Positions 1-64,000 of a stretch of DNA of 64,000 nucleotides are shown piece after piece. The translations under genes and the position numbers were made by a program. Under the pieces are notes generated by a model. That model saw nothing but the letters and a program-made list of their open reading frames with translations, was not told where the DNA came from and made no database searches. The stretch lies in the NCBI RefSeq assembly GCF_003402535.2, contig NZ_AP025170.1:3671109-3735108 (forward strand), written 5' to 3'. The stretch comes from Cupriavidus sp. P-10 (GTDB taxonomy: Bacteria; Pseudomonadota; Gammaproteobacteria; Burkholderiales; Burkholderiaceae). The first letter of the stretch is position 1. Each line of letters starts with the position of its first letter.

Positions 1-1
1 G

Positions 2-1930
2 GCGCGCGAGTCGCGACTGTGGAGCGAGGCCGAGGCCAAGAGCATCGTTGCCGCCTGCCGCGACAAGCCGGGCACCGTCACCGAGGAATCCAAGCCTTCG
101 ACGCAGCAGTCGCCGGCGCTGTTCGACCTGACCACGCTGCAGCGCGAGGCCAACTCGCGCTTCGGCTTCTCGGCCAAGAACACGCTGGGCCTGGCACAGG
201 CGCTGTATGAGAAGCACAAGGTACTGACCTATCCGCGTACCGACGCGCGCGCGCTGCCAGAGGACTACCTGGACACGGTCAAGCAGACCATGGACATGCT
301 GGCCGACAGCTCGCCCAACTACCTGCCGCACGCCAAGAAGATCCTGGCGCAGGGCTGGGTCAAGCCGAACAAGAAGATCTTCGACAACAGCAAGATCAGC
401 GACCACTTCGCCATCATCCCGACGCTGCAGGCGCCCAAGAACCTGTCCGAGCCAGAGCAGAAGCTGTACGACCTGGTGGTGCGCCGCTTCCTGGCGGTGT
501 TCTTCCCGGCGGCCGAGTTCCAGGTCACGACCCGCATCACCGAAGTTGCCGGCCACCACTTCAAGACCGAAGGCAAGGTGCTGGTCAACCCGGGCTGGCT
601 GGTGATCTATGGCCGCGAGGCGCAGGGCGACAAGGACGCCGCCAACCTGGTGCCGGTGGCCAAGGACGAGAAGGTCAAGACCGACAAGGTCGAGAGCGTC
701 GGCCTGACCACCAAGCCGCCTGCCCGCTACAACGAAGCGACGCTGCTGTCCGCCATGGAAGGCGCCGGCAAGCTGGTGGACGACGACGCGCTGCGCGAAG
801 CCATGGCCGGCAAGGGCCTGGGCACGCCAGCGACGCGCGCGGCCATCATCGAAGGCCTGCTGACTGAAAAGTACCTGGTGCGCGAAGGCCGCGAGCTGAT
901 CCCGACCGCCAAGGCATTCCAGCTGATGACGCTGTTGCGCGGCCTGGGCGTGCAGGAACTGACGCAGGCCGAGCTGACCGGCGAGTGGGAACACAAGCTC
1001 TCGCAGATCGAACGCGGGCGCCTGAAGCGCGACGAGTTCATGCTCGAGATCGCGCAGATGACGCAGCAGATCGTCAAGCGCGCCAAGGAATACGACAGCG
1101 ACACCATCCCGGGTGATTACGCCACGCTGGATACGCCGTGCCCGCAGTGCGGCGGCCAGGTCAAGGAAAACTACCGCCGCTTCGCCTGCACCGCGTGCGA
1201 ATTCTCGATCAGCAAGATCCCGGGCGGACGCCAGTTCGAGATCGAAGAGGTCGAGGAGCTGCTGCTGAAGAAGGAAATTGGTCCGCTGCAGGGCTTCCGC
1301 AGCAAGATGGGCCGGCCGTTTGCCGCCATCCTGAAGCTGGGCAAGGACGACGACGGCAATTTCAAGATGGAATTCGACTTCGGCCAGAATGACGACGAGG
1401 GCGACGGCGAGCCGGTCGACTTCAGTGGCCAGGAGCCCGTCGGCACCTGCCCGAAGTGCGGCAGCGCGGTGTTCGAGCACGGCATGAAGTACGTCTGCGA
1501 GAACAGCGTGGCCAGCCCCAAGAGCTGCGACTTCACCACCGGCAAGATCATCCTGCAGCAGGAAATCAGCCGCGAGCAGATCGGCAAGCTGCTCAACGAC
1601 GGCAAGACCGACCTGCTGACCGGGTTCAAGTCGTCGCGCACGGGCCGCAACTTCAAGGCGTTCCTGGTCAAGCAGCCGGACGGCAAGATCGGCTTCGAGT
1701 TCGAGGCCCGCGAGCCCAAGCCGGGTGCCAAGACGGCGTCGCGCGGCGCGGCCAAGGCGGCTGACGCCGAGCCCGCACCGGCACCGGCCAAGTCCGCGGC
1801 AACGAAGACGGCGGCCACAAAGACGGCTGCCGCGAAAACGGCAGCGAAGAAGACCGCGACCAAGACCGCGGCCAAAAAGGCGCCAGCCAAGAGCGCGGCG
1901 CGCAAGACCGCCGTCGAAGCCGGCGAGTAA
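2..1930 (+). CDS. topB: DNA topoisomerase III, 3' part (5' end outside window)
   Basis: Type IA topoisomerase that relaxes and decatenates DNA through a transient 5'-phosphotyrosine link. The frame is open from base 2, so the N-terminal Toprim part lies off the left edge; 642 residues are visible. The catalytic tyrosine sits in the family motif TYPRTDAR (Tyr codon 230-232). Downstream are two four-cysteine zinc-ribbon segments (CPQC...CTAC at about 1138-1200 and CPKC...C at about 1450-1500), as in betaproteobacterial TopB proteins longer than the E. coli form. The last 50 or so residues are a low-complexity tail of Lys-Thr-Ala-Ala units, probably a nonspecific DNA-binding tail like those of H1-like proteins. 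A hairpin terminator follows directly. Confidence 0.93.
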
Positions 1931-1975
1931 CGTGGTCGAAGCGCGGCCGAATCGCGGTAACAGCACGGTAAAAGC

Positions 1976-2001
1976 AAAGGGGCCCGCAAGGGCCCCTTTT
2001 T
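1976..2001 (+). terminator. Rho-independent terminator of topB
   Basis: A 7-bp GGGGCCC/GGGCCCC stem closed by a GCAA tetraloop and followed by five T. An A tract precedes the stem, so it could also serve the converging LysR gene. Confidence 0.85.
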
Positions 2002-2026
2002 CAATCCGGCATCGGCCCCTGAGCCC

Positions 2027-2968
2027 TTATGAGCTGACGCTATGCGCCGCATGCCGCGGCTCGGCGCCCTCTGCCTTCCCCTTCACCTGCCCTTCCTCCA
2101 GCAGGAAATCGATAAACGCACGGACCTTGGTCGGCAGGAACTTCCGGCTCGGGTAGACCACGCTGACGTCGCGCCGTGGCAGCTGGTACTGCGGCAGCAC
2201 ATGGACCAGCTTGCCCGATTCGATATTCGGCCGGGCCAGGTAGGAAGACAGCATCGCCACGCCCATATTGGCCAGCGCAGCCTGGTGCGCCAGCTCGGCA
2301 TTGCTGCACAGCAGGCCCGGGCGGATCGGCACGGTCACCTCGCCCTCGGGGCCAAGCAGCGTCCATTCATGTTCGGCGTTGGGCAGCCGCATCGCGATGC
2401 AGCGATGGTGGCTCAGCTCGTGCGCATGGCGCATCGGCGCGTGCGCGGCCACGTAGCCGGGCGATGCGCACAGGATCACCTCGGCCGACAGCAGCGGACG
2501 CGCCACCAGGTGCGAGCCCAGGCCCAGGTCCGACAGCATCACGGCCACGTCTCGGCCTTCTTCGACGATATCGACGTTGCGGTCTGACAGCAGGACGTCG
2601 AACACCACATCCGGATAAAGCTGCTGGAAACGCGACAGGAGTTCAGGCAGCAGGTGCAGGCCGAACATCACCGGCGTCACCAGCCGCAGCGTGCCCGACA
2701 GCGACTGGCTGCGCGCGGCGACCACGCTTTCGGCCTCTTCCACGTCCTCGAGGATCTGCTGGCAGCGCTGCAGGTAGGTTTCGCCGGCGTCGGTCAGCGA
2801 CAGGCTGCGCGTGGTGCGGTTCAGCAGCCGGGTGCCCAGGTGGCTTTCCAGGTCGGCGACGTAGCGGGTGACGACGGCGTTGGACATTTCCAGCTGTTGC
2901 GCTGCACGCGCGAAGCTTCCCAGTTCCACCACCTTGGAAAACACACGCATCGATTGCAGGCGATCCAT
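2027..2968 (-). CDS. LysR family transcriptional regulator
   Basis: 313 residues, the usual LysR size. An N-terminal winged helix-turn-helix (residues 1-60, MDRLQSMRVFSKVVELGSF..., with ARAAQQLEMSNAVVTRYV as the recognition region) is followed by a periplasmic-binding-protein-like effector domain (about 90-295). The sequence resembles the large CrgA/DmlR-like subgroup common in Burkholderiaceae. The effector cannot be predicted. It points away from the repeat-protein gene at 3170, leaving a 201-bp divergent control region, so that gene and its own promoter are candidate targets. Confidence 0.88.
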   Translation of the reverse strand: MDRLQSMRVFSKVVELGSFARAAQQLEMSNAVVTRYVADLESHLGTRLLNRTTRSLSLTDAGETYLQRCQQILEDVEEAESVVAARSQSLSGTLRLVTPVMFGLHLLPELLSRFQQLYPDVVFDVLLSDRNVDIVEEGRDVAVMLSDLGLGSHLVARPLLSAEVILCASPGYVAAHAPMRHAHELSHHRCIAMRLPNAEHEWTLLGPEGEVTVPIRPGLLCSNAELAHQAALANMGVAMLSSYLARPNIESGKLVHVLPQYQLPRRDVSVVYPSRKFLPTKVRAFIDFLLEEGQVKGKAEGAEPRHAAHSVSS

Positions 2969-3022
2969 GACATAGTCTCCCGTTTCTGCGCTGAATCCTT
3001 ACGCGGTCAGGCTGCTTTATTG

Positions 3023-3038
3023 TTGGAATCAGAACCAA
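3023..3038. promoter_or_regulatory. Candidate LysR-type operator in the divergent region
   Basis: TTGG-N8-CCAA dyad (TTGGAATCAGAACCAA) inside an AT-rich stretch 55 bp upstream of the LysR start. Half-sites of this kind are typical of LysR autoregulatory sites. Seen by eye only. Confidence 0.35.
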
Positions 3039-3169
3039 TCATTGTGGATCCTGATATTTATTGATATGAGGGAAATGCCTAATATCTAGCCTTCGGATGC
3101 CGCAATGCAACAATCATCTTTCGCCGAAGTGCCGGCTGAGGCATCCACGCAATAAAGAAGACCTGAATC

Positions 3170-3457
3170 ATGAAAAACCGCTCCGCCCTGATCGCTGTCG
3201 CCACCATCGCCGCCGCCCTGTCGGCCACGCCTGCCTTTGCCAAGGCCGGCAAGTTCGATGTGTTCGCCGACGGTGCCAAGGTGGCCAAGTTCGACGTCTA
3301 CGCGGACGGCGCCAAGGCCGGCAAGTACGACGTGTTCGCTGACGGTGCCAAGGCTGGCAAGTTCGACACCTACACCGATGGCGCCCGCGCCGGCAAGTTC
3401 GACGCCTTTGCCGACGGCGCCAAGTACGACACCGGTACCGATCGCGCGCCGCTGTAA
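3170..3457 (+). CDS. Secreted small protein built of five 12-residue repeats
   Basis: 95 residues. Residues 1-24 form a clear Sec signal peptide ending in PAFA. The mature part is almost entirely a tandem 12-residue repeat, consensus KAGKFDVFADGA, present five times (3242-3421, 36-bp DNA period) plus a degenerate sixth ending TDRAPL. Each unit carries an alternating aromatic/Asp pattern (F-D-x-F/Y-x-D-G), which suggests a short beta repeat or a cation-binding repeat. I do not recognise a named family. The gene stands alone between a divergent LysR gene and two strong terminators, so it is probably transcribed as a single abundant mRNA. Function unknown; periplasmic location is inferred. Confidence 0.8.
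   Translation: MKNRSALIAVATIAAALSATPAFAKAGKFDVFADGAKVAKFDVYADGAKAGKYDVFADGAKAGKFDTYTDGARAGKFDAFADGAKYDTGTDRAPL
3242..3421 (+). repeat. 36-bp coding tandem repeat, five copies
   Basis: Units 3242-3277, 3278-3313, 3314-3349, 3350-3385 and 3386-3421 each encode one 12-residue unit. Differences are mostly conservative (Phe/Tyr, Val/Thr/Ala, Lys/Arg), so selection is acting on the protein repeat. Confidence 0.85.
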
Positions 3458-3512
3458 GCGGCCCGTGCCTCCGGGGCCGCCACACAGGCAACAGGGCTCC
3501 TGCAAGCGCGAT

Positions 3513-3549
3513 CCGGGGCCGCTCCTCCCCAGAGCGGCCCCTTCTGTTT
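3513..3549 (+). terminator. Terminator of the repeat-protein gene
   Basis: Stem GGGGCCGCTC/GAGCGGCCCC with a short loop, followed by a T-rich tail. Confidence 0.8.
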
Positions 3550-3610
3550 TTGCCTGGTCTCCAACCGGCTTTGGGAGAGTGCGCGAACGCCTCTTCCGAC
3601 TTTACTGGAG

Positions 3611-3651
3611 AAGAAGCCCGCCTCCGGCATGTCCGGCCGCGGGCTTCTTTG
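3611..3651 (+). terminator. Second hairpin terminator
   Basis: An 11-bp stem AAGAAGCCCGC/GCGGGCTTCTT with a 17-nt loop that itself can pair (CCGG/CCGG). About 60 bp after the first terminator, giving a double stop. The 3458-3753 gap holds only these and the next hairpin. Confidence 0.7.
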
Positions 3652-3706
3652 TTTCGGGGTGCGGCAGGTCAAGTGCCTTGCCGAACCGATTATGCCTGAC
3701 CGCGCA

Positions 3707-3734
3707 AATAAAAAACGGGCCCTTGGGGCCCGTT
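3707..3734 (-). terminator. Terminator of the glycine-zipper gene
   Basis: Stem AACGGGCCC/GGGCCCGTT with a 3-nt loop. The A run at 3707-3715 becomes the U tail on the minus strand. Confidence 0.8.
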
Positions 3735-3753
3735 CTTGCTTAACCACCGCAGA

Positions 3754-4206
3754 TCAGTCGTGGTGGTGGTGATGGTGATGCTTGTGCTTCTTGCGCTTGT
3801 AGCTGCTCTTGTAATAACGACGGTCATCGTCATACGAGTTGCTGCGCGAGACATTGCCGCCCAGCGCCGCGCCGGCACCGCCGCCCAGGCCGGCGCCGAT
3901 CAGGCCGCCGGTACGGCCGCCCATGGCGTTGCCCGCTGCGGTACCTGCACCACCGCCCAGCGCGCCGCCGATGATGGCGCCCGTACGCTCGCGGCGGTTG
4001 GACGTCACGGCGCCACCTGCGCCGCCACCCACCGCACCACCGATCACTGCGCCGGTGCTACCGCCGAGCGCACCGCCAACTGCGGCACCGGCGACGCCGC
4101 CGAGCGCGCCGCCCAGTGCGTTGTTCATGTCGCTCGCGACGGCCGGCAGCGCGCAGGCCGCCAGGGCGAGGGCAATGGTCAGATTGCGAACGGGATGGCG
4201 AGTCAT
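3754..4206 (-). CDS. Glycine-zipper envelope protein with a His-rich C-terminus
   Basis: 150 residues. The start at 4206 is chosen because AAAGGA lies about 8 bp upstream and a good signal peptide (MTRHPVRNLTIALALAACALPAVAS) begins there; the frame continues further upstream without such support. The mature protein is a run of glycine zippers (repeated GGALGG, GAVIGGAVGG, GAGAALGG), the pattern of small outer-membrane or periplasmic YMGG-like proteins. It ends in a basic, histidine-rich tail (KRKKHKHHHHHHHD) that could bind Ni, Cu or Zn. Single gene with its own terminator. Three CTGTAA direct repeats lie upstream, suggesting control by a CpxR-like response regulator. The exact role is unknown. 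Confidence 0.8.
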   Translation of the reverse strand: MTRHPVRNLTIALALAACALPAVASDMNNALGGALGGVAGAAVGGALGGSTGAVIGGAVGGGAGGAVTSNRRERTGAIIGGALGGGAGTAAGNAMGGRTGGLIGAGLGGGAGAALGGNVSRSNSYDDDRRYYKSSYKRKKHKHHHHHHHD

Positions 4207-4267
4207 ATGTTTTGTCCTTTGAATTGCCATGATGTGTCGCAAGTGTAGAGAAGGAGCCCCACCCTTG

Positions 4268-4293
4268 CTGTAACTACCTGTAAAGCCCTGTAA
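4268..4293. promoter_or_regulatory. Triple CTGTAA direct repeat, CpxR/OmpR-type box
   Basis: CTGTAA occurs at 4268, 4278 and 4288, an exact 10-bp period, giving GTAAC-N5-GTAAA-N5-GTAAC. This matches the E. coli CpxR consensus GTAAA-N5-GTAAA in spacing. It lies 62-87 bp upstream of the glycine-zipper gene. The same motif, twice, lies upstream of the RND pump at 15223. Confidence 0.55.
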
Positions 4294-4351
4294 CCCCCCA
4301 CAGAAACGGCGTAACCGGGCATAAAAACGCGGGGAAAATACAACACTTAAC

Positions 4352-4382
4352 AAAAAGACAGGCGATCAAGTGATCGCCTGTC
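4352..4382 (-). terminator. Terminator of the cstA-ybdD operon
   Basis: A perfect 12-bp inverted repeat (GACAGGCGATCA/TGATCGCCTGTC) with an A run on its left that becomes the U tail on the minus strand. Confidence 0.85.
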
Positions 4383-4429
4383 TGCTTTGTCTGCACCCGG
4401 AAACTTGCCCGGATGCCTCTTACGGTTGC

Positions 4430-4624
4430 TCAACAGCACTTTCCTTGCCCGCCGCCGTATCGCGCTTCCTGGCGCTCGCGGAAGAATTCTTCGTAGCTCA
4501 TGGGCGCGCGGTCCGGGTGGGTGCTCTCCATGTGCGCCACATAGGTCTGGTAGTCGGGCAGGCCGACCATCAGCCGCAGCGACTGCCCGAGATAGCGCCC
4601 CATCGTACCCAGTTGTTCCAGCAT
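4430..4624 (-). CDS. ybdD: YbdD/YjiX family (DUF466) small protein
   Basis: 64 residues, the normal length of this family, with the conserved YLGQSLRLMVGLPDYQTYVAHM and MSYEEFFRERQEARYGG blocks and a Cys-Cys end. The family is nearly always encoded directly after a CstA/BtsT-type transporter, as here (25 bp downstream of cstA, same strand), and is thought to be needed for that transporter's activity. Confidence 0.9.
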   Translation of the reverse strand: MLEQLGTMGRYLGQSLRLMVGLPDYQTYVAHMESTHPDRAPMSYEEFFRERQEARYGGGQGKCC

Positions 4625-4649
4625 GGCGGGCTCCTTGTCGAGGTCAGGG

Positions 4650-6722
4650 TCAGGACTGGGCCGAAGCAGCGCCCGGCAGCGGCTCGAACGGCGTTTCCTT
4701 GTCGGTCGGGCGATTCACGGCGCGGGCCTGCAGTGCGGTTTTGAAGCCGTAGAACACGATCGACAGCACTACCACCATGAACAGCGCGCACAGGCTGGCG
4801 TCCAGGTAGTCGTTGAAGACGATGCGGTGCATCTGCTCCATCGACTTGGCGGGGGCCAGTACCTTGCCTTCTGCGATGGCGGCGCTGAACTTGGCGGCGT
4901 GGGTCAGGAAGCTGACCTTCGGGTCGGCGTGGAACAGCTTCTGCCAGCCGGCGGTCAGCGTGCAGATCAGCAGCCAGATGGTCGGCAGCAGCGTGACCCA
5001 GGCGTACTGGCCGCGCTTCATCTTGACCAGCACGCAGGTGCCCAGCACCAGCGCCACCGCGGCCAGCATCTGGTTGGAAATGCCGAACAGCGGCCACAGC
5101 GTGTTGATGCCGCCGAGCGGATCGACCACGCCCTGGTACAGGAAGTAGCCCCAGGCCGCCACGCACAGCGCGGTGGCGGTCAGGTTGGCGACCAGCGAGT
5201 CGGTCTTGCGCATCGACGGGATGAAGCTGCCCAGCAGGTCCTGCAGCATGAAGCGGCCGGCGCGGGTACCCGCGTCGACGGCGGTCAGGATGAACAGCGC
5301 CTCGAACAGGATGGCAAAGTGGTACCAGAACGCCATCATGGCCTGGCCGCCCACCACCTGGTGCAGGATGTGGGCGATGCCAACGGCCAGCGTCGGCGCG
5401 CCACCGGCGCGCGAGATGATGGTGTTCTCGCCGACGTCCTTGGCGGTCTGCACCAGCACGTCAGGCGTGATCACGAAGCCCCAGGTCGAGACCGCCTGCG
5501 CCACCGCTTCCGGCGTGGTGCCGATCACGGCGGCCGGGCTGTTCATGGCGAAGTACACGCCCGGCTCGATCACCGAGGCGGCCACCAGCGCCATGATGGC
5601 GACGAAGGACTCGGCCAGCATCGCACCGTAGCCGATGAAGCGCGCGTGCGATTCATTCTCCAGCAGCTTGGGCGTGGTGCCCGACGAGATCAGTGCATGG
5701 AAGCCCGACACCGCGCCGCAGGCGATGGTGATGAACAGGAACGGGAACAGGTTGCCCGACCACACCGGGCCGCCGCCCTGGGCGAACTGCGTGAACGCCG
5801 GCATCTTCAGCTCCGGCGCCACGATCACGATGCCCACTGCCAGCGCGATGATGGTGCCGATCTTCAGGAAGGTCGACAGGTAGTCGCGCGGGGCCAGCAG
5901 CAGCCACACCGGCAGCACGGCGGCGATGAAGCCGTAGATGATCAGCATCCAGGTCAGCGCCTTGCCGTCGTAGGTGAACAGCGGCGCCAGCGTCGCGCTT
6001 TCATGCACGTACTGGCCGCCGATGATGGCCAGCATCAGCAGCACGAAGCCGATCACCGACACTTCGCCGATGCGGCCCGGACGGATGTAGCGGGTGTAGA
6101 TGCCCATGAAGATGGCGATGGGGATGGTCACCGCCACGGTGAAGGTGCCCCAGGGCGAGTCGGCCAGCGCCTTCACGACGATCAGCGCCAGCACCGCCAG
6201 GATGATGATCATGATCATGAAGCAGCCGAACAGCGCGATCAGGCCCGGCACCGTGCCCATTTCGGACTTGACCAGGTCGCCCAGCGAGCGGCCGTCGCGG
6301 CGCGTCGAGATGAACAGCACCATGAAGTCCTGCACCGCCCCGGCGAACACCACGCCGGCCAGCAGCCACAGCATGCCCGGCATATAGCCCATCTGCGCGG
6401 CCAGCACCGGGCCGACCAGCGGGCCGGCGCCGGCGATCGCGGCGAAGTGGTGGCCGAACAGCACTGCCTTGTTGGTCGGCACGTAGTCCAGGCCGTCGTT
6501 GTGGCGCCATGCGGGCGTCATGCGGCGCGGATCGAGCTGCATCACCTTGTCGGCGATAAAGCGGCTGTAGTAGCGGTAGGCGATCAGGTAGATGCAGAGC
6601 GCGGCAACCACGATCCACAGCGCGCTGACGGCCTCGCCGCGCGCCAGCGCGACGGTGCCGAAGGCAAACGCGCCGAGCACGGCGACGGCCAGCCACACCA
6701 GGTGTTCTCCGATGCGATTCAT
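4650..6722 (-). CDS. cstA: Carbon starvation protein CstA (pyruvate/peptide transporter family)
   Basis: 690 residues with many transmembrane helices; the conserved core includes [30 protein letters not shown] near residues 65-95. The start at 6722 is set by GAGGAG upstream and the family N-terminus [10 protein letters not shown]; the open frame extends further without support. Members import pyruvate and possibly peptides across the inner membrane and are induced on carbon limitation. Operon with ybdD. It diverges from a sensor kinase/response regulator pair, an arrangement that suggests, without proving, that the pair senses a carboxylate and controls cstA. Confidence 0.93.
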
Positions 6723-7025
6723 AGTGAAGGTCTCCTCAGACCGGGATTTGGAAAGCCTGCGGCGGCGAAGGACTGGTAACTGGCAACGGGGTGGGTCGGC
6801 GGCGGGCGCGCCTGGGGCGGGCAGCTGGGGCAATCCGGCGGTGAGGGTATCTCCTGGATCTGGCTGCTGCTCGCCCGGTTCGTGTCGTTTCCGGATCTCG
6901 TCTTGCAGGCAGGCGGTGCACCATCCGGGTAGGCCGGTGCACCAGCTGCGTGGACGCGCGCCGCATGTTGGGGCGGCTTGCGTGTCCGGCGTGTAGTATT
7001 GACACCCGCCAAACCACGCACAAGC

Positions 7026-7061
7026 GCGTAACTACGCAGCACTTCTGCGTAGTACTACGCA
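7026..7061. promoter_or_regulatory. Palindromic operator between cstA and the two-component genes
   Basis: Three 8-bp half-sites: ACTACGCA (7031-7038), TGCGTAGT (7046-7053) and ACTACGCA (7054-7061). The last two form a perfect 16-bp palindrome (TGCGTAGTACTACGCA); the first two form an inverted repeat with a 7-bp spacer. A weaker GCGTA/TACGC pair begins at 7026. The site lies 54-89 bp upstream of the kinase start. The rest of the 6723-7114 gap shows no other clear element. Confidence 0.6.
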
Positions 7062-7114
7062 AATCGACGGTGGCATGCCGCCTGCGCGGCATCGGTGTTT
7101 ACCCCCGGTCCTGT

Positions 7115-8533
7115 ATGAAACTCCGCCAGAAGATCCTGTTGCTCGCGGTGGCACCCCTTGCGGTGGCCATGCTGGGCATCGCGCTTGCCGTTCGCTACCA
7201 GGCCACCCAACTCGCGCAGCACGAGCGCGCGCTGGTCGAGGCCGCCTACCTGCAAAGCAAGGAAATGGAGTTGCGCCACTACGTAGAACTGGCGCAGAGC
7301 GCGATCGCGCCGATGGTGCGTTCGGGGCGCAACGACACCGCCACGCGACAGGCGGCCATGGAGGCGCTGGCCCGGCTCGACTACGGGCCGGATGGCTATT
7401 TCTTCCTGTACGACCTGCAGGGCCGCAACCTGATGCACCCGCGCCAGCCCGAACTGGTCGGCCAGGACTTGTGGACCATGCGCGACCCGCAAGGGTCGCT
7501 GACCATCCAGCAACTGATCGCGGCAGCCAGGGACGGCGGCGGTTCGGTGCGCTACCTGTGGAAAAAGCCGTCGTCGCAGCAGCTGGTGCCCAAGCTCGGC
7601 TATGTGGTGTCGGTGCCCGAATGGGGCTGGATGCTTGGCACCGGCATCTATCTGGATGACGTGGAAAACACGCTGCGCCAGCTCGACGCCCGCGCCGAGA
7701 CCGATATCCGCGAGACCATGGCCTGGATCGGCGTGATCGCGGCGATCAGCATCCTGCTGGTAGCGGCCAGCGGCCTGGCGCTCAATGTCAGCGAGCACCG
7801 GGAGGCCGATGCCAAGCTGCGCCAGCTGGCGCAGCGCGTGGTGCAGTCGCAGGAAGAGGAACGCGCGCGGCTGTCGCGCGAGCTGCACGACGGCATCAGC
7901 CAGTTGCTGGTGTCGGTCAAGCTGGTGCTGGAAACCGCCACCAACCGGCTGAGACTGGCCCCGACCGAAGGCGCCGCGGTGGCGCCGGTGCTGGGCATGG
8001 CGTTGAACCGGCTCGACACGGTTTTCAATGAAGTGCGGCGCGTGGCGCGCAACCTGCGCCCGGCGCTGCTGGATGACCTGGGTCTTTTTGCCGCGCTCCA
8101 GCACCTCGCGCGCGAGATGCAAGGCGGCAGCCGGCTACAGATCACCGTGGCGCAGTCAGGCACCCCGCGCGAACTGCCCGACGAGCAGGCCACCGCGCTG
8201 TTCCGCATCGCCCAGGAGGCGCTGACCAACGTGGAGCGCCATGCGAACGCCCGGCACGTGAGCGTGTCGCTGGCATTCGATGCCGACGCCACGCGGCTGA
8301 CCGTGCGCGACGATGGCAGTGGTTTCGACGTGGCCCGCATGCAGGTCGATCCGCAGCGCGGCATCGGGCTGCGCAATTTGCGCGAGCGCATTGCCGCGCT
8401 GTGTGGAGAGTTCGGCATTGTTTCCGGCATTGGCGGCACGGAGCTGGTGGCAGCCTTGCCGCTGGCGAAGCCGCTGCCCCGGCCAGCCGCCGTTTCAGAA
8501 CACCCTGTTTCCGCTGGACCTTCGCAGACATGA
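7115..8533 (+). CDS. Sensor histidine kinase with a Cache-type sensor domain (NarL/DegS class)
   Basis: 472 residues; the start at 7115 gives a clean N-terminal membrane helix (8-28). Residues about 35-190 look like a periplasmic single-Cache domain (DYGPDGYFFLYDLQGRNLMHP, then YVVSVPEWGWMLGTGIY), a fold known to bind small carboxylates such as acetate or pyruvate. A second membrane helix (203-224) is followed by a HisKA_3 dimerisation helix with phospho-acceptor His258 in SRELHDGISQ and an HATPase with N and G boxes (EALTNVERHA, DDGSGF, GIGLRNLRER). It overlaps the response regulator by 4 bp (ATGA). The divergent cstA is the obvious candidate target. Confidence 0.9.
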   Translation: MKLRQKILLLAVAPLAVAMLGIALAVRYQATQLAQHERALVEAAYLQSKEMELRHYVELAQSAIAPMVRSGRNDTATRQAAMEALARLDYGPDGYFFLYDLQGRNLMHPRQPELVGQDLWTMRDPQGSLTIQQLIAAARDGGGSVRYLWKKPSSQQLVPKLGYVVSVPEWGWMLGTGIYLDDVENTLRQLDARAETDIRETMAWIGVIAAISILLVAASGLALNVSEHREADAKLRQLAQRVVQSQEEERARLSRELHDGISQLLVSVKLVLETATNRLRLAPTEGAAVAPVLGMALNRLDTVFNEVRRVARNLRPALLDDLGLFAALQHLAREMQGGSRLQITVAQSGTPRELPDEQATALFRIAQEALTNVERHANARHVSVSLAFDADATRLTVRDDGSGFDVARMQVDPQRGIGLRNLRERIAALCGEFGIVSGIGGTELVAALPLAKPLPRPAAVSEHPVSAGPSQT

Positions 8534-9204
8534 ACCTTTCGTTTGAACCAACCCTCGCCGATGCGCCTGCGCGCGTGCTGCTGATCGACGACCACGCGCT
8601 GGTGCGCGACGGCATGCGCATGCACCTGGCGTTGCAGCCGGGTTTGCGGGTCGTTGGGGAAGCCGACGATGGCGAGGCGGCGCTCACCTGGCTGGGGCGT
8701 GCCGGTGAGGTGGACATGCCTGATCTGGTGATTACCGATATTGGCATGCGCGGCATGGGAGGGATTGCGCTGGCGGCGGCGCTGCATGACCGCTATCCGG
8801 AACTGGCGGTGTTGATCGTGTCGATGCACGACAACCTGGAATATGTGCGACAGGCGGTTCGTGCCGGGGCGCGGGGTTATGTCCTGAAGGATGCGCCGGC
8901 GGATGAACTGATGGCGGCGATTCAGGCGGTGCTGGCTGGGCGGGTGTTTTATAGTGCGCGGATTGCCCGGGGCATGGCGGAGCAGAACCCGGGGCCGCTG
9001 GATGCGCTGACGCGGCGTGAGCGGGATATTCTCGGGGGTATCGGGCGGGGGATGGCGAACAAGGAAATCGCGGCGCAGCTGGGGGTGTCTGTGCGGACGG
9101 TCGAGACGCATCGGCTTAATCTCAAGCGCAAGCTTGGGATTGAGGGGCGGGCTGGGCTGGTGAAGTATGCGGTCGAGGTATTGGGGGAGATTGAAGGCGG
9201 GTAA
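8530..9204 (+). CDS. LuxR/NarL-type response regulator
   Basis: 224 residues starting at the ATGA overlap with the kinase. The receiver domain (about 14-130) has acidic residues DD at 20-21, phospho-acceptor Asp70 in VITDIGM and the conserved Lys121; the C-terminal LuxR helix-turn-helix contains LTRRERDILGGIGRGMANKEIAAQLGVS (split over residues about 157-184). Likely partner of the Cache kinase, likely target cstA. From about 8640 onward codon choice shifts to GGG, CGG and GTG/GCG-rich triplets, unlike the kinase before it. Confidence 0.92.
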   Translation: MNLSFEPTLADAPARVLLIDDHALVRDGMRMHLALQPGLRVVGEADDGEAALTWLGRAGEVDMPDLVITDIGMRGMGGIALAAALHDRYPELAVLIVSMHDNLEYVRQAVRAGARGYVLKDAPADELMAAIQAVLAGRVFYSARIARGMAEQNPGPLDALTRRERDILGGIGRGMANKEIAAQLGVSVRTVETHRLNLKRKLGIEGRAGLVKYAVEVLGEIEGG

Positions 9205-9232
9205 GGGTTTGATTTTGATATTTATCGTTCAA

Positions 9233-9269
9233 TAAAAAAAGCCCGCCTCAATCAAGAGGCGAGCTTTTT
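9233..9269. terminator. Bidirectional terminator between the response regulator and pckG
   Basis: Stem (C)CGCCTC/GAGGCG extended by AAAAAGC/GCTTTTT, with A and T runs on both sides, between converging genes. Confidence 0.85.
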
Positions 9270-9328
9270 AAATTAAAAGCAATAACACCAACTATTATCC
9301 AATAGCAGTGCGCCGCTAGAAGCCAAAA

Positions 9329-11185
<1,857 letters not shown>

Positions 11186-11703
11186 GCTGCAACTCCAGGT
11201 TTATAAGGGAAGAAGGGAAGGGAAACCTTGCAAAGCCTGGCCGGCGGGCGGTTTTTCCGCAGCTCGCGCGGTGGACGGAATCGCGGCATCGCGCCATGGG
11301 GTCGTCATGTCCCGATCGTCACATCCCGTTACAACTCCGCGGCGGCCCGTGTTGTGCAAAAGGTCGCGGCGGTCCCTGCGGCTGCGCTAAAGTTGCGCTT
11401 CGCCCGCGCAGGGGTAGCTGCGCGCGCCGGGCGGGCTTTGTCCGGCGGCGTCCGCTTGCCGGGAGCATGGCTCGACCGACAATCCACGGCGGCACCGGAG
11501 CGGGCAAGGATACCACTGGCGCACCCCCCTGTTTTTTGCTGCGCAACAATTGACACCATTGTTTCGCAAGAGTTATTCCACCTCGCGGCGGTCGGACATG
11601 CTGGCCCGACGCTGGGTTATCCACAATACTGTTGGCCGGCGCGCGGCTCGGTTGCCGCGCGCACCAACCGGCACAAGCGCCGGAAGACAAACCAGAGTTG
11701 CCG
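11186..11703. other. 518-bp intergenic region, divergent promoters
   Basis: Separates pckG (left) and the dehydrogenase (right) and must hold both promoters. I see an AACAAT-N7-ATTGTT dyad (11545-11563) overlapping a TTGACA (11550-11555) without a convincing -10, and a perfect DnaA box TTATCCACA at 11617-11625. No convincing gene on either strand. Confidence 0.5.
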
Positions 11704-12729
11704 ATGAAGATTGCCGTACTCGACGATTACCAGGACGCCGTGCGCAAGCTGCCGTGCTTCAGCCTGCTGGAGGGACACGACGTCAAGGTGTTCAACAACA
11801 CCGTCAAGGGCGTGGGCCAGCTGGCCGCGCGCCTGTCGGACGTGGAAGCCGTGGTGCTCATCCGCGAACGCACCCGCATCACCCGGCAACTGCTGGAAAA
11901 ACTGCCCAAACTGAAGCTGATCAGCCAGACGGGCAAGGTCGGCGCCGGCCCCGGCAGCCATATCGACCTGGATGGCGCCACTGACCGCGGCGTGGCCGTG
12001 CTGGAAGGCGTCGGTTCGCCGGTGGCTCCGGCCGAGCTGACCTGGGCGCTGATCATGGCGGCGCAGCGACGCATTCCGCAGTACGTGGCCAGCCTCAAGC
12101 ACGGCGCGTGGCAGCAATCGGGGCTGAAATCGACCACCATGCCGCCCAACTTCGGTCTGGGCCAGGTGCTGCGCGGCCAGACGCTCGGCATCTGGGGCTA
12201 CGGCAAGATCGGCCGTCTGCTGGCCGGTTATGGCAAGGCCTTCGGCATGCGGGTGATGGTGTGGGGCCGCGAGGCGTCACTGGACGCGGCGCGTGCCGAC
12301 GGGCTGGACGTCGCGACCTCGAAGGACCAGTTTTTTGCCGACAGCGACGTTTTGTCGCTGCACCTGCGCCTGAACGACGACACCCGCGGCATCGTCAAGC
12401 TGACCGACCTGACGCGCATGAAGCCCACCGCCCTGTTCGTCAACACCAGCCGCGCCGAGCTGCTGGAAGAGAACGCGCTGGTCACCGCGCTCAACCGCGG
12501 CCGGCCCGGCATGGCGGCGGTCGACGTGTTCGAATCCGAGCCGATCCTGCAGGGGCACGCGCTGCTGCGCATGGAAAACTGCATCTGCACGCCGCACCTG
12601 GGCTATGTCGAGCGCGACAGCTATGAGCTGTACTTCCGCACGGCGTTCCAGAACATCCTGGATGTGCTGGGCGGCAATCACGACTGCATCGTCAATCCCA
12701 AGGCGTTGACGCCGGCGCTGTCGCGCTGA
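11704..12729 (+). CDS. D-2-hydroxyacid dehydrogenase family protein
   Basis: 341 residues. The Rossmann motif LGIWGYGKIGRLL (about 160-172) binds NAD(P), and the three catalytic residues of the family are in place: Arg in NTSRAELLEE, an acidic residue in VFESEPI and His in CTPHLGYVERD. The start is chosen at the family N-terminus MKIAVLDDYQDAV. It belongs to the D-3-phosphoglycerate dehydrogenase-like subgroup but is too short for SerA and lacks the ACT domain, so a 2-ketoacid reductase of unknown substrate is more likely. Monocistronic. Confidence 0.88.
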   Translation: MKIAVLDDYQDAVRKLPCFSLLEGHDVKVFNNTVKGVGQLAARLSDVEAVVLIRERTRITRQLLEKLPKLKLISQTGKVGAGPGSHIDLDGATDRGVAVLEGVGSPVAPAELTWALIMAAQRRIPQYVASLKHGAWQQSGLKSTTMPPNFGLGQVLRGQTLGIWGYGKIGRLLAGYGKAFGMRVMVWGREASLDAARADGLDVATSKDQFFADSDVLSLHLRLNDDTRGIVKLTDLTRMKPTALFVNTSRAELLEENALVTALNRGRPGMAAVDVFESEPILQGHALLRMENCICTPHLGYVERDSYELYFRTAFQNILDVLGGNHDCIVNPKALTPALSR

Positions 12730-12960
12730 GGCGTTTCAGTTCCTGCCGGTTTGCACCCTTCTCCCGCGTTTTCCCGCGCTCTCCCGCGCGCGGGAGAAGA
12801 GGTGTCCAGTTCGCAAGGTGTTGACTGGCGCGATTGCGTCGTCAACGCGAATCCCCCAATCCCGCTACACTCGGGACTTCCCTAACCGCCGGCCGCAACG
12901 GCCCTGGCGGCAGCCCGAGAACAACAAGCGCCCGCGCGCACCCCTCTTCCCAAGGCCGGC

Positions 12961-14145
12961 ATGGATCCCAGGCTTGTGACGCTCTGCGTCGGCAACTTCG
13001 TCATCGGCACCGGCGCGATGATCGTGACCGGCATGTTGAACGACATTGCCGGCGATTTCGGGCTGGGCGCCGCCAGTGCCGGGCAGCTGATTTCGGTATT
13101 TGCCCTGGCCACCTGCGTGGGCGCGCCGCTGTTCGCCACGCTGGGTTCGCGCATCGACCGCCGCCTGCTGCTGGCGGGATCGCTGCTGGTCTATGCCGTG
13201 ATGCACCTGGCGGCCGCCTTTGCGCCCAGCTTCGCGGCGCTGATGGCCATCCGCTTCCTGACCGCGATCGGCGCCGCCATCTACACGCCGCAGACCGCGG
13301 CGACGCTGCCGCTGCTGGTCAACGCGCAGACGCGCGGCCGTGCCATCAGCTTCGTCTTCCTGGGCTGGAGCGTCGCCAGCGTGGTGGGGGTGCCGCTGGG
13401 CACGTGGATCTCGACCACGCTGGGCTGGCGCGTCAGCATGGGGCTGGTGGGAGGGCTGGCGCTGCTGGTGTCGGCCGCGGTATGGCGGGCGCTGCCGCGC
13501 GGGCTGTACGTGGAGCCGGTCGGGCGCGAGGCCTGGGCCGCGGTGCTGCGCCACAAGCCGATCATGCTGGTGGTGCTGACCACCATGGTGTCGTCGGCCG
13601 GCATGTTCACCATGTTTACCTATGTCGCGCCGCTGATGCGCGATGTCTATGGCATCAGCGGCGGCGCGCTCAGCCTGATGTTCCTGGCCTACGGCGCCTG
13701 CGGCGTGTTCGGCAATGCGCTGGCCGCGTCGCGCATGGACCGCGTCACGCCCAGCCGGATCGTGCAGGTCGCCCTGCTGAGCTCGGTGACCGCCATGGTG
13801 CTGTGGCCGCTGGCGGGGCTGGGCGGCGTGGCGCTGGTGCTGCTGTTCATGCTGTGGGGGCTCGGCGGGTTTGCCACCAACAGCGCGCAGCAGGCGCGGC
13901 TGGTGCTGCTGGCGCCGGAGCGTGCCTCGGCCTCGATCTCGCTGAACTCTTCGTCGATCTACCTGGGGCAGGCCGCGGGCGCGATGGCCGGCGCCGGCAT
14001 CTATACCCTGGCCGGGGTCGATTCGCTGCACTGGGGTGCCGCGGCGCTGATGCTGGCGGCGCTGGTGGTGTCGCAGCGCGCCCGCTCGCTGGGCTGCCAG
14101 TGGCAGCGCCCGCAAGCCCCGCAGCAGGCGCCCAACGCCGGCTGA
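12961..14145 (+). CDS. MFS transporter, DHA1/AraJ-like
   Basis: 394 residues with twelve predicted membrane helices. The MFS signature after helix 2 is recognisable (FATLGSRIDRRLLLAG). The sequence resembles the AraJ/YdhP/chloramphenicol-resistance group of drug:proton antiporters. No upstream operon partner; the preceding 231 bp hold a palindromic repeat of the CTCTCCCGC family (about 12748-12803). The Shine-Dalgarno is weak (AAGG at -11), so the start is moderately certain. Substrate unknown. Confidence 0.87.
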   Translation: MDPRLVTLCVGNFVIGTGAMIVTGMLNDIAGDFGLGAASAGQLISVFALATCVGAPLFATLGSRIDRRLLLAGSLLVYAVMHLAAAFAPSFAALMAIRFLTAIGAAIYTPQTAATLPLLVNAQTRGRAISFVFLGWSVASVVGVPLGTWISTTLGWRVSMGLVGGLALLVSAAVWRALPRGLYVEPVGREAWAAVLRHKPIMLVVLTTMVSSAGMFTMFTYVAPLMRDVYGISGGALSLMFLAYGACGVFGNALAASRMDRVTPSRIVQVALLSSVTAMVLWPLAGLGGVALVLLFMLWGLGGFATNSAQQARLVLLAPERASASISLNSSSIYLGQAAGAMAGAGIYTLAGVDSLHWGAAALMLAALVVSQRARSLGCQWQRPQAPQQAPNAG

Positions 14146-14230
14146 AGCCCCGCCCCGGGGCATCATGTCCCCGGGCGCGCGCCCCGCCTTGCGCCGCCAA
14201 CGGCGTCTTGTGAGGCACCGCACCAAGCAC

Positions 14231-14298
14231 TTGTCCACAGCGTTATCCGCCCCTTTATCCTCAGGGATATCCGCAGCTTATCCACATCTCTTTCCACA
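14231..14298 (+). promoter_or_regulatory. Array of six DnaA-box-like 9-mers, 11-12 bp period
   Basis: Same-strand 9-mers begin at 14231 (TTGTCCACA), 14243 (TTATCCGCC), 14255 (TTATCCTCA), 14267 (ATATCCGCA), 14278 (TTATCCACA, perfect) and 14290 (CTTTCCACA). Start-to-start spacings are 12, 12, 12, 11 and 12 bp. All match the DnaA box TTATCCACA at seven or more of nine positions. The array lies between the MFS and MOSC genes, about 49 kb from oriC. Confidence 0.6.
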
Positions 14299-14318
14299 AC
14301 CACCGAGCGGGGGCGCAT

Positions 14319-14957
14319 GTGAGCGATTCCAGACGCTGGCAAGGCAATGCACGCGTGCTGGCCGTGAGCCTTGGCAAGGCGATCCCGCTGGTCGTGGCCG
14401 GCGCCGGCACCGAGGCTGTGGTCCTGTCCGGCATCCGCAAGCATCCCGTCAGCACCCTGCTGCACCCGCTCTCCGTGCAGGTCCGCCCGCTGGGCCTAAC
14501 CGGCGACGAGCAGGCCGACCTGACCGTCCATGGCGGCCGTGACAAGGCGGTCTATGCCTACCCGTCCGAGCACTACCCCTGGTGGAATGCGCGGCGGCGT
14601 GCCTGCGGGCAGCCCGAGTCGGGGCAGCCGCTGCCGTTCGGCGCGCTGGGCGAGAACCTGAGCCTGGAAGGCCTGCTGGAGTCCGACCTGTGGATCGGCG
14701 ACCTGGTGCGCGTCGGGACGGCGCTGCTGCGGGTGGAGGCGCCGCGCCGGCCCTGCTACAAGTTCAATGCCGCGCTCGGCTACCGCCATGCGGTGCGGGA
14801 CATGGTGCAGAGCGGGTATTCGGGCGTCTACCTGAGCGTGCTGGTGACCGGCCAGGTCCGCGCCGGTGACCCGGTCATTGTGCAGCCAGGGCCACGCGAA
14901 CTGTCGATCGACAGCGTCAATCAGTGGCGTCGCGACAGCCGGCGGCAGCTTTTCTGA
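14319..14957 (+). CDS. MOSC domain protein, YiiM-like
   Basis: 212 residues, starting at a GTG (MSDSRRW...). The MOSC beta-barrel is recognised by LTGDEQADLTVHGGRDKAVYAYPSEHY (split across about residues 65-90), GENLSLEG and the conserved cysteine in RRPCYKFNA. MOSC proteins handle the molybdenum cofactor. YiiM-type members work with molybdoenzymes that detoxify N-hydroxylated bases. No cofactor or reductase gene is adjacent. The DnaA-box array lies directly upstream. Confidence 0.87.
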   Translation: MSDSRRWQGNARVLAVSLGKAIPLVVAGAGTEAVVLSGIRKHPVSTLLHPLSVQVRPLGLTGDEQADLTVHGGRDKAVYAYPSEHYPWWNARRRACGQPESGQPLPFGALGENLSLEGLLESDLWIGDLVRVGTALLRVEAPRRPCYKFNAALGYRHAVRDMVQSGYSGVYLSVLVTGQVRAGDPVIVQPGPRELSIDSVNQWRRDSRRQLF

Positions 14958-15065
14958 TAATGTTTGTCTAACGATACAAGCGCCCCGCCAATCTCATATC
15001 CGGTTTTCTCCGTGGTCCGGAGGGCGCTTGCCGGCGCCCGCCCGTCCCCACACCGCATTGCACCC

Positions 15066-15081
15066 CTGTAACGGACTGTAA
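15066..15081. promoter_or_regulatory. CTGTAA direct repeat upstream of the RND pump, CpxR-type box
   Basis: CTGTAA at 15066 and 15076 gives GTAAC-N5-GTAAT, the same 10-bp period as the triple repeat upstream of the glycine-zipper gene. It lies about 142 bp before the adaptor start. Confidence 0.45.
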
Positions 15082-15222
15082 TACGCGACGCTGGCTCCGG
15101 CGGGCGAAGCGCGGTACTAGTAGAGTCTTTGCGCGACACGCGCCGGCGACATTCGATCACAACAAGCCGGGGCGGATCACGGGGAGTGGCGCAAAAGACG
15201 CGGTGCAGAGGGTCCACAGAAC

Positions 15223-16482
15223 ATGAAAACTGACAGGATCGACCAGCCCAAGGGCTTCGTCGACAGCAATTGGAGTGCGGCGGCCGGAACCGGGCGCGGC
15301 CGGGTATCGCCGTGGGTATTGGTCACGGCCGTGCTAGTGCTGGCCGGGCTGGGCTGGTTTGCCTGGCGCACGTGGCTGGCGCCCAAGCCGGCGCCCAAGC
15401 CGCCCGCCGCGGTGGTGGTGACCACCGCGCTGGTGCAGCAGGGCGACGTGCCGCTGCAGGTCACGGCCAACGGCAACGTCACCGCGTTATCCACGGTCGA
15501 GGTGCGGCCGCAGGTGTCGAGCACGGTGCGCACGGTCCATATCAAGGAAGGCCAGACGGTCAAGCCGGGCGAGCTGCTGTTCTCGCTCGACACGCGCATG
15601 GACGAAGCCAACCTGGCCAAGGCCCAGGCGCAACTGCTGAAGGACCAGGCCGATCTTGCCGACGCCCGCCGCACGCTGGCGCGCAGCAAGGAACTGCTCG
15701 AGCGCAACTTCATTTCCAAGAGCGCGGTCGATACCGCCCAGGCCAAGGCCGATGGCTTCGAGGCCACCGTGCGCGCCGACCAGGCCACTATCGAGGCCAG
15801 CCGTGTCGCGATCAGCTATGGCTCGATCCGCGCCACCATCAGCGGCCGCACCGGCGTGATCAACGCCTTCCCCGGCTCGCTGGTGCTGCCCACCGGCGCC
15901 GTGCCGATGGTCACCATCGCGCAGGTGCAGCCGATCGCCGTGACCTTCAGCCTGCCCGAGCGCCAGCTGGCGGCGCTGCGCGAGGCGCTGCAGGCCGGCC
16001 CGGTGCAGGTCACCGCCCAGCCCAACGATGGCAGCAAGACCCCGGTGACCGGCAAGATCACCTTTGTGGACAACACGGTCGACCCGCAGTACGGCACCAT
16101 CCGCGTCAAGGCCCAGTTCGACAACGACGAGCAGCGGCTGTGGCCGGGCACCTACGCCAACGTCAACGCCGTGGTGCAGACGCTCAAGGGGGCGCTGTCG
16201 GTGCCGCCGCAGGCGGTGGTGACCGGCCCCGAAGGCCGCTTCGTCTATGTGGTGCAGCCCGACAGCAAGGTCGCGCGCGTGCCGGTGCAGGTGATCACCA
16301 CCACTGCCGCCGCGGCCGTGGTGGAAGGCGTGCAGCCCGGCGCCCGGGTGGTGGTGGAAGGCACGCAGAACCTGCGCCCGGGCGCGCTGGTGCGCGAGGC
16401 GCCGGCGGGCGCCGCCTCCGGTGCGGCCGCCGCACGGCCCGCCGGTTCCGCCACCGCCGCCAACGCCGCCGCGGGGCACTGA
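15223..16482 (+). CDS. RND efflux periplasmic adaptor subunit (MdtA-like)
   Basis: 419 residues. One N-terminal membrane anchor (about 28-50), then the lipoyl/barrel-sandwich part (VEVRPQVSSTVRTVHIKEGQTVKPGELLFSLD), an alpha-hairpin (LAKAQAQLLKDQADLADARRTLARS), the second lipoyl half (GSIRATISGRTGVI) and beta-barrel/membrane-proximal domains. It ends in an Ala/Pro-rich low-complexity tail. The anchor and sequence resemble MdtA of multidrug pumps. Only 3 bp separate it from the pump gene, so the two are co-translated. No outer-membrane channel gene is in the operon. Confidence 0.92.
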   Translation: MKTDRIDQPKGFVDSNWSAAAGTGRGRVSPWVLVTAVLVLAGLGWFAWRTWLAPKPAPKPPAAVVVTTALVQQGDVPLQVTANGNVTALSTVEVRPQVSSTVRTVHIKEGQTVKPGELLFSLDTRMDEANLAKAQAQLLKDQADLADARRTLARSKELLERNFISKSAVDTAQAKADGFEATVRADQATIEASRVAISYGSIRATISGRTGVINAFPGSLVLPTGAVPMVTIAQVQPIAVTFSLPERQLAALREALQAGPVQVTAQPNDGSKTPVTGKITFVDNTVDPQYGTIRVKAQFDNDEQRLWPGTYANVNAVVQTLKGALSVPPQAVVTGPEGRFVYVVQPDSKVARVPVQVITTTAAAAVVEGVQPGARVVVEGTQNLRPGALVREAPAGAASGAAAARPAGSATAANAAAGH

Positions 16483-16485
16483 GCC

Positions 16486-19400
16486 ATGACGCTGTCCGAA
16501 CTCTGCATCCGCCGTCCGGTGATGACGGTGCTGCTGTGCCTGGCCGTGATCGTGACGGGCATCGTGCTGTATCCGACCATCCCGATCGCCGCGCTGCCCA
16601 GCTTCAACTCGCCGGTGATCCAGGTCACCGCGACGCTGCCGGGCGCGAGCCCGGAAACCATGGCGGCGTCGGTGGCGACGCAGCTGGAAAAGCAGTTCGC
16701 CACCATCCCCGGCGTGTCGGTGATCAGTTCGTCGAATACGCTCGGCAACTCCAGCATCACCATCGAATTCAACAGCGACCGCGATATCGACGACGCGGCC
16801 GTGGACGTGCAGGCGGCGCTGTTCCGCGCCCAGCGTTCGCTGCCGATCGAGATGACGACGCCGCCTTCGTACCGAAAGGTCAACCCGGCGGACGCGCCGG
16901 TGCTGCTGCTGGCGATCAATTCGCCGGCGATGAGCCTGGCGGACCTGAATGCCTTCGGTGACAACCTGATTTCGCCCACGCTGGCGACGCTGCCGGGCGT
17001 GGCGCAGGTGCAGATCTTCGGGCAGAAGCGCTTTGCGGTGCGCGTGCGCGCGCACCCGGATGCGCTGGCCGCGCGCGGCCTGACGCTGGACGAGCTGGCC
17101 ACCGCGCTGAACCGCGCCAACGCCAACACCCCGGTGGGTACGCTGGACAGCGCACGCCAGACGCTGACGATCCAGGCCAACCGGCAGATGACCAACGCCG
17201 ACGCCTTCCGCAACATCATCGTCGCCAGCCAGCCCAACGGCGCGCTGGTGCGGCTGTCCGACGTGGCCGAGGTCGAGGACAGCGTCGAGACCATCAAGAC
17301 CGGCAGCTGGCTCAACAATGAACGTTCGATCGTGCTGGCCGTGCTGCGCCAGCCCGATGCCAATACCGTGGCGGTGGTCGATGCGATCAAGGCCGCCCTG
17401 CCCCGCCTGATCGCGCAGATGCCGGGCTCGGTCAATGTGGCGGTGGTCAACGACCGCTCCAATTCGATCCGCGAGTCGATCCACGACGTGCAGTTCACGC
17501 TGGCGCTGACGGTGGCGCTGGTGGTGATGGTGATCTTCCTGTTCCTGCGCCGCGCCGCCGCCACGCTGATCCCCACCGTGTCGCTGCCGATCTCGCTGAT
17601 CGGCACGGTGGCGCTGATGAAGGCGTTCGGCTACAGCCTGGATAACGTCTCGCTGCTGGCCATCACGCTGGCGGTGGGGCTGGTGGTGGACGATGCCATC
17701 GTGATGCTCGAGAACATCGTGCGCCATATCGAGGAAGGCGTGCCGCCGCTGAAGGCCGCGCTGGTGGGATCGCGCGAGATGGGCTTCACCATCCTGTCCA
17801 TCTCGATCTCGCTGGTGGCGGTGTTCATCCCGATCTTCTTCATGCCGGGCGTGATCGGCCTGCTCTTCCATGAGTTCGCCGCGGTGGTGTCGCTGTCGAT
17901 CCTGGTGTCGGCGGTGGTGTCGCTGACGCTGATCCCGATGCTGTGCGCGCGCTTCCTGTCGGCCGAGAACGTGCCGGTGGATGAGTCGCACCATGCCTAT
18001 GGCGACCATGCGGTGGCGCAGCCTGCCGCGCCGCAGAAGCAGACCCTGGGCATGCGCTCCACGCAGTGGTTCGAGAACCTGTTCGAGTTCACGCTGCACC
18101 GCTATGCGCGCGGGCTGGACTGGTGCCTGGCGCACCGGCGCACCGTGCTGGCGGTTGCCGGCCTGACCTTCGTGCTGACCGCCGTGCTGTTCGTCACGAT
18201 CCCCAAGGGCTTCTTCCCCGAGGAAGACATCGGCCAGATCCGCGTCAACGCCGAAGGCCCGCAGGATATTTCCTTCGACGCCATGGCCGAGCGCCTGCGC
18301 GACGCGGCCGAGCGCATGCGCGCCAACCCCGCGGTCAAGAGCATCGTGGTGGCCATCGGCGGCGGCCCGTCGCCGGCGATCAACACCGGCCGCATGTTCG
18401 TCGAGCTCAAGCCGCGCGGCGAGCGTAATGCCATGCCCAAGGTGATCGAGTCCCTGCGCCGCGATGTGGCCGGCGTGCCCGGGCTGGCGGTGTATTTCGC
18501 GCCGGTGCAGAACCTGCAGCTCGGCGGGCGCCAGAGCAAGAGCCGCTACCAGTACACGCTGCAGAGCGTGAAGGCCGGCCAGCTGCAGGACTACTCCGAC
18601 AAGCTGATGGCAAAGATGCGCGCCGACAGCCTGTTCCGCGATGTCACCAGCGACTCGCAGCAGTCGGGCCTGGAGGCGCACCTGTCGATCGACCGCGACA
18701 AGGCCAATGCGCTCGGCGTGCAGATGCAGGACGTGCGCACCGCGCTGTATTCGGCATTCGGCGAGCGGCAGGTATCGACCATCTACACCCCGATCGACAA
18801 CTACTACGTGATCCTGCAGGCGGCCGACCTCGACCGCGTCGACGAGACCGCGTTCGCCAAGCTCTACGTGCGCAGCAAGACCGGCCAGATGGTGCCGCTG
18901 TCGGCGTTCGCCACCACCGAGCGCCGCGTCGGCCCGATCGCGGTCAACCACCAGGGGCAGCTGCCGTCGGTGACGGTGTCGTTCAACCTGGCACCGGGCG
19001 CGGCACTGGGCGACGCGTCGGCGCGCATCGACCGCTACAAGCAGGAGATCGCGATGCCGACGTCGATCTTCACCAGCTGGGGCGGCGACGCGGCGGTGTT
19101 CCAGTCATCGCAGGCCACGCAGATCGTGCTGCTGGTGGCCGCCATCGCGGTGATCTACACGCTGCTGGGCGTGCTGTACGAAAGCTATATCCACCCGCTG
19201 ACCATCCTGGCGGGCCTGCCCTCGGCGGCGGTCGGGGCCTTGCTGACGCTGTTTATCTTCAATGTCGAGCTGTCGCTGATCGCGGTGATCGGCGTGCTGA
19301 TGCTGATCGGCATCGTCAAGAAGAACGCGATCATGATGATCGACTTCGCGCTGGCGGCGCAGCGCGAGCAAGGCATGCTTCCGGCCAAGGCAATCCGGCA

Positions 19401-19683
19401 GGCATGCCTGCTGCGCTTCCGTCCGATCATGATGACCACCTTCGCCGCGGTGATGGGGGCGCTGCCGCTGGCGCTGGGCCTCGGCGCCGGCGCCGAGCTG
19501 CGCCAGCCGCTGGGCCTGGCGGTGGTCGGTGGCCTGCTGTTCTCGCAGGTGATCACGCTGTTCATCACGCCGGTGATCTACCTGGCGCTGGACAAGTTCT
19601 CGGGCACGGGGCCGCTGCAGATCGACTCGGAAGGCAACAAGCTGCCGGAGAAGGTCCCTGGGGAGACGGTGCGGCAGCACTGA
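16486..19683 (+). CDS. RND efflux pump permease (HAE1, MdtB/MdtC-like)
   Basis: 1065 residues, full length for the family: twelve membrane helices with two large periplasmic loops. Helix 4 has the proton-relay Asp pair in VGLVVDDAIVMLENI. It should extrude lipophilic or anionic compounds using the proton gradient. Unlike E. coli mdtBC there is a single pump gene, and like many MdtBC-type pumps it would borrow an outer-membrane channel encoded elsewhere (for example the OprM-type protein at 45866). Confidence 0.92.
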   Translation: MTLSELCIRRPVMTVLLCLAVIVTGIVLYPTIPIAALPSFNSPVIQVTATLPGASPETMAASVATQLEKQFATIPGVSVISSSNTLGNSSITIEFNSDRDIDDAAVDVQAALFRAQRSLPIEMTTPPSYRKVNPADAPVLLLAINSPAMSLADLNAFGDNLISPTLATLPGVAQVQIFGQKRFAVRVRAHPDALAARGLTLDELATALNRANANTPVGTLDSARQTLTIQANRQMTNADAFRNIIVASQPNGALVRLSDVAEVEDSVETIKTGSWLNNERSIVLAVLRQPDANTVAVVDAIKAALPRLIAQMPGSVNVAVVNDRSNSIRESIHDVQFTLALTVALVVMVIFLFLRRAAATLIPTVSLPISLIGTVALMKAFGYSLDNVSLLAITLAVGLVVDDAIVMLENIVRHIEEGVPPLKAALVGSREMGFTILSISISLVAVFIPIFFMPGVIGLLFHEFAAVVSLSILVSAVVSLTLIPMLCARFLSAENVPVDESHHAYGDHAVAQPAAPQKQTLGMRSTQWFENLFEFTLHRYARGLDWCLAHRRTVLAVAGLTFVLTAVLFVTIPKGFFPEEDIGQIRVNAEGPQDISFDAMAERLRDAAERMRANPAVKSIVVAIGGGPSPAINTGRMFVELKPRGERNAMPKVIESLRRDVAGVPGLAVYFAPVQNLQLGGRQSKSRYQYTLQSVKAGQLQDYSDKLMAKMRADSLFRDVTSDSQQSGLEAHLSIDRDKANALGVQMQDVRTALYSAFGERQVSTIYTPIDNYYVILQAADLDRVDETAFAKLYVRSKTGQMVPLSAFATTERRVGPIAVNHQGQLPSVTVSFNLAPGAALGDASARIDRYKQEIAMPTSIFTSWGGDAAVFQSSQATQIVLLVAAIAVIYTLLGVLYESYIHPLTILAGLPSAAVGALLTLFIFNVELSLIAVIGVLMLIGIVKKNAIMMIDFALAAQREQGMLPAKAIRQACLLRFRPIMMTTFAAVMGALPLALGLGAGAELRQPLGLAVVGGLLFSQVITLFITPVIYLALDKFSGTGPLQIDSEGNKLPEKVPGETVRQH

Positions 19684-19705
19684 GGGCGATGGCTGGCCAG
19701 ACCAG

Positions 19706-20083
19706 CTATTCGCTCTCTTCGCCCAGCATGTCGCAGGGCACGCCCAGTGCTTGCGCCAGCCTGCGAAGCGCATCGGGGCTGCCGGCGCGCGAACGGTTTT
19801 CGATCTGGCTGAGATATGGCTTGCTCAGGCCCGCGGCCCGGGCAAGCGCGTCCTGCGTCAGCCGGCGATAGTTGCGCCATGCCTTGACCGGATGGTCGCC
19901 GGCCAGTTCGGCATCGAGCACGGCGGCCGGCACGCGGAAGCCGTCGTCCTTGGCCCTGGCGGCGTCGAACAGGGCGACGTCGCCCGCGTCTTCAATCAGG
20001 TATTTGACGCGCTCCCACATCTCGATGGGGATCACCGCATATTCGCGGCGGCCGTCTCGTTCAATAAACTGGATTCCAGTCAT
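19706..20083 (-). CDS. Xre-family antitoxin
   Basis: 125 residues. The N-terminal part (IERDGRREYAVIPIEMWERVKYLIED) resembles antitoxin dimerisation segments. The C-terminal Cro/C1 helix-turn-helix spans about residues 67-120 (LTQDALARAAGLSKPYLSQIE). The start at 20083 has a GGAGGAG site and overlaps the toxin stop by 4 bp. Toxin-first order is typical of HigBA/RelE-Xre modules. It should neutralise the toxin and repress the operon through the GCTAAC sites upstream. Confidence 0.88.
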   Translation of the reverse strand: MTGIQFIERDGRREYAVIPIEMWERVKYLIEDAGDVALFDAARAKDDGFRVPAAVLDAELAGDHPVKAWRNYRRLTQDALARAAGLSKPYLSQIENRSRAGSPDALRRLAQALGVPCDMLGEESE

Positions 20084-20337
20084 TTGTAAGCTCCTCCACG
20101 TGGGCTGACGGCCAGTACGAGAATCACCAGCCGTCCGTCCTCGATTTCGTACAACACTCGCCAATCCCCTACCCGGAGCCGATAGCCGTTTCGTCCCGCA
20201 AGCTTTCTTGCGTTCGGGTTCGGTGCGTAAGGATCCACGGCAAGGCCATTGACCTTCGCGACGATCGTTGCGGCAAGGTTTCTGGGCATGGCCTTCAGGG
20301 TCTGTGCAGCTTGCCGGGTGAACTCAATGGCGTACAT
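20080..20337 (-). CDS. RelE/ParE-superfamily toxin
   Basis: 85 residues. The fold pattern is clear: MYAIEFTRQAAQTLKAMPRNLAATI, then NARKLAGRNGYRLRVGDWRVLYEIEDGRLVILVLAVSPRG. These are the RelE hallmarks R-x-G-D-W-R-V-x-Y and a C-terminal basic strand. Probably a ribosome-dependent mRNA interferase. First gene of the TA pair. Confidence 0.9.
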   Translation of the reverse strand: MYAIEFTRQAAQTLKAMPRNLAATIVAKVNGLAVDPYAPNPNARKLAGRNGYRLRVGDWRVLYEIEDGRLVILVLAVSPRGGAYK

Positions 20338-20355
20338 GCAGCATGTCAGTGCTGC

Positions 20356-20382
20356 GCTAACACGTTAGCAAACAAAGTTAGC
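20356..20382. promoter_or_regulatory. TA-operon operator
   Basis: GCTAAC-AC-GTTAGC inverted repeat (20356-20369) plus a third GTTAGC half-site (20377-20382), 19-45 bp upstream of the toxin start. This position suits autorepression by the antitoxin. Confidence 0.6.
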
Positions 20383-20472
20383 ACGACACGTAGAGTTGTT
20401 CAAGCAGTCGAACATTGCATACATGTGGCATGCACGCCACGCCCTTTGATGTAAGTCATTTACCTATCTGCT

Positions 20473-20491
20473 GTAAATGATAATAATTCTC
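20473..20491 (+). promoter_or_regulatory. Fur box upstream of the heme-type operon
   Basis: The 19 bases at 20473-20491 match the Fur consensus GATAATGATAATCATTATC at 15 of 19 positions; mismatches are at positions 2, 3, 13 and 17. A TGATAAT (20478-20484) inside it could be the -10 element, so iron-loaded Fur would block the promoter. The start codon is 120 bp downstream. Confidence 0.75.
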
Positions 20492-20610
20492 GTTAACTAA
20501 AAACGGCGTCACCCGCGGCCATGCGCCGGACGGGCAGCGCCTCTACGCGAGCCAGCCACCCTGTCACGGTTTTCCGCCAGCCAGCGTTCGATTTCTTCTG
20601 GGGAGAATCC

Positions 20611-22890
20611 ATGAAACGTCGCTGCCTGGCGCGCCTGCGCGCCTCCGTCCGGGTCACGCCTGTTGCCGCCGTCTGCGCGGCGCTGGGCTCGCCAGCCTTC
20701 GCCGCCGAGGGCGATAGCCAGACCACCGCGCTTGCCTCGCTCAATGAAGTGGTGGTCACCGCCACGCGCACCGAGGAGCGTGCCGATGCGGTCGCCTCCA
20801 CCATCACCACGCGCGAGGCGCGCCAGATCGAGCGCGCGCAGCCGGTCGACGAGACTGGCCTGTTCGCCGACGAGCCCGATATCGACGTGCCGCGCGACCG
20901 CCGCCGCTTTGGCGCGGGCAGCATCAATATCCGCGGCATCGAAGACAACCGCGTGCTGCAGATGGTCGACGGCGTGCGCCTGCCAGACTTCTTCAATGGC
21001 GGCGGCCCGTCGAACATCTCCAGCTCGACGCGCGATGCGCCGGAGTTTTCGTTCCTGAAGCGCGTGGAAGTGCTGCGCGGGCCGGCGTCGAGCCTGTATG
21101 GCTCGGATGCGATCGGCGGCGTGGTGGCCTATGCGACCAAGGACCCCGTCGACCTGACGCAGGGCCGCAAGGTCGGCGGCGAGGTCGGGCTGAACTGGAA
21201 CGGCATCGACAATGGCTTCGGGCAGACCGCGGGCGTGGCCGGCGGCAGCGACACCATCCAGGGCCTCTTCATGGTCGCGAACCGCAATGCGCACGAAATG
21301 AAGAACATGGGCACCGACGGCTCCAACTCGGTCAACCGCACCAGGCCCAATCCGCAGGACGTGCGCACGCAGGCATGGCTGGGCAAGATCCTGCTCAACG
21401 CCACGCCCGAGCACAAGTTCAAGTTCACCTACGAGCATCGCGACGGCAATACCGACACCGACCTGCTGCGGTTATCCACAGCCCTGCCGCGTGTGACCGC
21501 CGCCAGCGGCAATGAAGACCTGAGCCGCGACCGCGTCAGCCTGGACTACGAGTGGAAGCCCGCCAGCGGCCTGCTGGATCGCCTGGCGGCGCAGGTCTAC
21601 TACCAGGAATCGGAGACCTCCACGCTGACCAACCAGGTGCGCAGCAACACCAGCACCGGCTGCTCGGCCACCACGCGCGGCACCAGCCTGTGCAACGTCG
21701 CGCTGGGCTTTGCCTTCAGGCAGGAGCAGACCGGCTTCAACGTGCAGGGCGACAAGTCCTTCGTCACCGGCAGCGTCGGGCACCGGCTGATCGGCGGCGT
21801 CGATTTCATGCGCACGCGCACGTCCGAGTCGCGCGATGCCACGGTGGTCAACCTGACCACCGGCACCACCACCAAGTCCCTCGCCGGCGAGAACTTCCCG
21901 GTGCACGACTTCCCCACCGGCGAGACGCGCCAGACCGGCGTGTTCGCGCAGGACGAGATGCGCTTCTTCGATGGCCGCTTCACGCTGACGCCGGGGCTGC
22001 GCTTCGACCACTACTCGCTGTCGCCGGATGGCGACGACCTGGTCTACAGCAGTGCCGGCGGCCGCCCGGCGGTCAGCAAGAGCGATTCGCACGTGTCGCC
22101 CAAGCTGTCGGCACTGTGGCAGGCGACCGACCACGTCAACCTGTGGGCGCAATATGTGTTTGGCTACCGCGCGCCCAACTACCAGGAGGTCAACGGCAGC
22201 TTCCGCAATCCGGTGCAGGGCTACGGCGCCGCGCCTAACGCGGACCTGAACCCGGAGAAGAGCCGCTCGTTCGAGGTCGGCGCGCGCTATACCAGCGACA
22301 ACGTGCAGACCAGCGTGGCGCTGTTCGATAACCGCTATCGCGACTTTATCGAACAGGTGCAGCTGACCTGCCCGTCCGACCCCGCCTGCCTGCCCGGCCT
22401 GCGCGCGACCTACCAGTACCGCAACCAGACCAGCGTGCGCATCTACGGCGCCGAGTGGCGCGGCGTGTGGCGCTTCCTGCCGCAATGGCGCATCGACGGC
22501 GCGGTCGCGTATGCGCACGGCACCAATGAGCAGACCGACCAGCCGCTTAACAGCGTGTCGCCGCTGCGCGCGAGCGCGGGGCTGACCTGGGAGCGCGTGC
22601 AGGGCCAGGGTGCCGCAATCCGCTGGCGCGGCGCGCGTCCGGTCACGCGTACCGATGACACGTCGTTCACCTACTTCAAGCCCGCCGGCTACGGCGTGGT
22701 CGACCTGCAGGCGTGGTGGCGCTTCAACCGCTTCGTCAGCCTGGCGCTGTCGGTGAACAACCTGTTCGACAAGAAGTACTGGCTGTGGGGCGACGTGCGC
22801 CAGACCGGCGTATCGGCCACCGAGCCCGGCGTGGACTTCTACACGCAGCCGGGCCGTACCTTCGCCGCCAGCCTGAAGCTGTCGTTCTGA
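20611..22890 (+). CDS. TonB-dependent receptor, hemoglobin/heme family
   Basis: 759 residues; the start at 20611 has GGGGAG and a signal peptide ending in SPAFAAEGD. A TonB box LNEVVVTATRTEE follows directly, then the plug (IRGIEDNRVLQMVDGVRLP; EVLRGPASSLYGSDAIGGVV) and a 22-strand barrel ending in SLKLSF. The heme-receptor motifs YRAP (about residue 518) and a PNADLNPEKS segment like NPNL are present; the histidine usually found between them is not evident, so the ligand could be another porphyrin or a heme protein. First gene of a five-gene operon behind a Fur box. A perfect in-frame DnaA box (21472-21480) uses the rare codon TTA. Confidence 0.88.
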   Translation: MKRRCLARLRASVRVTPVAAVCAALGSPAFAAEGDSQTTALASLNEVVVTATRTEERADAVASTITTREARQIERAQPVDETGLFADEPDIDVPRDRRRFGAGSINIRGIEDNRVLQMVDGVRLPDFFNGGGPSNISSSTRDAPEFSFLKRVEVLRGPASSLYGSDAIGGVVAYATKDPVDLTQGRKVGGEVGLNWNGIDNGFGQTAGVAGGSDTIQGLFMVANRNAHEMKNMGTDGSNSVNRTRPNPQDVRTQAWLGKILLNATPEHKFKFTYEHRDGNTDTDLLRLSTALPRVTAASGNEDLSRDRVSLDYEWKPASGLLDRLAAQVYYQESETSTLTNQVRSNTSTGCSATTRGTSLCNVALGFAFRQEQTGFNVQGDKSFVTGSVGHRLIGGVDFMRTRTSESRDATVVNLTTGTTTKSLAGENFPVHDFPTGETRQTGVFAQDEMRFFDGRFTLTPGLRFDHYSLSPDGDDLVYSSAGGRPAVSKSDSHVSPKLSALWQATDHVNLWAQYVFGYRAPNYQEVNGSFRNPVQGYGAAPNADLNPEKSRSFEVGARYTSDNVQTSVALFDNRYRDFIEQVQLTCPSDPACLPGLRATYQYRNQTSVRIYGAEWRGVWRFLPQWRIDGAVAYAHGTNEQTDQPLNSVSPLRASAGLTWERVQGQGAAIRWRGARPVTRTDDTSFTYFKPAGYGVVDLQAWWRFNRFVSLALSVNNLFDKKYWLWGDVRQTGVSATEPGVDFYTQPGRTFAASLKLSF

Positions 22891-22916
22891 GCCACATCGG
22901 CTCAAGGAGGTATCGC

Positions 22917-25900
22917 ATGTCCCCACAAAACATAACCGGTCGCTGCCTCTGGGCGCTGCTGTGCCTGCTGGTGTGGATGGGCGCGGCGCAGGCTGCCACG
23001 CCGCGCATCGCCATCCTGACCAGTTCGCCGGTGCCGGCCGGCAAGTTCGGCCCGCTGCGCGAGATGGCGCAGGCGCAGGGCATGACGCTCGATGCGCAGT
23101 ACCTGGAGCGCATGGCGGCGCAGGACATCGCGCCGTTCATCAACAACGCAGACCTGCTGATCGTCGATGCGCCGCGCGACCACATCGTCACCGCGACGCT
23201 GCAACGCCTCGGACCTTTGTGGACCGAAGCGCGCGTACCGCGCGTACTGATCGCCACCGACCGCTACGAAGCACACGGCGTCGACGACAAGCTCGCGGTG
23301 CAACTGCATGCGTACTACGTCAACGGCGGCCGCGGCAACTTCGGCGCGATGATGCGCACGCTCGCGGCACAGCAGTTCCGCCTGCGCGGTGACGACGGCA
23401 TTCCGGCACCCGTGGTGTTTCCCAAGGCCGCCTATTACCACCCGAAGCTGGCAGGCGTGATCACCACGTCGCCGCAGGACGCGCTGGCCGCATCGGGCAG
23501 CAGCGGTCCGGTGATCGGCATTGCCATCCACCAGGCCTATGTGTCCGGTCTCGACAGCGCCTTTATCGACGACCTGATTGGTCGCCTCGAAGCACGCCAT
23601 GCGCGCGTGCTCACGTTTTACGGCCCGGTGATGGATGCCGACGGCATCACGCGCATGGCGATGCCCGGCGGCAAGCGCCTGGTCGATGTGCTGATCAACG
23701 GCCAGATCATGCTGAACCCGCACGGCCGCAAGGCCGAATTCGAGAAGCTCGACGTACCAGTGACGCAGGTCATGCCCTATCGCAGGGGAGATGCGCAGGC
23801 GTGGCAGGACGACCCGCACGGCATCAGCCTGACCGACACGCCGTTCTACCTGGTGCAGCCCGAACTGGCCGGCGTGATCGATCCCATCCTGGCCGCTGCC
23901 ACGGCCAGGGGCGACGGCGCCATCGTCAGCCTGCCCGCGCAGCTCGATACGGTGGCCGACAAGGCGTTGGCACTGGCACGGCTGCGCCACCTGCCCAACG
24001 CCGACAAGCGCGTGGCGATCCTCTACTACAACTACCCGGCCGGCGAGAAGAACCTGTCGGCGTCGTTCCTGAACCTGCCCAGGAGCCTGGCCAGCACGCT
24101 CGCCGCGCTGCGCGCCGCGGGCTATACCACCGAGGCCGCAGACGAAGCGCGCTTGCAGCGCGACCTCGGCGCATTGCTCGCACCGTTCTATCGCAGCGGC
24201 AAGCTGGAGCCTTTGCTCGATGCCGGCCTCGCGGTGTGGATGCCGATGGCGCAATACCGCCGCTGGTACGACGCGCAGCCGGCACCGTTCCGTGCGGCGG
24301 TGGCGCAGCGCTGGGGCAACCCCGAGCAATCGGCGATGGCGGCCACGCACAACGGTGAGGCCGGCTTTGTGATCCCGCGCCTCCAGCTCGGCAACGTGGT
24401 GCTGACGCCGGTGCCGCCGCGCGGCGAGCGCAATGAATCGGACGAGAAGGCGCTGTACCACTCCACCACCACGCCGCTGAACCACTTCTACATGGCGGCC
24501 TACCTGTGGGCGCGTACCGGAGATGGGGGTCGAGAGGCGCTGGTGCACTACGGCACGCATGGCACGCAGGAATGGACGCCGGGCAAGGAGCGCGGCCTGT
24601 CTGTCACCGACCAGCCCTACCTCGTGCTGGGCAGCGTGCCGGTGATCTATCCGTACATCGTCGACGACGTTGGTGAAGCGATCCAGGCCAAGCGTCGCGG
24701 CCGCGCGGCAATCGTCAGCCACCAGACGCCGCCGTTCCGGCCGGCGGGCCTGCATACCGACATGGTATCGCTGCACGATCAGTTGCATGCGTACCTGCAG
24801 CAGGACGAAGGCGCGGTGAAGGACACCATCCGCCGGCAGATCCTGTCGCGCAGCGCGTCGATGCACCTGTACGAGGACATGGGCTGGACCGCCGCGCGTG
24901 CGCGCTCGGACTTCACTGGCTACCTGGATGCGCTGCATATCCACCTGCATGAACTTGGCGGGGCGCTGCAGCCTTATGGCCTGCACACGTTCGGGCAATC
25001 GCAGGACGACGGGCTGCGGCTTTATACGACCATGGCGATGCTCGGCAAGGACTGGCTCAGGCGCGTCTTCCCCGAGGAGCCCGAGGAGCTGTTCGCGGTC
25101 GACTACGCGCAACTTGCGCAGACGCCGCCTTATGCGATGGTGCGGCGCTACGTGGCCGAAGGCGCATCGCTCGATGAACTGGGCGACGCGCGCCAGCGCG
25201 AAGACATGCAGCGTGCGCGGCAGCTCTATGCCAGCCTCGATGCATCGCCGGAAAATGCCGGCTTGCTGACCGCGCTGGCCGGCCGCCACCTGCAATCGGG
25301 AACGGGCGGCGATCCGGTGCGCAATCCCGACACGCTGCCGACCGGCCGCAACCTGTACGGCTTCGATCCCTCCAGGGTGCCCAGCCGCGAAGCGTGGAAA
25401 GCGGGCCAGGCCGCCGCCGAGGCGATGATCGCCGACTGGCGCAAGCGCCATGGCCGCTATCCCGACAAGCTGGCGTTCTCGCTGTGGAGCGTGGAGACCA
25501 TGCGCCACCAGGGCATGCTCGAAGCGCAGGCGATGGCGGTTCTGGGCGTGCGGCCGAAATGGGATGACGGTGGCCGCGTGGTTGGCGTCGAACCGATTCC
25601 CGCAGCTGAATTGGGACGCCCGCGCGTGGACGTGGTGCTGTCCGCGACCGGACTCTATCGCGACCACTTCCCTAACCTGATGAAGTGGCTGGCCGAGGCG
25701 GTGAAGCTCGCCGCTGCGCAGCCGGAGGCGGACAACGTCGTCGCCGCGAACACCCGCGCGGTGCGCGAACGGCTGGCGAAGCTGAACGTTCCCGCCGACA
25801 GCCTCGATGCGCTGGCGGTGACGCGCATCTTCGCCAGCGAATCGGGCAACTACGGCACCGGCCTGAACGATGCGGCGATGGCCACCGACACGTTTGGCAG

Positions 25901-26933
25901 CGGCCGCGAGGCCGACGCCAGGCTGGCCAGGCTGTACCTCGCGCGCATGCAGTACGCCTACGGTCCCGATGAGCAGCACTGGGGCGAGGCGCTGCCGCAG
26001 GTCAACCTCTATGCCGAGAACCTGAAAGGCGTCGACGGTGCGCTGCTGGCGCGCAGCTCCAACCTGTACGGCATGCTGACCACCGACGACCCGTTCCAGT
26101 ACCTTGGTGGCATCGGGCTCGCCGTGCGGCACCTGACCGGCAAGGCGCCAGAGTTGCTGATCTCGAACCTGCGCGATGCCAGCAACGCGCGCACCGAGAC
26201 CGCCGCGAGCTTCCTCGCCAGCGAGCTGCGCACGCGCTACTTCCATCCGGGCTGGATCGAGGGCATGAAGGCCGAGGGCTACAGCGGCGCGCTGAACGTT
26301 CTCGACACCGTCAACAACTTCTGGGGCTGGACCGCGGTCTCGCCCGAGATCGTGCGTGACGACCAGTGGACCGAGTTCGCCGAGGTCTATGTCAACGACA
26401 AGCACAAGCTCGGCCTGAACGAGTGGTTCGAGAAGAACGCGCCGCAGGCCCAGGCCCAGGTGATCGAACGCATGCTCGAAGCCGCGCGCAAGGGCTACTG
26501 GAAGGCCGACGACAGGCTGCTGAAGACGCTGGCGCAGCGCTACGAAGCCCTGGCGCAGCGCCACGACATCGTCAGCAACAACCGCGCCTTCAACCAGTAC
26601 CTGAAGCAGCAGGTGCCGGCGCAGACGCAGGCGCCGGGCTATGGCATGCGGCCGCCCGCTGCGGCGCCACGTCCTGCGCCCGCGGCAACGCCTCCAAAGC
26701 CTGCCCCCGCGGCACCAACGCCAGAGCCGCCGCCCGGGCCCGCCCCGAACCAGCCGCAGCCGGTGCACGGCATGCAGCTGGTCGAACGCAAGCCGCCCGC
26801 GGCCGAGATCGTGCCGGTGCTGTCGTGGCTGGCAGGCGGCATCGCGCTGGCGGCCGCTATCGCAGGCGGCGCGCTCAGCGCGCGGCGGCGCCAGGCCGAT
26901 GCCGGCGGCAGCTGGCTGCCCGGACGGCGCTGA
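22917..26933 (+). CDS. CobN/HmuS-like chelatase, exported and membrane-anchored
   Basis: 1338 residues of the CobN/magnesium-chelatase subunit H superfamily. The start at 22917 has AAGGAGG 6 bp upstream and begins a Sec signal peptide (CLWALLCLLVWMGAAQA). Core motifs are intact: HYGTHGTQEWTPGKERGLS (His544, His548), ESGNYGTGLNDAAMATDTF and LDTVNNFWGW. The C-terminus is a Pro/Ala linker, one membrane helix (about 1298-1322) and an Arg-rich cytoplasmic tail. A periplasmic anchored enzyme cannot use cytoplasmic CobS/CobT, and neither is encoded here. The closest known arrangement is HmuS of Bacteroides hmu loci, a CobN-like protein reported to remove iron from heme. I infer metal removal from imported porphyrin; the direction of the reaction is not shown by the sequence. 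Confidence 0.85.
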   Translation: MSPQNITGRCLWALLCLLVWMGAAQAATPRIAILTSSPVPAGKFGPLREMAQAQGMTLDAQYLERMAAQDIAPFINNADLLIVDAPRDHIVTATLQRLGPLWTEARVPRVLIATDRYEAHGVDDKLAVQLHAYYVNGGRGNFGAMMRTLAAQQFRLRGDDGIPAPVVFPKAAYYHPKLAGVITTSPQDALAASGSSGPVIGIAIHQAYVSGLDSAFIDDLIGRLEARHARVLTFYGPVMDADGITRMAMPGGKRLVDVLINGQIMLNPHGRKAEFEKLDVPVTQVMPYRRGDAQAWQDDPHGISLTDTPFYLVQPELAGVIDPILAAATARGDGAIVSLPAQLDTVADKALALARLRHLPNADKRVAILYYNYPAGEKNLSASFLNLPRSLASTLAALRAAGYTTEAADEARLQRDLGALLAPFYRSGKLEPLLDAGLAVWMPMAQYRRWYDAQPAPFRAAVAQRWGNPEQSAMAATHNGEAGFVIPRLQLGNVVLTPVPPRGERNESDEKALYHSTTTPLNHFYMAAYLWARTGDGGREALVHYGTHGTQEWTPGKERGLSVTDQPYLVLGSVPVIYPYIVDDVGEAIQAKRRGRAAIVSHQTPPFRPAGLHTDMVSLHDQLHAYLQQDEGAVKDTIRRQILSRSASMHLYEDMGWTAARARSDFTGYLDALHIHLHELGGALQPYGLHTFGQSQDDGLRLYTTMAMLGKDWLRRVFPEEPEELFAVDYAQLAQTPPYAMVRRYVAEGASLDELGDARQREDMQRARQLYASLDASPENAGLLTALAGRHLQSGTGGDPVRNPDTLPTGRNLYGFDPSRVPSREAWKAGQAAAEAMIADWRKRHGRYPDKLAFSLWSVETMRHQGMLEAQAMAVLGVRPKWDDGGRVVGVEPIPAAELGRPRVDVVLSATGLYRDHFPNLMKWLAEAVKLAAAQPEADNVVAANTRAVRERLAKLNVPADSLDALAVTRIFASESGNYGTGLNDAAMATDTFGSGREADARLARLYLARMQYAYGPDEQHWGEALPQVNLYAENLKGVDGALLARSSNLYGMLTTDDPFQYLGGIGLAVRHLTGKAPELLISNLRDASNARTETAASFLASELRTRYFHPGWIEGMKAEGYSGALNVLDTVNNFWGWTAVSPEIVRDDQWTEFAEVYVNDKHKLGLNEWFEKNAPQAQAQVIERMLEAARKGYWKADDRLLKTLAQRYEALAQRHDIVSNNRAFNQYLKQQVPAQTQAPGYGMRPPAAAPRPAPAATPPKPAPAAPTPEPPPGPAPNQPQPVHGMQLVERKPPAAEIVPVLSWLAGGIALAAAIAGGALSARRRQADAGGSWLPGRR

Positions 26934-26971
26934 GGCACCGAAGATATCCATCGCATCCAAAGAGACGAGAC

Positions 26972-27481
26972 ATGACACCCACCCTGCTTGAAACCCTGAT
27001 GTACGACGTCGGCCAACTGTTCCTGATCCCGACGCTCGCGCTGATCGCGCTGCTGTTCCTGTACGCTTTCTGGGCGCTGGGCGAATTCGCGATGCAGGCC
27101 TGGCTGCGCGCGCGCCATCCCATTGCCAGCGGCCGCGGCTACGTGCTGGTGGCGTGGGCGCGGCGCAACAAGGTGGCCGATGCCGATGCGCTCGACGTCG
27201 CCGCGCACCGCTTGCTGGAGCGCCCGCGCATCGCCACGCGCGTGGCGCCGATGCTGGGGCTGGTGGCCACCATGATCCCGATGGGCCCGGCGCTGAAGGG
27301 CCTGTCCGGTGGCAACCTGGCCAATGTGGGCGAGAATCTCACCATCGCCTTCTCCGCGGTGATCCTGGCGCTGATCGCGGCCAGCATTACTTTCTGGGTG
27401 GTCAACGTGCGCCGCCGCTGGCTGGCCGAAGAACTGGTGTGGCTGGGCAAGTCCCACCCGCAATGGGAGGTCGACGCATGA
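26972..27481 (+). CDS. MotA/TolQ/ExbB-type proton channel protein
   Basis: 169 residues with three membrane helices (about 14-38, 90-110 and 125-147). The conserved ExbB/TolQ block APMLGLVATMIPMGPALKGL is followed by NLTIAFSAVILALIAASITF. Such proteins form the proton-conducting pentamer of Ton/Tol/Mot motors. It lies between the anchored chelatase and a DUF2149 protein whose start overlaps its stop (ATGA), so the two are translationally coupled. The likely role is to energise the receptor or the chelatase; this is inference. Confidence 0.87.
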   Translation: MTPTLLETLMYDVGQLFLIPTLALIALLFLYAFWALGEFAMQAWLRARHPIASGRGYVLVAWARRNKVADADALDVAAHRLLERPRIATRVAPMLGLVATMIPMGPALKGLSGGNLANVGENLTIAFSAVILALIAASITFWVVNVRRRWLAEELVWLGKSHPQWEVDA

Positions 27482-27837
27482 AATTCCTGGAAGATAGCGA
27501 AGCCGACGATCCGATCCTGTCGGTGGTGAACCTGATCGACGTGTTCCTGGTGGTGATCGCCGCGCTGCTGGTGGCGATCGCGCAGAACCCGGCGAATCCG
27601 TTCACGCATGACGACGTGACGGTTATCACCAACCCCGGCAAGCCGAACATGGAGATCGTGTCGCGCCAGGGAGAGAAAGTGGTGCGCTACCAGGCCAGCG
27701 GCCAGGTCGGCAGCGGCGACGGCATCAAGGCCGGCGTGGCGTACCGGATGAAGGACGGGTCGATGGTGTACGTGCCGGAGCAGCCCGCGCAGGCGGGCGG
27801 CGAACAGGCATCGGCGCCGGGGACCACAACCAGATAA
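27478..27837 (+). CDS. DUF2149 protein, ExbD-like partner of the channel
   Basis: 119 residues: a short cytoplasmic N-terminus (MKFLEDSEADDPILSVVNL), one membrane helix (IDVFLVVIAALLVAIA) with an acidic residue at its start, and a periplasmic domain. The topology copies ExbD/TolR, where the helix Asp is the proton site. DUF2149 genes are known neighbours of CobN-like and MotA/TolQ/ExbB genes in bacteria and archaea. Overlaps the channel gene by 4 bp. Confidence 0.82.
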   Translation: MKFLEDSEADDPILSVVNLIDVFLVVIAALLVAIAQNPANPFTHDDVTVITNPGKPNMEIVSRQGEKVVRYQASGQVGSGDGIKAGVAYRMKDGSMVYVPEQPAQAGGEQASAPGTTTR

Positions 27838-27849
27838 AGGAACCATGGC

Positions 27850-28689
27850 GTGATCTCATTCCGCTTGTGCGCGGCCGGCATGCTGGCTGCAAGCTTTGCC
27901 GTGCTGAGCGCCGGCTGTGCGACCCCGGGCCCTTCGCCAGCAGCAGTCAGCGCCACCTTTGCCGGCAAGCCCTACGTGCTGCTGGGCGAGGTCCACGACA
28001 ACGCCGACGGCCAGCAGCAGCGGCTCGGCGCGCTCACGCGCGCGGTCGAGCAAGGCTGGCGCCCGGCCATCGCCATGGAGCAGTTCGACCGGGAACGGCA
28101 GGCCGATATCGACCGCGCCCGCCGGGAGCGGCCCAGGGATGCCGATTACCTGATCGCGCAGGCCGGCGGCGGCGCCTGGCAGTGGCCGCTGTACCGGCCG
28201 GTGGTGGCGCTGGCGCTGCAGTACGACCTGCCGCTGGTGGCGGCCAACCTGTCGCGCGCGGATGCGGGCAAGATCGTGCGCGGCGGGCTGGACGGGCTGT
28301 TCCCGGCGGACGAGCGGCAGAAGCTTGGCCTGACCGGAGAGTTGCCGCCTGACCTGGTGGCGGCGCAGACCGCGGTGCTCGACCGCGGCCACTGCGGCAA
28401 TTTCCCCAAGGCGATGCTGCCCGGCATGCTGGCCGCACAGGCGGCGCGCGACGCGGTGATGGCGCAGGCGTTGCGGCCCTACGCGCAGCGTGGGGCGGTG
28501 CTGATTGCCGGCAACGGGCATGTGCGGCGCGATGTCGGGGTGCCGCGCTGGCTTGCTGGCGAGGCCGGCAAGGTTGTCAGCGTGGGCTACGTGGAGAGCG
28601 CGCCGGCGGACGGCGAGTTCGACATGGCAGTGGTGGTGCCGGCGGTGGCGCGCAAGGATCCTTGCCTGCAGGCGAAGCCGGCGGGGTGA
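27850..28689 (+). CDS. ChaN-family heme-binding-type lipoprotein
   Basis: 279 residues from a GTG start with AAAGGA 8 bp upstream (an ATG at 27845 is out of frame). Lipoprotein signal with lipobox LSAGC (Cys23). The ChaN/DUF399 core is present: YVLLGEVHDNADGQQQR, AIAMEQFDRERQ and the C-terminal GNGHVRRDVGVPRWL. ChaN of Campylobacter jejuni binds cofacial heme, so this protein may hold heme at the membrane for the chelatase. Last gene of the operon, 12 bp after the DUF2149 gene. Confidence 0.87.
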   Translation: MISFRLCAAGMLAASFAVLSAGCATPGPSPAAVSATFAGKPYVLLGEVHDNADGQQQRLGALTRAVEQGWRPAIAMEQFDRERQADIDRARRERPRDADYLIAQAGGGAWQWPLYRPVVALALQYDLPLVAANLSRADAGKIVRGGLDGLFPADERQKLGLTGELPPDLVAAQTAVLDRGHCGNFPKAMLPGMLAAQAARDAVMAQALRPYAQRGAVLIAGNGHVRRDVGVPRWLAGEAGKVVSVGYVESAPADGEFDMAVVVPAVARKDPCLQAKPAG

Positions 28690-29053
28690 GCGCTGTTTGG
28701 CTGTTGCGGGGCCAGAGCCACCACGAAGTCCCGCCCCCCCACATGCCAATCCCACGCCATCCACGTAAACCCCGACCCCGTCCCGCCCCTTTTGACAGCC
28801 TTTTGACAGTTTCCCCCGCCTAGAATCCGCCCCATGGTCGCTAATCCCGGCCTGATGTTCACCAATAATCCAAGAACAGTCCCGGCCACGCCCCGCCGCG
28901 CCCGGACAGGAGACAACCCCGGCAGCGCCCCGCGCGCCGCCGGCAGGCCGTGTCCCCGTCCCCGGCAACGCTCAGGCTGCCGCCGGAACCCCGGGTCGGA
29001 TCGCGGTCGCCAGTGACTGGCAAGCGATCACCGGTACAACCAAGGAGACCGCT
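28690..29053. other. 364-bp intergenic region before tctC
   Basis: Contains an 11-bp tandem duplication CCTTTTGACAG at 28788-28798 and 28799-28809, followed by TAGAAT (28821-28826). The TTGACA copies are spaced 23 and 12 bp from that hexamer, so they are not a normal -35/-10 pair and may be a regulator site. No gene seen. Confidence 0.5.
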
Positions 29054-30022
29054 ATGCGCCGTTCGATTTCCCGTTTCGCCCATGCCGCGCTGGCATCGGC
29101 CGCCGTTGCCGCCACCGTCGTTGCCGCGCCCGCCTATGCGCTGGACAGCGTCAAGGTCATGATCGGCGCCAACCCCGGCGGCGGCTACGACCAGACCGGC
29201 CGCTCGCTGGGCGCCGCGATGATCGCCGCGGGCCAGGCCAAGACCGCTTCGTACGACAACAAGGGCGGCGCAGGCGGCACCATCGCACTGACGCAGTTCG
29301 TCAACACCGACAAGGGCAACCCCAACGCGCTGATGGTGGTGGGTGCGGTGATGGTCGGCGCGATCGAGACCAACAAGCCGCCGGTCACGCTGAAGAACGC
29401 CACGCCGATCGCGCGCCTGTTTGCCGACACCATGGTCATCACCGTGCCGGCCAGCTCGCCGATCAAGTCGATCAAGGACCTGACCACGCAACTCAAGGCC
29501 AACCCGGGCAGCGTCAGCTGGGGCGGCGGCTCCAAGGGTTCGATCGACCATATCCTGGCCGGCCTGGTCGCCAAGGAAAGCGGCGTCGATCCCAAGAAGA
29601 TCAACTACGTGCCGTTCCAGGGCGGCGGCGAAGCCTCGGCCTCGATCATGGGCGGCCACGTGACGGTGGGCATCGCCGGCGTGTCTGAGTTCCTGCCCTT
29701 CATCAAGAGCGGCAAGATGCGCGCGCTGGCGGTGACCTCCAAGGACCGCACCGCCGACATCCCGACGCTGAAGGAGCAAGGCGTCAACGTCGAGATCTAC
29801 AACTGGCGCGGCGTGTATGGCGCGCCCGGCACCACGCCGGAGCAGCGCAAGGCCATGATCGACGCGGTGGTCAAGGCCACCGAGAGCAAGGCCTGGAAGG
29901 ACACGCTGCAGAAGAACGACTGGACGCCGTTCCTGCTGACCGGCGACGAGTTCGGCAAGTTTGTCGACAGCGAATCGACCCGCCTGGGCGGCACGCTGCG
30001 CGAGCTGGGCGTCGCCAAGTAA
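29054..30022 (+). CDS. tctC: Tripartite tricarboxylate transporter substrate-binding protein
   Basis: 322 residues. Signal peptide to PAYA, then a Bug/TctC fold: VKVMIGANPGGGYDQTGRSLG, KTASYDNKGGAGGTIALTQFV, VPFQGGGEASASIMGGHVTVGIAGVSEF. It captures a di- or tricarboxylate in the periplasm for TctAB. First gene of tctCBA, separated from tctB by 262 bp containing a long hairpin that probably sets the excess of binding protein over membrane subunits. Confidence 0.92.
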   Translation: MRRSISRFAHAALASAAVAATVVAAPAYALDSVKVMIGANPGGGYDQTGRSLGAAMIAAGQAKTASYDNKGGAGGTIALTQFVNTDKGNPNALMVVGAVMVGAIETNKPPVTLKNATPIARLFADTMVITVPASSPIKSIKDLTTQLKANPGSVSWGGGSKGSIDHILAGLVAKESGVDPKKINYVPFQGGGEASASIMGGHVTVGIAGVSEFLPFIKSGKMRALAVTSKDRTADIPTLKEQGVNVEIYNWRGVYGAPGTTPEQRKAMIDAVVKATESKAWKDTLQKNDWTPFLLTGDEFGKFVDSESTRLGGTLRELGVAK

Positions 30023-30138
30023 AGCCCGCTGCCGCGCGAACCCGGCGCGGCCCGAAACACCCCGCATTTCCGCATCAGAACCGCTTTACCTGTCGTGCCT
30101 GCCAACACCGCCGGAGATCCCGGCGGCAGGAAAACGGC

Positions 30139-30198
30139 ATGGGGCCCGGTGTCCACCTGCGATACCGAAGACAACAACCATATGTCGCCGGGCCCCAT
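30139..30198. repeat. Long inverted repeat between tctC and tctB
   Basis: ATGGGGCCCGG (30139-30149) pairs exactly with CCGGGCCCCAT (30188-30198) across a 38-nt loop. No T run follows, so it is more likely an mRNA-stabilising or processing hairpin, or a leaky terminator, than a full stop. Confidence 0.6.
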
Positions 30199-30284
30199 TG
30201 CCGCGCGGGCCTTGACGTCAGACGGCTAAGCCAGCGTCGCGGACGCCAGCCCCCCTTGCTGGCGACAAAGGCCAAGGAGTCTCC

Positions 30285-30758
30285 ATGAAACCCTCGCACG
30301 TTGCCATCGGCGTTGCCGTCCTGGCGCTTTCGCTGTTTTTCTTTGTGGGCCTGTCGGGCATTACCGGCGAAGAGGGCTATGCCGGCCTGTCGCCGCGCTT
30401 CGTGCCCACGCTGGTGGCCGTCGGGCTGGCCGTGTGCGGCGCGCTGCTGACGTGGCAGGGCGTGCGCGGCGGCTTCCGCAACATGCCGGAGGAAGATGCC
30501 GAGCTGCCCAACGCGCCGCACAACTTCAAAGGCTTCCTGTGGGTGGCGGCCGGCCTGGTGCTGAACATGGCACTGATCGGCACGCTCGGCTTCGTGTTTT
30601 CTTCCACGCTGCTGATGGTGTGCGTGGCGCGCGGCTACGGCAGCCGCCGCATCGTGCGCGACGTGATCGTGGGCCTCTGCATCACGGTGCCGATGTGGGC
30701 GCTGTTTGAATTCCTGCTCGGCATCAACCTGCCGCTGCTCCCCATCGCCGGCTTCTGA
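30285..30758 (+). CDS. tctB: Tripartite tricarboxylate transporter TctB
   Basis: 157 residues with four membrane helices, the small membrane subunit of the TTT family. The N-terminal block [22 protein letters not shown] and the C-terminal [19 protein letters not shown] are typical. Followed 28 bp later by tctA with its own AAGGAG site. Confidence 0.92.
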
Positions 30759-30786
30759 GCCCGCCCGTCCAGCAAGGAGTCTTCGA

Positions 30787-32301
<1,515 letters not shown>

Positions 32302-32331
32302 TGCGCGTTAGCATGCGGTAGTGTCTCCGGG

Positions 32332-32360
32332 GCCCGGCGCCATGGCGTGCGGGCCCTTTG
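32332..32360 (+). terminator. Terminator of tctCBA
   Basis: GGGCCCG/CGGGCCC stem around a GCGCCATGGCGT loop that can itself pair, followed by TTT. Confidence 0.6.
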
Positions 32361-32417
32361 CATTTCCACCCTTGGAAAACAACAAGCGCCGGCGCCCCCG
32401 CGCCAGGCCGCTGACCG

Positions 32418-33476
32418 ATGAGTCTTGCCGCCAACCGCTGGCTGTCCGCGGTGCCCACGCTGGCACTCGGGCTGGCCGCCGCCCTGCTCTGTACTGTCCT
32501 GCATACGCCGTTGCCCTGGATGATCGGACCGCTGCTGGCCGTCGCCACGGCGCGCATGTGGGGCGCCGACCTGCGCGCGCCGTCGCAGGCGCGCAATGCC
32601 GGACAGTGGGTGATCGGCGCGTCGCTCGGCCTGTATTTCACGCCGGACGTGGTGGCGCGGCTGGTGGAGTTCCTCCCCTATATCGTTGCCGGCTCGCTGT
32701 TCGCACTGGCGATGGGCGCGGGCGGCGCGCTGATGCTGCGCCGGACCACCGGCGTCGCGTTCAAGACCGCCTACTTTTCCACAGCCATCGGCGGCGCTTC
32801 CGAGATGGCCAACCTTGCCGAGCGCAATGGCGCACGCATCGACCAGGTCGCGGCGGCGCATTCGCTGCGCGTGCTGATGGTGGTGGTGACGGTGCCGGCG
32901 ATCTTCCAGTACGGCGGCATCCATGGGCTCGACACGTATATCCCCGGCCCGCGCGTGGTCAGCGCGCCGGGCCTGCTCGCGCTGGTGGCGATCACGCTGA
33001 GCGTGGCGCTGCTGGTCAGGCGCCTGAACATGCCCAACCCGTTCGTGATCGGCACGCTGCTGGCGGCAGCGGTGCTGACGGCATCGGGCATCGAGCTGTC
33101 GGCGATCCCGACCTGGATGAGCCGTGCCGGCCAGCTGCTGATCGGCGTGTCGCTGGGCGTGCGCTTCTCGCGTGAGTTCCTGCACACCGCGCCGCGCTTC
33201 CTGTCGGGTGTGGCGCTGTACACCGTGCTGGCGCTGGTGGTGTCGGCGCTGTTCGGCTGGGCGCTGTCCGCGCTGTCGGGCGCCCACCCGGCCACGATGA
33301 TCCTGGCCACCACGCCCGGCGGCATTGCCGAGATGTGCATCACCGCCAAGGTGCTGGAGCTGGGCGTGCCACTGGTGACGGCCTTCCATGTGATCCGGAT
33401 GGCCTTCGTGGTGCTTGCCACCGGCCCCCTGTATCATTGCCTGAAGCATCGCGTCGCGCCGGGGGAGACAGCGTAA
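32418..33476 (+). CDS. AbrB family membrane protein
   Basis: 352 residues, about ten membrane helices in two similar halves. The duplicated block AAYFSTAIGGASEMANLAERNGA-like (about 118-140) and ILATTPGGIAEMCITAKVLELG (about 294-315) is the hallmark of the AbrB/PF05145 family, sometimes mislabelled ammonia monooxygenase. Substrate unknown. The Shine-Dalgarno is weak. Confidence 0.88.
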   Translation: MSLAANRWLSAVPTLALGLAAALLCTVLHTPLPWMIGPLLAVATARMWGADLRAPSQARNAGQWVIGASLGLYFTPDVVARLVEFLPYIVAGSLFALAMGAGGALMLRRTTGVAFKTAYFSTAIGGASEMANLAERNGARIDQVAAAHSLRVLMVVVTVPAIFQYGGIHGLDTYIPGPRVVSAPGLLALVAITLSVALLVRRLNMPNPFVIGTLLAAAVLTASGIELSAIPTWMSRAGQLLIGVSLGVRFSREFLHTAPRFLSGVALYTVLALVVSALFGWALSALSGAHPATMILATTPGGIAEMCITAKVLELGVPLVTAFHVIRMAFVVLATGPLYHCLKHRVAPGETA

Positions 33477-33525
33477 GGTCGGCCACGGGTCCGCCACGGG
33501 CCGGCCACGGGCGCGGCTAAGGAAC

Positions 33526-33972
33526 ATGGATACAAGAACGAGGACCGCCATGTCTGAAGCATCACCGCAACTTGCCCTTGCCGACATCGACGCCACGCTG
33601 GAGCGCGTGCTGGCGCCGTGGGTGCGCCAGCTCGGCCTGCGTGCCGAAGCCGTCGATGCAAAAGGCGTAACGCTGCGCCTGCCTTTCAACGAATCATTTC
33701 GCCACGCGGGTGGCGTGGTGTGTGGCCAGGTGCTGATGTCGGCGGCCGACACCGCCATGATCGTCGCCGTCGCGAGTGCGCTCGGCGGCTTCCGCCCGAT
33801 GACCACGGTCTCGCTCACCACCAACTTCATGCGTCCCGTGATCGACGGCGACGTGCTGGTGCGCGCCAACGTGCTGCGCCTGGGCAAGACCGTGGTGTTC
33901 GGCGAGATCGAGCTGACCGGCACCGACGGCAAGCTGGCGGTGCAGGCCACCACCACCTACGCGCTGCTCTGA
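33526..33972 (+). CDS. PaaI-type hotdog thioesterase
   Basis: 148 residues; a 4HBT fold with the active-site region FRHAGGVVCGQVLMSAADTAMIVAV, the acidic residue being in SAADTA. It hydrolyses acyl-CoA thioesters of unknown chain. AAGGA lies 4-5 bp before the start used; Met9 at 33550 also has a GAGGA site and is a possible alternative. The stop overlaps the lipase start (TGATG), so the two products are coupled. Confidence 0.87.
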   Translation: MDTRTRTAMSEASPQLALADIDATLERVLAPWVRQLGLRAEAVDAKGVTLRLPFNESFRHAGGVVCGQVLMSAADTAMIVAVASALGGFRPMTTVSLTTNFMRPVIDGDVLVRANVLRLGKTVVFGEIELTGTDGKLAVQATTTYALL

Positions 33973-34892
33973 TGCCGGTGAGCGCGGGCGCCAATCCCGC
34001 CAACCCCTTCGACCAGGTCGTCTTTGCCGGCGGCGGCAACCGCTGCTGGTGGCAGGCGGGCTGGTGGGACACGGTCGCGCCCGAGCTGCAGCTGCGGCCG
34101 CGCGTGATCGCGGCCATCTCCGCCGGCGCGGCTACCGCGTGCATGGTCTATGCGCATGATTCGCACCAGACCATGGATTACTACCGCGAGGTGCTGTCCA
34201 GGAACCGCCGCAATGCCTACTGGGGCAACCTGCTGCGCAACGAGCGCGTGTTCCCCCACTACGGCATCTACCGCACCGCCCTGCTGACGATCTTTGCCGA
34301 CGGCCGCCTGGCGCACCTGCAGCAGGCGCCCGAGATCCGCATCGGCGTGGCGCATATCCCGCGCTGGAGCGGCCCGCGGCTGGCGGTGGCGGCGGGGCTG
34401 CTGGCCTACAACATCGACAAGCATGTGCTCAAGACGCTGCACCCGCGGCTGGGGCGCAAGCTGGGCTTCCGGCCGGAGTTCGTGCGCGCGCAGGACTGCG
34501 CCTCGCCCGAGCAGCTGGCCGACCTGCTGCTGCAGTCGGCGTCGACGCCGCCCTTCACACCCGTGCTGCGCCGCCAGGGCCGGCCGGTGCTGGACGGCGG
34601 GCTTGTGGATAACGTCCCGGTCGATGCGCTCGACGCCGCGCCGGGCAATGTGCTGGTGCTGGTGACGCGGCTCTATCCGCGCCCGCGCCGGTTTGTGCTG
34701 GAACACGTTCTCGAACAAGGCGGCCAGCGCCGCCTGTACTTGCAGCCCTCGGAACGCGTGCCGATCTCGAGCTGGGACTACACCCGGCCCGATGCCATGA
34801 CGCACGCCTACGAACTCGGCCGCCGCGACGGGGAAACTTTCCTGCGCGAGTGGCCGTCGATCCTGAATACCGAACTGCGGCCGGCCGCCTAG
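33972..34892 (+). CDS. Patatin-like phospholipase
   Basis: 306 residues. The oxyanion loop is VFAGGGNRCWWQAG, the nucleophile elbow is AISAGAATA (family GxSxG with the first Gly replaced by Ala), and the Asp of the Ser-Asp dyad lies in DGGLVDNVP. No signal peptide, so an intracellular esterase or phospholipase acting on membrane lipids or polyester is likely. Translationally coupled to the thioesterase, suggesting a joint acyl-recycling function. A perfect DnaA box (34604-34612, reverse strand) lies within the DGGLVDN codons. Confidence 0.87.
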   Translation: MPVSAGANPANPFDQVVFAGGGNRCWWQAGWWDTVAPELQLRPRVIAAISAGAATACMVYAHDSHQTMDYYREVLSRNRRNAYWGNLLRNERVFPHYGIYRTALLTIFADGRLAHLQQAPEIRIGVAHIPRWSGPRLAVAAGLLAYNIDKHVLKTLHPRLGRKLGFRPEFVRAQDCASPEQLADLLLQSASTPPFTPVLRRQGRPVLDGGLVDNVPVDALDAAPGNVLVLVTRLYPRPRRFVLEHVLEQGGQRRLYLQPSERVPISSWDYTRPDAMTHAYELGRRDGETFLREWPSILNTELRPAA

Positions 34893-34958
34893 CTTCGCGG
34901 CGAGGCACCGGCCAGATCGATTGTCGATGCGGCCCGCGGGCCGCGACAGGAGGCATGG

Positions 34959-36440
34959 ATGACCGAGCGCAAGACAACCCCCACCGCAACGCAGGGGACC
35001 AACGAACCGCGGCGTGCCCGCCAGGTCAGCGCGGCGCCGCCCGTGGAGCGCGTCCCGCGCGCCCGCGGCCAGGGCGGCAAGCGCCGCAACGGCAAGGCGC
35101 GCGACGCCGACCTGGTGGTGATCGGCGGCGGCTCCGGCGGCGTGGCCTGCGCGCGGCGCGCGGCGGCGCACGGGGCCCGCGTGATCCTGGTCGAGCGCGA
35201 TGCCATCGGCGGCACCTGCGTCAACCGCGGCTGCGTACCCAAGAAGATGCTGTCGTATGGCGCCTCGTGGGCGGCGATCCTGTCGGGCTGCCTGTCGCAC
35301 ACCGGCGGGCACGAGGACTGGCGCGACTCCATCGTGCGCGTCAATGCCGAAGTGGCGCGGCTGAACGCGGGCTACACCCAGCGCCTGCATGAATCCGGCG
35401 TGGAAATCCTGCGTGGCGACGCGCGCGTTACCGCGCCCGATGAAGTCCGCGTCGGCGATGAAACCATCCACGCGCGCCGCATCCTGATCGCCACCGGCGC
35501 GCGCCCGCGCACGCTGGACGTGCCCGGCGGCGAGCTGGCCGCCAGCTCCGACGATGTCTTTACCTGGCAGACGGTGCCCGCCTCGGTCGCCGTGATCGGC
35601 GGCGGCTATATCGGCGTGGAGCAGGCATCGATCCTGTCGCGCTACGGCGTCAAGGTCGACCTGATCGTTTCCGGCGACCGGCTGCTGCGCCACTTCGACC
35701 ATGACATCGGCGCTGCGCTGGCCGATGCGCTGACGGCACGCGGCGTGCGCGTGCACCTGAACGCCGAAGTCAACCTGTTGAGCCAGGCCAACGGCGCGGT
35801 GGAAGTCTGCTACCGCCCCACCGACCGCCCCGGCCAGACCGAGGCCGTACGCGCGCAGGCCGCGCTGGCGGCGATCGGGCGCATCTCCAATGTGCAGGGG
35901 CTGGGGCTGGAAGAACTCGGCGTGGCGTTTGGCGACAAGGGCGGCATCCATGTCGACAAGCAGTACCGCAGCAGCGTGCGCAAGGTCTACGCGATCGGCG
36001 ATGCCACTGACGGCTTGCAGCTGACGCCGGTGGCGACGGCACAGGGCCGCTGGCTGGCCGACCGGCTCTATGGCCAGCGCGGCGAGCGCGCGGACTTCGA
36101 TTTCGTGCCCACCGCGGTGTTCTCCGAACCTGCCATCGGCGCGGTGGGCATGACCGAGGCGCAGGCGATCGCCGATGCCGGCAAGCCCGAGCGCATCCGC
36201 ACCGTGGTCAAGCGCTTTGTCTCGCTGGAAAACCGCTTCGGCGGCACGCAGCACCAGAGCGTGTTCAAGCTGGTGCTGAACGCGCGCAGCGGACGCGTGC
36301 TTGGGGCCCACCTGATGGACAACGCCGCGCCGGAGATCGTGCAGGCGCTGGCGGTGGCGCTGCGCCTGGGCGTGCGTGAGTCGCACTTGCAGACCACGGT
36401 GCAATTGCATCCGACGGTGGCGGAGGAACTGTTCAGCTAG
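34959..36440 (+). CDS. gor: Glutathione-disulfide reductase
   Basis: 493 residues of the class I flavin disulfide reductases. FAD motif LVVIGGGSGGVACARRAA (about 51-68), redox pair in GGTCVNRGCVPKK, NADPH fold VAVIGGGYIGVEQASIL, second FAD motif YAIGDAT, and the dimer-face catalytic His in LHPTVAEELFS. It regenerates GSH with NADPH. The first 48 residues are a basic, disordered extension absent from typical Gor; AGGAGG 6 bp before the ATG supports this start. Confidence 0.92.
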   Translation: MTERKTTPTATQGTNEPRRARQVSAAPPVERVPRARGQGGKRRNGKARDADLVVIGGGSGGVACARRAAAHGARVILVERDAIGGTCVNRGCVPKKMLSYGASWAAILSGCLSHTGGHEDWRDSIVRVNAEVARLNAGYTQRLHESGVEILRGDARVTAPDEVRVGDETIHARRILIATGARPRTLDVPGGELAASSDDVFTWQTVPASVAVIGGGYIGVEQASILSRYGVKVDLIVSGDRLLRHFDHDIGAALADALTARGVRVHLNAEVNLLSQANGAVEVCYRPTDRPGQTEAVRAQAALAAIGRISNVQGLGLEELGVAFGDKGGIHVDKQYRSSVRKVYAIGDATDGLQLTPVATAQGRWLADRLYGQRGERADFDFVPTAVFSEPAIGAVGMTEAQAIADAGKPERIRTVVKRFVSLENRFGGTQHQSVFKLVLNARSGRVLGAHLMDNAAPEIVQALAVALRLGVRESHLQTTVQLHPTVAEELFS

Positions 36441-36448
36441 CTGCTTGC

Positions 36449-36490
36449 CGCCGGTTTGCTCCCCTCTCCCGCTTGCGGGAGAGGGAGACC
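36449..36490. repeat. CTCTCCCGC palindromic repeat copy
   Basis: CTCTCCCGC-TTGCGGGAGAG hairpin flanked by CGGTTTGCTCC, between the converging gor and kinase genes. One of about six copies in the window (see also about 12748-12803, 47366-47410 and the three at 51944-52165). Confidence 0.7.
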
Positions 36491-36520
36491 AGAGTCGGTC
36501 GCGATGCGTTCTTGGCCGGG

Positions 36521-37987
36521 TTATTCGCCGACAGGCAGCTTCAGCACCGCCCGCACCCCGGTGCCCTGCAGCCCTTCGCCCAGCTCCACCGTGCCGCCGA
36601 AGCGCGACGCCATTTCGCGCGAGATTGCCAGCCCGAGCCCCGAGCCGGGCTCGGCGTTGCCCACGCGGCGGTAGAAGCGCGCAAAGACCTTCTCGCGCTC
36701 CTCGGCCGGGATGCCCGGCCCGTCGTCTTCCACGATCAGGCAGGCCGCTTCGTCGTTGCGCCTTGCCGACAGGGTGATCCGGCTGCCGCGTGGCGAGTAC
36801 TGGATCGCGTTGTGCACCAGGTTCGCCAGCGCCTCGCGCAGCAGCGCGGGATCGGCGCGCACCGGCAGCTTCAGCCCAGGCACCGGCTCCCAGCCGAAGT
36901 CCTGCTGCTTGCCGCGCGCCAGCGGCAGGTAGTCCAGCGCCACCTGCTCGGCCACGGCGACGGCGTCGATGATGTCGATGGCATCGGCTTCCTGAGCGTT
37001 CTCGCCGTGGTGCTGGCGTACCCGCGCCAGCGCCAGCAACTGGTTGGTCAGGCGCGCGGCCTGCTCCAGCTGCGTGACGATGCCGCCCACGGCCTCGCCC
37101 GCGGCGCGGCGCGCGGCTTCCGGATCGGGATCGCGCAACTGGCGCTGGGCGTATTCCGCCTGCGTCTTCAGGATCGCCAGGGGCGTGCGCAACTGGTGCG
37201 CGGCATCGGCAATGAACTGCGCCTGCGACTGCGCCATCGCCGCCGAGCGCGACACGTGCAGGTTGACCGCGTCGACCAGCGGCCGCACCTCGGATGGCAC
37301 GCGCTCGAAAGCCAGCGGCGCGAGGTCGTCGGGCGAGCGCGCCTCCACGTCGTCGCGCACGCGCCTGAGCGGGCGCAGCACGTAAGTGACGCCGCCCACC
37401 AGGATGGCCGCGCTCAGCAGGATCAGCAGCAGGTCGCGCGCCAGCGCGCTGCGCCATACCGTGGCGATCAGCGCGCTGCGCGGCTCGGCGGTCTCGGCGA
37501 CCTGGATGATCACGCGCATGCGCGCGTCGGGCCGGTACACGGGGCGCGCCATCACGCCAATGCGCACCGCCTCGCCCAGGTACTCGGTATCGTAGAAACG
37601 CGGCTGGTTGTTGACGAGGTTGCCGGCGGGCAGCGGCAGGTCGTCATAGCCGGTAATGGTTTCCACCTTGCCGGCGCGTTCCAGCGACACGCGGTAGTAC
37701 ACATGGGTCTGCGCCGCGCTCTCGAACATTTCCATGGCGGCGTCGGGCAGCGTGAGCTGGATGCTCTCGCCGGCCATGCCGATGGCGTTGTCGATGGTGC
37801 GGATCGAGCCGTACAGCGAGCGGTCGTAGGCGCGGTTGGCGGCATCGCGCAGCGTGCCGTAGGTAAGCCAGGTGTCGATCGCCATCATCGCCGCCAGCGC
37901 CGGCACCAGCAGCAACAGCAGCTGGCGGCGCAGGCTGCCGCGCCGCCACAGCAGTATGGGATGGCGCGGCCCGAGGCGAAGGCGCAT
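36521..37987 (-). CDS. TctE-type sensor histidine kinase
   Basis: 488 residues. An N-terminal membrane helix (about 20-40), a periplasmic domain of the 2CSK_N type seen in TctE, QseC and PmrB relatives, a second helix (about 183-205), HAMP, HisKA with His264 in DAAHQLRTPLAILKTQ, and HATPase boxes NLVHNAIQYS, DDGPGIP and GSGLGLAI. It starts one base after the regulator stop. TctE kinases sense tricarboxylates; tctCBA lies 5 kb away, but the adjacent solute-binding protein is an alternative partner. Confidence 0.9.
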   Translation of the reverse strand: MRLRLGPRHPILLWRRGSLRRQLLLLLVPALAAMMAIDTWLTYGTLRDAANRAYDRSLYGSIRTIDNAIGMAGESIQLTLPDAAMEMFESAAQTHVYYRVSLERAGKVETITGYDDLPLPAGNLVNNQPRFYDTEYLGEAVRIGVMARPVYRPDARMRVIIQVAETAEPRSALIATVWRSALARDLLLILLSAAILVGGVTYVLRPLRRVRDDVEARSPDDLAPLAFERVPSEVRPLVDAVNLHVSRSAAMAQSQAQFIADAAHQLRTPLAILKTQAEYAQRQLRDPDPEAARRAAGEAVGGIVTQLEQAARLTNQLLALARVRQHHGENAQEADAIDIIDAVAVAEQVALDYLPLARGKQQDFGWEPVPGLKLPVRADPALLREALANLVHNAIQYSPRGSRITLSARRNDEAACLIVEDDGPGIPAEEREKVFARFYRRVGNAEPGSGLGLAISREMASRFGGTVELGEGLQGTGVRAVLKLPVGE

Positions 37988-37988
37988 G

Positions 37989-38663
37989 TCAGCGGCCGGC
38001 CTCGGGCTCCAGCAGGTAGCCGAAGCCGCGCAGCGTGACGATGGTGACGCCGTGTCCGGCCAGCTTCTTGCGCAGGCGGTAGACCAGCACTTCGATGGCG
38101 TCCGGCGAGACATCGGCATCGAGCGAGAACACCTTGTCGAGCAACTGCGCCTTGGTCAGCGGCTGGCCGCTGCGCGCCAGCAGCGCGCCGAGGAGCGTCG
38201 ATTCGCGCGGCGTCAGCGCCAGCGGCTGGCCATCGAGCGTAAAGCTGCGGGTCTCGCCGTCGAACACCAGCGTGCCGCACTGCAGGCGCGGGTGCGCGCG
38301 GCCGCGGCTGCGGCGGATCAGCGCCAGCAGGCGCGCTTCCAGCTCGGCGATGGCGAAGGGCTTGGGCAGGTAGTCGTCGGCGCCGAGGTTGAGGCCGCGC
38401 ACGCGCTCGTCGAGCGTGTCCTGCGCGGTCAGGATCAGTACCGGGGTGCGGTCGTCGCGCCCGCGCATCGACTTGAGCACCGCCAGCCCGTCCTTGCCGG
38501 GCAGGCGCAGGTCGAGCACGACCGCGTCGTATTCCTCCGCCTGCAGCCGTGCCTCGGCCTGCAGGCCGTCGGTGACGTGTTCGATCACGAAGCCGCCCTG
38601 CTCCAGTGCGCGGGCGACCCAGCGTGCCAGTTCGACTTCATCCTCTACCAGCAGGATGCGCAT
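37989..38663 (-). CDS. OmpR/TctD-type response regulator
   Basis: 224 residues. The receiver has EDE at 7-9, phospho-acceptor Asp51 in VVLDLRLPG and Lys about 101 in YLPKPF. The C-terminal winged helix includes LTPRESTLLGALLARSGQPLTK and VYRLRKKLAGHGV. Paired with the kinase downstream. Confidence 0.93.
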   Translation of the reverse strand: MRILLVEDEVELARWVARALEQGGFVIEHVTDGLQAEARLQAEEYDAVVLDLRLPGKDGLAVLKSMRGRDDRTPVLILTAQDTLDERVRGLNLGADDYLPKPFAIAELEARLLALIRRSRGRAHPRLQCGTLVFDGETRSFTLDGQPLALTPRESTLLGALLARSGQPLTKAQLLDKVFSLDADVSPDAIEVLVYRLRKKLAGHGVTIVTLRGFGYLLEPEAGR

Positions 38664-38831
38664 GCCGGTCCTCCTCCTCTGCCGGTTCTTGATGGCGGCC
38701 CCGGCGCTATGGCGCGCCTGCCGCGGGCGCCTATAATAACCCCGCCCCGCCTGTCCCGGCGTGCCCGCTGCAGGGCCGCCTTCCAGTTCCCGACCACCGT
38801 GCCAAAGCGTCCGCCCCAGCAGTCCGCTTCC

Positions 38832-40031
38832 ATGCCGCCCGCGGCGCATGGGTCGCCCGCCCTTCCTGCATCACATCACGCATCACCTGCCTCGCCGCAG
38901 CGCCGCCGGCTGGTCGGCGCCTCGCTGCTGGCCGCGGCTTCGCCGTCGCTGCCGCTGCATGCCCAGTCCATGCTGCCGTCGCCGCCGCCGGGCTACCCGT
39001 CGGGGTATGACGCCACCATTGGCCGCGCGCTGCGCGAAGGCGAGGTGGTGGTCTATGGCTCGACCGACCTGGAAGTGGCGCGGCCGCTGATCACGGCGTT
39101 CGAGACGCGCTATCCCGGCATCCGGGTGCGCTACGAGGACCTGAACACCGTCGACCTGAACCAGCGCTTCCTGGCGGAAACCGCCGCGCTTGGCAGCAGC
39201 CGCCCGGCGCCGGGCGCACGTTATGCCGACGTGCTGTGGAGTACCGCCATGGACCTGCAGATCAAGCTGGTCAACGACGGCAACGCCCAGCGCTACGCCT
39301 CGCCGGAGCGCGCCGGGCTGCCCGGCTGGGCGGTGTGGCGCGACGAGGCCTGGGGCACCACCTTCGAGCCCGCGGTGATCGTCTACAACCGCCACCACTT
39401 CGCCGGCATGAGCGCGCCGCGCAGCCGCACCGGGCTGGCGCGGCTGCTGCAGGAGAATGCGCCGCGCTGGCGCGGCAAGGTAGTGACATATGACGTGGAA
39501 CGCTCTGGCGTCGGCTACCTGCTGGCGCAGCAGGACGCACGCATGGGCAGCGAATTCTGGTACCTGGCGCAGGCGCTGGGGCGCGCCGGGGTGCAGTTGT
39601 CGTCGTCGACCGCCGAGATGGTCGAGTGCATCGCCAGCGGCGAGCTGGTGATGGGGTACAACCTGCTTGGCTCTTATGCGCTGTCGCTGATGGAGCGCGG
39701 CGCCGCGATCGACGTGATCGCGCCGCGCGACTACACGCTGGTGATGTCGCGCGTGGCTTTTATCGCCCGGCGCGCACCGCGGCCCAATGCCGCGCGGTTG
39801 TGGCTGGATTTCCTGCTGTCGAGAGAAGGGCAGGCGCTGCTGGCCAAGTCGACCACGCAGCTCTACACCATTCGCACGGATACCGACAGCGTGCATACCG
39901 CCGCGGCGCTGTCGGAGCGCCTGGGCTATGCGCTCAAGCCGATCAGCGTGGGGCCGGGCCTGCTGGCCGCGCAGGACACCCTGCGCAAGCGCGCCTTCCT
40001 GGCGCGCTGGCACGAAGCGGTACGCGGCTAG
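38832..40031 (+). CDS. Periplasmic solute-binding protein, iron/thiamine-like (family 1)
   Basis: 399 residues from the ATG used, with a twin-arginine-like leader (SPQRRRLVGASLLAAASPSLPLHAQ). The body is an FbpA/AfuA/PgtC-type binding protein: EVVVYGSTDLEVARPLITAFETRYPGIRV, YADVLWSTAMDLQIKLVNDG, KVVTYDVERSGVGYLL, FLLSREGQALLAKS. No ABC permease or ATPase is nearby. It is divergent from a two-component pair, like PgtC in phosphoglycerate sensing, so it may serve as a ligand sensor. Start uncertain: no good Shine-Dalgarno, and a GTG at 38799 is possible. TATAAT at 38732-38737 is a candidate -10. Confidence 0.82.
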   Translation: MPPAAHGSPALPASHHASPASPQRRRLVGASLLAAASPSLPLHAQSMLPSPPPGYPSGYDATIGRALREGEVVVYGSTDLEVARPLITAFETRYPGIRVRYEDLNTVDLNQRFLAETAALGSSRPAPGARYADVLWSTAMDLQIKLVNDGNAQRYASPERAGLPGWAVWRDEAWGTTFEPAVIVYNRHHFAGMSAPRSRTGLARLLQENAPRWRGKVVTYDVERSGVGYLLAQQDARMGSEFWYLAQALGRAGVQLSSSTAEMVECIASGELVMGYNLLGSYALSLMERGAAIDVIAPRDYTLVMSRVAFIARRAPRPNAARLWLDFLLSREGQALLAKSTTQLYTIRTDTDSVHTAAALSERLGYALKPISVGPGLLAAQDTLRKRAFLARWHEAVRG

Positions 40032-40069
40032 CCCAGGCGGCTGTCAGGGAGATCAGGGAGGTCAGGGGA

Positions 40070-40816
40070 TCAGGGCACCAGGTCGCTGGTGTCCAGGCCC
40101 GCGGCCTTCTCGGCCTGGATGCAGGCCTGCTCGCACAGCGTCGACAGTTCGTCGTCGAGTTGCGCCATCGGGCGCGGCATGTAGCCGAGCCGCAGCGCGG
40201 GGGAAAGTCTCAGGGTATCGATGAAAGCGTCCGCCATGCGCTCGGCATTGGCGTCGAGGTCGAAGTCCTCGGGCGAGAACAGCCAGTGCGCCAGCACGCC
40301 GCCGATGCTGGCATGGAAGGCGTTGACGGCCAGGTCCAGGTCGAGGTCCTCCGGCAGCTGGCCGCGCTCGCGCGCCAGGCGCAGGTGCTCGCGGATCTTC
40401 ACCAGGCCTTCCTTGTGCGACTGGCGCTGGCGCTCGAAGATGGCGCCGTTGTCCTGCACCATCTCGCACTTGTGGAAGATGATCTCGAAGACGCGGCGCA
40501 GGCGCGGGTTCACCACGGTCTGGCGCATCACGTAGGCGCAGATGTCGCGCACGCCGCCAAGCGGGTCCTCCTGGCGCGCGATCCGCTCCGGATCGCACAG
40601 CGCTTCCACCGGCAGGTGCACGCGGTCGCACATGGCGGCAAACACGTCGCTCTTGTTCTTGAAGTGCCAGTAGATCGCGCCGCGGGTGACCCCCGCCGCT
40701 TCGGCGATGTCGGCCAGCGACGGCCGTGCCACGCCGCGGGCGTGGAACACGGTTTCGGCCGCGTCGAGAATCCGGTGGCGCGTTTCCAGCGCCTCTTCCT
40801 TGGTGCGTCTGACCAT
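40070..40816 (-). CDS. acrR: TetR family repressor, AcrR/TtgR-like
   Basis: 248 residues, somewhat longer than AcrR. The N-terminal TetR domain reads MVRRTKEEALETRHRILDAAETVFHARG and LADIAEAAGVTRGAIYWHFKNKSDVF, very close to AcrR/TtgR. The C-terminal ligand domain is longer and ends ...AAGLDTSDLVP. Divergent from the AcrAB-OprM operon, whose promoter carries an AcrR-like operator. Drug binding should release it. Confidence 0.92.
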   Translation of the reverse strand: MVRRTKEEALETRHRILDAAETVFHARGVARPSLADIAEAAGVTRGAIYWHFKNKSDVFAAMCDRVHLPVEALCDPERIARQEDPLGGVRDICAYVMRQTVVNPRLRRVFEIIFHKCEMVQDNGAIFERQRQSHKEGLVKIREHLRLARERGQLPEDLDLDLAVNAFHASIGGVLAHWLFSPEDFDLDANAERMADAFIDTLRLSPALRLGYMPRPMAQLDDELSTLCEQACIQAEKAAGLDTSDLVP

Positions 40817-41388
40817 TTCTGTCTCATATGCCGGCGGTGCATGGCCACGGTGGCCACGGTCCGGCGTGTTGAATCTACCCGGTGCAGCGCAAGGCGCGCG
40901 ACGGGTCGTTGTCGTCACATGGCGATGTTGTCGCAAGCCCTGGGTCCGACAGGACGGCGCGCATCCTAACCCGAGTCGGCGGTTTGCGCCGGATCTGGAT
41001 CAGGTTTGCCGGCTTTTCGTTGGAATCTGATGGTTCTCACCGGATTAGCCCCGACGGGATGTGCGTCCGAAAGCCCCTGTCGATGAATCGACTTAACATA
41101 CATGCTTGAATGTATATATAATACGCGCTCGCCCGGCTTTCGGCCAGCCGCCCTTTGTGACATAGCCAGCACCTTGGGCGACTCCTTGCGCAGGCCAGCC
41201 GGTCGGCGATCCAGTCGTCATATAAAAGCCACCGTTCGTCGCATTCGTCACCGCGTCGACGCGATTTGTGGCTAGCATCACGCTTTTATCCGCTGCAAAA
41301 ATTGCGGCGGGCTGCGTCGTTTCCGCTTTCCTGAGAAGGCAGGTCGGGGCGATGCGGCAGATCTCAAATTGCCATCATGGGGTTATCG
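40817..41388. other. 572-bp divergent control region of the AcrAB-type pump
   Basis: Holds the operator/promoter at 41093-41122. The remaining bases, including a 270-bp mRNA leader before the adaptor, show no convincing gene; a 62-codon frame on the minus strand (41093-41281) lacks support. Confidence 0.5.
41093..41122 (+). promoter_or_regulatory. acrA promoter with an AcrR-like operator
   Basis: -35 TTAACA (41093-41098), 18-bp spacer, -10 TATAAT (41117-41122). The spacer holds an inverted repeat ACATACAT/AATGTATA whose 24 bases (41095-41118) agree with the E. coli AcrR operator at 19 positions. Repressor bound here would cover the promoter. Confidence 0.75.
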
Positions 41389-42639
41389 ATGAGGAAGTCC
41401 CAACGTATCAGCCGCGTTGCCACCTTTGCAGCCGCGGCGCTGTCGGCGCTGGCGCTCACTGCCTGCGGCGACAAGAAGGCCGAGGGCGGTGCCCCGCCGC
41501 CGCCGGAAGTCGGCGTGGTCACCGTGACGCCGTCGCCGGTCGCCGTCGTCAATGAACTGCCGGGCCGCCTCGAAGGCGTGCGCACGGCCGAAGTGCGCGC
41601 TCGCGTCGAAGGCATCGTGCTGTCGCGCAACTACACCGAGGGCGGCGAAGTGAAGGCCGGCCAGGTGATGTTCCGCATCGACCCGGCGTCCTACCAGGCC
41701 GAGCTGTCCTCGGCCCAGGCCGCGCTGCAGCGCGCCGAGGCCAATGCCGTGTCGGCGCGCCTGAAGGCCGAGCGTTACAAGCCGCTGGTGGCCGTCAACG
41801 CGGTCAGCAAGCAGGAATACGACGACGCCGTGGCCGCCGCCGGCCAGGCCAATGCCGACGTGGCATCGGCCAGGGCCGCCGTGCGCACCGCCCAGATCAA
41901 CCTGGGCTACACCACCGTGACCGCGCCGATCAGCGGCCGCGCCGGACGTGCGCTGGTGACCGAGGGCGCGCTGGTGGGCAAGGGTGAGGCGACCAAGCTG
42001 GCGCTGGTGGAACAGGTCGACCCGATGTGGGTCACCTTCACCCAGCCGGCTTCGGAAGTCACGCGCCTGCGCCGCGCCATCGAGTCGGGCGCCGTCAAGG
42101 GCGTCAACGGCGGCGCCAACGTGCACCTGTACGTGGAAGACGGACGCGAGTACGAGCACACCGGCAAGCTGCTGTTCTCGGACATGACGGTCGACCCGAC
42201 CACCGGCGCGATCACGCTGCGCGCGCAGTTCCCCAACCCGAAGCGCGAGCTGCTGTCGGGCACCTTCGTGCGCGTGAAGATCGAGCAGGGCGTGGATGAG
42301 AACGCGCTGACCGTGCCGCAGCGGGCGCTGATCCGCGGCGCGCAGGGCGCCACCGTGCTGGTGGTCGGCAACGACGGCAAGGTCGCCGCGGTGCCGGTCA
42401 AGGCGCCGCAGGCCATCGGCGACCGCTGGATCGTGACCGAAGGCCTGAAGGGCGGCGAGATGGTGATCGTCGAGGGCCTGCAGAAGGTCAAGGTCGGCGC
42501 GCCGGCCAAGGCGGTGCCATTCGTGCAGGCGGGTGCCTCGGCACCGGCCGCCACGCCGGCTTCGGCTTCCGCTGCCCCCGCCTCGGCCCCCAAGGCCGAA
42601 GCCGCGCAGCAAGCCAAGGCCGAGGGCAAGCAAGGCTGA
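41389..42639 (+). CDS. acrA: RND efflux adaptor lipoprotein AcrA/MexA
   Basis: 416 residues. A lipoprotein signal MRKSQRISRVATFAAAALSA with lipobox LTAC, lipoyl halves (AEVRARVEGIVLSRNYTEGGEVKAGQVMFRIDP; LGYTTVTAPISGRAGRALVTEGALVG), an alpha-hairpin and beta-barrel domains (GAITLRAQFPNPKRELLSGTFVRVKIEQG). The start at 41389 follows GGGG at -7; an in-frame ATG at 41377 would add MGLS. First gene of the pump operon. Confidence 0.92.
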   Translation: MRKSQRISRVATFAAAALSALALTACGDKKAEGGAPPPPEVGVVTVTPSPVAVVNELPGRLEGVRTAEVRARVEGIVLSRNYTEGGEVKAGQVMFRIDPASYQAELSSAQAALQRAEANAVSARLKAERYKPLVAVNAVSKQEYDDAVAAAGQANADVASARAAVRTAQINLGYTTVTAPISGRAGRALVTEGALVGKGEATKLALVEQVDPMWVTFTQPASEVTRLRRAIESGAVKGVNGGANVHLYVEDGREYEHTGKLLFSDMTVDPTTGAITLRAQFPNPKRELLSGTFVRVKIEQGVDENALTVPQRALIRGAQGATVLVVGNDGKVAAVPVKAPQAIGDRWIVTEGLKGGEMVIVEGLQKVKVGAPAKAVPFVQAGASAPAATPASASAAPASAPKAEAAQQAKAEGKQG

Positions 42640-42711
42640 ACACCGCCGCGCCGCAGCAGCTGAAGCCAGCCGCCGCGGCACACAGGGCTAGACAAAGAGG
42701 GAGCCAGTCTT

Positions 42712-45700
42712 ATGGCCAAGTTTTTTATCGACCGGCCGGTGTTCGCGTGGGTGCTCGCGCTGATCATCGTGCTGGGCGGGATGTTGTCGATCATGCAGTT
42801 GCCGATCGCGCAATACCCGAACATCGCGCCCCCCACGATCTCGGTCACCGCCACCTACCCGGGTGCGTCGGCCAAGACGCTGGAGGATTCCGTCACTTCG
42901 GTGATCGAGCAGGAGCTTAACGGCGCCCCCAACCTGCTCTATTACAACTCGACCAGCGAATCGACCGGCCTGGCGACGATCACCATCGCGTTCGCGCCGG
43001 GTTCCAACGTCGACCTGAACTCGGTCGAAGTGCAGAACCGCCTCAAGCGCGTGGAAGCTCGCCTGCCGGCCGAAGTGCGCCAGCAGGGCGTGCGCGTGGA
43101 CAAGGCCGGGAACAACTACATGATGTTCCTGACCGTGTCGTCCAAGTCCGGCACGGCCAGCGCGATCCAGCTCGGCAACTATGTCTCGGCGCAGGTGATC
43201 GACTCGATCCGGCGCGTGCCGGGCGTGGGCCAGGCCGACCTGTTCGGCACCGAGTACGCCATGCGTATCTGGCTGGACCCGTCCAAGCTGACCGGCTACA
43301 ACCTGACGCCGCTGGACGTGACCGCCGCGGTGAGCGAGCAGAACGTGCAGGTCGCCGTGGGCGAACTGGGCGGCACGCCCTCGCCCAAGGGCACCGAGCT
43401 GAACGCCACCGTCACCACCGAAAGCCGGCTGTCCACGCCTGAGCAGTTCGGCAACATCCTGCTGCGCACCAACCCCGACGGTTCGTCGGTGCGCATCAAG
43501 GACGTGGGCCGCGTGGAGCTGGGCGGCGCCGACTACTCGACGCTGGCCCGCACCAACGGCAAGCCCTCGGCGGCCATCGCCATCAAGCTGGCCCCGACCG
43601 GCAACGCGCTGGCCACGGCCACCGCGGTGCGCGCCAAGATGGAAGAGCTGTCGAAGAACTTCCCGGGGGACTACCAGTACTCGGTGCCTTACGACACCTC
43701 GGCCTTCGTCAAGATCTCGATCGAGGAAGTGATCAAGACGCTGCTGGAAGCCGTGGTGCTGGTGTTCCTGGTGATGTACCTGTTCCTGCAGAACTTCCGC
43801 GCCACGCTGATCCCGACGCTGGTGGTGCCGATCGCGCTGCTGGGTACGTTTGGCGCGCTGCTGGCCTTCGGCTTCTCGATCAACGTGCTGACCATGTTCG
43901 GCATGGTGCTGGCGATCGGTATCCTGGTGGACGATGCCATCGTGGTGGTCGAGAACGTCGAGCGGATCATGAGCGAGGAAGGACTCTCGCCACGTGAAGC
44001 CACGCGCAAGGCCATGGGCCAGATCACCGGCGCCATCGTCGGCATCACGCTGGTGCTGACCGCGGTGTTCATCCCGATGGCATTCTTCTCGGGCTCGGTG
44101 GGCAACATCTACCGCCAGTTCTCGCTGTCGCTGATCGCCTCGATGGCATTCTCGGCGCTGCTGGCGCTGACGCTGACCCCGGCGCTGTGCGCGACGCTGC
44201 TCAAGCCCGTGGAAGCCGGCCATCACCATGAGAAGAAGGGTTTCTTTGGCTGGTTCAACCGCACCTTCGCGCGCGCTTCGACCAGCTACCAGGGCGTGGT
44301 GGCGCGCATCCTCAAGCGCACCGGCCGCTACCTGATCATCTACGCGCTGATCATCCTCGGCGTGGTGGTGCTGTTCAAGCGCCTGCCGTCGTCGTTCCTG
44401 CCCGATGAAGACCAGGGCTACATGATCACCGTGGTGCAGCTGCCCAACGGCGCGACCCAGGACCGTACCATCGGCGTGCTCAAGCAGATCGAGGACTATT
44501 ACCTGCAGAAGGAAAGCAAGGTGGTGGACCAGATGATCACGGTGGCGGGCTTCTCCTTCTTCGGCCGCGGCCAGAACGGCGGTATCGCGTTCGTGCGCCT
44601 GAAGGACTGGAAGGAGCGCACCGGCGAGGGCGAGAACGCGCAGGCGCTGGTCGGCCGTGCCTTCGGCGCGCTGTCGTTCATCAAGGACGCGATCATCTTC
44701 CCGCTCAACCCGCCGGCGATTTCCGAGCTGGGCAACTCCTCGGGCTTTGACTTCCGCCTGCAGGACCGCACCGGCCAGGGCCACGCCAAGCTGATGGAAG
44801 CGCGCAACATGATGCTCGGCATGGCCGCACAGAACCCGGTGCTGATGGGCGTGCGCCCCGAAGGCCAGGAAGACGCGCCGCAGCTGCAGATCGACATCGA
44901 CCGCGAGAAGGCGCGTGCGCTGGGCGTGTCGGTGGCCGAGATCAACTCGACGCTGTCGATCGCGTTCGGCTCCAGCTACGTCAACGACTTCATCTATGAA
45001 GGCCGGGTGCGCAAGGTGATCGTGCAGGCCGACGGCGCCGACCGCCGCCTGCCGGACGACCTGACCAAGCTGCGCGTGAAGAACAGCAACGGCGACATGG
45101 TGGCATTTGCCGCGTTCGCGACCTCCAAATGGATCATGGGTTCGCCGCGCCTGGAGCGCTACAACGGCATGCCGGCGGTGAAGATCGCGGGCCAGGCCGC
45201 ACCGGGACGCAGTACCGGTGAAGCCATGCGCGTGATGGAAGAGAACTTCGCCAAGCTGCCGCCGGGCTTCGGCTTCGAGTGGTCGGGCCAGTCGTATGAA
45301 GAGCGCCTGGCCGGCTCGCAGGAACCGATCCTGTACACGCTGTCGCTGATCATCGTGTTCCTGTGCCTGGCCGCGTTGTACGAGAGCTGGTCGATCCCGT
45401 TCTCGGTGCTGCTGGTGGTGCCGCTGGGCGTGCTCGGCGCGCTGCTCGGCGTGACGCTGCGCGGCATGCCCAACGATGTGTACTTCAAGGTGGGCCTGAT
45501 CGCCACGATCGGCTTGTCGGCGAAGAACGCCATCCTGATCGTGGAATTCGCCAAGGACCTGCAGGCGCAAGGCAAGGGCCTGGTCGAAGCCACGCTGGAA
45601 GCGGTGCACCTGCGGTTCCGCCCGATCCTGATGACGTCGATGGCATTTATCCTGGGCGTGCTGCCGCTGGCGATCGCCACTGGCGCGGGCTCGGGCAGCC

Positions 45701-45864
45701 AGCGCGCCATCGGTACCGGCGTGATGGGCGGGATGATCACGGCCACGGTGCTGGCGATCTTCCTGGTGCCGGTCTTCTTCGTCGTGGTGCGCAAGCGCTT
45801 CAAGGGCAGCGAGCGCCAGCGCATGCTGGACAAGAAGTGGCATGACCCGCAAGAGGAAATCTGA
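42712..45864 (+). CDS. acrB: RND multidrug efflux pump AcrB/MexB
   Basis: 1050 residues, full-length HAE1 pump beginning [23 protein letters not shown]. The proton-relay Asp pair is in [18 protein letters not shown], and the second half has [15 protein letters not shown] with the relay Lys. Periplasmic porter and docking domains are complete. GGGAG precedes the ATG. It extrudes drugs, solvents and detergents with AcrA and the OprM-type channel encoded next. Confidence 0.95.
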
Positions 45865-45865
45865 C

Positions 45866-47353
45866 ATGACCAAGACCCTGACCACACTGCTGCTGGTGGC
45901 CGGCGTTCTGACGGGGTGCACGCTGGCACCCCACTATGACCGCCCCGCCCCGCCGGTGGCAGACAGCTTCCCGGTGGCACCGGAGGGCTATGCCACGGCC
46001 GAGGTGAAGAGCGGCGAGACCCGCCGCGCAACCGACATCGGCTGGCGCGAGTTCTTCCGCGACCCGCGCCTGCAGGCGCTGATCGCCACCTCGCTGGATA
46101 ACAACCGCGACCTGCGCCAGGCCGCGCTGCGCATCGAGGAAGCGCGCGCCACCTACCAGGTGCAGCGTGCCGATCTGCTGCCCACGGTGAACGTGGAAGG
46201 CGGCTACACCCGGGCCCGCACCACCCCGGCCGAGGCCGCCACCGCGCTGGGCCAGCCCGGGGTGACCGAGGTCTACCGGGTCGGCCTGGGCATCTCGTCG
46301 TACGAGCTCGATTTCTTCGGGCGCGTGCGCAGCCTGTCCAACGCCGCGCTGGCGCAGTACTTCGCCACGGAAGAGGCACACCGCTCGGCGTATATCTCGC
46401 TGGTATCGGAAGTCGCCAAGGCGTACCTGGCCGAGCGTTCCTTCGCCGAGCAGTACGAGCTGGCGCGCAACACGCTGCAGGCGCGCGAAAGCACCTACGG
46501 GCTGGCCAAGAAGCGCTTCGATGCCGGCGCCACCTCGGCGCTGGACCTGCGCGACAACGAATCGCTGGTGGCGCAGGCGCGCGTCGCCGCGGCGCAGCTG
46601 GCACGCCAGCGCGCGCAGGCGCAGAACGCGCTCGAAGTGCTGGTGGGCAAGCCCATCGGCACCATCGAGAACCTGCCCGAGCCGATGCGGCTGTCGGACG
46701 AGCGCATCGTCAGCGATATCCCGGCGGGCCTGCCGTCGGAGTTGCTGGAGCAGCGTCCCGATATCCGCCAGGCCGAGCAGCAGCTGCTGTCGGCCAACGC
46801 CAATATCGGCGCGGCGCGCGCGGCGTTCTTCCCGCGCATCTCGCTGACCACCAGCGTCGGCACCATCAGCCCGACGTTCTCGGGACTGTTCGATGCCGGC
46901 ACGCGCGCATGGTCGTTCGCGCCGCAGCTGACGCTGCCGATCTTCGACTATGGCCGCAACAGGTCGAACCTGGATCTGGCCAACGTGCGCAAGAACATCC
47001 AGATCGCCAACTACGAGAAGACCATCCAGACGGCCTTCGCGGAAGTGGCGGATGCGCTGGTGGCACGTGGCACGCTGGAAGACCAGGTCACTGGCCAGGA
47101 GCAAGTGCGCGACGCGGAAGCCGCTCGATATGAGTTGTCGCGCCTGCGTTTCCGCAGCGGCGTGGCCAGCTACCTGGACGAGCTCGATGCGCAGCGCCAG
47201 CTGTTCACCGCGGAGCAGGCGCTGATCCAGGCGCGGCAGCTGCGGCTGAATAACGCGATCGATCTGTATCGCGCGCTGGGCGGCGGCTTGAAGGAGGACA
47301 GCGCGGTCGCGCAGCAGGCAGCGCCTGGAGCGCAGCAACCGGTGACGCAGTAA
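45866..47353 (+). CDS. oprM: Outer-membrane efflux lipoprotein OprM/NodT family
   Basis: 495 residues. Lipoprotein signal with LTGC, then two OEP repeats: FFRDPRLQALIATSLDNNRDLRQAALRIEEARATY and RPDIRQAEQQLLSANANIGAARAAFFPRISLTTS. It forms the trimeric outer-membrane channel of the pump. Starts 1 base after the acrB stop; GAGGAAA inside the acrB end is its ribosome site. May also serve the channel-less pump at 15.2 kb. Confidence 0.94.
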   Translation: MTKTLTTLLLVAGVLTGCTLAPHYDRPAPPVADSFPVAPEGYATAEVKSGETRRATDIGWREFFRDPRLQALIATSLDNNRDLRQAALRIEEARATYQVQRADLLPTVNVEGGYTRARTTPAEAATALGQPGVTEVYRVGLGISSYELDFFGRVRSLSNAALAQYFATEEAHRSAYISLVSEVAKAYLAERSFAEQYELARNTLQARESTYGLAKKRFDAGATSALDLRDNESLVAQARVAAAQLARQRAQAQNALEVLVGKPIGTIENLPEPMRLSDERIVSDIPAGLPSELLEQRPDIRQAEQQLLSANANIGAARAAFFPRISLTTSVGTISPTFSGLFDAGTRAWSFAPQLTLPIFDYGRNRSNLDLANVRKNIQIANYEKTIQTAFAEVADALVARGTLEDQVTGQEQVRDAEAARYELSRLRFRSGVASYLDELDAQRQLFTAEQALIQARQLRLNNAIDLYRALGGGLKEDSAVAQQAAPGAQQPVTQ

Positions 47354-47365
47354 CGCGGGGGTTCT

Positions 47366-47410
47366 CCCCTCTCCCGCTTGCGTCGCTTGCGGGAGAAGGA
47401 GCAAACCGTC
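47366..47410. repeat. CTCTCCCGC palindromic repeat copy
   Basis: CCTCTCCCGC-TTGCGTCGC-TTGCGGGAGAAGG followed by GCAAACCG, the reversed flank of the same repeat family. Confidence 0.65.
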
Positions 47411-47420
47411 GGCCGTTCAA

Positions 47421-47460
47421 GCGAAAAAACCAGTGGCACACCGCCACTGGTTTTTTTTCG
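47421..47460. terminator. Strong bidirectional terminator
   Basis: CCAGTGGC/GCCACTGG stem with a 5-nt loop, bounded by six A on the left and eight T on the right, between the converging pump operon and the GMC gene. Confidence 0.92.
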
Positions 47461-47485
47461 CCTGCACCGCAGGAGTGACGCTTTG

Positions 47486-49081
47486 TCATGCCGTGATGCG
47501 TCGGGCCAGTGCATCTGCATTCTGTGCCGTCAGCGCGAACACCGACAACTGGGGATTGGCGCCCACGCTGGTCGGAAACACCGAACCGTCGAACACCGAC
47601 AGGTTGGCCAGTTGGTGGTGGCGCCCGTGGCTGTCCACCACGCCACGGCGCGGGTCGTCGCTCATGCCGCAGCCGCCCATCAGGTGCGCGGTGAACAGCG
47701 CCGTGCGGAACGGCTTGAGCGGCAGCTTCGCGATCGCGTCGCGCGCTTCAGGCCAGCTGCGGTAGTCGGTCGCGTCCAGATGGGCCGGCCGCACCTTGAC
47801 CGCACCCGCGGCAAACTGTGCCTGCGCCATGCTCAGCCATGCGCGGCGCACGCCGTCCCAGGCGTAGTCGCCCATCTCGTAGTCGAGCAGCGGGCTGCCG
47901 TTGGCGGCCAGCCGCACGCGTCCGCCCTCGCTCTGCGGCACGAAGCCGTCGCGCAGCAGCGCCAGCATGGCATTGGTGTTGGGCAGTTGCGCAATATCGC
48001 GCCGCAACGCATCGCCCATGCCGTTGAGCACGCCGGCGCTGATGCCGGGGAACAACGGCGGCACCTCCAGCTTGTAGCCCATCGGGCCCGTGGCGCCATT
48101 GGCCCACTGGAACTGGTCGGAGGCCACCGACTGTGGCGCACCATAATAAGGATCAATGCGCTCAGGCATCACGGCGATGCTGATATTCACCGGATGGATA
48201 AAAGTGCGCACGCCCAGTCGCCCATGCGGGTCCGGTACGCGCGAGCGCAGCAGCAGCGCCGGCGAGTTGATGGCCCCGCCGGCGACCACCACGTGCCGTG
48301 CGCGCACGGTCACGCCCAGGCCGGTGGGCGTATAGCCGTCGGCGCCGAGCGCTTCGCCGGTGACCGACCGCACGCGCTGCCCGTCATGTTCGAGCGTGCG
48401 CACCCGGACGCGGTGCACCAGCGTCGCGCCGGCGGCCAGCGCCGCCGGGATGGTCGATACCAGCATCGACTGCTTGGCATTGACCGGGCAGCCGAAGCCG
48501 CAATAGCCGGAGTTCCAGCAGCCCTTTACGTTGCGCGGGATCACGTGCCACTCCCAGCCCAGCTTCTCGCAGCCGCGGCGCAGCACGTCGTTGTTGGGAT
48601 TGGGCGCCATGGCCCAGGGCGCGATGCCCAGGCGCGCTTCCACCTGCGCAAACCATGGCGCCATGTCGGCCTCGGCATGGCCGCTGACGGCGTGGTGCCC
48701 GGCCCAGTGCGCCAGCGTCTGCGGCGGTGTGCGAAAGCTTGACGACCAGTTGACGGTGGTGCTGCCGCCGACCGCGCGGCCCTGCAGGATGGCGATGGCG
48801 CCGTCGGCCGTGGTGCGCGCCGCGGCCTCCTGGTACAGCTCGCGGTAGGCACGGTTCTCGTCCATGTCACGGAAGCTGTCCGAAGTGCGCAGTGCGCCCT
48901 CTTCCAGCAGCACCACGCGCAGCCCGGCACGGCTCAGCGCCTCGGCGCTGATGCCGCCGCCCGCGCCGCTGCCGACGATGGCAACGTCCGCATCGATCGT
49001 GCGGGAGGTGGTGAAAGTGCCGGCATCCAGCACCTTCCAGCCCGCGGCGATGCCTGCGTCGTAGAGATTGTCGATGGCCAT
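47486..49081 (-). CDS. GMC family oxidoreductase (FAD)
   Basis: 531 residues. FAD-binding motif VAIVGSGAGGGISAEALSRAGLRVVLLEEG (about 32-62), the GMC block GRAVGGSTTVNWSSSFRTP, a cysteine-rich segment NSGYCGFGCPVNAKQS and the C-terminal catalytic region LMGGCGMSDDPRRGVVDSHGRHHQLANLSVFDGSVFPTSVGANP. These resemble membrane-bound alcohol, gluconate or cholesterol-type dehydrogenases. It lies 8 bp after a Tat-exported subunit gene, so the pair is probably one enzyme. No cytochrome subunit is adjacent. Substrate unknown. Confidence 0.87.
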   Translation of the reverse strand: MAIDNLYDAGIAAGWKVLDAGTFTTSRTIDADVAIVGSGAGGGISAEALSRAGLRVVLLEEGALRTSDSFRDMDENRAYRELYQEAAARTTADGAIAILQGRAVGGSTTVNWSSSFRTPPQTLAHWAGHHAVSGHAEADMAPWFAQVEARLGIAPWAMAPNPNNDVLRRGCEKLGWEWHVIPRNVKGCWNSGYCGFGCPVNAKQSMLVSTIPAALAAGATLVHRVRVRTLEHDGQRVRSVTGEALGADGYTPTGLGVTVRARHVVVAGGAINSPALLLRSRVPDPHGRLGVRTFIHPVNISIAVMPERIDPYYGAPQSVASDQFQWANGATGPMGYKLEVPPLFPGISAGVLNGMGDALRRDIAQLPNTNAMLALLRDGFVPQSEGGRVRLAANGSPLLDYEMGDYAWDGVRRAWLSMAQAQFAAGAVKVRPAHLDATDYRSWPEARDAIAKLPLKPFRTALFTAHLMGGCGMSDDPRRGVVDSHGRHHQLANLSVFDGSVFPTSVGANPQLSVFALTAQNADALARRITA

Positions 49082-49089
49082 GTCGGTGC

Positions 49090-49704
49090 TCAGGCGTGCA
49101 GCGCCTTGTAGACGGGCGCATTGGGGCCGGGATAGCCGCTGCCCTCCCAGGCGGCAGGCAGCACGTAGTAGCTCACGCTGGCGAGCTTGACCAGCACCAC
49201 CGCGCCGGCATTGAGCGTGGCCAGCCGGCTGGCGCGCCAGCGTTCCAGGAAGGCTTGTACCTGTGCCGGCGTGGTCGCGTTCCAAGGCTGGCCGACGCCA
49301 GCCAGCGCCCAGCGCAGCGGCGTGCTGGCGAGCAGGCCGAACAGCTTGCGCAGCTCGGCCTGCGCGCCCGCGTTCATCGCCGAGCAGGTGGTGTCGATAT
49401 TGCGCAGCGTCTCCTGCACCAGGGTCTCGCGCCGCGGCGGCGGTGCCTCGGCGAGTTCGGTGACGACGGCCGGCAGCAGCGCGCGGAACATGGCCACGTC
49501 GTCTGGCCGCAGCCACGCCATGCCGGCCTGCGGCGCGGCATCCGCGGCGCTGCAGCCAGCCAGCGACGGCACCAGCGCGGTACACGCCAGCGCGGCCGAG
49601 AAGCCGAGTCCGACCTTGAGGAAGCCGCGGCGCGACAGCGCGTGCAGCGCCTCGGTGTCGGCGTCCGCGCGCGGCTGCGGCGCACGTTGGGTATGCGGGA
49701 GCAT
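49090..49704 (-). CDS. Tat-exported small subunit, gluconate dehydrogenase subunit 3-like
   Basis: 204 residues. A twin-arginine leader SRRGFLKVGLGFSAALACTA ends in a possible lipobox LAGC, followed by the subunit 3-like pattern DDVAMFRALLPAVV and YYVLPAAWEGSGYPGP. Such subunits carry the FAD-loaded GMC partner through the Tat pore. Directly upstream of the GMC gene. Confidence 0.82.
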   Translation of the reverse strand: MLPHTQRAPQPRADADTEALHALSRRGFLKVGLGFSAALACTALVPSLAGCSAADAAPQAGMAWLRPDDVAMFRALLPAVVTELAEAPPPRRETLVQETLRNIDTTCSAMNAGAQAELRKLFGLLASTPLRWALAGVGQPWNATTPAQVQAFLERWRASRLATLNAGAVVLVKLASVSYYVLPAAWEGSGYPGPNAPVYKALHA

Positions 49705-49868
49705 GTGGCCTCCTGTGCGTCGGTATTCTTGTCCGGGCCGGGCGGACCGGCATTGACGCTATCTCTAGTATGGTTGGCAAACATTCCAACCGATGCATGG
49801 CGGCATGCAAGATGGCCGCCGGTTTTGCCGATAATGTGGGCAGACCAACGCTACTCGTCCCGCCTTCC

Positions 49869-50822
49869 ATGCACATCCGCTGGCTTGAAGACTTCGTCTG
49901 CCTGGCGCAGGCCGGCAGCCTGGCGCGCGCCGCCGAGCTGCGCAACGTGACCCCGCCCGCGTTCGGCCGGCGCATGCAGGCCGTGGAAGTGTGGGCCGGC
50001 GCACCGCTGATCGACCGCAGCGTGTTCCCGGTGCGCCTCACCGCCGAGGGCCGCCAGTTCCTGGAAGCCGCGCAGAGCGCGCTGCGCACGCTGGATGAAA
50101 CGCGGCTGGCACTGCGCGCCGCGCATCGGGCCGACGCCAGCACCGTCACCATCGCCACCGGCAAGACGCTGGCGCGCTCGATGGTGCCGGCGTGGCTGTC
50201 CGGCCTGCGCGAAGCGCTGCGCGGCGATCCCGCCGCGGCAGGCTTCCGCACACGGCTGTCGACCTTCCCCATGCATGACGCGCTGGCGATGTTCGCCGAA
50301 GGCGACGCCGACTTCCTGCTGTGCTACAGCCCGCCTGACCTGCCGGTGATGCTGGACGACGCGCGCTACCAGTTCCACCAGGCCGGCGTGGAACGGCTGG
50401 TCTGCGTCAGCGCCGCCGACGCGCAGGGTGCGCCGCTGCACCGGCTGCGCACCGGCAAGGCCACGAAAGAAAAGCCGGTGCCGATGATCGCTTATGCCGA
50501 GACCCTGACGCTCGGGCGCATGGTCAACCAGGAGATTGCGCGCCGCAAGCTGGCGCCGCGGCTGGACGTGATCGCGGTCAGCGACTTTGCCGAGTCGGTG
50601 CACGAGATGGTGCGCCAGCGCATGGGGCTGGCGTGGCTGCCCGCGCGGCTGATCGCCGACGACCTGCACGCGGGCCGGCTGGTGCGGGCGATCGGTGCCA
50701 CCGCCGCCGGAGCTGACGATGGCGGCGACCTCGCCCTCGATATCCGCCTGTACCGCCCACGCGCGCCGATGCGGCCGCTGGCCGAGGCGTTCTGGCGCGC
50801 GGCGGTGGCGGCCCCACGGTGA
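49869..50822 (+). CDS. LysR family transcriptional regulator
   Basis: 317 residues; the start at 49869 gives the compact N-terminus MHIRWLEDFVCLAQAGSLARAAELRNVTPPAFGRRMQ, a LysR helix-turn-helix with Phe rather than Ser/Val after PA. The effector domain follows. Divergent from the GMC pair (164-bp gap) and upstream of a Bug receptor gene in the same direction, so either could be the target. Confidence 0.87.
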   Translation: MHIRWLEDFVCLAQAGSLARAAELRNVTPPAFGRRMQAVEVWAGAPLIDRSVFPVRLTAEGRQFLEAAQSALRTLDETRLALRAAHRADASTVTIATGKTLARSMVPAWLSGLREALRGDPAAAGFRTRLSTFPMHDALAMFAEGDADFLLCYSPPDLPVMLDDARYQFHQAGVERLVCVSAADAQGAPLHRLRTGKATKEKPVPMIAYAETLTLGRMVNQEIARRKLAPRLDVIAVSDFAESVHEMVRQRMGLAWLPARLIADDLHAGRLVRAIGATAAGADDGGDLALDIRLYRPRAPMRPLAEAFWRAAVAAPR

Positions 50823-50942
50823 GCAGTGATCGCCACCATTGCCGAATCGGCAACCCCCCTTGCCAAAGCCGCATGCCGACCGGGCCGGCCGCTCTCTAAT
50901 ATCGGGTCACAACATCGATTCCGGGGACCCCCAGCCAAGACC

Positions 50943-51914
50943 ATGAAGACCATCCTGCGCGCGGCCGCTGCCGCACTCTGCCTTGCCACCGCTACCGGCG
51001 GCGCCTTCGCCAGCACCTGGCCCGCCAAGCCGATCACGCTGGTGGTGGGCTACACCGCGGGCGGCAGCGTCGACCTCGTCGCCCGCACCATCGCGCCGGA
51101 GCTGGGCAAGCGCCTCGGCCAGAGCGTGGTCATCGAAAACCTGGGCGGTGCCGGCGGCACCATCGGCGCGTCCAAGGTAGTCAAGGCCGAGGCCGACGGC
51201 TACACGCTGCTGATGGGCTCGGGCAGTGAAGTGTCGATCGCGCGCCTGACCAACCCCGCGGTGCGCTACGACGGCGAGAAGGACCTGGCGCCGGTGACTT
51301 TTGTCGGCACCCAGCCGATGGTGCTGGTCGGCAAGCCCGGCCTGCCGGCGAAGAACGCCGCCGAGCTGATCGCGCTGGCCAAGGCCCAGCCGGGCAAGCT
51401 GGCCTATGCGTCGTCGGGCGTGGGCACGCCGCTGAACCTGGCTGGCGAGCTGATCAAGCAGCAGGGCAACGTCAATATCACCCACGTGCCGTACAAGGGC
51501 GCATCGGCCATGGCCACCGACCTGCTCGGCGGCCAGATCGACCTGGCGGTGATGGTGCTGTCGTCGGCGCTGCCGCATATCCAGGCAGGCCGCGTGCAGG
51601 CCTACGGCGTGACCGGCGCCAAGCGCGCCGCGGTGGCGCCGAACGTGCCGGCACTGGCCGAGACGCCGGCGCTCAAGGGCGTCGACATGGGCGTGTGGTT
51701 CGGCCTGATGGGGCCGGCCAACCTGCCCAAGCCGGTGGTCGACCGGCTCAACACCGAGATGCAGGCCGTGCTGGCGATGCCGGACGTGAAGAAGAAGCTG
51801 GCCGAGGCCGGCGTGGAAGTGACGCCGGGCAATCCTGCGCAGTTCGGCAGCTTTATCAAGCGCGAGACGGGGCGCTATCGGACCATTGTGCAGACGGCCG
51901 GGATTCGTGAGTGA
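50943..51914 (+). CDS. Bug/TctC-type substrate-binding protein (orphan receptor)
   Basis: 323 residues. Signal peptide to GGAFA, then PITLVVGYTAGGSVDLVARTIAPELGKRL, VVIENLGGAGGTIGASKVVKAEADGYTLLMGSG and VPYKGASAMATDLLGGQIDLAVMVLSSALPHI. Typical of the many Bug receptors of Burkholderiaceae encoded away from TctAB genes; ligand usually a carboxylate or amide. Downstream of LysR. Confidence 0.9.
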   Translation: MKTILRAAAAALCLATATGGAFASTWPAKPITLVVGYTAGGSVDLVARTIAPELGKRLGQSVVIENLGGAGGTIGASKVVKAEADGYTLLMGSGSEVSIARLTNPAVRYDGEKDLAPVTFVGTQPMVLVGKPGLPAKNAAELIALAKAQPGKLAYASSGVGTPLNLAGELIKQQGNVNITHVPYKGASAMATDLLGGQIDLAVMVLSSALPHIQAGRVQAYGVTGAKRAAVAPNVPALAETPALKGVDMGVWFGLMGPANLPKPVVDRLNTEMQAVLAMPDVKKKLAEAGVEVTPGNPAQFGSFIKRETGRYRTIVQTAGIRE

Positions 51915-51943
51915 GGGATGGGATGTCGGTGCTGCCAGCGCCG

Positions 51944-52165
51944 GCCCTCTCCCCCGCCCCTCTCCCGCACGCGGGAGAGGGGAGACCACAGCGAGCATGA
52001 GCAAGGCCTGACGCCCTCTCCCAAGCCGCCGGTTTCCTTTCCCTCTCCAGCTTGCTGGAGAGGGAAGACCACAGCGCGCGTGGGCAAGGTCCGACGCCCT
52101 CTCCCAACCCACCGGTTTGCTCCCCTCTCCCGCTTGCGGGAGAGGGGCCGGGGGAGAGGGCCGGC
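51944..52165. repeat. Tandem intergenic repeat with three palindrome copies
   Basis: Units begin with GCCCTCTCCC at 51944, 52013 and 52096 (69 and 83 bp apart). Each contains a CTCTCC(C/A)GC...GC(G/T)GGAGAG hairpin and a shared GAGACCACAGCG/GAAGACCACAGCG tail. Fills most of the 51915-52247 gap; no gene seen there. Confidence 0.75.
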
Positions 52166-52247
52166 GCCTGCCAGTACCAACGACGTCCCAATCCATACGA
52201 CCCGCCAGGCACCGACCCACCGGGCACCCCTGAGAGCACCGATTCCC

Positions 52248-53219
52248 ATGACCCAACCCACCCACCTCGACGCCTACCCCGTCGACGTCACCTTTCCCGA
52301 TATCGGCCCCTACGCCCCCGGCAACACCGGCATCCCCTACCTGTACACCTTCGACAGCGGCGAGCCCGGCCCCCACGTGATGGTCAACGCGCTGACCCAC
52401 GGCAACGAGGTCTGCGGCGCCATCGCCGTCAAGGCATTGCTAGACCACGGCCTGCGTCCGCGCCGCGGCCGCCTGACGCTGGCCTTTGCCAACGTCGACG
52501 CCTACCGCAGCTTCGACCCGGCCAGGCCAGACGCGTCGCGCTTCGTCGACCAGGATTTCAACCGCGTGTGGACCGCCGCCACGCTGGACGACACCAGCCG
52601 CGATTCCTCCGAGTTGCGCCGCGCGCGCGCCATGCGCCCCGTGATCGACACCGTCGACCTGTTGCTCGACCTGCACTCGATGCATGAGAAAAGCCGCCCG
52701 CTGATCGTCTCCGGCCCGCTAGAGAAGGGCATCGCCCTGTCGCGCGCGCTGGGCGCGCCGGCCGACGTGATCGTCGACGAAGGCCACCCCGAGGGCCGCC
52801 GCATGCGTGACTACGACGGCTTCGGCGATCCCGCCAGCCCGCGCAATGCGCTGCTGATCGAATGCGGCCAGCACTGGGAGCCGGCAGCCGTGACGGTGGC
52901 GCAGGACAGCACCGCGCGCTTTCTGCTGCACGCCGGCGTGGTCGACGCCGCCGACCTGCCCGCCGGCTGGCTGCAGCCGCTGCCCGCCACGCAGCGGGTG
53001 GTACGGGTGACCGAGCCGGTGGTCGCCGCCAGCATGGATTTCCGCTTTGCCGGCCCCTATACCGGCCTGGAGACCTTTGCCGATGCCGGCACGGTCATCG
53101 GCTGGCGCGACGGCGAGCCGGTGGTGACGCCCTACCCCGACTGCGTGCTGGTGATGCCTTCGCTGCGCCAGTTGCGCCCCGGCGTGACCGTGGTGCGGCT
53201 GGGCAAGCTCGAGCGCTGA
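52248..53219 (+). CDS. Succinylglutamate desuccinylase/aspartoacylase-type M14 hydrolase
   Basis: 323 residues. Zinc ligands appear in LTHGNEVCGA (His-x-x-Glu), LLDLHSMHE (His) and the catalytic region LLIECGQHWEP. Related to AstE/AspA, which hydrolyse N-acyl amino acids. No arginine-catabolism genes are nearby. It follows the Bug receptor, so it may process the ligand that receptor brings in. Confidence 0.85.
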   Translation: MTQPTHLDAYPVDVTFPDIGPYAPGNTGIPYLYTFDSGEPGPHVMVNALTHGNEVCGAIAVKALLDHGLRPRRGRLTLAFANVDAYRSFDPARPDASRFVDQDFNRVWTAATLDDTSRDSSELRRARAMRPVIDTVDLLLDLHSMHEKSRPLIVSGPLEKGIALSRALGAPADVIVDEGHPEGRRMRDYDGFGDPASPRNALLIECGQHWEPAAVTVAQDSTARFLLHAGVVDAADLPAGWLQPLPATQRVVRVTEPVVAASMDFRFAGPYTGLETFADAGTVIGWRDGEPVVTPYPDCVLVMPSLRQLRPGVTVVRLGKLER

Positions 53220-53262
53220 GCCGGGTTTGCCGACGGGCGTGGAAAGGTAAGGCCTCGCCTGA

Positions 53263-53817
53263 TCAGGCCCCCGCCGTCGGCGCCGGCGGCGTGCCGGCCG
53301 ACGGCGCTGGCGGCGGCAGCATGCCGGGGAACAGTTGCTCCACCATCTCGTCCAGCTTGGACGCCGGCTGCACCAGGTTGCTCAGGTTGAGCCCGCCCGC
53401 GCTGCGGTTGGCGTTGTAGATCGCCTTGCCGACGCGGTCGCCCTGGCGGAAGACGGTGATATCCACGCTGACCAGGTATGACGTCCAGAACCAGGCGCTG
53501 CGCGCGGTGTAATACGCCACCATCGGGCACGCCAGCGCCGACGCTGCCTCGGCTTGCAGCATCTTCACCTCGAAGTTGCGGTGCTCCAGCGACGCACGGA
53601 AGGCTTCGACATAGTTATTGCCGCCGACCGGGCTCACCACCACGCACAGCAGCATGCCGTTGGCGCCGTAGTTGCCGCGCGGGCCGCCACCGGCGGGCAC
53701 CTGGAACGCGGTATTGGGATCGGACTGGTCGAGGCGGTCGACCGGGGTCACGGCCTGGTAGGTCGAGCAGCCGCACAGCAGCAGGCCGACACTGGCGGCC
53801 AGCAGGGCTTTGTTCAT
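53263..53817 (-). CDS. Small lipoprotein, Sbal_3080-like
   Basis: 184 residues. Lipoprotein signal MNKALLAASVGLLLCGCS (lipobox LCGC), a conserved-looking globular part (NYVEAFRASLEHRNFEVKMLQ; WTSYLVSVDITVFRQGDRVGKAIYNA) and a Pro/Ala tail. The pattern resembles Sbal_3080-type lipoproteins of unknown function; that link is from memory and tentative. Probably outer-membrane attached. Confidence 0.72.
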   Translation of the reverse strand: MNKALLAASVGLLLCGCSTYQAVTPVDRLDQSDPNTAFQVPAGGGPRGNYGANGMLLCVVVSPVGGNNYVEAFRASLEHRNFEVKMLQAEAASALACPMVAYYTARSAWFWTSYLVSVDITVFRQGDRVGKAIYNANRSAGGLNLSNLVQPASKLDEMVEQLFPGMLPPPAPSAGTPPAPTAGA

Positions 53818-53954
53818 GGGAATCCTGGATGGCTTGAGACACCGCCGCCGGCGCGCAATCCGGGCAGCGTGCCTTCACACTGTAGGCGCTGCCGGCGCCA
53901 GTCAATGCCCGGAACAGAAGTACAAAATCCGCGCTGCTGTGTCGGCGTGGCGCG

Positions 53955-54155
53955 TCAGCCGCTCGCCCCGCCTTGCGCGAGCCGGCCCACCAGGATCAGG
54001 CAGAACGCAGCCAGGCACAGGCCTACCACCGCGACCTGCAGTCGCGTTACGGGCCGGCCGCCCAGCAGGGTCTCGCTGAGCCAGCGCGGCGAAGCCAGGC
54101 CGGCGGCGGTCGCCGCCAGGATGATGAGCGCAAGCACGGACAGCAAGGATTGCAT
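53955..54155 (-). CDS. Small two-helix membrane protein
   Basis: 66 residues with two hydrophobic helices (4-23 and 39-58) joined by SPRWLSETLLGGRPVTR. GGGAG stands about 8 bp before the ATG. No family recognised. It follows the OB-fold gene in the same direction (27-bp gap). Confidence 0.65.
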   Translation of the reverse strand: MQSLLSVLALIILAATAAGLASPRWLSETLLGGRPVTRLQVAVVGLCLAAFCLILVGRLAQGGASG

Positions 54156-54182
54156 CGCAGGTTCTCCCGATCAGGCTAGCGC

Positions 54183-54758
54183 TCAGTTGGCGCCGCCGCG
54201 CAGCAGGCAGTCGCGCAGCAGCGGCACGCCATCGGCCTGGCCCGCGCCGTTGCACTCCACCGCCACCTTCTGGCCGCGCCGAACCATGGTCGCACGGGCC
54301 TCCACTTCACAGACCCGCCCCGCCGGGCCGCAGATCTGCCGCTGCAGCAGCAAGGCGCGCACATTGGCGGCCGGGTCGTTGGTGCGGATGTCGACAAAGA
54401 CCTGCTCGCCCTCGCGGCGCACGCCGCTGGCGACGCCTTCGACGATCACATAGTGGTCGAGGTAGCGCGCATCCGCGGCCTTGGGATCGTTGCGGTAGTC
54501 GTCCAGTATGGCGCTGGCCTGATATTGCGGCAGCCGGTCGGCGGGCCGCTGCGGGTCGATGCTGACCGGATCCAGCGTGCCGTCGCGCGGCACGCCGCGC
54601 ACGTCGCTGGCCGGCACCGCGCTGGCGGCGGCCAGCTCGCCCGGATCGGCGGGGGCCGTGGAGGCATCGTCATGCCGGTCATTGCCGGCAAACCACAACA
54701 TGCCAAGGACAGCCACGGCGACGATGGCAATGAGGATCTGCTGGGTACGGTTCAACAT
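54183..54758 (-). CDS. Membrane-anchored OB-fold protein (tRNA_anti-like)
   Basis: 191 residues. One N-terminal membrane helix (about 7-24), a linker, then a region patterned like OB-fold tRNA_anti-like domains (YLDHYVIVEGVASGVRREGEQVFVDIRTND; RATMVRRGQKVAVECNGAGQ), ending with LLRDCLLRGG. Probably periplasmic. The start at 54758 has AGGA 8 bp upstream. Role unknown. Confidence 0.7.
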   Translation of the reverse strand: MLNRTQQILIAIVAVAVLGMLWFAGNDRHDDASTAPADPGELAAASAVPASDVRGVPRDGTLDPVSIDPQRPADRLPQYQASAILDDYRNDPKAADARYLDHYVIVEGVASGVRREGEQVFVDIRTNDPAANVRALLLQRQICGPAGRVCEVEARATMVRRGQKVAVECNGAGQADGVPLLRDCLLRGGAN

Positions 54759-54800
54759 CTGGGGGTCCTGCCTGGGGGCATGCAAACGGCGAAAGCGCGA

Positions 54801-56045
54801 TTATGCGCCACCCGGAGCGCAGAAGCGCCCGATTGCGGCCACCGCGTGTTCCACCCCTTGCTCCGCGGCCACCGCGCGACCCAGCGCGGCGGCCTTGTCG
54901 CGCGTCTCGGAGCGCTCGGCAAAGGCGATCATCGACGCCAGCCGCGCCGCGTCGATCTTGTGTCCCGGCACGTATGCCGGCGCCACGCCCAGCGCCGCCA
55001 GCCGGCCCGCCCAGAAGAACTGGTCGCCCGCGAACGGCAGCACGATCGACGGCACGCCCGCCGCCGCCACCGCATGCGTGGTGCCGGCCCCGCCATGGTG
55101 GATCGCCGCCGCCACGCGCGGCAGCAGCCAGTCATGCGGCGTGGCGCCGATTACATGGAAATTGGCCGGCAGCGCGGACACATCGATACCGGACCAGCCC
55201 GGATAGAACAGCGCCCGCCGGCCGTCAACGGCCTGCACCATGGCATTGACCACCTTCTGCCGGTCAAAGCCCGCCATGCTGCCGAAGCCGATATACAGCG
55301 GCGGCGCGCCGGCCGCCAAAAAGTCGCACAGTGCTGCGGTCGGCTGCCAGTCCGGCTGCGCCGGCACGTTCCACGCGCCGGTCACCAGCCAGTCCGCATG
55401 CCAGTCGCGCGGGCGCGGCACCAGGTGCGGCGACATCGCATACAGCGACGGGAAATCGCGCCACATCGCCCGGCGCGGCGCCACGCCAAACAACTTTGCG
55501 CGCGCCGCGTTGGTGGCATTGCGGAACATCCGCCACAGCACGAAATTGATCACAGCATGGCTGGCCCGGTTGGCCCAGCCGGGCATGCGGAACGGCGGCA
55601 GCAAGGCCGAAGGAAAATCCCGCGTCGGCGAGATCGGGAACATGCCAGCACCGATCACAGGCTTGCCCAGCTGCTCACCCACGGACAGCCCCACGTAAGC
55701 CGTCAGTCCCGAAAACACGATGCCATCAATGTCGCGCGCCGCCTCCGCCAACTGTGCCATCCACGCCTCGGTGTTCTCCTCCGCAATGCGTCCAAAGGCA
55801 CGCGTGGCCTCGGCCACGTTGCCGCCCTCGGTCATCAGCTTGTGCAGGGCCCCGCCGGGCTGCAGGGTTTGCTGTATATCGCCGGCCATTGGCGCGAACG
55901 GCAGGCCATGCTCGGCGGCAAGCGGCGCGGCGGAGCGTTCGCCGAGCATCAGCACGTCATGTCCTGCGTCACGCAGGCCCAGGCCGAGGGCTACGACGGG
56001 GCGGCAGTCGCCTTGGGTGCCGAAGGTGATTAGGGTGAGGCGCAT
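54801..56045 (-). CDS. Glycosyltransferase, UGT/MGT type (GT1)
   Basis: 414 residues of two Rossmann halves. N-terminal MRLTLITFGTQGDCRPVVALGLGLRDAGHDV (acceptor domain) and the nucleotide-sugar signature PHDWLLPRVAAAIHHGGAGTTHAVAAAGVPSIVLPFAGDQ (donor domain). Similar to sterol, rhamnolipid or macrolide glycosyltransferases; acceptor unknown. No lipid-biosynthesis gene adjacent. Confidence 0.88.
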   Translation of the reverse strand: MRLTLITFGTQGDCRPVVALGLGLRDAGHDVLMLGERSAAPLAAEHGLPFAPMAGDIQQTLQPGGALHKLMTEGGNVAEATRAFGRIAEENTEAWMAQLAEAARDIDGIVFSGLTAYVGLSVGEQLGKPVIGAGMFPISPTRDFPSALLPPFRMPGWANRASHAVINFVLWRMFRNATNAARAKLFGVAPRRAMWRDFPSLYAMSPHLVPRPRDWHADWLVTGAWNVPAQPDWQPTAALCDFLAAGAPPLYIGFGSMAGFDRQKVVNAMVQAVDGRRALFYPGWSGIDVSALPANFHVIGATPHDWLLPRVAAAIHHGGAGTTHAVAAAGVPSIVLPFAGDQFFWAGRLAALGVAPAYVPGHKIDAARLASMIAFAERSETRDKAAALGRAVAAEQGVEHAVAAIGRFCAPGGA

Positions 56046-56081
56046 GGGAGAAGAAGGTGGCGCGTTCCGGTAGCGACCGCC

Positions 56082-57509
<1,428 letters not shown>

Positions 57510-57609
57510 GGCGGTATTGTCGCAGATCGGTTGCGGTTGGCGTGGCGTGGGTTGCACTTGCAGAAGCGCCGCGCGGCGCGGTAGGTCGGCCGCCATGTCA
57601 GGCGGGGCG

Positions 57610-58440
57610 TCAGCTCGCGCCGGGCGGTGGCGGCGGCACGTCGTCGGGCAACTCCGGCACGTCCAGGCACTCGCCCATCAGCCGGCGCGCGACCATGGCA
57701 TCGACAAAGCCGCCCAGCCGCGACTGCTGCCTGACCAGCTTGCGGTGCAGCCGCTTGGTAAAGCGCGACGGCAGCACCGGCTCCAGCGCCTCGATCGTGT
57801 AGCGCAGCCGCTTGCCCGCGATGCGCTGGTCGTGCACCGCGCGCAGGTCGCCGCCATGGGCTGCCTGTTTCAAACCGCGCAACTGCTTGCGCCCGCGGCG
57901 CACGCGCTTGCGGGCGAACTGGCCCAGGCGGTCGCGCTTCCCGGCTTCGCTCCTGGCGGCAACCCTCCCGGCAAGGTGGGCCAGGTGGGCGAGATCACGC
58001 TGCACGACAGGCAGCTGCCCGTCGCGATAGCTGACCAGTGCGGCAAGCATGGCCGCGCGCGCCATGTTGCGCCGGGTTGTGGCAGTGTCGGCCACGGCGG
58101 CCAGCACGGGATCCTTGCGTTCCTTCTCGCGCGCTGGGGCAACCGTCTCGGCCAGGAAGACATCCCAGTCGCGCACCTCGCTGGTCGCCTGCGCCAGCGT
58201 GCGCAGCTCGCGCTTCCAGCGGTCGCGTTCCAGGGTTGGCAGCGCTGGCCCGAGCGCCCACAGCACCGCGCGCGCATGGCGCACCGCCACGCGCAGTGCG
58301 TGCAGGTCTTCCGCTTCGTCGCGGTGCAGCAAATTCTGCAGGGATGCGTCGATCCGCGCCAGGCTGGCTTGCGTCAGCGCGGCAAAAGCAACGACCGGCT
58401 GCGTCTTGCGGCGCAGCGTGAACGGCTTGGCGTCGGTCAT
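57610..58440 (-). CDS. CHAD domain protein
   Basis: 276 residues, rich in His, Arg and Lys in two helical bundles: [19 protein letters not shown] and [24 protein letters not shown] domains bind polyphosphate through their basic surface. No CYTH domain is fused. Ends in a Pro-rich PPPPPGAS. Cupriavidus stores polyphosphate and PHB, so granule binding is plausible. The start could be 58440 or 58452. Confidence 0.85.
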
Positions 58441-58617
58441 GGCGGTCTTCATGCGGTCAGGCGCGCCGGTGGGGACGCAGATGCCACCAGTGTAGGCGAC
58501 GGCACGCGCGAATGCGTCCGGGCGGCGTATCCGGCGCTGCCGCGGTTGACAGCGGCCCGCCGTCGCGCTGGAATGCGCACACCGCCTGGTGATGCAGAGA
58601 CCGTAAGAGGACCCGCC

Positions 58618-59055
58618 ATGACCACCGAACAGGAGCGCTTGCTGCTGCGCGACACCATCGAGGCCGGCTTCCGCCAGGCCGCGTTCGTCAATGACGTCGG
58701 CATCGCGCTGGCGGACTGCGGGCCGGGCTGGTGCGAATCGACGCTGGCCATCACGCCGCGCCACCTGCAGCACGGCGGCATCGTCCACGCGGGCGTGCAA
58801 GCCACCATGGCCGACCACACCGCGGGCGCCGCGGGCACCACCATCCTCGAAGCGGGCCAGCACGTGGTCACCGCGGAATTCAAGATCAACCTGCTCAGGG
58901 CCGTGCGCAGCGACCGGCTGCGCTGCCGTGCCGACGTGCTCAAGTCCGGCCGCTCGATCATCGTGGTCGAGGCGGATGTGTTTGCGGACGTGCACGGCGA
59001 ATCGGTGCTGGTGAGCCGCTTCAACGCCACCATGAGCGTGCTCGACCTGGCCTGA
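58618..59055 (+). CDS. PaaI-type hotdog thioesterase
   Basis: 145 residues. Active-site block LQHGGIVHAGVQATMADHTAGAAG with the conserved Asp in MADHTAG; VVTAEFKINLLRAVRSDRL follows. AAGAGG stands 7 bp before the ATG. Second such thioesterase in the window. 24 bp before a VOC gene. Confidence 0.87.
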   Translation: MTTEQERLLLRDTIEAGFRQAAFVNDVGIALADCGPGWCESTLAITPRHLQHGGIVHAGVQATMADHTAGAAGTTILEAGQHVVTAEFKINLLRAVRSDRLRCRADVLKSGRSIIVVEADVFADVHGESVLVSRFNATMSVLDLA

Positions 59056-59079
59056 GCCCAACCCTGCAAGGAGCCAAGC

Positions 59080-59466
59080 ATGATCGACCATACCGGCGCC
59101 AGCGTCAGCGATTACGCCAGGAGCCGCGCGTTCTACCTGGCGGCGCTCGGCGCCATCGGCTACGACCTCGTCAAGGAATTCCCGGCCAGTGTCACCGGCA
59201 GCACCGACGTGGCGGGATTCGGGCCGCCGGGCAAGCCGGATTTCTGGATCCACCGTGGCGAGCCGAACCGGCCGCCGATCCACGTAGCGTTCCGCGTAGA
59301 CAGCCGCGAGCTTGTGGATAAGTTTTATCGCGCCGCCATCGAGGCGGGCGGGCGCGACAATGGCGCGCCCGGCATCCGCGCGCACTACCACCCGGACTAC
59401 TACGGCGCCTTCGTGCTGGACCCGGACGGGCACAACATCGAGGCGGTGTGCCACAAGCCGGCCTGA
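59080..59466 (+). CDS. VOC family (glyoxalase-like) protein
   Basis: 128 residues, one VOC module pair: MIDHTGASVSDYARSRAFYLAALGAIGY, an internal His in IHVAFRVDS, and HYHPDYYGAFVLDPDGHNIEAVCHKP with the C-terminal Glu ligand. Good AAGGAG site. Metal-dependent lyase, isomerase or dioxygenase of unknown substrate. Contains a perfect DnaA box on the reverse strand (59313-59321). Confidence 0.88.
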   Translation: MIDHTGASVSDYARSRAFYLAALGAIGYDLVKEFPASVTGSTDVAGFGPPGKPDFWIHRGEPNRPPIHVAFRVDSRELVDKFYRAAIEAGGRDNGAPGIRAHYHPDYYGAFVLDPDGHNIEAVCHKPA

Positions 59467-59469
59467 CCT

Positions 59470-59530
59470 GGCAGATCCGGCAGATCCGGCAAATCCGGCA
59501 GATCCGGCAGATCCGGCAGATCCGGCAGAT
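59470..59530. repeat. 9-bp tandem repeat, about 6.8 copies
   Basis: GGCAGATCC repeated from 59470; one unit (59488-59496) has G to A. It lies exactly between the stops of the converging VOC and methyltransferase genes. Confidence 0.9.
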
Positions 59531-59535
59531 GGCGT

Positions 59536-60306
59536 TCAGCGCGTTGCCACGATAAACAGGCGCGGGAACGGCAGCAGCACCGATCCGTCCGGCAGCGCGG
59601 GGTATGCCCTGGCGATCTCGCTTTCATAGCGCGCCAGGTAAGCGGCGCGCTCGGCCTCGTCCAGCGGCTGCAGGAACGGCCGCAGGCCGCTGCCCTTGAA
59701 CCACTCCACCACCGCCGCCGGCCCGCCAGCCAGCGGGTGGTGATAGGTGGTCAGCCACACGTCCACGCGCTGGCACAGCGGGCGCAGCAGTTCGTAATAC
59801 CACCGCGCCGGGGAACGCTCCGCGCGCGCCTTGCTGGCGCCGGCCAGCTTTTCCGCCCACGGGCTTTCCGCCGCCACCTGGCGCATCAGCCGGTGCGCGG
59901 GTTCTTCCAGGTTGTCGGGCATCTGCACGGCCAGCGTGCCGCCTTCGGAAAGCCTGGAGACGAGCTTGGGGAACAGGCTGGCGTGGTCCGGCAGCCATTG
60001 CAGCACGGCGTTGGCCAGGATCACGTCGTAAGGGCCGGCATCGTCCCACGCGCCGATGTCGGCCACGCCGAACTGCACGTCAGGCAGGCGCTTGCGCGCG
60101 GCGTCGACCATGTCGTCGGAACTGTCCAGGCCGGTGATCGACGCGCCGGTGTAGCGGCCCAGCAGCACCTCGGTGGAGTTGCCCGGGCCGCAGCCGATAT
60201 CCACCGCGTTGCGCACGATCTCGTTGGGGATGGCGGCGACGAGGTCGCGGACGGGACGCGTGCGTTCGTCTTCAAAGGCAACGTATTGCTTGGCGGACCA
60301 GCTCAT
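59536..60306 (-). CDS. tam: Trans-aconitate 2-methyltransferase-like SAM methyltransferase
   Basis: 256 residues. SAM motif AVDIGCGPGNSTEVLL, then ITGLDSSDDMVDAARKRLPDVQF, DVILANAVLQWLPDH and FPRLFIVATR at the end. N-terminal MSWSAKQYVAFEDERTRPVRDLVAAIP is characteristic of Tam, which methylates the TCA side product trans-aconitate. Start at 60306. Confidence 0.9.
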   Translation of the reverse strand: MSWSAKQYVAFEDERTRPVRDLVAAIPNEIVRNAVDIGCGPGNSTEVLLGRYTGASITGLDSSDDMVDAARKRLPDVQFGVADIGAWDDAGPYDVILANAVLQWLPDHASLFPKLVSRLSEGGTLAVQMPDNLEEPAHRLMRQVAAESPWAEKLAGASKARAERSPARWYYELLRPLCQRVDVWLTTYHHPLAGGPAAVVEWFKGSGLRPFLQPLDEAERAAYLARYESEIARAYPALPDGSVLLPFPRLFIVATR

Positions 60307-60373
60307 GGGAATTCTCCAGTCAATGAGGCGCAGGCCCGTAGCATACGCCCGCTGCAACATGCCCTGCACAAAC

Positions 60374-60402
60374 AAAAAGCCCGGCTTCCGCCGGGCCTTT
60401 TG
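60374..60402 (-). terminator. Terminator after yidC
   Basis: GCCCGGC/GCCGGGC stem with a TTCC loop and five A at 60374-60378 that form the U tail on the minus strand; ends the rpmH-yidC gene string. Confidence 0.8.
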
Positions 60403-60427
60403 CTAACTACATCAACGCAACTGGCAA

Positions 60428-62095
60428 TCAGCTCTTGGCCACGACAGCCGTCTTGCCCTTGCCAAGCATCCGGTTGATCTGCCACTGCTGCGCGATCGAC
60501 AGGATGTTGTTCACCACCCAGTACAGCACCAGGCCGGCCGGGAAGAAGAAGAACATCACCGAGAACACCAGCGGCATGATCGTCATGACCTTGGCCTGCA
60601 CCGGATCCGGCGGCGTCGGGTTCAGCTTGGTCTGCACAAACATCGACACGGCCATCACGATCGGCAGGATGTAGAAGGGATCCGGCACCGACAGGTCCTT
60701 GATCCAGCCCAGCCACGGCGCACCGCGCATTTCCACCGACGACAGCAGCACCCAGTACAGCGCAATGAACACCGGGATCTGGATCACGATCGGCAGGCAG
60801 CCGCCGAGCGGGTTGACCTTCTCGGTCTTGTACAGCCCCATCATCTCCTGGTTCATCTTCTGCGGGTCGTTCTTGTAACGCTCGCGGATCGACGTCATGC
60901 GCGGCTGCAGGTCCTTCATCTTGCCCATGGACTTGTAGCTCGCCGCCGACAGCGGGAAGAACACCAGCTTGATCAGCACCGTCAGCGCGATGATCGACCA
61001 GCCCCAGTTGCCCAGGAAGCCATGCAGCTTCTCCAGCAGCCAGAATAGCGGCTTGGCCAGGATGGTCAGCCAGCCGTAGTCCTTCACCAGTTCCAGGCCC
61101 GGGGCGATCTTCTCGAGCATGTGCTCTTCCTGCGGACCGGCGAACAGGCGTGCATCGGTGGTCACCGTGGCGCCCGGGGCCAGCTCGCCCAGCGGCTGCT
61201 GGATGCCCACGCGGTACAGGTTCGGATCGATCTGCTGGACGTAGAAGCTGTGCTCCTTGCCGGTCTGCGGGATCCAGGCCGAGGCAAAGTAATGCTGCAC
61301 CATCGCCACCCAGCCATTGTTGGCGGCGGCCGGCACGCTGGCCTTGCCCTTGGCGATGTCTTCGAAGCTGAGCTTGTGGTACTTGTCGGCGTCGGTGTAG
61401 ATCGCCGGGCCGGTGAAGGTGCTGTAGAACTGCGACTGCTCCACCTTGCTGCCGTCACGCGCCAGCTCCAGGTACAGCGTCGGCGACACCGGCGCGGTAC
61501 CCGCGTTGGTCACCGCGAACTTGGTGTCGACCACATAGCTGCCCTTGCGGAAGATGTAAGTCTTCACCAGCTTCACGCCGTTCTTCTCGCCGGTCAGCAC
61601 CACTTCCAGCTGCTCTGCGCCGTCCAGGTTGCGCTGGCCCGGGGCGGCGGTGAACACCGTGGTGTGGTTGGGCAGGTCGCCGCCGATCAGGCCCGAGCGC
61701 GCCATGTAGGTGCGCACGTTGTCACGCTCGAACAGCACCACCGGCTTGCCGTCCTTCTCGAGTTCCTTGAGTAGCTCCAGGCGCGACAAAATGCCGCCGG
61801 CGGTATCGATCTCGGCGCGCACCGTGTCGGTGGTCACCACGATCTTCTCGCCGGTGGGCTGGGCGGCGGCCTGCGGCGCGGCGCCAGCGGCCGGTGCGGC
61901 TGCGCCCGGCTGGACGTTGGCCTTGGGCACGTCGCCCTGCGCGGCCGCGCCGCTGGCGGCCGGCGCCGAAGCGGCCTGCTGCGTCGTGCTCGGGAAGAAC
62001 ATCGACGCATGGCCTTGGGCGCGTTGCCAGTTGTCGTAGAGCAGCACGAGGGACATCGAGAAGATGACCCAGAGGATGGTGCGTTTGATATCCAT
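60428..62095 (-). CDS. yidC: Membrane protein insertase YidC
   Basis: 555 residues. N-terminal anchor [23 protein letters not shown], an Ala/Pro-rich linker, the large periplasmic beta domain and the conserved C-terminal five-helix core ([62 protein letters not shown]), ending in a basic tail. It inserts inner-membrane proteins alone or with SecYEG. Confidence 0.97.
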
Positions 62096-62116
62096 GTCTG
62101 GCTGTGGTCGGAGAAA

Positions 62117-62437
62117 TCAGGGTCTGGGCAGACGGATCACGGCAGGCGCATGGCCTGCCGCGGCATGGACGGAACAGTCCGCGGCGGTTTGCGGCTTTGA
62201 GTCCGGCCTGGCAGTGTCGGCTTCCGTGCCCGGCACGGGATCATACCCGCCTTGGGCGAAGGGGTGGCAACGGCACAGCCGGCAGGCGGCCATCCAGCTG
62301 CCGCGCGCGGCGCCGTGATGGACGATTGCGTCGCGGGCGTAGTCGGAACAGGTTGGCAGGAAGCGGCACTGCGAGCCCAGGTACGGACTCAGGGCGATCT
62401 TGTAGATACGCAGCAGGGCTATCAGGATTCGCTTCAT
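62117..62437 (-). CDS. yidD: Membrane insertion efficiency factor YidD
   Basis: 106 residues. [38 protein letters not shown] and [25 protein letters not shown] carry the conserved cysteines. About 30 residues of extra C-terminal tail. Start at 62437; 19 bp after rnpA. Confidence 0.93.
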
Positions 62438-62456
62438 GGCGGGCGTTGGCTCGCGA

Positions 62457-62921
62457 TCAGGCCGGAAGGCCGGGTGGCTGGCTTTGCGGAGCACCCGCCG
62501 GCGGTGGGGCTGGCGGGGCGGAAGGCGTGGCGGACGGCACCGGCGGCGGTGGCAGCGGTTTTGCCGCTACCTCCAGCAGGCTGGCAATTTCCGCCGCGCA
62601 CGCCCGTCGGACAGCGGCACGCGTGGCAAATTCCGCTCGCGGGAATTTTGTCTGCAAGCGCAACAGCACATCGCGCCCAGACAACTGGTCGCGGCGCTGG
62701 CGGAACAGCTCGCGCGCCATGCGCTTCACCAGGTTGCGCTCGGCGGCGCGGGGCGCGAACTTCTTGCCCACGACCACGCCCAGCCGGGCTTCTGCCAGGC
62801 CGTTGGCGCGCACATAGAGCACGAAATGCGTACTGCGCCGCCGGGGCCGCAAAGCAAAAACGGATGAAAACTCATCCGTCTTTGTGAGCCTCGCGGCTTT
62901 GGGGAAGGCATGGGCTGACAC
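62457..62921 (-). CDS. rnpA: Ribonuclease P protein component
   Basis: 154 residues from a proposed GTG start ([22 protein letters not shown]). The RNA-binding motif is [19 protein letters not shown], preceded by [16 protein letters not shown]. It supports tRNA 5'-end processing by the RNase P RNA. The last 30 residues are Pro/Ala-rich, an unusual tail. The start is uncertain because no clear Shine-Dalgarno precedes the GTG and the frame stays open to 63125. Confidence 0.88.
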
Positions 62922-63063
62922 GCTGGGCAAGGCTGGCGAGAGATACTGCTGACTGACTAGCTGGACCCGACGGCAACCCGGCGCAAACTGCGCAGTCCGT
63001 CCTGGACCCGAGGCAAGAGGCATTGACGGCGCCGGTGGCGCCGTCAGGCCGGTTGCCCGGGCC

Positions 63064-63198
63064 TCAGATGGCCAGGCGCTTGCGGCCCTTGGCGCGGCGA
63101 GCGTTGATGACGGCACGGCCGCCACGGGTCTTCATGCGCACACGGAAACCATGGGTACGCTTGCGGCGGGTAACGGAAGGTTGGTAGGTACGTTTCAT
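63064..63198 (-). CDS. rpmH: 50S ribosomal protein L34
   Basis: 44 residues, exact family length: [20 protein letters not shown] then [23 protein letters not shown]. First gene of the leftward string leaving oriC. Confidence 0.98.
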
Positions 63199-63439
63199 GT
63201 TGCACTCTCTGGTTGATCTGGGCGTGCCCGGCTTCGGCCGGTGCCGGGGTGCCGTGGCCGCCGCGTATGGTTCGCATGGGGCTGCCGCTGGCAAGGAACT
63301 GCCGCGGTAATGCCGACGATTCTGGTTCTGTCTTGCTGCCGGCCGGCGGCGCGGTGCAGGCGTAGGCCTGCTGGCGCGGACGGCACGAACAGGCCAGACC
63401 CGGCGATGCGCATACGTGATCCCCTGCCGCATCGCAGAA

Positions 63440-63760
63440 CCCGGCATTTAACCCAGTTTTGTCGACGGTGTCAAGGTAAACGGCGAGGTGCGCCGACACA
63501 TATGCCACAAACCGAAGAACCTGTCAGTGCGCCATTGTCCACAGTGGTCAGTGCAAAAACATATGTGCCTGCGGCGCCGCCAACATATAGGACAACTGAG
63601 GTCGAAGTCCATGTTTTGCCTGAAGTTTTGCGGCTTTCCACAACCCGCTACCCCGCACTGCAGCACGGGTTGTGCACAGCAATCCACTGAATTTGCACAA
63701 GTTGTCCACAGACTTATCCTTTGTGGATAACTTGGGGGCGGGGGTACAATCCGGGTCCAA
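63440..63760. other. oriC: Chromosomal replication origin oriC (DnaA-box region)
   Basis: Gap between rpmH and the expected dnaA start beyond 64000. DnaA boxes and near matches: 63535 TTGTCCACA, 63634 CTTTCCACA, 63670 TTGTGCACA, 63702 TTGTCCACA and the perfect reverse box TGTGGATAA at 63722-63730. Weaker 9-mers at 63680, 63691 and 63714 continue a roughly 11-bp period. AT-richer stretches with three ACATAT words (63498, 63559, 63583) could be the unwinding element. Confidence 0.85.
63721..63750 (+). promoter_or_regulatory. Probable dnaA promoter overlapping a DnaA box
   Basis: TACAAT (63745-63750) with TTGTGG (63721-63726) 18 bp upstream. The -35 lies inside the perfect DnaA box, which would allow dnaA autorepression. 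The following 63751-64000 is the dnaA leader, with no gene visible. Confidence 0.5.
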
Positions 63761-64000
63761 ACACATCACGGGCTGCGTGGCGCAGGCGCAACCCGGGCCC
63801 CCCACCGCGAAAAACGCATGAGTTAACGCACGCTCAGTGCGGCGAGCCGATTGCTCGCTGGCTGTCGCATGCCATGCCGCGGGGGTACGCCAACTGGTAT
63901 TGATTACCAGTTCGGCAGCATGGCCCGGTCGACGCGACGTTTACGCCGCTCGTGACGTGCCCGGACCGCGATCCCGGGTGCGACTACTAAACAACAAACA

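Follow-up and report, generated by a model that had tools for sequence, protein, structure and literature searches.

The 2025 paper showing that HmuS takes the iron out of heme and leaves the ring intact, and reporting PPIX as the product, describes biological de-chelation of this kind as controversial in its introduction (PMC12583661). In hmuYRSTUV loci, HmuS is described as an anchored periplasmic class I chelatase encoded together with a receptor, an ExbB-like protein and a DUF2149 protein (PMC12583661), and hmu has been placed mainly in Bacteroidota (PMC12583661, EMBO J 2025). The class I chelatase family, with its GxHG-type motif, also includes CobN (7c6o) and ChlH/BchH, which are described as cytoplasmic and ATPase-driven (PMC12583661, PMC13227078), and BtuS was put forward as a third CobN type by Rodionov et al. 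2003, as cited in PMC6460266. PPIX was nevertheless released by a B. fragilis mutant lacking both btuS1 and btuS2 (PMC6460266), which weighs against the reading favoured below. In P. aeruginosa, PA1922-PA1925 comprises a TonB receptor, a CobN-like protein, an ExbB/D-like protein and a hypothetical gene that are co-induced (PMC4542158, PMC10393844, PMC11761036); this set bears a Zur site and shows strong induction when znuA is mutated (PMC4542158), and Zur control of PA1922 seems limited to P. aeruginosa (PMC10393844).

The operon described here occupies positions 20473-28689 (+ strand) of a 64-kb stretch of Cupriavidus sp. P-10 DNA, referred to as the window. Like hmuYRSTUV it combines a receptor, a predicted anchored periplasmic chelatase, an ExbB-like gene and a DUF2149 gene, and its chelatase shares with HmuS a side of the tree and a juxtamembrane motif; unlike hmuYRSTUV, it has no gene in the place of HmuY or HmuT, it adds a ChaN gene and it carries a Fur box. 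The chelatase further differs from HmuS in the absence of the heme-site Met/His, the second active-site His and the methionine-rich insertion, from the CobN and ChlH/BchH relatives compared here, which have neither a C-terminal anchor nor the juxtamembrane motif, and from BtuS1/2 of B. fragilis (the two studied), which are Bacteroidota proteins. The likeness to PA1922-PA1925 lies in gene content, whereas the Zur site and zinc-starvation response of that set distinguish it from the window operon, as far as the two can be compared by description.

Operon layout and iron-type control

All five genes that a preliminary description of this DNA had placed in a row behind a 15/19 Fur box are present in that order, on the + strand, tightly packed and with intact open frames. 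The first encodes a TonB-dependent receptor of 759 aa (20611-22890, frame checked; GGGGAGAA lies directly 5' of the start at 20611) with domains PF00593 and PF07715, and its earlier assignment to the hemoglobin family was borne out by curated profile cut-offs (TIGR01786, 422.5 bits vs a cut-off of 323.75; TIGR01785 also above cut-off). Its nearest solved relative is PhuR (8the_A, E 4e-99), and the receptor positions aligned to the PhuR heme ligands, which we take to be His and Tyr, hold Thr and Asn, a result that weighs against heme as cargo. There follow a CobN-like class I chelatase of 1338 aa on the HmuS side of the tree (22917-26933; PF02514, E 2e-294, 980 bits), an ExbB/TolQ/MotA-like gene (26972-27481; PF01618), a DUF2149 gene (27478-27837; PF09919, 94.8 bits) whose frame overlaps the preceding one by 4 bases, and a ChaN-like lipoprotein gene (27850-28689; PF04187, 149.1 bits) with a GTG start and, as judged by eye, the lipobox LSAGC. 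Relatives of the chelatase were found at 80 named genome loci, which places the arrangement beyond chance; Cupriavidus necator SHC 2-3 also carries the operon (L005). An Rfam scan of positions 14000-34000 gave no family reaching its gathering score, so no riboswitch was found there. A crude string search for B12 boxes gave scattered matches, at five loci.

A sigma-70-like promoter (TTTACC-17-AATAAT, 20459-20487, +) is the sole match in 20200-29200; since 0.8 matches are expected from shuffles, it is the position of this single match that matters rather than the count. Two overlapping Fur-box matches of 15/19 each (20473-20491, +; 20479-20497, -) cover its -10 element, and these are the only two at that score, the highest in the window on either strand. 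A Fur-box scan allowing at most three mismatches found none in the window because the best match has 15/19. With a box lying over the sole promoter-like match, the Fur-type (iron-type) control site claimed earlier holds, and the operon is predicted to be an iron-starvation operon.

Across the relatives, Fur boxes of at least 13/19 were found at 28/57 receptor-first operons and 2/15 chelatase-first ones vs 27/501 other gene starts at the same loci, and at 26/44 hemoglobin-type operons vs 27/504 control gene starts (15/33 once Cupriavidus-type operons are removed), boxes within clades having common ancestry in all of these counts. Zur-like boxes of at least 10/12 occurred at 0/44 hemoglobin-type operons, 0/17 CirA-like operons and 3/504 control starts, and Zur control of the window operon was rejected on this count; at 9/12 or better the corresponding figures were 1/44, 2/17 and 12/504.

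The chelatase and its juxtamembrane motif

The chelatase appears to face the periplasm, as judged from a signal peptide ending in AQA (22917-22994, +, by eye and hydropathy) and a C-terminal transmembrane anchor (approximately 26802-26870, +; hydropathy 2.1), ahead of which lie a proline-rich linker (26613-26768, +) and the motif GMQLVERK (26769-26792, +) common to module chelatases. Among 80 relatives, truncated contigs included, the C-terminal hydropathy peak reached at least 1.6 in 60 and at least 1.2 in 72, and the N-terminal peak at least 1.6 in 56. An anchor is not evident by hydropathy in every relative, which weighs against the model proposed below.

In the phylogeny with HmuS and CobN that the preliminary description had proposed as a check, the chelatase grouped with HmuS, outside the CobN clade, with CobN/BchH opposite across a branch supported at 99/99. 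It retains the superfamily His-538 motif HYGTHG (HYGTHGTQEW with the conserved active-site His, 24546-24575, +, aligned to HmuS H538). Other published HmuS residues are not kept, which rules out HmuS proper: the heme ligand Met-79 is replaced by Pro, His-254 falls in a gapped stretch with Gly, and the place of the His-1209/Glu-1212 motif LSLDHxxEFMGG is taken by LTTDDPFQYLGG (26076-26111, +), in which the second active-site His, H1209, corresponds to Asp. The methionine-rich insertion (domain IV) is likewise missing, with ~116 residues between two matched stretches vs ~280 in HmuS. The earlier hmu-like reading thus stands for gene set, tree side and topology and falls for the HmuS heme-site and second active-site residues, and to judge from these residues the chelatase is a relative of HmuS rather than a second HmuS.

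A motif of the form G-Phi-x-[LM]-x-[E/K] lies just N-terminal of the anchor in the HmuS, Runella, anammox and proteobacterial clades. It was found in 70/78 proteobacterial chelatases, in 8/9 members of one of the Runella and anammox clades and 6/6 of the other, and in 6/6 HmuS rows, which are close Bacteroides relatives and not independent cases; in five anchorless CobN/BchH relatives, where the stretch scanned was an arbitrary C-terminal one, it was found in none. Shuffling gives an expectation of 2.6 among 99 linkers. As the pattern was written after viewing the tails, the counts are descriptive, and the shuffles show merely that linker composition fails to explain them. For four of the eight proteobacterial misses (L034, L040, L042, L067) the tail used in the scan shows neither linker nor anchor, and the other four retain a looser form. 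The motif is new here and may hint that these chelatases are driven by an ion-powered membrane motor.

The ExbB-like and DUF2149 pair

The ExbB-like protein of the window matches PF01618 weakly (24.8 bits vs a cut-off of 22.9); the same profile was found in 20/20 members of ExbB-like set A3, Thr100 is invariant (49/49), and a comparison with MotA gave a weak match (E 0.08). DUF2149 keeps Asp21, an acid in an apparent membrane helix, in 54/55 sequences. Its identity with ExbD was not established (Pfam ExbD match in 0/22 members; hhalign probabilities of 6% and 2%), and a PDB search with DUF2149 gave no credible match; these results and the weakness of the ExbB-like match count against the model proposed below. 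Of 59 loci whose flanks were long enough, 57 have both genes next to the chelatase, and neither gene occurs there without the other. Judged from these neighbourhoods and the predicted protein features, the window chelatase belongs to a wider module of membrane-anchored chelatase, ExbB-like protein and DUF2149, having the two neighbours, the signal peptide, the anchor, the juxtamembrane motif and the tree position of its members.

Proposed function and alternatives

We tentatively favour, at somewhat less than even confidence, a TonB-loaded, stator-coupled periplasmic metal-stripping machine under iron-type control, with heme or another iron porphyrin as the probable cargo. Low iron would relieve Fur repression of the operon, and the receptor, energised by the cell's ordinary TonB-ExbB-ExbD system, would admit a metal chelate to the periplasm, in all likelihood heme or some other iron porphyrin. 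The chelatase, its C-terminal helix in the inner membrane and its body periplasmic, would bind the chelate and free iron, Fe2+ then entering by FeoB, which is present in the genome, or by another importer. The ExbB-like and DUF2149 proteins may together make up a small ion-driven stator. By docking on the chelatase at its anchor and juxtamembrane motif, this stator would power or gate stripping, a role that cytoplasmic ATPases play for CobN and ChlH, and ChaN might bind heme or the leftover porphyrin.

Profile searches of the whole genome found no match to HemS (PF05171), HemO (PF01126) or DUF2470 (PF10615), so that the earlier statement that no heme oxygenase is in sight holds for these three families. 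HemS occurs in 5/22 genomes with a strong DUF2149 match (the 30 with any match minus the 8 weakest; 9/30 over all of them) vs 71/399 in the order. Mutual exclusion of module and HemS was therefore not seen, HemS being equally frequent with the module, and there is no visible sign that the module stands in for heme use in the cytoplasm. The earlier suggestion that iron is taken from heme in the envelope is partly supported: it gains from topology, Fur box, hemoglobin-family receptor, hmu-like gene set, HmuS side and the lack of matches to the three families, and loses from the HmuS residues, the PhuR ligands, the frequency of HemS and the other metal settings of relatives.

It is possible, if somewhat doubtful, that the principle is general: anchored class I chelatases coupled via the juxtamembrane motif to an ExbB-DUF2149 stator would use an ion gradient for periplasmic de-metallation, stripping Fe, Ni, Co or Zn from TonB-imported chelates, with the metal set by operon context, HmuS as one branch and the Cupriavidus operon as another with an iron-type control site and a different active site. 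The window operon places a related, differently built system in a betaproteobacterium, and comparison with its relatives suggests that hmu is a single example of a more widespread module for stripping metals; if true, a stator docking at a short motif would be a possible driver without CobST or ChlID.

The same machine might instead handle another cargo, a non-heme iron chelate or Zn, Ni or Co, with Fur answering iron indirectly, which we consider rather unlikely. The receptor without the presumed PhuR heme ligands would fit this, as would chelatase relatives encoded among [NiFe]-hydrogenase maturation genes (L083), adjoining nikR (L094) and in a cobalamin island (L093). With relatives in such nickel and cobalamin settings or, by report, under Zur as in PA1922-1925 (PMC4542158), heme is not proved; the Fur-type rather than Zur-type boxes in the window and in hemoglobin-receptor relatives, the hemoglobin-family receptor and ChaN argue against another cargo. 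Transport of intact heme through the inner membrane by the chelatase and the ExbB/DUF2149 pair, with no periplasmic stripping, is less probable still: PMC13227078 proposes that HmuTUV may carry heme through that membrane and that HmuS might pass heme on to them, but HmuS is reported to yield PPIX (PMC12583661), and this genome gave no match to the three families searched for cytoplasmic use of heme iron.

That the pair energises the TonB receptor and not the chelatase is unlikely in our view. HmuU/HmuV are drawn in that role (PMC12583661), the first protein of the pair is of the ExbB family, and the operon includes a receptor, which is in the expected place in 53/59 loci with enough flank; yet the pair stays with the chelatase at three loci with no receptor-like ORF in the 18-22 kb examined (L062, L080, L096) and at one with the receptor on the opposite strand (L064). 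At L093 the pair is present next to a separate, complete ExbB-ExbD-TonB set, and the window operon has no TonB gene among its five, three further ExbD/TolR genes lying elsewhere in the genome. Automatic annotation would make the chelatase an ordinary cobalamin CobN (NCBIfam NF004644, 1368.8 bits, cut-off 1248), and a CobT match with a neighbour resembling CobS by eye lies on another contig; this reading is highly improbable and can be set aside, given no CbiC/CobH (PF02570) match in the genome, the signal peptide and anchor, the placement outside the CobN clade and a Fur-box operon with a heme-type receptor.

Distribution of ChaN

The ChaN lipoprotein and 2g5g, presumably ChaN of Campylobacter, both belong to PF04187 and match weakly in sequence (E 0.001). 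Among the relatives, ChaN accompanies 22/40 hemoglobin-type operons vs 0/15 CirA-like ones (Fisher p 1e-4 for ChaN against receptor class, kinship uncorrected); an independent-pairs test of the same association yielded 3 pairs, none differing, and so had no power. In the group without a classified receptor it was found in 2/14 after removal of five canonical CobN loci. Mapped on the tree, its state requires at least 7 changes, and ChaN occurs in three operon positions.

Operon structure and control site

All five genes named in the preliminary description are present as stated, as evidenced by profile matches and confirmed reading frames. A TonB receptor, a chelatase (22917–26933; 1338 aa), an ExbB-like protein, a DUF2149 protein and a ChaN lipoprotein follow one another on the forward strand (20611–28689) with gaps short or overlapping throughout, and the operon is real. 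The window covers 3671109–3735108 of contig 1 in the 9.08 Mb genome. Genes for an RND efflux pair lie 5' of the operon, as do two small ORFs that by eye look like a toxin-antitoxin pair, and a TctC-type binding protein is encoded 3' of it. The small pair (19706–20337, reverse strand) comprises a RelE-like ORF and an HTH ORF, named from sequence as HigBA-like.

The 15/19 Fur box reported earlier was confirmed together with a second, overlapping 15/19 match. The two (20473–20497) are the best within the window, and together they span the −10 element of the sole promoter-like match in the operon region, where one match is the chance expectation. With loci whose upstream stretch runs past a contig end left out, and relatives being non-independent draws, Fur boxes of at least 13/19 stand before 28 of 57 operons that begin with the receptor and 2 of 15 that begin with the chelatase, versus 27 of 501 other starts; by receptor, they precede 26/44 hemoglobin-type operons (15/33 minus the Cupriavidus-type), 4/17 CirA-like operons and 27/504 controls. 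The predicted control site is of the iron type.

Chelatase phylogeny and anatomy

Among the 120 matches listed, named Cupriavidus proteins share 77–92% identity with the window chelatase. The predicted signal peptide, proline-rich linker and C-terminal membrane helix of the latter point to the periplasm, in agreement with the envelope location proposed earlier. The preliminary description had also suggested a phylogeny against HmuS, the heme de-chelatase of Bacteroidota, and the cobalamin chelatase CobN. In trees built with FastTree (109 chelatases) and IQ-TREE (25 of those), a branch (99/99 by IQ-TREE) separates the window chelatase, HmuS and two further groups (Runella/Omnitrophota/Planctomycetes and Kuenenia/Thermodesulforhabdus/Nitrospirae) from BchH, canonical CobN, Deinococcus and Haloarcula; HmuS is a long branch, sister to the rest of its side.

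Alignment with HmuS showed the superfamily GTHG histidine retained, whereas none of Met-79, His-254 and His-1209 is kept and the methionine-rich insertion is absent (residues and insertion as given in PMC12583661). Since these are missing, HmuS proper is ruled out and the window chelatase is, by alignment, a cousin of HmuS outside HmuS itself. The proposed kinship with hmu layouts was right, but an HmuS-like function was called too quickly.

A conserved module and a juxtamembrane motif

Across named genomes, the window and plasmid loci, 59 of 84 loci holding a chelatase had enough flank for a neighbour count: ExbB-like and DUF2149 genes both adjoin it in 57, only one in none and neither in two, and 53 of the 59 have a receptor where one would be expected. 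Among 399 genomes of the order, 27, that of the window included, have a DUF2149 match above the family threshold. The acid in the apparent DUF2149 membrane helix is Asp in 54/55 and Glu in Runella, and a threonine of the ExbB-like protein is kept in 49/49; a conserved acid and threonine are features of ion-driven stators. Pfam profile, hhalign and PDB searches gave no demonstrable relationship of DUF2149 to ExbD. In four Burkholderiales loci (L015, L020, L027, L054), NnrS (by Pfam in L015, by cluster elsewhere) and ABC importer genes lie 3' of the module, and L026, L053, L059, L061, L077 and L085, among others, have a second, different TonB receptor 3' of the chelatase.

Shortly before the C-terminal helix of the chelatase is a short motif (GMQLVERK in the window, GYKMQEE in Runella, GYEMEEE in Kuenenia, GVVMKKEE in HmuS), preceded by a linker of very different composition from clade to clade. 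It occurs in 70/78 proteobacterial, 6/6 HmuS, 8/9 Runella-clade and 6/6 anammox-clade chelatases, counts that are descriptive, as the pattern was written after viewing the tails; the HmuS rows are close Bacteroides relatives. Shuffling each of 99 linkers gave 2.6 expected occurrences, and an arbitrary C-terminal stretch of anchorless relatives held none (0/5). Inspection by eye showed tails of this sort in L093, L094, L096 and L097 as well, and a less clear one in L095. Together with the consistent presence of ExbB and DUF2149 beside the chelatase, the motif suggests a candidate docking site. That the two proteins serve the TonB receptor instead is unlikely: the module occurs with no receptor-like ORF within the 18–22 kb examined in L062, L080 and L096, with one solely on the other strand in L064, and directly beside a complete ExbB-ExbD-TonB set in L093. 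We present the motif as a new link in chelatase anatomy; among the entries listed in literature searches on DUF2149, HmuS with ExbB, and HmuS with Cupriavidus, none was seen to describe the operon or the motif.

Relatives in other metal settings

On Runella slithyformis plasmid pRUNSL01 (L083, 3122–11156), the module and a NicO/DsbD_2-like permease (below Pfam cut-offs) lie within a hypBF-hypCDE hydrogenase maturation cluster, and this module is probably a nickel version. In Trichlorobacter lovleyi pGLOV01 (L093, 8820–20229), the module lies in a cobalamin island together with a predicted transporter of the DUF2162 family. An Azospirillum brasilense plasmid (L094, 5006–16964) has chelatase, ExbB and DUF2149 genes in the vicinity of nikR, a receptor and an ABC importer. 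The chelatase encoded there carries the sequence DHPFEYLGG, with the HmuS-type His and Glu. Proteins at the HmuT position in L095 (8012–8689) and L097 (6937–7635) matched no Pfam family at E 0.05. Because the DUF2162 and NicO-like permeases hold comparable places in L093 and L083, HmuT may, by analogy, be a metal permease.

Receptor class and cargo

Sorted by motif, the receptors form two main classes, hemoglobin-family (that of the window) and CirA-like. Four of the former, including the window's, exceed the TIGR01786 cut-off; two of the latter score best with CirA, yet below its cut-off. ChaN, which occupies three operon positions, is found in 22/40 hemoglobin-family loci, 0/15 CirA-like loci and 2/14 without a classified receptor, a distribution in favour of an iron porphyrin, heme or another, as cargo for the window's class. 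We counted against heme the hydrogenase, nikR and cobalamin settings of L083, L094 and L093. In the window receptor, Thr and Asn align at what we take to be the heme-ligand positions of PhuR. Pseudomonas aeruginosa PA1922-1925 is described as zinc-responsive in PMC4542158.

Consistent with the absence of heme oxygenase noted earlier, profile searches for HemS, HemO and DUF2470 found no match in the genome, which carries FeoB and three ExbD/TolR genes. Genomes bearing the module have HemS no less often than the order at large (5/22 genomes with a strong DUF2149 match and 9/30 with any, versus 71/399). The genome has one PF02514 gene, and a profile search found no CbiC/CobH. On another contig than the window (C2:2235000–2253000), a putative CobT match adjoins CobS-looking and IclR-type regulator genes, both recognized by eye.
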